Shown piece by piece: positions 1 to 20,527 of a stretch of 20,527 bases of DNA. The DNA is from a virus, in IMG/VR virus record IMGVR_UViG_3300031857_021790, positions 1-20,527 of that record, one strand, 5' to 3'. Position numbers and translations under genes: made by a program. Each line of letters begins with the position of its first letter. The stretch's first letter is position 1. Under the pieces are notes generated by a model. That model worked only from the letters and a program-made list of their open reading frames with translations, did no database searches and was not told the origin of the DNA.

Positions 1-132
1 AAAGTATATCAACTCGGAGAACGAATAGGACAATTGATAATAATGCCATATCCTCAAATTGAATTAATAGAAACAGACGAATTATCTGATTCAGAAAGAG
101 GAGAAGGTGGATTTGGATCAACAGGAAAATAA
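1..132 (+). CDS. dut: dUTP diphosphatase, C-terminal end (partial)
   Basis: Only the last 43 residues are inside the window; the gene starts upstream. It reads in frame 1 to a TAA at 130-132. Two signatures of the trimeric dUTPase family are visible: GERIGQLI, which matches the conserved segment GERIAQMI of bacterial enzymes, and the C-terminal motif [11 protein letters not shown], the glycine-rich arm that closes over the active site of a neighbouring subunit. The enzyme hydrolyses dUTP to dUMP and pyrophosphate, keeping uracil out of phage DNA and supplying dUMP for thymidylate synthesis. It sits 6 bases before the clamp-loader gene, consistent with a replication and nucleotide-metabolism operon. 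The catalytic motifs I-III are outside the window. Confidence 0.9.
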
Positions 133-138
133 TAAAAT

Positions 139-1065
139 ATGTTTGGACAACAAGAAAATACACTTTGGGTTGAATCATTTAGACCCGACACATTAGAAGG
201 TTATATAGGAAATGAGCACATTATTGAAAAAGTTAAAATTTTCATTGCTAATGGTGATGTTCCGCATCTATTATTTTATGGATCAGCTGGAACAGGTAAG
301 ACGACGTTGGCGAAAATAATTGCCGGATCGGTAGATGCAGATTTAATGTATATTAATGCATCAGATGAAAACTCAGTAGATGCAGTTCGAGATAAGATTA
401 AGCGTTATGCATCCACAGTTGGATTCAAAAGATGGAAAATTATCATATTAGATGAAGCAGATTATTTAACACCAAATGCTCAGGCAGCTCTTCGCAACTT
501 GATGGAGACATATAGCAAAACAACCCGATTTATTTTAACATGTAACTATGTTGAAAAGATTATTGATCCAATTCAATCTCGTTGTCAAACATTTGCAATT
601 ACTCCGCCAAATAAAAAAGATGTAGCACAACGTTTAGTAACGGTACTAGATGAAAAAGGTGTAACATATGATATCAAGGATATTGCGGCAATTATCAATG
701 CATCATATCCAGACATTCGTCGAGCAATTAATGCAGCACAAGCATCTGTAGTTAACGGTAAATTGCAATTAGACAAAGCAAGTGCAATTCAAGCTAATTA
801 CATGACAGAAGTATTAGAAATGCTTAAAAATGCAAAAGATAAAAAGGCAACTTTCACAAAAATTCGTCAATGTATTGCAGATAGCAAAGTTAAAGACTTT
901 ACGCCATTGTATACATTTTTATATGACAATTTAGATGAATTTGCTCACGGACATATAGCACCATGCATTTTGATTATAGCAGAATCGCAATTTAAAGATG
1001 CTAGTGTAGTAGACAAAGAAATTAATATAATGGCAATGTTTGTAAATTTATTAGGAGAAATATGA
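139..1065 (+). CDS. 44: Sliding-clamp loader ATPase large subunit (T4 gp44-like)
   Basis: A 308-residue AAA+ ATPase of the RFC/clamp-loader family. Visible motifs are Walker A GSAGTGKT (residues 48-55), Walker B IILDEAD (102-108), a sensor-1 asparagine in LTCNY (about 136), the family-defining SRC arginine finger (147-149), and a sensor-2-like PDIRRAIN (191-198). The SRC motif separates it from helicase-loader AAA+ proteins. The length matches T4 gp44 (about 319 residues), four copies of which with one gp62 load the sliding clamp onto primer-template junctions. An AGGAAAA stretch lies upstream of the ATG. The gene ends in an ATGA overlap with the next one, implying translational coupling. A gp62-like partner lies two genes downstream, which supports the assignment. 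Confidence 0.93.
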   Translation: MFGQQENTLWVESFRPDTLEGYIGNEHIIEKVKIFIANGDVPHLLFYGSAGTGKTTLAKIIAGSVDADLMYINASDENSVDAVRDKIKRYASTVGFKRWKIIILDEADYLTPNAQAALRNLMETYSKTTRFILTCNYVEKIIDPIQSRCQTFAITPPNKKDVAQRLVTVLDEKGVTYDIKDIAAIINASYPDIRRAINAAQASVVNGKLQLDKASAIQANYMTEVLEMLKNAKDKKATFTKIRQCIADSKVKDFTPLYTFLYDNLDEFAHGHIAPCILIIAESQFKDASVVDKEINIMAMFVNLLGEI

Positions 1066-1283
1066 GTAAAATAAACGTACCAGTAAACAAATCAGATATG
1101 CAACCAATTATCTGTAAAGAATGTGACGGAATGTATTTTCGTCAAGTTATGGCAATCAATAAAGTATCAAAACTATTAACTGGATCTGATAAAGATACGA
1201 TGGTTCCGATACCAGTATTTAGATGCGATGATTGCGGAGCAATTCCAGAAGAATTTCAACCAATTAAAATGAAATCTAAATAA
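1062..1283 (+). CDS. Small zinc-ribbon protein, function unknown
   Basis: A 73-residue protein with two CxxC pairs: C18-C21 (CKEC) and C55-C58 (CDDC, followed by glycine). This is the layout of a four-cysteine zinc ribbon. Nothing else in it identifies a function. The start overlaps the stop of the clamp-loader gene by ATGA, and an AGGAG ribosome-binding site lies just upstream in TTAGGAGAAATATG, so translation is well supported. The stop overlaps the start of the next gene by one base. It lies between the two clamp-loader subunits, so it may act in replication or late transcription, but that is only inferred from position. Such small ribbons often bind nucleic acid or other proteins. Confidence 0.8.
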   Translation: MSKINVPVNKSDMQPIICKECDGMYFRQVMAINKVSKLLTGSDKDTMVPIPVFRCDDCGAIPEEFQPIKMKSK

Positions 1284-1498
1284 TGTCAATACCATATCAT
1301 AAAGATACGGTTAGCATTGTATTTAAAACATCGAATCGAAGCAATGCGAGAGTAAAAATAAAAACATTTCGCAATAAATCAATTGATGATATTGTAGATG
1401 CTAAACGTATTATTGGTATTCCTGATACAGCAGTAATACTTGAAATTGGATTAGGAAAATTGTTAGAAGAACAATATCGTAAAAAATATAAACTATAA
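1283..1498 (+). CDS. Hypothetical 71-residue protein
   Basis: I do not recognise this protein. It is short, basic (many K and R) and has no cysteines, signal peptide or membrane segment. The second half looks like an alternating helix/strand pattern (DAKRIIGIPDTAVILEIGLG) before a charged C-terminal helix. The gene begins one base before the end of the preceding zinc-ribbon gene and stops 3 bases before the gp62-like gene, so it belongs to the same transcript. Its place between clamp-loader subunits hints at a replication accessory role, but nothing in the sequence shows it. Confidence 0.7.
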   Translation: MSIPYHKDTVSIVFKTSNRSNARVKIKTFRNKSIDDIVDAKRIIGIPDTAVILEIGLGKLLEEQYRKKYKL

Positions 1499-1501
1499 TA
1501 A

Positions 1502-1951
1502 ATGGCAGAAGAAAAGAAAGGTGCAACAATTTTTGATTTTATTGACGGATTAACTCATAAAAAGAAAGAATGGTCGAAATGGTCAGAATCAGATCAAAAA
1601 AAGTTTTCAGTATTCATTGTTAATCGTTGGTTGAGTATGCGTATGGAATTTACAGAACTTGTTAACGAATTTCAAACATATACTATAGGGTTATTACGTC
1701 CGCAAGAAACATATCGATTATATTATGAATTTCTTCCGCAATCAAAAGGATTTGCAAAATATATTAAAGGCAAATCTGAGGATAAGTATGAAAAAGCATT
1801 AGTCGAACAATTTGCTGAACATTATCAAGTAAGTCGCTCAGAAGCCGCAGATTATATTGATTTAATGGATAAAACGCAATGTGAACGAATTTTAACCATG
1901 TACGGATATAGTGAAGGCGAAAAGAAAAAATTGTTAAAAGGAATAAAATGA
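1502..1951 (+). CDS. 62: Sliding-clamp loader small subunit (T4 gp62-like)
   Basis: A 149-residue protein that I assign to the T4 gp62 family from its C-terminal half. The pattern FAKYIKGK, then a charged helix, then AEHYQVSRSEAADYIDLM parallels the gp62 segment with YGKWAK and AKRYQVNTNDAINY. The N-terminal half carries the helical, tryptophan-rich NRWLSM region. Gp62 is the non-ATPase subunit that completes the gp44 pentamer and contacts the clamp. It is somewhat shorter than T4 gp62 (about 187 residues). In T4, 44 and 62 are adjacent; here two small genes lie between them. There is no clear Shine-Dalgarno sequence; the start is preceded by TATAATAA. The end overlaps the next gene by ATGA. 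Recognition is by remembered pattern, not alignment. Confidence 0.72.
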   Translation: MAEEKKGATIFDFIDGLTHKKKEWSKWSESDQKKFSVFIVNRWLSMRMEFTELVNEFQTYTIGLLRPQETYRLYYEFLPQSKGFAKYIKGKSEDKYEKALVEQFAEHYQVSRSEAADYIDLMDKTQCERILTMYGYSEGEKKKLLKGIK

Positions 1952-2163
1952 GTGTACATACACAAACACATTATCAAGGAAAAGATAGCCTGTATAAATT
2001 TGCAGAAGAATGGGGTTTGAATGCCTATGAATTTGATATCATTAAACGCATTGTAAGATGCCGACATAAAGGTTCATTTCAGCAAGACTTAGAAAAAACT
2101 AAAGATTTAATTGATATTTACTTGAAGGAGAAACTACCTAATTATTTGGATATTACCAAGTAA
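1948..2163 (+). CDS. DUF3310-like small phage protein
   Basis: A 71-residue protein whose layout fits the DUF3310 family, common in phages and sometimes labelled nucleotide kinase without firm proof. An N-terminal HYQGKDSLYKFAEEWGL is followed by a helix ending in IIKRIVRCRHKGS and then DLEKTKDLIDIYLKE, matching the family pattern of an (A/K)-K-Y-x-x-R segment with a downstream DLxKAxxYI helix. AAAGGA precedes the ATG with good spacing, and the start overlaps the gp62-like stop. The biochemical role of the family is not established. It is probably cytoplasmic and co-transcribed with the replication genes. Confidence 0.6.
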   Translation: MSVHTQTHYQGKDSLYKFAEEWGLNAYEFDIIKRIVRCRHKGSFQQDLEKTKDLIDIYLKEKLPNYLDITK

Positions 2164-2165
2164 TT

Positions 2166-2183
2166 TCATATAATAAAGTATGA
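2166..2183 (+). promoter_or_regulatory. Conserved TATAATA start element, copy 1
   Basis: TCATATAATAAAGTATGA surrounds the start codon of the PD-(D/E)XK nuclease gene (ATG at 2180). The same element with one difference lies at exactly the same distance from the ATG of the glycosyltransferase at 6533. It contains TATAATA, like a sigma -10 or a T4-type late promoter. If it is a promoter, the transcript would be leaderless or nearly so, because only about 6 bases separate the box from the ATG. No Shine-Dalgarno sequence is present. It could instead be a shared translation-initiation context. Confidence 0.4.
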
Positions 2184-3136
2184 AATCAGGAAATTATCTA
2201 AGTCCCATATATAAACTGTCAATGCGCGATGCAACGACAGTTCCAAGAAAAATATCATATTCACAATGGTCATTGTATGAACGATGTCCACTTTCTTGGA
2301 AACTTAATTACATTGACGGATTATCTCCGTTTCAATCATCAATTGACACATGTTTTGGTACAGCATTTCACGAAACATTTCAATATTTCTTAACAGTTTT
2401 GTATACTGAGTCAGTTAAGAAAGCTGAAGCAATAAATTTTAGAGAAGTATTAACAGCAAAACTTAAAGACGAATATGCACGTTGCGTTGCTGAGAATAAC
2501 GGCGAACATTTTTCAAATCCATTACAATTAGCAGAATATCTTGAAGATGGTGTTGCTATACTAGATTGGTTTGTGAAACGACGTTCGCAATATTTTTCAA
2601 CCAAGAATTGGGAATTAGCTGGCATTGAAATGGAATTGTGTGTACAAGCATCAGATGCTAATCCTTCAGTATATTGGTATGGATTTATGGATGTTGTTTT
2701 GCGACATGTTCCAACCAATAAGATTGTGATACTTGATCTTAAAACTAGCCGGAACGGTTGGAATAAAAATGCAAAATCAGATTCACTTAAATTAGCACAG
2801 CTCATAACATATAAAAATTATTTTGCAAAGCAATATGGTATTCCTAAAGAGAATATTGATGTTGAATTTTTTGTAGTTAAACGCAAAATAATGGAAGAGT
2901 CAATGTTTCCGCAGAAACGAATTCAAAATATTAAACCTGCCGCAGGTAGCGTAACGCAAAAGCGAGTTCAACGTAGTATTGATTTATTTGTTGAGCAATG
3001 CTTTGATTTAGAAGGCAATAAGAATGCAGATAGGGTATATTTAGCAACAGCAGGAAAAGGTGCTGCAAATTGTAAGTATTGTCCATTTAAAACTGATTAC
3101 GAAAGATGTCCGAAAGAGAACAGAATACGCGAGTAA
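2180..3136 (+). CDS. PD-(D/E)XK nuclease with Fe-S cluster cysteines (Cas4/AddB/RecB-like)
   Basis: A 318-residue protein of the PDDEXK_1 superfamily. Near the N-terminus it has SYSQWSLYERCPLSW, the usual family opening, then GTAFHE with the motif-I histidine H64. Core residues follow: E150/E152, D171 in GFMDVVL, D186-x-K188 in ILDLKTS, and the QxxxY motif (Q207, Y211). Cysteines C36 and C298, C301, C310 (CKYC then x8-C) match the split four-cysteine arrangement that holds a 4Fe-4S cluster in Cas4 and AddB nucleases. It is therefore probably a DNA exonuclease for recombination, end processing or host DNA degradation. I see no helicase domain. A conserved TATAATA element precedes the start. 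The last 31 bases overlap the next gene. Confidence 0.85.
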   Translation: MKSGNYLSPIYKLSMRDATTVPRKISYSQWSLYERCPLSWKLNYIDGLSPFQSSIDTCFGTAFHETFQYFLTVLYTESVKKAEAINFREVLTAKLKDEYARCVAENNGEHFSNPLQLAEYLEDGVAILDWFVKRRSQYFSTKNWELAGIEMELCVQASDANPSVYWYGFMDVVLRHVPTNKIVILDLKTSRNGWNKNAKSDSLKLAQLITYKNYFAKQYGIPKENIDVEFFVVKRKIMEESMFPQKRIQNIKPAAGSVTQKRVQRSIDLFVEQCFDLEGNKNADRVYLATAGKGAANCKYCPFKTDYERCPKENRIRE

Positions 3137-3348
3137 AATACACGCACGAACACATATTCATTTATCAATTTCAAATTGAGAATCATCTTACATGGCCTGG
3201 AACGCGTTGGGCTAATGTTGAATATGCATTATGTACAAATCATCATGATCCAAACGGCAAAGAAAATAGAAAGTTATTAGAATCCATGTTGCGTTTAGTT
3301 TATGGACATTATCCTAAAGGTGTTAAATTTTTAAAAGAGAAAGTATGA
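3106..3348 (+). CDS. Hypothetical 80-residue protein
   Basis: I do not recognise this protein. It starts inside the nuclease gene (31-base overlap, different frame) with GAAAGATG as a plausible weak ribosome-binding context, and it ends with an ATGA overlap to the next gene. It is soluble-looking and rich in aromatic and histidine residues (HEHIFIYQFQIENH, TRWANVEYALC, NHHDPNG), followed by a helix. No in-frame alternative start was found downstream of the overlap. Its position between a nuclease and a SLOG-like protein suggests the same operon, without telling the role. Confidence 0.65.
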   Translation: MSEREQNTRVKYTHEHIFIYQFQIENHLTWPGTRWANVEYALCTNHHDPNGKENRKLLESMLRLVYGHYPKGVKFLKEKV

Positions 3349-3749
3349 CACGAGTAGCAGTTATTGGTAATACTAGTTGGCAGAATAAACGAAAAGTACA
3401 AGAAACGCTTCAAATGCTTAAACGTAAATTTGGTGACGAATTGATAGTTGTAGGCGCTGGAGGAAATGAAGGCGCTAATAGTATGGTTAGAAAATATACA
3501 TTAGAATTTGGATTACAATATGAAGAATACAACCCTAGCTTCTCTGGTTACAACATATACTCCGCAATGCCAGAATCTTATTATGGAAAACCTTATCATT
3601 TTAGTCAATTGCATCACCGCATGAAACTAATTGCGGAACGATGCGATTACATGATGATATTAACCAACGAAATGCAATTAGATCCAGTATTACAAACAGC
3701 TTGGACAAAGACAAAAAAACTTAATAAACCGGTTGTTATTCTCGGTTAA
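3345..3749 (+). CDS. SLOG-superfamily (YspA/DUF2493-like) nucleotide-binding protein
   Basis: A 134-residue Rossmann-like protein. The N-terminal strand RVAVIGNTSW is followed by a helix and by VVGAGGNEGANSMVRKY, with GAGGNEGAN at 37-45. This corresponds to the family's SGGARGAD loop, which binds a nucleotide or nucleotide-like ligand. The chain closes with DYMMILTNE and a final strand KPVVILG, as expected for a complete domain. YspA/DUF2493 proteins are common in phages; proposed roles include sensing nucleotide-derived signals or processing ADP-ribose-like ligands, but the phage function is unknown. AAGAGA lies upstream of the ATG, which overlaps the previous stop by 4 bases. It is the last gene before the glycan cassette. 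Confidence 0.7.
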   Translation: MTRVAVIGNTSWQNKRKVQETLQMLKRKFGDELIVVGAGGNEGANSMVRKYTLEFGLQYEEYNPSFSGYNIYSAMPESYYGKPYHFSQLHHRMKLIAERCDYMMILTNEMQLDPVLQTAWTKTKKLNKPVVILG

Positions 3750-3750
3750 T

Positions 3751-3760
3751 ATATTTATAT
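3751..3760 (+). promoter_or_regulatory. Promoter-like ATATTTATAT upstream of the glycan cassette
   Basis: The 31-base gap between the SLOG-like gene and the first glycosyltransferase holds ATATTTATATTAAAG. The same ATATTTATAT box occurs at 17444-17453 in the only other comparable gap, again just upstream of an AAGGA-type ribosome-binding site (here AAAGGAAA, about 10 bases downstream). It resembles AT-only phage late-promoter boxes. On the - strand it contains TATAAATA, the T4 late consensus, but genes run only on +. In so AT-rich a genome chance occurrence is possible. Confidence 0.35.
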
Positions 3761-3780
3761 TAAAGTTATAAAGGAAAAGA

Positions 3781-5271
3781 ATGGAGTTACCAAAGTTACA
3801 AAAGATTGACCCTAACAAACCAAAGAAAAAGAAGATTTTACTATTAGCAGATGATTTTCGTTTGCCTTCTGGTATTGGAACAATTAGCAAAGAAATTATT
3901 TTAAACACAGTTAAGCATTATGATTGGGTTCAATTAGGTGCTGCACTGCAACATCCAGATGCAGGTAAAGGCTTTGATTTATCTGTCGACATTGTACGAG
4001 AGACTGGCGTAGAAGACGCATCAGTTAAATTGATTGCATGGAACGGATATGGAGATCGAAATATTTTATTTTCAATTCTTCAACAAGAACGTCCTGATGC
4101 AATATTTCATTTTACTGATCCTAGATATTGGACATGGTTATATGCATTAGAACATGAAATCAAAACAACATATGCAACGCCAATTATTTATTATTCTATT
4201 TGGGATGATTTACCATATCCAATGTGGAATGCACCATTTTACGGTAGTTGCGATTTAATTATGGGTATTAGTAAGCAATCTGATAATATTCATAGAGAAG
4301 TTCTTACGCAGAATGGATTTAAGGTTGTAGATTATGATGAATCTAATGAATTACTAGCAAATGTAAATTCAGACGAAATCATCACAGGTTTTGTTCCGCA
4401 TGGATTAGATCATAAAGTATTTAAACCATTAGATGCAAAAGATCCATTATATGTTTCAATGCATGAAAAAATTAAAAAATCAAATGATGTTGATTTTGTA
4501 GTATTTTGGAATAATCGAAATATCAGAAGAAAACAGCCAGGCGATGTAATTTTAGCATTTAAACATTTTGTAGATAGTTTGCCAACAGAACAAAAATCAA
4601 AAGTTGCACTTTTGATGCATACTCAAATTGTTGATGGTAATGGAACAGATTTACGTGCAGTATGGAAAGCAGTAGCTCCAGATTGCAAAGTATTATTTTC
4701 TGAAGCAAAGGTTACGGGACAAGAACTTAATGCAATGTATAATGTTGCAGATGTAGTAGTTAATATTGCAAGTAATGAAGGTTGGGGTTTAAGTTCAACG
4801 GAAGCAATCTTAGCAGGAACGCCTGTTGTTAATAACGTAACTGGAGGTTTACAAGACCAATGTGGGTTCCATGATGAAAATGGCGAATGGATACGATTTA
4901 ACGGAGAATTTTCAACAAATCATACAGGTAAATATAAAAATCACGGAGTTTGGGCTAAACCAGTATTTCCTAGTAATAGAAGTCTTCAAGGATCACCGCA
5001 GACACCTTATATCTTTGATGATCGTGTTCGTTTTGAAGATGTTGCCGATGCAATTGCATATTGGTATAACATTCCGAAAGCTCTTCGTCAAGATATGGGT
5101 CAATCGGGTAGAAATTGGGCACTGTCAAATGGCTTAACTGCAGAACAAATGGGTAACAAAATGATCCATATGATTGATTATTTATTTAACGCAAAACAAT
5201 TGGCAAGAAAGCGTTATACTTTAACGCCGGTTATCGAAACAAAATATGAACAAATAGGAATAGTAGAATGA
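3781..5271 (+). CDS. GT-B fold glycosyltransferase, GT4-like
   Basis: A 496-residue transferase. A lysine-rich tail (residues 1-20) precedes the first Rossmann domain, KILLLADDFRLPSGIGT, typical of GT4 acceptor-side domains (glycine-rich S-G-I-G-T loop). The C-terminal nucleotide-sugar domain carries the EX7E motif, E333 and E341 in EGWGLSSTEAILAGTPVV, which contacts the donor. It should move a sugar from a nucleotide-sugar to an acceptor with retention; donor and acceptor cannot be predicted. It is cytoplasmic, with no membrane segment. A strong AAAGGAAA ribosome-binding site lies 5 bases before the ATG. The next gene, another GT4-like enzyme, overlaps by ATGA. The first codons contain one copy of a 23-base repeat found again at the end of that gene. 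Confidence 0.88.
   Translation: MELPKLQKIDPNKPKKKKILLLADDFRLPSGIGTISKEIILNTVKHYDWVQLGAALQHPDAGKGFDLSVDIVRETGVEDASVKLIAWNGYGDRNILFSILQQERPDAIFHFTDPRYWTWLYALEHEIKTTYATPIIYYSIWDDLPYPMWNAPFYGSCDLIMGISKQSDNIHREVLTQNGFKVVDYDESNELLANVNSDEIITGFVPHGLDHKVFKPLDAKDPLYVSMHEKIKKSNDVDFVVFWNNRNIRRKQPGDVILAFKHFVDSLPTEQKSKVALLMHTQIVDGNGTDLRAVWKAVAPDCKVLFSEAKVTGQELNAMYNVADVVVNIASNEGWGLSSTEAILAGTPVVNNVTGGLQDQCGFHDENGEWIRFNGEFSTNHTGKYKNHGVWAKPVFPSNRSLQGSPQTPYIFDDRVRFEDVADAIAYWYNIPKALRQDMGQSGRNWALSNGLTAEQMGNKMIHMIDYLFNAKQLARKRYTLTPVIETKYEQIGIVE
3785..3807 (+). repeat. 23-bp direct repeat, left copy
   Basis: Codons 2-9 of the first glycosyltransferase contain a 23-base tract encoding LPKLQKI. It recurs at 6478-6500 with a single G/A difference and in the same reading frame. 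The two copies lie 2693 bases apart and bracket the two GT-B genes almost exactly, so they may be the scar of a tandem duplication, a deletion, or module exchange. Confidence 0.75.
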
Positions 5272-6503
5272 GAAAAGTAGTTATATCATCACCAGTAGCA
5301 ACACAAAGTGGTTACGGGCATCATGCTCGCGAAATAATTAAACAATTTATAGATAAACGAGGCGACGAATGGGATATTAAACTACTTTCAATGCCCTGGG
5401 GACACACTCCTTTTACATTTCCTATCCCGTTAGATTGGCAAAAAAGAATAGTTCCGTTGCCATTAACTGAACAGCCTGATGTTTGGGTACAAATTACCGT
5501 ACCGAATGAATTCCAAGCTATTGGAAAATACAATATCGGCGTAACGGCGGGAACAGAAGGAGATATTTGTCCGGCAGACTGGATTGAAAAAATTAATGCA
5601 ATGCAAGTTACAATTGTTCCTAGTGAATTTACCAAAACGGTATTTGAAGAAACAGCAAAACTTCATAATTTAAATATTTTTACAAATATTCAAGTTATTC
5701 CGGAATATTTTGATGAGACTCAATATAATAACAAATCAGTAACTATAAAAGTTGCTGGTTTAGATGATATTAAAGAATCAGATGCATTTTTAAGTGTAGG
5801 TCATTGGTTGCAAGGGCAATTGGGCGAAGACAGAAAAAATGTAGGCGGCTTAATACATTGTTTTTTCAATACATTTAAAAACAAAAAAGATGCACCAGCA
5901 TTGATACTTAAAACTAGCGGTGCAACTTATTCAGTAACCGATCGTTTTGAAATACAAGATCGAATCAATCAAGTAGCATCATTATTTCCCGGAGACCGAT
6001 TACCGTCAGTATATTTATTACATGGAGATTTAACTACCGCAGAAATGAACGCAATGTATAATCATCCTAAAATAAAAGCTCTAGTTTCATTTACAAAAGC
6101 AGAAGGATTTGGAAGACCTTTATTAGAATTTTCTACAACTGGGAAACCTATAATAGCTCCGCATTATTCAGGACAAGCAGATTTCTTAAAGAAAGATTTT
6201 ATTTGTGCCTTACCTGGACAATTGACGTCAATACATCCAACGGCTCAAAATGAATTTTTAATTGGAACTGCAAAATGGTTTACTGTAGACTACGGATATG
6301 CATCTGCTATGATGAAAGATGTTTTAAAGAATTATAAAAAATGGATAGAATTAGCAAAACGACAACGATACTTTGTTAATTCGACATTTACAGAAACAGC
6401 TGTATCTGACACATATAATAAAGTTTTAGAAATTATAGATGCAGGCATTGACAAGTTACCAAAAGCTATCGAATTAAAGTTACCAAAATTACAAAAGATT
6501 TGA
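5268..6503 (+). CDS. GT-B fold glycosyltransferase, GT4-like
   Basis: A 411-residue transferase related in fold to its upstream neighbour. The N-terminus has SPVATQSGYGHHAREIIKQF, a typical GT4 glycine-rich acceptor loop with a following helix. The donor domain contains the EX7E motif, E279 and E287 in EGFGRPLLEFSTTGKPII, followed by a PHYSGQADF loop. The start overlaps the upstream gene by ATGA and has AGGA about 10 bases upstream, so the two are probably translated together and may add successive sugars. The C-terminus is unusual: LPK appears twice in about 15 residues and the protein ends LPKLQKI, copying the N-terminus of the upstream gene at DNA level. No membrane anchor is seen. Confidence 0.88.
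   Translation: MRKVVISSPVATQSGYGHHAREIIKQFIDKRGDEWDIKLLSMPWGHTPFTFPIPLDWQKRIVPLPLTEQPDVWVQITVPNEFQAIGKYNIGVTAGTEGDICPADWIEKINAMQVTIVPSEFTKTVFEETAKLHNLNIFTNIQVIPEYFDETQYNNKSVTIKVAGLDDIKESDAFLSVGHWLQGQLGEDRKNVGGLIHCFFNTFKNKKDAPALILKTSGATYSVTDRFEIQDRINQVASLFPGDRLPSVYLLHGDLTTAEMNAMYNHPKIKALVSFTKAEGFGRPLLEFSTTGKPIIAPHYSGQADFLKKDFICALPGQLTSIHPTAQNEFLIGTAKWFTVDYGYASAMMKDVLKNYKKWIELAKRQRYFVNSTFTETAVSDTYNKVLEIIDAGIDKLPKAIELKLPKLQKI
6478..6500 (+). repeat. 23-bp direct repeat, right copy
   Basis: The last codons of the second GT-B gene repeat the tract at 3785-3807 with one mismatch and the same encoded LPKLQKI, followed directly by TGA. A shorter partial copy (AAGTTACCAAAA) also precedes it at about 6453-6464, making a local tandem motif. 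Confidence 0.75.
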
Positions 6504-6518
6504 TTCTAATCTAAAAAA

Positions 6519-6536
6519 TCATATAATATAGTATGA
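6519..6536 (+). promoter_or_regulatory. Conserved TATAATA start element, copy 2
   Basis: TCATATAATATAGTATGA surrounds the ATG at 6533 and matches the element at 2166-2183 at 17 of 18 positions with identical placement relative to the start codon. The surrounding 29-base gap has no clear Shine-Dalgarno sequence. It may start a new transcript for the downstream part of the glycan cassette, or serve as a leaderless-type initiation signal. Confidence 0.4.
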
Positions 6537-7156
6537 CAATAACATATGCAATTACCGTTTGTAATGAATTCATAGAAATACAACGTCTTTTAAATTTTTT
6601 ATTAGATAATAAAAGAATTGAAGACAATATTGTAGTACTTTATGATTCAAAAAATGGCGATCCGGAAGTAGAAGCATTTTTACGAGCTAGATCTGTTAAC
6701 AAATCATTTTCTTGGTTCAAAGCAGAATTTCAAGGCCATTTTGCTGAATGGAAAAATTTATTAACATCATTTTGTACCGGCGACTATATTTTTCAAATTG
6801 ATGCCGATGAAATGATTAATGAATATGTTTGTAGATTACTACCACAAGTAATAGAAGCTAATCCGTCAGTAGATGTAATGATGATACCTAGAATTAATAC
6901 GGTAGAAGGTATGACTCAAGATCATATGCAACAATGGGGTTGGGCAGTAAATGAACATGGGTGGATTAATTTTCCAGATTATCAGTGGAGAATATATCGA
7001 AATAAATCTGCAGTAACATGGATCAATAAAGTACATGAACGATTAACTGGATACAGTACCATATCGCATTTACCAACTGATAAAGAATGGTGTTTGCTTC
7101 ATCCTAAAACAATCGAACGACAAATAAAACAAAATACATATTACGACACATTATGA
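6533..7156 (+). CDS. GT-A fold glycosyltransferase, GT2-like
   Basis: A 207-residue enzyme. The N-terminus ITYAITVCNEFIEIQRLL is the usual first strand and nucleotide-binding turn of GT2-type enzymes (the C-N-E motif is common). The metal-binding DxD is at D90-A-D92 in YIFQIDADEMIN. Near the C-terminus, QWRIYRN and WINKVHERL are typical of the GT2 subgroup in which a VHE segment forms part of the acceptor site. It should be an inverting, divalent-metal-dependent transferase using a nucleotide-sugar. At 207 residues it is a minimal catalytic domain with no membrane helices. It ends in an ATGA overlap with a methyltransferase gene, so the pair is probably coupled. Confidence 0.85.
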   Translation: MTITYAITVCNEFIEIQRLLNFLLDNKRIEDNIVVLYDSKNGDPEVEAFLRARSVNKSFSWFKAEFQGHFAEWKNLLTSFCTGDYIFQIDADEMINEYVCRLLPQVIEANPSVDVMMIPRINTVEGMTQDHMQQWGWAVNEHGWINFPDYQWRIYRNKSAVTWINKVHERLTGYSTISHLPTDKEWCLLHPKTIERQIKQNTYYDTL

Positions 7157-7716
7157 TATCATTTACAAATATATCTATAGAAGATTTACAAAATATTAGC
7201 TTAGATGAATTAAGTATTTCAATTCCAGAAATACAATTTAGAAATTATTTCTTAGGTCAGCCAAGTAATGAACATTATACATTATTAGCATATTTTAGTA
7301 TGATGTATGATTCATGCACGATATTAGATATTGGAACATATAAAGGATGTTCATCATTAGCATTATCATATAATTCGTCTAATTCTATTTTTTCATTTGA
7401 TCTAAACGGATCATCTAGAAACTTATCTTCATATCCAGAAAATGTAACATATGTTGTTGATAATGTAATTAATGGAAAATATGATGACTTAATTAAGTCA
7501 TCTCCATTTATTTTATTAGATACTGATCACGATGGCTCATTTGAACATGAATTTCATTCTTATCTGCAAAAGCTTAAATGGACCGGAATTTTAATGTTAG
7601 ATGATATTAAGTTAAATAATGAAATGAAATCTTATTGGAATTCAATAACAGAAGAAAAATATGATATATCAGACCTAGGTCATTGGTCTGGTACTGGAAT
7701 CGTTAAATTTGGATAA
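7153..7716 (+). CDS. Class I SAM-dependent methyltransferase-like protein
   Basis: A 187-residue protein with the motif-I SAM loop ILDIGTYKGCSSLAL preceded by about 55 helical residues, then an acidic strand end (IFSFDLNG), a LLDTDHDGS segment, and GILMLDDIKL as strand 5. This pattern fits the Methyltransf_24-like group, whose members often O-methylate sugars or small molecules using a metal-binding aspartate pair (here DTDHD and LDDI). The acceptor is probably a sugar hydroxyl of the glycan made by the neighbouring transferases, from context only. The start overlaps the upstream stop (ATGA) and lacks a clear ribosome-binding site, pointing to translational coupling. Confidence 0.75.
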   Translation: MISFTNISIEDLQNISLDELSISIPEIQFRNYFLGQPSNEHYTLLAYFSMMYDSCTILDIGTYKGCSSLALSYNSSNSIFSFDLNGSSRNLSSYPENVTYVVDNVINGKYDDLIKSSPFILLDTDHDGSFEHEFHSYLQKLKWTGILMLDDIKLNNEMKSYWNSITEEKYDISDLGHWSGTGIVKFG

Positions 7717-7721
7717 ATAAA

Positions 7722-8297
7722 ATGAGTAAATATAATAAAGAGTCGTACATAACGGCTAGGCATAATCCTTTAGAATGGAAGAATCATGTTAATGTTAAAA
7801 CATTGGAAGATTTTTCTAAATTTATACAAGGAGATGTTTTAGATATTGGGTGCAATCATGGTGCAACTACATATTGGTTAAAGGATTTTAATATTCAAAG
7901 TATAACGGGCGTAGACTTAAATTCCGCTGCATTAGATGTTGCCAAGGATACATTATCTAATATTGGGATATCTAGCAATTTAGTTGTACAAAACTACGTA
8001 GAATCTAATATTGGTAAAGAATTTGATACCATTATATCATTTCACACCCTAGAACATATATTTCCAGAAGATGCTAATAGCTTTGTCAAAAATATATACG
8101 CAGACTTAAAAACAGATGGGTATTTTATAATAGGAATTCCATACGATCGAGCATATCCAGATCCTTGTCACGTAGCATTCTATACCGAACTAACATTATC
8201 AGAATTATTAGAATCAGTTGGTTTTAAAACTATTAAATGTTTTAAAGATGATAGATTTTATGAAAGAAATATTTTAACGGGACTTTTTAGAAAATGA
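7722..8297 (+). CDS. Class I SAM-dependent methyltransferase (Methyltransf_11/23-like)
   Basis: A 191-residue methyltransferase. Motif I is VLDIGCNHGATTYWL, followed by an acidic end of strand 2 (ITGVDLNSAALDVA), motif IV-like IISFHTLEHIFPEDA with the hallmark H-x-L-E-H, and post-motif YFIIGIPYDRAYPDPCHVAFYT. This last segment resembles sugar and quinone O-methyltransferases of polysaccharide loci. It probably methylates a sugar of the cassette's product. It begins 5 bases after the previous methyltransferase and ends in an ATGA overlap with the next glycosyltransferase. It is distinct from its neighbour: the LEH group and the Methyltransf_24-like group are separate families. Confidence 0.86.
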   Translation: MSKYNKESYITARHNPLEWKNHVNVKTLEDFSKFIQGDVLDIGCNHGATTYWLKDFNIQSITGVDLNSAALDVAKDTLSNIGISSNLVVQNYVESNIGKEFDTIISFHTLEHIFPEDANSFVKNIYADLKTDGYFIIGIPYDRAYPDPCHVAFYTELTLSELLESVGFKTIKCFKDDRFYERNILTGLFRK

Positions 8298-9037
8298 TAT
8301 CAATAGTAATTAATTATTGCAGTAACGACGAACGTTTTATTAGAGTTTGTTTAGATAATGCACTTAAAGTCAGTACTGATATAATTGTGCCTATTAGTGA
8401 TCATTTCTTTGATGGTACGCCGGAATCAATTGAAAAAATTAAATCTTTAGCTAAAGAATATCCGTTAGTAAATTTTCAAGTATATGAATGGACGCCGGAT
8501 AAGTTTCCTAGATATTGGCACAATATGTCTAGAATAATTGGACAATCACTTTGTAATAAAGACTCAGATTACATTTTATTTCTAGATTCAGACGAAATAA
8601 TCGATCCAGAGCTTTTTAATCAATTTTTAGCAAATGAAAATTTTACAAAATATCATAGTTACAAGTTTTTATGCTACTGGTATTTTAGAGAACCAATATA
8701 TCAAGCAACTGTACATGAAGCGACACCAGTTTTAGTTAGAAAAGAATTTATCAATATTGATCCATTTAATACCGGAGTAGAACGAGAACAAATGTTTGAG
8801 TATCTTAGTACTGATAAAAAAATAAATTGCGTTGAATGGAATGGTGTTCCAATGTTTCATCATTTTTCTTGGGTTCGTACAAAAGAACAAATGCTTAAAA
8901 AAGTAAAAAGTTGGGGACACGCATCAGATAAAAATTGGTCAAACTTAGTAGAAGAAGAATTTAGTAGACCATTTAATGGAACTGATTTTGTTCATGGATA
9001 TCAATATAATATTGTAGAAAATAAATTTGGATTTTAA
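8294..9037 (+). CDS. GT-A fold glycosyltransferase-like protein
   Basis: A 247-residue protein. The first strand ISIVINYCSNDERFIRVCLD and the DxD motif D98-S-D100 in YILFLDSDEIID place it with GT2-like GT-A enzymes. A later segment with PMFHHFSWVRTKEQMLKKV is a C-terminal signature often seen in small transferases of polysaccharide clusters (a histidine pair near the metal site). No membrane helices are seen. The start overlaps the upstream methyltransferase stop by 4 bases and the ribosome-binding site is weak. The next gene begins 2 bases after its stop codon. The sugar donor is not predictable. Confidence 0.78.
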   Translation: MISIVINYCSNDERFIRVCLDNALKVSTDIIVPISDHFFDGTPESIEKIKSLAKEYPLVNFQVYEWTPDKFPRYWHNMSRIIGQSLCNKDSDYILFLDSDEIIDPELFNQFLANENFTKYHSYKFLCYWYFREPIYQATVHEATPVLVRKEFINIDPFNTGVEREQMFEYLSTDKKINCVEWNGVPMFHHFSWVRTKEQMLKKVKSWGHASDKNWSNLVEEEFSRPFNGTDFVHGYQYNIVENKFGF

Positions 9038-9039
9038 AT

Positions 9040-9675
9040 ATGGCAAATGGAGTATATAAAATAACACAAGAATTTGAAAAAGCATTATCTGACTATACAG
9101 GAGCTCCTTATGTAGTTACCGTTGATAATCAATCTAATGCATTATTCTTAGCATTAATGTATGAAAAGGTAACAGGACAAGAAATATCAATACCTGCACG
9201 TACATATCCGTCAGTGCCATGTGAAATAATTCATGCAGGCGCAAAGGTAAAATTCAAACCAGTAAAGGGAAAGACAATTAAAGGTGCATATCAGTTAGAA
9301 CCTACTAATGTGTGGGATTCTGCATTGCGATTTACCGCAGATATGTATATGCCAGGTACTCACATGTGCGTATCATTTACTGGCCCATATAAACATTTTA
9401 AATTATCAAAAGGCGGAGCAATTTTAACTGACAATCATGATGCATATCTTTGGTTTAAACGAGCTAGGTATAGCGGACGTAGAGAATGTTCGTATCATGA
9501 TGATCATTTCGATATGTTAGGATGGAATTTTTATATGATGCCAGAGTTAGCAGCCCGCGGAATGCTATTAATGAGTCAATTTTATCATGGCGAAACGCCT
9601 AAACAAAATGATGACTTAGAAATGCCATATCCAGATTTATCAAAATTTGAAATTTATACAAACGCAAATAGATAA
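9040..9675 (+). CDS. DegT/DnrJ/EryC1-type PLP sugar aminotransferase, short form
   Basis: A 211-residue protein matching the large-domain half of the DegT family (usual length about 370). Seen in order: an N-terminal helix, VVTVDNQSNALFLAL (cofactor-phosphate binding region), SIPARTYPSVPCEIIHAGAKVKF (family P-x-x-T-x-x-x-x-x-x-I-x-x-x-G-A), VWDSALRF with D93 for the pyridine nitrogen, and SFTGPYKHFKLSKGGAILTD with K118 as likely Schiff-base lysine, corresponding to the family's S-F-x-x-x-K region before GGA. The C-terminal small domain is absent. It could still transaminate a nucleotide-keto-sugar as a dimer, or be a reduced, non-catalytic relative. No frameshift relic follows, because the next gene starts at its stop. 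Confidence 0.75.
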   Translation: MANGVYKITQEFEKALSDYTGAPYVVTVDNQSNALFLALMYEKVTGQEISIPARTYPSVPCEIIHAGAKVKFKPVKGKTIKGAYQLEPTNVWDSALRFTADMYMPGTHMCVSFTGPYKHFKLSKGGAILTDNHDAYLWFKRARYSGRRECSYHDDHFDMLGWNFYMMPELAARGMLLMSQFYHGETPKQNDDLEMPYPDLSKFEIYTNANR

Positions 9676-10376
9676 TGAAACTAGCTATAATGCAACCTTA
9701 TTTTATGCCGTATATCGGATACTTTCAATTGATGAATTCGGTTGATGAATTCATTATCTATGATAATATTCAATATACTAAAAAAGGGTGGATTAATCGA
9801 AATAGAATTTTAGTAAATGGAACTCCGCAACTTATTACGTTACCATTAAAAAAAGATTCTGATTATCTAGATGTGATACGGCGATCTTTATCAGAATCAT
9901 GGGATAAAGAAAAAAATAAAATTTTAAATACATTAAAATCATTTTATAAAAAAGCACCGCAATTTGAACAAACGTTTTGTTTAATAGAACAATGTTTAAA
10001 CATGTCAAATACAAATTTATTTGACTTTATTTATCAAACTATATTATTGATAAATGATTTTTTAGACATTAAAACTAAAATAACGATATCTTCTACAATT
10101 GCAATAGATCATACATTAAAATCTCAAGATAAAGTTTTAAGTTTATGTCAAGCTAAAAATGCTAATACATATATAAATTCAATCGGCGGAACGGAATTGT
10201 ATGATAAAAATATTTTTAAACAACATGGTATTGAACTTAATTTTATAAAATCTAATTCTATAGAATATAAACAGTTCAATAATGAATTTGTGCCATGGTT
10301 ATCAATTATTGACGTGTTAATGTTCAATACTCCAGAACAGATTCGAGAATACTTAAATGAATATACTTTAATATGA
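9675..10376 (+). CDS. WbqC-like family protein
   Basis: A 233-residue protein with the clear WbqC family opening, KLAIMQPYFMPYIGYFQL, then VDEFIIYDNIQYTKKGWINRN (the strongly conserved Y-D-x-x-Q-Y-x-K-x-x-W-x-N-R segment) and a SIGGTELYD segment near the C-terminus. WbqC-like proteins occur in O-antigen and capsule loci next to DegT aminotransferases. They are thought to act in sugar modification, possibly acyl transfer to an amino sugar, but the reaction is not firmly established to my knowledge. Here it directly follows the DegT-like gene (one-base overlap), the classic arrangement, so the two probably act on the same sugar. It ends with an ATGA overlap. Confidence 0.88.
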   Translation: MKLAIMQPYFMPYIGYFQLMNSVDEFIIYDNIQYTKKGWINRNRILVNGTPQLITLPLKKDSDYLDVIRRSLSESWDKEKNKILNTLKSFYKKAPQFEQTFCLIEQCLNMSNTNLFDFIYQTILLINDFLDIKTKITISSTIAIDHTLKSQDKVLSLCQAKNANTYINSIGGTELYDKNIFKQHGIELNFIKSNSIEYKQFNNEFVPWLSIIDVLMFNTPEQIREYLNEYTLI

Positions 10377-11332
10377 AATGGAAAAAATTAGGTCAAATAT
10401 TTGACCCAACAACATGGAATGATGGAATTGATAGACCATGGATGCAAACTCATTCGCAATGCACGCATGCTCTAGTTTTAGACGATGTAGTTAGAATATA
10501 TTTTTCATGTAGACCTGAAAATGACGATAACGGGTTTGCAAAATCATATACAACATACTTAGACTTAGATAAGAATGATTTAACAAAAATAATTAAAGTT
10601 TCAGATAAACCAATTATACCATTAGGCGAACTAGGAACTTTTGATGAATTTGCAGTTTATCCGTCTTGCAATATTAAACACAACGATACAGTGTTATTTT
10701 ATTATGCAGGTTGGACTCGTTGTCAATCTGTACCATTTAATACATCAATTGGTATCGCTGTAAGTTATGATAACGGAGATACATTTAATCGAATTGGACC
10801 AGGGCCTATACTTTCAGCTGATTTATTAGAACCATTTGTATTGAGCGGACCTAAAGTTAGAAAATTCAATGATATGTGGTACATGTTTTATTTAGCTGGG
10901 ACTAAATGGATAATGCATAATGGAAAACAAGAAATAATATATAAAAATAGAATGGCAATATCTTCAGATGGAATAAAATGGTCTAGAATGAATATGAATA
11001 TAATTCCTGATAAGTTAAATGAAAATGAGTGCCAAGCTGGCCCTGATGTGTTTTATAAAGATGGCCTATATCATATGTACTTTGTGTATAGAGAAGGTTT
11101 AGATTTTAGAAACACCCCAAACCGCGGATACAAAATTGGTTATGCAACATCTATAGATTTAATCACTTGGTTACGAAAAGATGAAGATGCTGGAATTGAA
11201 TATTCAGAATTCGGATGGGATAGCACCATGCAGCATTACCCACATGTATTTCAAATTGATGAAAAATTTTATATGACATATAACGGAAACGATTTTGGCA
11301 AATACGGTTTCGGACTAGCAGAATTAGAATAA
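10373..11332 (+). CDS. Five-bladed beta-propeller glycosidase-like protein
   Basis: A 319-residue protein built of repeated blade-like units with aromatic and acidic turns: THALVLDDVVRIYFSCR, VYPSCNIKHNDTVLFYYAGW, SGPKVRKFNDMWYMFYLAG, AGPDVFYKDGLYHMYFVYRE and HYPHVFQIDEKFYMTYNGN. Each has the pattern P-x-V-x-x-x-(D/N)-x-x-Y-x-x-Y typical of GH43/32/68/130-type five-bladed propellers. Acidic residues in blade turns (DEFAVYPS, GPDV) could be catalytic, but I cannot identify a complete catalytic set. In O-antigen loci such proteins often accompany WbqC, as here. No signal peptide is seen, so it is cytoplasmic and more likely to trim or modify a precursor, or to act as a phosphorylase or transferase, than to digest external polysaccharide. 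Confidence 0.76.
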   Translation: MKWKKLGQIFDPTTWNDGIDRPWMQTHSQCTHALVLDDVVRIYFSCRPENDDNGFAKSYTTYLDLDKNDLTKIIKVSDKPIIPLGELGTFDEFAVYPSCNIKHNDTVLFYYAGWTRCQSVPFNTSIGIAVSYDNGDTFNRIGPGPILSADLLEPFVLSGPKVRKFNDMWYMFYLAGTKWIMHNGKQEIIYKNRMAISSDGIKWSRMNMNIIPDKLNENECQAGPDVFYKDGLYHMYFVYREGLDFRNTPNRGYKIGYATSIDLITWLRKDEDAGIEYSEFGWDSTMQHYPHVFQIDEKFYMTYNGNDFGKYGFGLAELE

Positions 11333-12486
11333 TGAAAATAACATTAAACACTCTTCAACAACATTTAAATAAATGTTCATCAACATTTGTTCCTGCATTA
11401 GATAGTTATGTTGATATAAAAGAATATTCAAAAAAAATATATGATAACGCTATAATATTTGACAAATTTGATAATAATATCCTTATAGGACTAGTTGCAG
11501 CATATAATAATAATGAAAAGAAGTTTGGATGGATTACTAATGTAAGCGTTGACCCGGATTATTCTAAAAGAGGTATTGCTAGTGAATTATTAAATAGATG
11601 TTATGACTATTTTAAACAATTAAATTATAATACTATTTTTTTAGAAGTATTTTCTGATAATATAAAAGCAATAAACTTATATAGAAAAAATGGATTTATA
11701 TTACACGAACTAAAAGGAAACAAAATGATAATGAAACAACAATTGATACGAAATTACGATGCTGAACTAAATGATACAGATGATCATAAATATGCTTATG
11801 GTTTTGATTTTGATGTAATGCATCCATATTATTTAACAGCATCATTGCCATATATCGATGTTAATGGATCTTGTTTAGAATTAGGTAGTTCTAAAGGACA
11901 TTTTACTAAACGATTGCTAGAACACTTTTCACATATTACATGTGTCGAAGCGTCGACTTTAGCTATTAAAGAAGCAAAAGAACGATTAAATGAACCAGAT
12001 TCTATAAATTTTGTACATGGATTATTTGAAGATGTTACATTAAATTCACATAAAACTATTTTTCTTACCCATGTATTAGAACATATAGAAAATCCAGTTG
12101 AACTATTGAAAAAAATTAATAATGAGTGGTTAGATGCAGATGGTACATTGATATTAATATGTCCGAATGCTAACGCACCTAGTCGTCAAATTGCAGTAAA
12201 AATGGGTTTGATATCACATAACACCGCTATAACCCCAGCAGAAGCAGCACATGGACATCATATTACATATACATTGGATACATTAGAACGAGATGCAACG
12301 TACGCAGGACTAAATGTAGTTTGTAGAACGGGTATATTTTTTAAAGCACTAGCTAATTTTCAATGGGATGAAATATTAAAAACAAACATCGTATCTAAAG
12401 AATACCTAGATGGGTGTTATGCTTTAGGACAACAATATCCGGATTTATGTTCTAGCATTATGATTGTTTGTAAAAAAGGTAACTAA
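11332..12486 (+). CDS. Fusion: GNAT N-acetyltransferase and SAM methyltransferase
   Basis: A 384-residue two-domain protein. Residues 1-138 form a GNAT acetyltransferase: GWITNVSVDPDYSKRGIASELL holds the acetyl-CoA pyrophosphate loop (R80-G81-I82-A83), and SDNIKAINLYRKNGF is motif B. Residues about 140-384 form a class I methyltransferase: SCLELGSSKGHFTKRLLEHF is motif I (182-189) and THVLEHIENPVELL has the H-x-L-E-H hallmark (247-251). The protein probably acetylates and methylates a sugar, perhaps the amino sugar made by the DegT-like enzyme. An in-frame ATG with a good Shine-Dalgarno sequence lies exactly at the domain junction (11725), so the methyltransferase may also be made alone. The start overlaps the propeller gene's TAA by one base. 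Confidence 0.88.
   Translation: MKITLNTLQQHLNKCSSTFVPALDSYVDIKEYSKKIYDNAIIFDKFDNNILIGLVAAYNNNEKKFGWITNVSVDPDYSKRGIASELLNRCYDYFKQLNYNTIFLEVFSDNIKAINLYRKNGFILHELKGNKMIMKQQLIRNYDAELNDTDDHKYAYGFDFDVMHPYYLTASLPYIDVNGSCLELGSSKGHFTKRLLEHFSHITCVEASTLAIKEAKERLNEPDSINFVHGLFEDVTLNSHKTIFLTHVLEHIENPVELLKKINNEWLDADGTLILICPNANAPSRQIAVKMGLISHNTAITPAEAAHGHHITYTLDTLERDATYAGLNVVCRTGIFFKALANFQWDEILKTNIVSKEYLDGCYALGQQYPDLCSSIMIVCKKGN
11713..11727 (+). promoter_or_regulatory. Internal ribosome-binding site and start at the fusion junction
   Basis: AAAGGA at 11713-11718 is followed, after 6 bases, by an in-frame ATG at 11725 (residue M132), with a second ATG at 11731 (M134). This is one of the better Shine-Dalgarno/start pairs in the cassette and falls where the GNAT domain ends. 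Initiation here would give a free methyltransferase of about 253 residues. Confidence 0.5.
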
Positions 12487-13178
12487 TGAAAATACATATA
12501 TATTATCGACACGCGTCAACGAATTCCGTTTTATCTTCTAGGCCCGAATGGTTTAGTTATGAATCATGTTTTCAAAATTTATTGAACACTATTAATGGAT
12601 ATGAAAATGTTCAATTAACATTAGCATTAGATGGTGATATAACATCTGACTTTACGCAAAATTATCAACAGCACTTTTCTCTATTCCAAACAAATTATAA
12701 ATCTAGTTTGCAATCATATCGTGCATTATTAGAATTTATCAAAGAACAATCAATTGAATCTTCTGATTTAATATACTTTTTAGAAAATGACTACATGCAT
12801 GTCCATGGATGGATAGATAAAGTTATTGAACTATTTAATACATACAATGGTTTAGATTATGTTTCTTTGTATGATCATAATGATAAGTATTTTTTACCTA
12901 TGTATGATACTTTAGTTTCTAAAATTTTCACAACAAATACACATCATTGGAGAACTACCCCATCAACTTGCGGTAGTTTCATCATTACGAAACAATTGTT
13001 TGACGATGATTACGATATTTGGTCTAATGCGGTTGGAGATCATGAAACGTTTTTATATCTTAATAGAGAAAGAGGACGTTTTGTATATTCACCGATACCT
13101 GGATTATCTACGCATTGTATGAATGATTTATTAAGTCCTACAATTAATTGGAAACAATATGTTAATAGCATCCCTTAA
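12486..13178 (+). CDS. GT-A-like glycosyltransferase, atypical metal motif
   Basis: A 230-residue protein that looks like a divergent GT-A transferase. The first strand is KIHIYYRHAS, followed later by VQLTLALDGD, a YRALLEFIKEQ helix, and SDLIYFLENDYMHVHGWID, where the position of the DxD is occupied by E-N-D. A C-terminal GSFIITKQLFDDDYDIWSN and GDHETFLYLN correspond to the acceptor-site part, with an acidic-aromatic cluster. No membrane helices. The family cannot be fixed; it resembles small transferases of LPS and capsule clusters. The start overlaps the previous stop (TAATGA-type, one base) and the 3' end overlaps the next gene by 20 bases. Confidence 0.65.
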   Translation: MKIHIYYRHASTNSVLSSRPEWFSYESCFQNLLNTINGYENVQLTLALDGDITSDFTQNYQQHFSLFQTNYKSSLQSYRALLEFIKEQSIESSDLIYFLENDYMHVHGWIDKVIELFNTYNGLDYVSLYDHNDKYFLPMYDTLVSKIFTTNTHHWRTTPSTCGSFIITKQLFDDDYDIWSNAVGDHETFLYLNRERGRFVYSPIPGLSTHCMNDLLSPTINWKQYVNSIP

Positions 13179-13884
13179 TTATAACCAACCAGACTTAACT
13201 GATAACTTAGTTAAACAACTAGCTAGAGGAAACGATTTATCAAAACATGAATTGATGATAATAGATAATGGTTCTTCGACAGCTATTGCAAAGTCAACAA
13301 CACATCGATTACATGAAAATTTGTATTTCGGTGGAGGATTGAATGTAGTAATGGAATATTTTCTTGCTAGCAATCATGATTATTTCGTTTTGTTTAATAA
13401 CGATTTAATTTTTCACGGGCCACGTCTGCTTGAAAATATGATACACGAAACGAAAGAAAATGATTTAGCTTTGTATTCTCCTGCAATTACAAATACAGGT
13501 GCCGATCAATGTTTTTGGAAACAAATGTGGAATTGGGGTACCGGTACCGTCAGACAGGTTCCGTTTATTGATTTTATGTGTCCAGTAATGCGCAGAGATT
13601 TGGCTGAATATATTATTAAATTTCCTGATGAATTATTTTTAGGTTGGGGTCCGGATTTTTATTCCGGGATTAAAGCTAAACAAGGAAATTTTAAAGTTGG
13701 AGTTAGTGATAACATTACATTATCGCATCTAGTAAGCCAAACATTTAAAACGGGGGCTATAGAAATAAAAGAATCAGATTTTTGTGCTCAGGCAGATGGG
13801 AATATGCATAATTTTTTCTTAAATTCTGAGTATAAAGATGAATTTATTGAATTTAGACAACAAGGATCAACATACAATGCTTAG
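13159..13884 (+). CDS. GT-A fold glycosyltransferase, GT2-like
   Basis: A 241-residue transferase with a clear GT2 opening, MLIASLNYNQPDLTDNLV, a nucleotide-binding DNGSS (36-40) and a glycine-rich YFGGGLN turn. The metal site reads N80-N-D82 in YFVLFNNDLIFHGP, a frequent variant in GT2 rhamnosyl- and related transferases. SPAITNTGA and a PVMRRDLAEYI segment follow, then FLGWGPDFYSGIKAKQG, matching the family's (E/G)-D-x-D-x-x-x-R region near the catalytic base. The start lies within the previous gene (20-base overlap) behind GGAAAC, a plausible ribosome-binding site. The 3' end overlaps the next gene by 8 bases if the start I prefer there is right. Confidence 0.82.
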   Translation: MLIASLNYNQPDLTDNLVKQLARGNDLSKHELMIIDNGSSTAIAKSTTHRLHENLYFGGGLNVVMEYFLASNHDYFVLFNNDLIFHGPRLLENMIHETKENDLALYSPAITNTGADQCFWKQMWNWGTGTVRQVPFIDFMCPVMRRDLAEYIIKFPDELFLGWGPDFYSGIKAKQGNFKVGVSDNITLSHLVSQTFKTGAIEIKESDFCAQADGNMHNFFLNSEYKDEFIEFRQQGSTYNA

Positions 13885-14716
13885 TTTTTGCATATCAACA
13901 TATAATAACTTAGAATATCTTAAAATAGCAGTTAAATCAGTACGAACTAATAGTTATTTTAAAGATGCGCCATTTATAATTCATGCAGAAAATTGTACGG
14001 ATGGAACAAATGAATGGCTTCGAGAAGCAAAAAAACTTCATAATATTGATTATGTAATCGATATCAATGATAATCCAAAAGGAATCGGCGGCGGAATGAA
14101 TTTTTGTGCTGATCTAGTAAAAACTCAGTATATTATGTTCCTACATTCTGATTTTTACGTAACTAAAGATTGGGACTTAGAATTACTAAAAATATTTGAT
14201 AAATATCCTAACGAAAAGCTATGGGTTAATTCTTGGAGAGTAGAACCAGCAATGTTCCCGGGTTCACAAACAACGCCTGGTAATATCGTAGTTGAAAAGG
14301 ATTTATTTGGAGAATACTATCATAATTTTGATTCTGAATTTTTTGATGCGTGGGCAAAAGATTTTTCTGAAATGAATAATGATATTGAGATACCTCGCGG
14401 TTTAGGAGTTAGTTGTTTAATACGAAAAACAGATTGGGATGATATAGGAGGAAATGACCCATTATTTGCTCCAACTAGTTGGGATGATCATGATTTATTT
14501 TTGAGAATGTACCAAGCAGGATTCAAATTCATAACAACGTCTAATAGTTTAATATATCACTTTGGAGCACGTGGCAGTCATAGATTAGAAGAAAACAATA
14601 ATCAATCATCTGAACGACAACGCGCGGCAGAACAGCGTAACGCTTTAAAATTTTATGAGAAATGGGGCGGTTTGCCAAAATTTGATGAATACGGACAAAT
14701 AATAGGATTACAATGA
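13877..14716 (+). CDS. GT-A fold glycosyltransferase, GT2-like
   Basis: A 279-residue GT2 enzyme. I start it at 13877 (MLSFCISTYNNLEYL), because this is the canonical GT2 first strand and AAGGA lies 10 bases upstream. A longer frame from 13838 would add 13 residues with no family match. Motifs: HAENCTDGT (nucleotide-binding turn), GIGGGMNF, H-S-D in YIMFLHSDFYV replacing DxD, and TSWDDHDLFLRMYQAGFKF, the usual ED-x-(D/E)-x-x-x-R region with W-D-D-H-D. C-terminal YHFGARGSH and EKWGG are typical of small GT2 proteins. It ends with an ATGA overlap with another glycosyltransferase, part of a run of four. Confidence 0.85.
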   Translation: MLSFCISTYNNLEYLKIAVKSVRTNSYFKDAPFIIHAENCTDGTNEWLREAKKLHNIDYVIDINDNPKGIGGGMNFCADLVKTQYIMFLHSDFYVTKDWDLELLKIFDKYPNEKLWVNSWRVEPAMFPGSQTTPGNIVVEKDLFGEYYHNFDSEFFDAWAKDFSEMNNDIEIPRGLGVSCLIRKTDWDDIGGNDPLFAPTSWDDHDLFLRMYQAGFKFITTSNSLIYHFGARGSHRLEENNNQSSERQRAAEQRNALKFYEKWGGLPKFDEYGQIIGLQ

Positions 14717-15753
14717 TATCTTTAATAATACCAACTACTAGTAAAAATAAAAATTATACGGATAATTTATTACGTAATATTAATGAACTATATCCGGATA
14801 TAGAAGTTATCGTTGAAGAAAATGATTCAGTTACATTAGGAGAAAATTATAATAATGCTGTAGCACGAGCATCAGGCGATAAGATTATCTTATTACATAA
14901 TGATATGGTACTATCTCCCGGGTTTGTTGAGACGATGGATAAACATATACAACCCGGCCGCATAACTACATATACTCGCATAGAACCACCAATATACAAT
15001 GATACATATCCAGGCAAAGTTATTTTAGATTGCGGACGTGATTTAGAATTATTTGATCAAACTACATTTAATTCATATCAACCTAATTTTGATTTAATAG
15101 ATGGCGGCTCGCAATTATTTTTCGGATGTATGCGCAATGAATATATTGGTATAGATGGCATTACATTTAAAATGTTTTGTGAAGATGATGATTTGCATAA
15201 ACGATATAGAATGGCAGGATTTGAGCATAAAGTTAGTTCAGCACATGTATATCACTTTGTAAGTAAAACTTCCAGAGCAGAAAATACATATCAAGACATC
15301 GAATTAGCATCTAATAGAAATTACATTAGAAAATGGGGTAGTAGAGGTAATGCACCTAAATACAACATAGCATTTGTAGTTCGAAATTGCACATTGCCCG
15401 TATTAGAAGCATTAGAACCATGGTGTGATAGAATCTATATTGAAGATGCTATGCAAGTAATTACATCTCATTACATTGAACAAGAACAACCAAAAACATG
15501 TTTTGATCTAAATCGTCGCGTATTGCATATTGAATATAACGCACCATCAGATGAAAATGATATTATTGTAGCATTTGATGCAACTCGTTTAACACAACAA
15601 AATTTTCAATACATTCAACAACTTGCAGCGATCATAGAAGAATCAGGTGATATCGGCGAATTTGAAATAGACATTTTTAAAATTAGTATATATTCAATGC
15701 AAACATATGAGAAAAATCTCGTAAAACGAAATGAACAACATATTTATTTATGA
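14713..15753 (+). CDS. GT2-like glycosyltransferase with extra C-terminal domain
   Basis: A 346-residue protein. Residues 1 to about 215 are a GT2 domain: SLIIPTTSKNKNYTDNLL, VIVEENDSVTLGENYN, H-N-D in KIILLHNDMVLSPGF as the metal site, and FCEDDDLHKRYRMAGFEH as the acceptor/base region, ending YIRKWG. The remaining 130 residues start with a new strand pattern (YNIAFVVRNCTLPVLEALEPWCD) and include TCFDLNRRVLHIEYNAPSDENDIIVAFDATRL. I do not recognise that domain; it is soluble and could bind an acceptor or another cassette protein. This gene closes the glycan cassette. Its stop overlaps the next ATG by ATGA at the boundary to the lysis genes. Confidence 0.78.
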   Translation: MISLIIPTTSKNKNYTDNLLRNINELYPDIEVIVEENDSVTLGENYNNAVARASGDKIILLHNDMVLSPGFVETMDKHIQPGRITTYTRIEPPIYNDTYPGKVILDCGRDLELFDQTTFNSYQPNFDLIDGGSQLFFGCMRNEYIGIDGITFKMFCEDDDLHKRYRMAGFEHKVSSAHVYHFVSKTSRAENTYQDIELASNRNYIRKWGSRGNAPKYNIAFVVRNCTLPVLEALEPWCDRIYIEDAMQVITSHYIEQEQPKTCFDLNRRVLHIEYNAPSDENDIIVAFDATRLTQQNFQYIQQLAAIIEESGDIGEFEIDIFKISIYSMQTYEKNLVKRNEQHIYL

Positions 15754-16070
15754 AATACGAAAAAACCAAGTTATTAATAACCGCAAGGGATGTAATGAAG
15801 AAAAATGCTAATTTTTTTCAAAGAATGTTGTCAGATTCGAGAAGTGGAGATATATCATCTAAGCGCGTCATCGGCGTATTTGGATTCTTGGCTCTAACGG
15901 CTATGATGTTTATCAATGCATTGTACCCAAAGTCAATCGCTCCATCGCATGAATTAATTTCTGCTATTGAATATATTGTTATTGCTGCATTGTTTAGTGC
16001 TTCTGTTGATAAATTTTCGTATAAAAATGATATCAAGGAAATAAATCAAGAAAAAACACCAAAACAATAA
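15750..16070 (+). CDS. Small two-helix membrane protein, holin/lysis-associated
   Basis: A 106-residue protein with two predicted membrane segments, VIGVFGFLALTAMMFINALY (about 41-60) and LISAIEYIVIAALFSASVD (about 69-87), separated by a short loop, and charged tails. An S-S-K-R motif precedes the first helix, as in many small phage membrane proteins encoded beside holins. It is probably a second holin, antiholin or related lysis accessory. The start is uncertain: ATG at 15750 overlaps the previous stop without a Shine-Dalgarno sequence, whereas ATG at 15795 (residue 16) follows AAGGGA at 15785-15790. An ATATTTATTT box sits just before 15750. The next gene starts 5 bases after the stop. Confidence 0.65.
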   Translation: MKYEKTKLLITARDVMKKNANFFQRMLSDSRSGDISSKRVIGVFGFLALTAMMFINALYPKSIAPSHELISAIEYIVIAALFSASVDKFSYKNDIKEINQEKTPKQ

Positions 16071-16075
16071 GGAAT

Positions 16076-16507
16076 ATGATAAGAATGAAAACTATACCAT
16101 TATTAGCCTTAACATTCACAACCACAGTAACATTTATTTGTTCATATTTTTACAATCTAACAATGGATAACTTTGAACAATATACTTCATTGTTAGCAGT
16201 TGTGTTGTTAGATGGATTTTTCGGAATCATAGCAGGATGTAAAAGAGAAGGATTTAAAACATTCAAAGCAATCAAAGTATTACGAACTGCAATAGTTTGG
16301 ACATTGTTCTTAACGGTACTTCTTTTAGTAGAAAAAGGATTTGTAGGAACAGCCTGGTTGAGTGAAACAATTATCATACCATTTATCATATTTCAATTGA
16401 TAAGTGCGCTTAAAAATGCTTCAATGATAGGATGGATACCTTCATCGTTATTAAATGATATATTAGACAAGATAGATTTACATAAAGGTCATAGAGACGA
16501 AAAATAA
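16076..16507 (+). CDS. Holin, phage_holin_4/TcdE-like family
   Basis: A 143-residue membrane protein with about four hydrophobic segments: residues 7-28, 36-54, 71-88 and 96-113. The segment LLDGFFGIIAGCKREGFKTFKAIKVLR matches the family pattern of a D-x-x-x-G-x-x-x-A turn leading into a basic loop before the third helix. It is followed immediately by the endolysin gene, so it most likely makes the pore that releases or activates the amidase. AAGGA lies only 2 bases before ATG 16076 but 11 bases before an in-frame ATG at 16085, so the start may be either, differing by three residues. The hydrophilic C-terminus (DKIDLHKGHRDEK) is typical of holins. Confidence 0.75.
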   Translation: MIRMKTIPLLALTFTTTVTFICSYFYNLTMDNFEQYTSLLAVVLLDGFFGIIAGCKREGFKTFKAIKVLRTAIVWTLFLTVLLLVEKGFVGTAWLSETIIIPFIIFQLISALKNASMIGWIPSSLLNDILDKIDLHKGHRDEK

Positions 16508-16516
16508 AGGAAAGTT

Positions 16517-17392
16517 ATGGTATTAAGACGCGGTAGCAAAAGCGAATCAGTAAAAACATTACAAGAGTTTTTAAAATTAACAGTAGATGGGGATTTTGGT
16601 CCTAAAACAGAAGCAGCTGTTAAAGACTGGCAAAAATCACACGGTTTAATGGTTGATGGAGTTGTAGGTCCTAAAACATGGGCAGCAATGGGTATTTTAA
16701 ATACTGACAATGCAGAAAACATTGAAGTAGCAAATGCTTTGCAAATTAAAAAGTATTGGATGCCAGAAGGAACATATTTTAAAGGGCCTGTTCCAAAAGA
16801 TTGGATATTCTTACATCATACAGCAGGAGGAGATAATCCGTATCAAGTAGCTGATATGTGGGCTAGAGATAATCGCGGTAATGTTGCAACAGAATATATC
16901 CTAGGCGGACAAAACGTAGCAAATAAAAACTCTAAATTTGACGGTGAATTGATTCAATGTTTTCCTGATGGAGGATATGGATGGCATACTGGTACAGGTA
17001 ATTCTGTAATGCATAGAAACTCTGTAGCTGTTGAAGTATGTTGCATGGGGCAAATCGTTAATGGTAAGACTTATGTTAATACCCCGGCAGATCCTAGCCA
17101 AGTAATTAAACTAGCAAAACCGTTCAGAGGATTTCAATATTGGCATAATTATTCAGAGTCGCAAATCACAGCATTGAAGAATTGGATTTTGTTTGTAGCA
17201 AATAAATATAGCATTGATCCGCGGATAGGCTTAGTAGAATATGTACGAGCTAAAGGTGCTGATGGTTTTGATGTATTAGATGTACGTAAGGCAGAATCAA
17301 CTCCGGGTATGTATTCACATACCAATGTTATACGTGGTAAAGTTGACATGTATCCGCACCCAGATCTAATTGATATGTTATTATCGTTGTAA
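16517..17392 (+). CDS. Endolysin: PG-binding domain plus N-acetylmuramoyl-L-alanine amidase
   Basis: A 291-residue lysin. Residues 1-60 form a PG_binding_1 domain with the usual repeat L-x-x-x-x-x-D-G-x-(F/V)-G-P-K-T: LTVDGDFGPKTEAAVKDWQ and LMVDGVVGPKTWAAMG. Residues about 90-290 form an amidase_2 (T7 lysozyme/AmpD-like) domain. WIFLHHTAGG supplies the first zinc ligand (probably H100), GYGWHTG a nearby histidine, and SHTNVIRGKVDMYPHP the others (probably H268 and D277). It cleaves the amide bond between MurNAc and the stem peptide. There is no signal peptide, so it needs the holin upstream. A strong AAAGGAAA ribosome-binding site precedes the ATG. Having the binding domain at the N-terminus is the less common order for phage amidases. 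Confidence 0.92.
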   Translation: MVLRRGSKSESVKTLQEFLKLTVDGDFGPKTEAAVKDWQKSHGLMVDGVVGPKTWAAMGILNTDNAENIEVANALQIKKYWMPEGTYFKGPVPKDWIFLHHTAGGDNPYQVADMWARDNRGNVATEYILGGQNVANKNSKFDGELIQCFPDGGYGWHTGTGNSVMHRNSVAVEVCCMGQIVNGKTYVNTPADPSQVIKLAKPFRGFQYWHNYSESQITALKNWILFVANKYSIDPRIGLVEYVRAKGADGFDVLDVRKAESTPGMYSHTNVIRGKVDMYPHPDLIDMLLSL

Positions 17393-17419
17393 ATTAAAAT
17401 CAAATTTTATTATTTTAAA

Positions 17420-17436
17420 TACAAAAGTCTTTTGTA
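17420..17436. promoter_or_regulatory. 17-bp palindrome between lysis genes and the 603-residue gene
   Basis: TACAAAAG-T-CTTTTGTA is a perfect inverted repeat with 8-base arms around one base. It lies 28 bases after the endolysin stop and about 7 bases before the ATATTTATAT box. The symmetry and tiny spacer suit an operator for a dimeric DNA-binding protein. As an RNA hairpin it would have 7 A/U-rich pairs and a 3-base loop, too weak for a convincing terminator. Confidence 0.4.
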
Positions 17437-17443
17437 AATGTTG

Positions 17444-17453
17444 ATATTTATAT
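17444..17453 (+). promoter_or_regulatory. Promoter-like ATATTTATAT upstream of the 603-residue gene
   Basis: The 87-base gap 17393-17479 is the largest in the window. It contains this box, followed by AAAAAAG, AAGGAA (ribosome-binding site, 17465-17470) and the ATG at 17480. The same box sits at 3751-3760 in an equivalent place before the first glycosyltransferase. It probably begins a transcription unit separate from the lysis genes. Confidence 0.38.
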
Positions 17454-17479
17454 AAAAAAGTATCAAGGAATCATACAAT

Positions 17480-19291
17480 ATGTCTATTAAAAATAATTTA
17501 CGAGAAAATCGTCGTCTTTTGAAAAATCTGTTATCAGAGGCACTAGTAGCATCTAAAGCAGATAAAAATCCGGACTTTGATCCAAAAACACAATCTACAC
17601 CATGGACGGGAATTGGCGCAAAATATGAACAATTGATTAAAAAATTAGGCGGCAGACCATATGCTTTACCGGGCGGCACTCACGCGTATGAAATAAAATT
17701 AGGAAATGATATTATTAAAATGTATCAAGATGGTACTGCATATTCCGTGAATAACGCTAATGAAATGTTGTATATAGTCAATCCGGAGTTTAGTAAAAAT
17801 GGCATCACAATAACGAATATAAAAGATCGAAAGAAAATTGAAGGGGCTATTGAAAACAATAATGGAATTCCTACATGGAAAGCAGAAGCTCCAGAAAAGA
17901 TATCAAAACGTGATGAAGAGTCATGGATTGACTACGTTCAATATGCATTAACGGTTGTAGGATTTATCCCTGGATTCGGCGATATTGCAGATATCATTAA
18001 TGCTATGATATCATTTTATCGTTATGAAGAGTCGGGTCGAGAAGATACAATGTTTTTAATTGATGCATTTCTTAGTTTAATCGGAGCTATACCGGTAGTA
18101 GGAAGTATAGTAGCGGGATCATTAAAAGTACTATTTAAGAGTATAGGCGGTCTAAAAGATGCAGTTGTCACAGCGTGGAAAGGCAGAAAATCAGCTGATG
18201 AAGTTTGGTCAGCATTATATCATGAAGGACAATTAGATCCAAAAACATTGAATCTATTAGTTGAAGGCATGGGTTGGGTAGCAAGTGCAGTAAAATCATT
18301 TTCTAGAAAAGCCGAATGGATGTTGCCACCCGATGCATTAAAATCACTAGATGAGTTTGCAGAATATATGAAATCTAATAGAAATAGTGCAGAACAGATA
18401 TTTAAAAGCTCATCAAAACGTGCTGCAGATGCTGTACAAGGTGCTGGTAAAGGCCGCGGCAAAGGAATATTGAAACAGCGTGATTTAGAAAAGGGTTGGG
18501 GATTGTTAGGTTGGAAAAAAATAAAAAATTCTTTAAAAAATACATTTTCTAGAACTTTATCTACAAAAGAATTACAAAAACTAAAAGCTGCCATGGCATC
18601 GAAATTTGCCAAAAAAGCAGAAAATCCATCTGTCTTAACAGCATTATTAAAAACAGACCCATCTGGAATTGCTAGTGTTACTATAGGAGGTCGTAGATTT
18701 ACAAGATCTGGAGATATAGAATCAGCATTAGCTGCATTAAAAAGATCAAATCCAGACGAATATGCTAAAATTAAAACAAAGATAATAGATCGAGCCAAAT
18801 CTGTCGAAAATCCATTATATATAAACTTCATTACTAGTGAAGTTAATGCAATGAAAACTTTTATTTCACAACCAGGAACATTTATCGGATCTGCATTTTC
18901 TAGATGGCAAAATATGGTACCAGTAGCGTGGAATGAATTACAAGATTTAGGGGAAGATGCATTAATGTCAGTTGGACTTGAGACGAAAGATGACGTTAAT
19001 GGTTTATTTTGGCCGATGCTAAAATCATTAATATTAGGTGTAACTCCGGAAGAACAAGAAGAAAAGTTAGCAAAAAAATCTGCAGAGTTTGTATCTGCGG
19101 CGTCAAGTAAACTTCCTCCGACTTTACAAGCTCTAGGAAAAACAGCGTTGAACATAGTAGCTCCAGGTGCAGTTTCTACACCATATAATCCAAACGTTGA
19201 ATTTGAAATCGTTCCAGATGAAGATCCGAGATTGATAAAACAAACCGAGAAAGACATTAAAAAAGCTAAATCAAAATCTAGATGGACATAA
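17480..19291 (+). CDS. Large protein with capsid-targeting-like N-terminus and hydrophobic hairpin; possible ejected internal protein
   Basis: A 603-residue protein of unknown family. The N-terminus is a short basic amphipathic helix ending NLLSE-A at residues 16-21. L-x-E followed by A matches the T4 prohead protease (gp21) cleavage rule, and the layout resembles the capsid-targeting sequences of T4 internal proteins (for example FIAE-A). Residues about 150-220 form two hydrophobic, glycine-rich segments, YALTVVGFIPGFGDIADIIN and AFLSLIGAIPVVGSIVAG, a pattern like the hydrophobic pre-toxin or translocation regions of polymorphic toxins. The rest is basic and helical, with many S, A and K residues and no recognised catalytic motif. 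It may be packaged in the head and enter the cell with DNA. That is inference; it could also be another structural protein. Confidence 0.7.
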   Translation: MSIKNNLRENRRLLKNLLSEALVASKADKNPDFDPKTQSTPWTGIGAKYEQLIKKLGGRPYALPGGTHAYEIKLGNDIIKMYQDGTAYSVNNANEMLYIVNPEFSKNGITITNIKDRKKIEGAIENNNGIPTWKAEAPEKISKRDEESWIDYVQYALTVVGFIPGFGDIADIINAMISFYRYEESGREDTMFLIDAFLSLIGAIPVVGSIVAGSLKVLFKSIGGLKDAVVTAWKGRKSADEVWSALYHEGQLDPKTLNLLVEGMGWVASAVKSFSRKAEWMLPPDALKSLDEFAEYMKSNRNSAEQIFKSSSKRAADAVQGAGKGRGKGILKQRDLEKGWGLLGWKKIKNSLKNTFSRTLSTKELQKLKAAMASKFAKKAENPSVLTALLKTDPSGIASVTIGGRRFTRSGDIESALAALKRSNPDEYAKIKTKIIDRAKSVENPLYINFITSEVNAMKTFISQPGTFIGSAFSRWQNMVPVAWNELQDLGEDALMSVGLETKDDVNGLFWPMLKSLILGVTPEEQEEKLAKKSAEFVSAASSKLPPTLQALGKTALNIVAPGAVSTPYNPNVEFEIVPDEDPRLIKQTEKDIKKAKSKSRWT

Positions 19292-19295
19292 TATT

Positions 19296-20348
19296 ATGTT
19301 GCACGAATACGAAACACAAAGTACACTTAATCCAAAACTTTGGGACGACACGCGTCTCAAACCCAAGTTGGACAAAAAGTTTATTCGTATTGCAAAAGCA
19401 TTTTATGATTTCCTAGAAATTGACGCACCTATACTAGATATTATTCTTATTGGCAGTAATGCTAATTATAATTGGACGGAACACAGTGATATAGATTTAC
19501 ATGTTGTTATAGATTACCAATCAGTAAATAAAAATTTGCATCTTGTTAAAAATTACATGATGGCAAAGAAGTCACTTTGGAATGCAAATTATCCATTAAC
19601 ATATCAAGGAATGGCAATTGAATTGTATGCTCAAGATTGGAACGATAAATTGCATTCAACGGTAGGACAATATTCATTAGTAAAAGGCAAATGGATAAAA
19701 CAACCATCAGCAGAAACAGTTTCTATAGATGATGATATCATTGATGAAAAAGCTCGTCCTTTAGAATATCAAATTGATGCACTTGAACCAACAGATCCGA
19801 AGCTACGTGTTAAAATAGAAAACATTTTATTGCATTTACGTAAAATGCGACAAACGGGTTTAGAAGCCGAAGGAGAATATTCCGTAGAAAACTTAGCATA
19901 CAAAAAACTGCGTAATAGTGGGCATCTTGAACGTTTAAAGGAATTGTTACGTACTAGTACTATGACATCTTTAGCAGTCGAAAATGCAGCACACGCAAAC
20001 AAACCCGAATCATACGTTGAAATGTTAGCCAATCATGTTGCAAAGAAACACATAATGACAGAAACGGAATGGCAAATGGTAATGAAAAAGACTGATGCTG
20101 TAGAAGATGCAATGGGGCAATGGAAACATCCAGGACGTTGCACAATGATTCCTAGTAACAATATTACAATGCAACGAGTTGCGTATCCAGTGCTAGGAAT
20201 TGATGATACAGGTCATAGCATCATAATGCGTCCCGAACAACAATACGTATACCCAGGTAAACGAGTATTTGAAATACCAATGAACGGACAACAACAAACA
20301 TTGCTAATGCAAATGCGCAATGCTTTAACAGATTGGAATAACGTATGA
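19296..20348 (+). CDS. Nucleotidyltransferase-fold protein (Pol beta superfamily)
   Basis: A 350-residue protein. After LNPKLWDDTRLKPKLDKKF (an N-terminal signature I associate with phage members), residues 48-74 contain ILIGSNANYNWTEHSDIDLH: the G53-S54 pair followed by D65-x-D67, the nucleotide and metal-binding core of Pol beta-type nucleotidyltransferases. A possible third acidic residue lies in AIELYAQDWN. The fold transfers a nucleoside monophosphate to protein, RNA or a small molecule; the target is unknown. Residues about 270-350 form a separate region (PGRCTMIPSN to the end) that I do not recognise. It follows the 603-residue gene by 4 bases without a Shine-Dalgarno sequence, so it is likely on the same transcript. 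The stop overlaps the next start by ATGA. Confidence 0.75.
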   Translation: MLHEYETQSTLNPKLWDDTRLKPKLDKKFIRIAKAFYDFLEIDAPILDIILIGSNANYNWTEHSDIDLHVVIDYQSVNKNLHLVKNYMMAKKSLWNANYPLTYQGMAIELYAQDWNDKLHSTVGQYSLVKGKWIKQPSAETVSIDDDIIDEKARPLEYQIDALEPTDPKLRVKIENILLHLRKMRQTGLEAEGEYSVENLAYKKLRNSGHLERLKELLRTSTMTSLAVENAAHANKPESYVEMLANHVAKKHIMTETEWQMVMKKTDAVEDAMGQWKHPGRCTMIPSNNITMQRVAYPVLGIDDTGHSIIMRPEQQYVYPGKRVFEIPMNGQQQTLLMQMRNALTDWNNV

Positions 20349-20527
20349 GTGCAAGTAGAGGCTTAGGCGATGACATCAAAAAAATAACTGCAGCAACGGG
20401 TTTGGATCAACTTGCAAAACAAATTGCACGTATACTTGATGAAGATTGCGGATGTGATGATCGGCAAGAATGGATGAACGAAAAAACAAAAAATTGGCCT
20501 ATATATAAGAAAAGGAATACGAAGGGC
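20345..20527 (+). CDS. Small conserved phage protein with CGC motif (partial)
   Basis: The first 61 residues of a gene that runs past the right edge. The segment SRGLGDDIKKITAATGLDQL followed by DEDCGCDDRQEWMN fits a small phage protein type that I recall as GLGD-x-I-x-K-x-T-x-A-T-G-I plus CGC-x-x-R-x-x-x-(L/M)-N, seen in phages of Bacteroidetes and others. Its function is unknown to me. The cysteine pair and nearby acidic residues could bind a metal. The start overlaps the previous stop by ATGA, pointing to translational coupling with the nucleotidyltransferase gene. I rely on memory of the pattern, not on a search. Confidence 0.65.
   Translation, partial: MSASRGLGDDIKKITAATGLDQLAKQIARILDEDCGCDDRQEWMNEKTKNWPIYKKRNTKG

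What the first reader, a model, noticed from the sequence alone, without database searches (positions are those of the whole stretch)
17480..19291. 603-residue candidate injected effector: capsid-targeting-like start plus toxin-like hydrophobic hairpin
The N-terminus ends in L-S-E followed by A, as expected of T4-type prohead-protease substrates packaged in the capsid. A later glycine-rich double hydrophobic segment resembles membrane-insertion parts of polymorphic toxins. The protein could be stored in the head and insert into, or cross, the host membrane during DNA entry.
Basis: inference. Interest (0 to 1): 0.65.

Follow-up and report, generated by a model that had tools for sequence, protein, structure and literature searches.

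The report
Phage head-packaged protein with membrane-entry hairpin
This gene of an uncultured T4-like phage most likely makes a protein that is packed inside the virus head and shot into the bacterium, where a hairpin of the kind used by bacterial toxins inserts into the inner membrane; it belongs to a large, previously undescribed and fast-changing family.

Summary
Both observations hold. The ORF (17480-19291, 603 aa) starts with a 20-residue helix ending L-S-E|A, and residues 150-222 form a glycine-rich double hydrophobic segment. Relatives strengthen both. All 15 representative relatives keep an [LI]-x-E before the first domain (shuffled mean 7.0; 0 of 5000 reach 15). The nearest long relatives encode a gp21-type protease, gp23 capsid and LxE-bearing core proteins. 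The gene carries an exact ATATTTATAT motif that precedes sheath, tube, hub, neck and portal genes; 24 of 26 family genes have its core. The hairpin is the most conserved part, and its profile finds bacterial proteins with toxin-type architecture: five VgrG-Rhs proteins, one T7SS-signal protein and a Mucilaginibacter protein. The slot is hypervariable: flanks are 92-97% identical while the gene is 25-52% identical, or absent. Three relatives insert an M15-like peptidoglycan-peptidase domain after the leader. No toxin domain or immunity gene was found. Best reading: a capsid-packaged, injected ejection protein whose hairpin inserts into the host inner membrane to help DNA or co-packaged proteins enter, rather than a toxin. 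No virion data exist, and the window's own contig is too short to show its protease.

The parts
17444..17453 (+). late-promoter-like motif ATATTTATAT, 26 nt before the start codon
   Evidence: Exact match. The core ATATTTAT lies upstream of 24 of 26 family genes (expected 0.015 each) and of 26-30 genes in each of three relatives (18 in the shorter G003; about 1-2 expected), including sheath, tube, hub, portal and neck.
17480..17539 (+). N-terminal leader, residues 1-20: capsid-targeting-like amphipathic helix
   Evidence: Sequence; predicted helix 3-20 at low confidence; [LI]xE conserved in relatives.
17531..17542 (+). putative prohead-protease site L-S-E|A (residues 18-21)
   Evidence: Matches the gp21 motif L/I-x-E (PMC9026906); position E20 at least 90% conserved in alignment A1.
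17603..17884 (+). small beta domain, residues 42-135 (motif FYxDGxxYxxN)
   Evidence: AlphaFold2 mean pLDDT mostly 93-96 over this stretch; conserved in the family; no convincing solved fold.
17927..18145 (+). hydrophobic hairpin, residues 150-222, DxxQxxLDxxGxIPxxGDxxDxxNAxxYxxR...IPxxGS
   Evidence: Alignment A4; bacterial matches.
18146..18889 (+). helical region, residues 223-470
   Evidence: AlphaFold2: residues 361-450 pLDDT about 73-87, the rest low; aligns across the family.
18890..19024 (+). conserved C-terminal motif, residues 471-515 (NELQDLGEDAL...ETKDDVNGLFWP)
   Evidence: 71% mean identity in the clade and 36% across the family.
19025..19291 (+). variable C-terminal tail, residues 516-603, and stop
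   Evidence: 15% family identity.
19296..20348 (+). downstream nucleotidyltransferase-like gene that marks the slot
   Evidence: phrog_36119 E=1e-46; weak Polbeta/NTP_transf_2 matches; follows the family gene directly in most relatives.
16517..17392 (+). upstream endolysin (peptidoglycan-binding domain plus amidase)
   Evidence: 94-96% identical in L002, L003, L004, L005 and L008.
16076..16507 (+). holin-like gene
   Evidence: phrog_199 E=1e-5, Phage_holin_4_1.

Best explanation
The gene encodes a late-expressed internal head protein of a T4-like phage. Its first 20 residues act as a capsid-targeting leader that brings it into the prohead core and is removed by the gp21-type protease after L-S-E. 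The mature protein is stored with the DNA, passes down the contractile tail at infection, and its conserved hydrophobic hairpin inserts into the host inner membrane, helping DNA or co-packaged proteins to cross. Late-type promoter motif, conserved leader and toxin-type hairpin are shown by sequence comparison; packaging, cleavage, injection and membrane insertion are inferred.
For: Leader: [LI]xE in 15/15 representative relatives against 7.0 by shuffling and in 52 of 54 distinct hairpin proteins, by my count of the listing; gp21-type protease in G001, G002 and G004 and gp23 in these and G003; LxE-bearing gp22-, gp23- and core-like proteins; many other leader-tagged genes. Expression: the motif of sheath, tube, hub, portal and neck genes precedes the gene. 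Hairpin: most conserved region; profile hits to five VgrG-Rhs proteins, one T7SS-signal protein and a Mucilaginibacter protein, E 1e-12 to 1e-17 for a nominal million sequences. Envelope role: M15-like domain after the leader in L247, L295 and L302, with conserved SxHxxGEALDF and TGxHFHxxY, matching phage 'contractile injection system protein' and 'endolysin' genes at E 9e-6 and 8e-4. Variable slot with 92-97% identical flanks.
Against: No virion proteomics; the window contig (20.5 kb) shows neither capsid nor protease gene. LxE is a short motif. The leader profile of the 106-member ENMxRFGTKNL family does not detect this leader (E=30). P0001 itself has no peptidoglycan-hydrolase domain. The hairpin holds conserved D, N and R residues, and its model is of low confidence. 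Roughly half of the related phages with this neighbourhood lack the gene, so it is not essential for DNA entry.
Confidence: 0.55

Rival explanations
1. An injected effector proper: packaged and injected in the same way, but its job is to disturb the host (membrane permeabilisation, anti-defence or exclusion of rival phages), with the hairpin serving to carry the helical C-terminal part across the membrane, as in CDI and T6SS toxins.
For: Hairpin shared with VgrG-Rhs and T7SS-signal proteins; hypervariable slot; a minor class puts the hairpin straight after the leader with other C-terminal parts (L031:9275-10708, L268, L282, L299).
Against: No toxin domain in Pfam or PHROGs; no immunity gene; motif 471-515 conserved across the family, unlike swapped toxin tips.
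Confidence: 0.22
2. A non-virion late membrane protein for lysis, lysis timing or superinfection exclusion, placed beside holin and endolysin.
For: Adjacent to holin and endolysin; late-type motif; hydrophobic hairpin.
Against: Does not explain the conserved LxE leader or the M15-like domains behind the same leader in relatives. The gene is often missing while holin and endolysin stay.
Confidence: 0.13
3. A structural head-core or tail protein that is not injected.
For: Late motif; LxE sites; long helical body.
Against: Presence or absence and size (about 600-1065 aa) vary between phages with nearly identical flanks; no match to core, tape-measure or tail families above noise; hairpin shared with toxins.
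Confidence: 0.1

Closest known systems
Phage T4 internal proteins (IPI-III, Alt) with capsid-targeting sequence and gp21 protease
   Same: Short N-terminal leader ending in L/I-x-E; gp21-type protease in relatives; late expression; variable cargo.
   Different: No sequence similarity detected to any described family; 603 aa with a membrane-type hairpin; packaging not shown.
Polymorphic toxins (VgrG-Rhs and T7SS-signal proteins) with an internal hydrophobic hairpin
   Same: Same hairpin motif, 44-53% identity over 43-63 residues.
   Different: No toxin tip and no immunity gene; packaging leader instead of a secretion domain.
Phage P1 DarA/DarB/Hdf head-packaged antirestriction proteins
   Same: Large protein directed into the head by an N-terminal signal (PMC9024508).
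   Different: No sequence link seen; DarB blocks restriction enzymes, no such domain here.
T7 gp14-16 and P22 gp7/16/20 ejection proteins
   Same: Proposed role: ejected proteins that bridge the envelope; some relatives add a peptidoglycan-hydrolase-like domain, as T7 gp16 does (own knowledge).
   Different: Not detected as homologous; contractile-tailed phage; P0001 lacks the hydrolase domain.
MuF phage-capsid toxins
   Same: Toxin-type modules predicted to be packaged in phage heads (PMC3482391).
   Different: No MuF domain.

Membership tests
T4-type capsid-targeted internal head proteins (functional class) | N-terminal propeptide ending in L/I-x-E | tested here: met
   Residues 18-20 LSE; conserved in 15/15 representatives.
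T4-type capsid-targeted internal head proteins (functional class) | gp21-type prohead protease in the phage | tested here: inconclusive
   Met in relatives G001, G002 and G004; the window contig is a 20.5-kb fragment without head genes.
T4-type capsid-targeted internal head proteins (functional class) | Expressed with structural genes | tested here: met
   Shared upstream motif; transcription itself not measured.
T4-type capsid-targeted internal head proteins (functional class) | Present and cleaved in virions, injected | not testable with these tools
   Needs proteomics and infection assays.
'ENMxRFGTKNL' leader family of the same phages | Leader detected by that family's profile | tested here: not met
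   E=30, rank 224; the likeness NLxENx(6-7)LxE is suggestive only.
Polymorphic toxins | Hydrophobic hairpin of the pre-toxin type | tested here: met
Polymorphic toxins | C-terminal toxin domain | tested here: not met
   None in Pfam or PHROGs.
Polymorphic toxins | Adjacent immunity gene | tested here: not met
   The downstream NTase gene stays when the slot is empty.
Pfam DUF4112 | Score above the curated cut-off | tested here: not met
   19.2 bits against 23.3.
T7/P22-type ejection proteins | Homology or a peptidoglycan-hydrolase domain in the protein | tested here: inconclusive
   M15-like domain in three relatives only, none in P0001; fold searches without a clear match.

The most novel reading that the evidence does not exclude
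A large group of uncultured T4-like phages carries, in one hypervariable late slot, capsid-packaged proteins that use the same membrane hairpin as bacterial contractile-injection toxins to get DNA or co-packaged proteins across the inner membrane, sometimes with their own cell-wall peptidase: a shared entry module of phages and toxins.
Probability: 0.35. Interest if true: 0.8.

Novelty: new variant of a known kind. Interest (0 to 1): 0.6.

Why it matters
How the DNA of contractile-tailed phages, and proteins injected with it, cross the inner membrane is still poorly understood. A head-packaged protein family with the hairpin found in VgrG-Rhs-type proteins would give a concrete, testable candidate and link phage entry to toxin translocation. 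The conserved leaders could also serve as tags to list the injected proteome of these phages from sequence alone.

Tried and rejected
Direct search for relatives with P0001 alone failed in viral contigs and in cultured phages (noise only); relatives were reached through the downstream NTase gene. Full-length profile in bacterial genomes: no relative. The idea that the leader is homologous to the ENMxRFGTKNL leaders was tested and not supported. Sequence matches to solved structures were coiled-coil or helical noise for the full profile and none for the hairpin. Fold searches: no solved-structure match for the full model, only uncharacterised phage proteins in the viral library (one at 39% identity), and weak beta-domain matches with Z below 5, not interpreted. 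The full model has mean pLDDT 57.6, so its overall fold is not used. A lysozyme-like reading of the N-terminal parts of L232 and L248 rests on a remembered motif; libraries and phage records gave no support, so it is left out of the argument.

Full report
WHAT IS THERE. The window is a 20,527-base virus record with T4-type replication genes (clamp-loader subunits at 139 and 1502), a long run of sugar- and methyl-transferase-like genes (my reading of the ORFs), and a lysis block: holin-like gene (16076), endolysin (16517), the 603-aa gene in question (17480-19291), then a nucleotidyltransferase-like gene (NTase, 19296; phrog_36119, E=1e-46). The protein has no accepted family: only DUF4112 below its cut-off (19.2 against 23.3 bits), no PHROG, and no relative among 50,697 phage records.

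FINDING RELATIVES. Searching with the NTase gave 63 loci. Directly upstream of it, about half carry a long gene and about half do not. The long genes (about 600-1065 aa) belong to one family by profile. A scan with the hairpin alone gave 83 viral relatives, 54 distinct proteins, most of them directly before the NTase gene. The slot changes fast: in L002, L003, L004 and L008 the holin and endolysin are 92-97% identical to the window, and the NTase is 91-96% identical by the tblastn listing, while the slot gene is 25% identical, absent, absent and 52% identical.

THE LEADER. T4 head proteins are cleaved by gp21 after L/I-x-E, and internal proteins carry 10-19-residue leaders that target them to the core (PMC9026906). 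Here the leader is 20 residues, ending LSE|A. In 15 representative relatives an [LI]xE is always present before the first domain, against 7.0 expected from shuffled leaders, 0 of 5000 shuffles reaching 15 (relatedness not corrected). The three longest relatives encode a gp21-type protease (E 3e-33 to 5e-35) and gp23, with scaffold and core proteins that carry LxE sites. LxE[AGS] is 2-3 times enriched at residues 5-25 genome-wide. The same phages have another leader family, MK..LAENMxRFGTKNLxE, on at least 106 distinct proteins, but a profile of it does not detect the P0001 leader: same kind of signal perhaps, not shown to be homologous.

EXPRESSION. An ATATTTATAT motif lies at 17444-17453, its 10 bases ending 26 nt before the start codon. 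By itself it is not rare in the window when one mismatch is allowed, but its core ATATTTAT precedes 18-30 genes in each of four relative genomes where 1-2 are expected, on the sense strand only, among them tail sheath, tail tube, baseplate hub, portal, neck and GroEL genes, and 24 of 26 slot genes (expected 0.015 each). The gene is therefore probably expressed late, with the structural genes.

THE HAIRPIN. It is the most conserved region (54% mean identity across the family). In bacterial genomes its profile finds seven proteins: five from Lachnospiraceae-type genomes with a VgrG-like part (Phage_GPD found in the two tested) and Rhs-type domains, one with a T7SS signal domain (Saccharopolyspora), and a Mucilaginibacter protein without a Pfam match. 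Profile E-values are 1e-12 to 1e-17 for a nominal million sequences. In a T6SS effector, a glycine-zipper segment permeabilises the inner membrane of the target cell to let the toxin in (PMC10240207); that is an analogy, not a homology claim.

FUNCTION. P0001 has no recognisable catalytic domain, and residues 471-515 are conserved across the family, unlike a swapped toxin tip. Three relatives (L247, L295, L302) carry, between leader and hairpin, a domain with the M15 peptidase pattern SxHxxGEALDF...TGxHFHxxY. Curated models match only weakly (VanY 0.09, Peptidase_M15_3 0.05 and 0.15), but tblastn links it to a phage 'contractile injection system protein' (9e-6) and to endolysin genes (8e-4). 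A head-targeting leader, an optional cell-wall peptidase and a membrane hairpin together fit an ejection protein that opens a way through the envelope. Injected ejection proteins forming a trans-periplasmic conduit are known from P22 (abstract of PMC8402733, listed).

STRUCTURE. The beta domain (residues 42-135) is predicted well (mean pLDDT mostly 93-96) but matches no solved fold convincingly. The hairpin and C-terminal third are predicted poorly, as may be expected of a segment that folds only in a membrane (inference).

LIMITS. No experiment supports packaging, cleavage or injection. The window contig lacks head genes. Shuffle controls do not correct for relatedness. The gene is dispensable at the level of the phage group, so its role is accessory or host-specific.

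Noticed in passing
L103-L222 (e.g. G001:C1:119023-126541): At least 106 distinct proteins share one N-terminal leader, MK..LAENMxRFG(T/V)KNLxE, in front of very different bodies, often as tandem paralogs: probably a large set of capsid-targeted internal proteins.
   Followed up: partly
G001-G004 and window 3751-3760, 17444-17453: ATATTTATA(T) is a strongly sense-oriented motif upstream of structural genes, containing the reverse complement of T4's late TATAAATA as I remember it; another exact copy precedes the glycosyltransferase at 3781.
   Followed up: partly
window 3781-15753: A 12-kb run of glycosyltransferase-, methyltransferase- and acetyltransferase-like ORFs inside a T4-like phage contig: possibly a glycan or surface-modification cluster (my reading).
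   Followed up: no
window 19296-20348 and relatives: The NTase itself starts M-[LI]-x-E-[YF] in many relatives (MLHEYET, MIREYET, MITEYQT), so it may also carry a very short protease site.
   Followed up: no
L023:8035-9998: The slot gene is split into 419- and 190-aa ORFs in this contig: a broken copy or a sequencing error.
   Followed up: no
L031:9275-10708, L268, L282, L299: A second architecture: leader, then the hairpin at once, then other C-terminal parts of unknown function.
   Followed up: partly
L005:7683-8030 and equivalents: A 115-aa conserved membrane protein often precedes the slot, whether full or empty, but is absent in the window.
   Followed up: no
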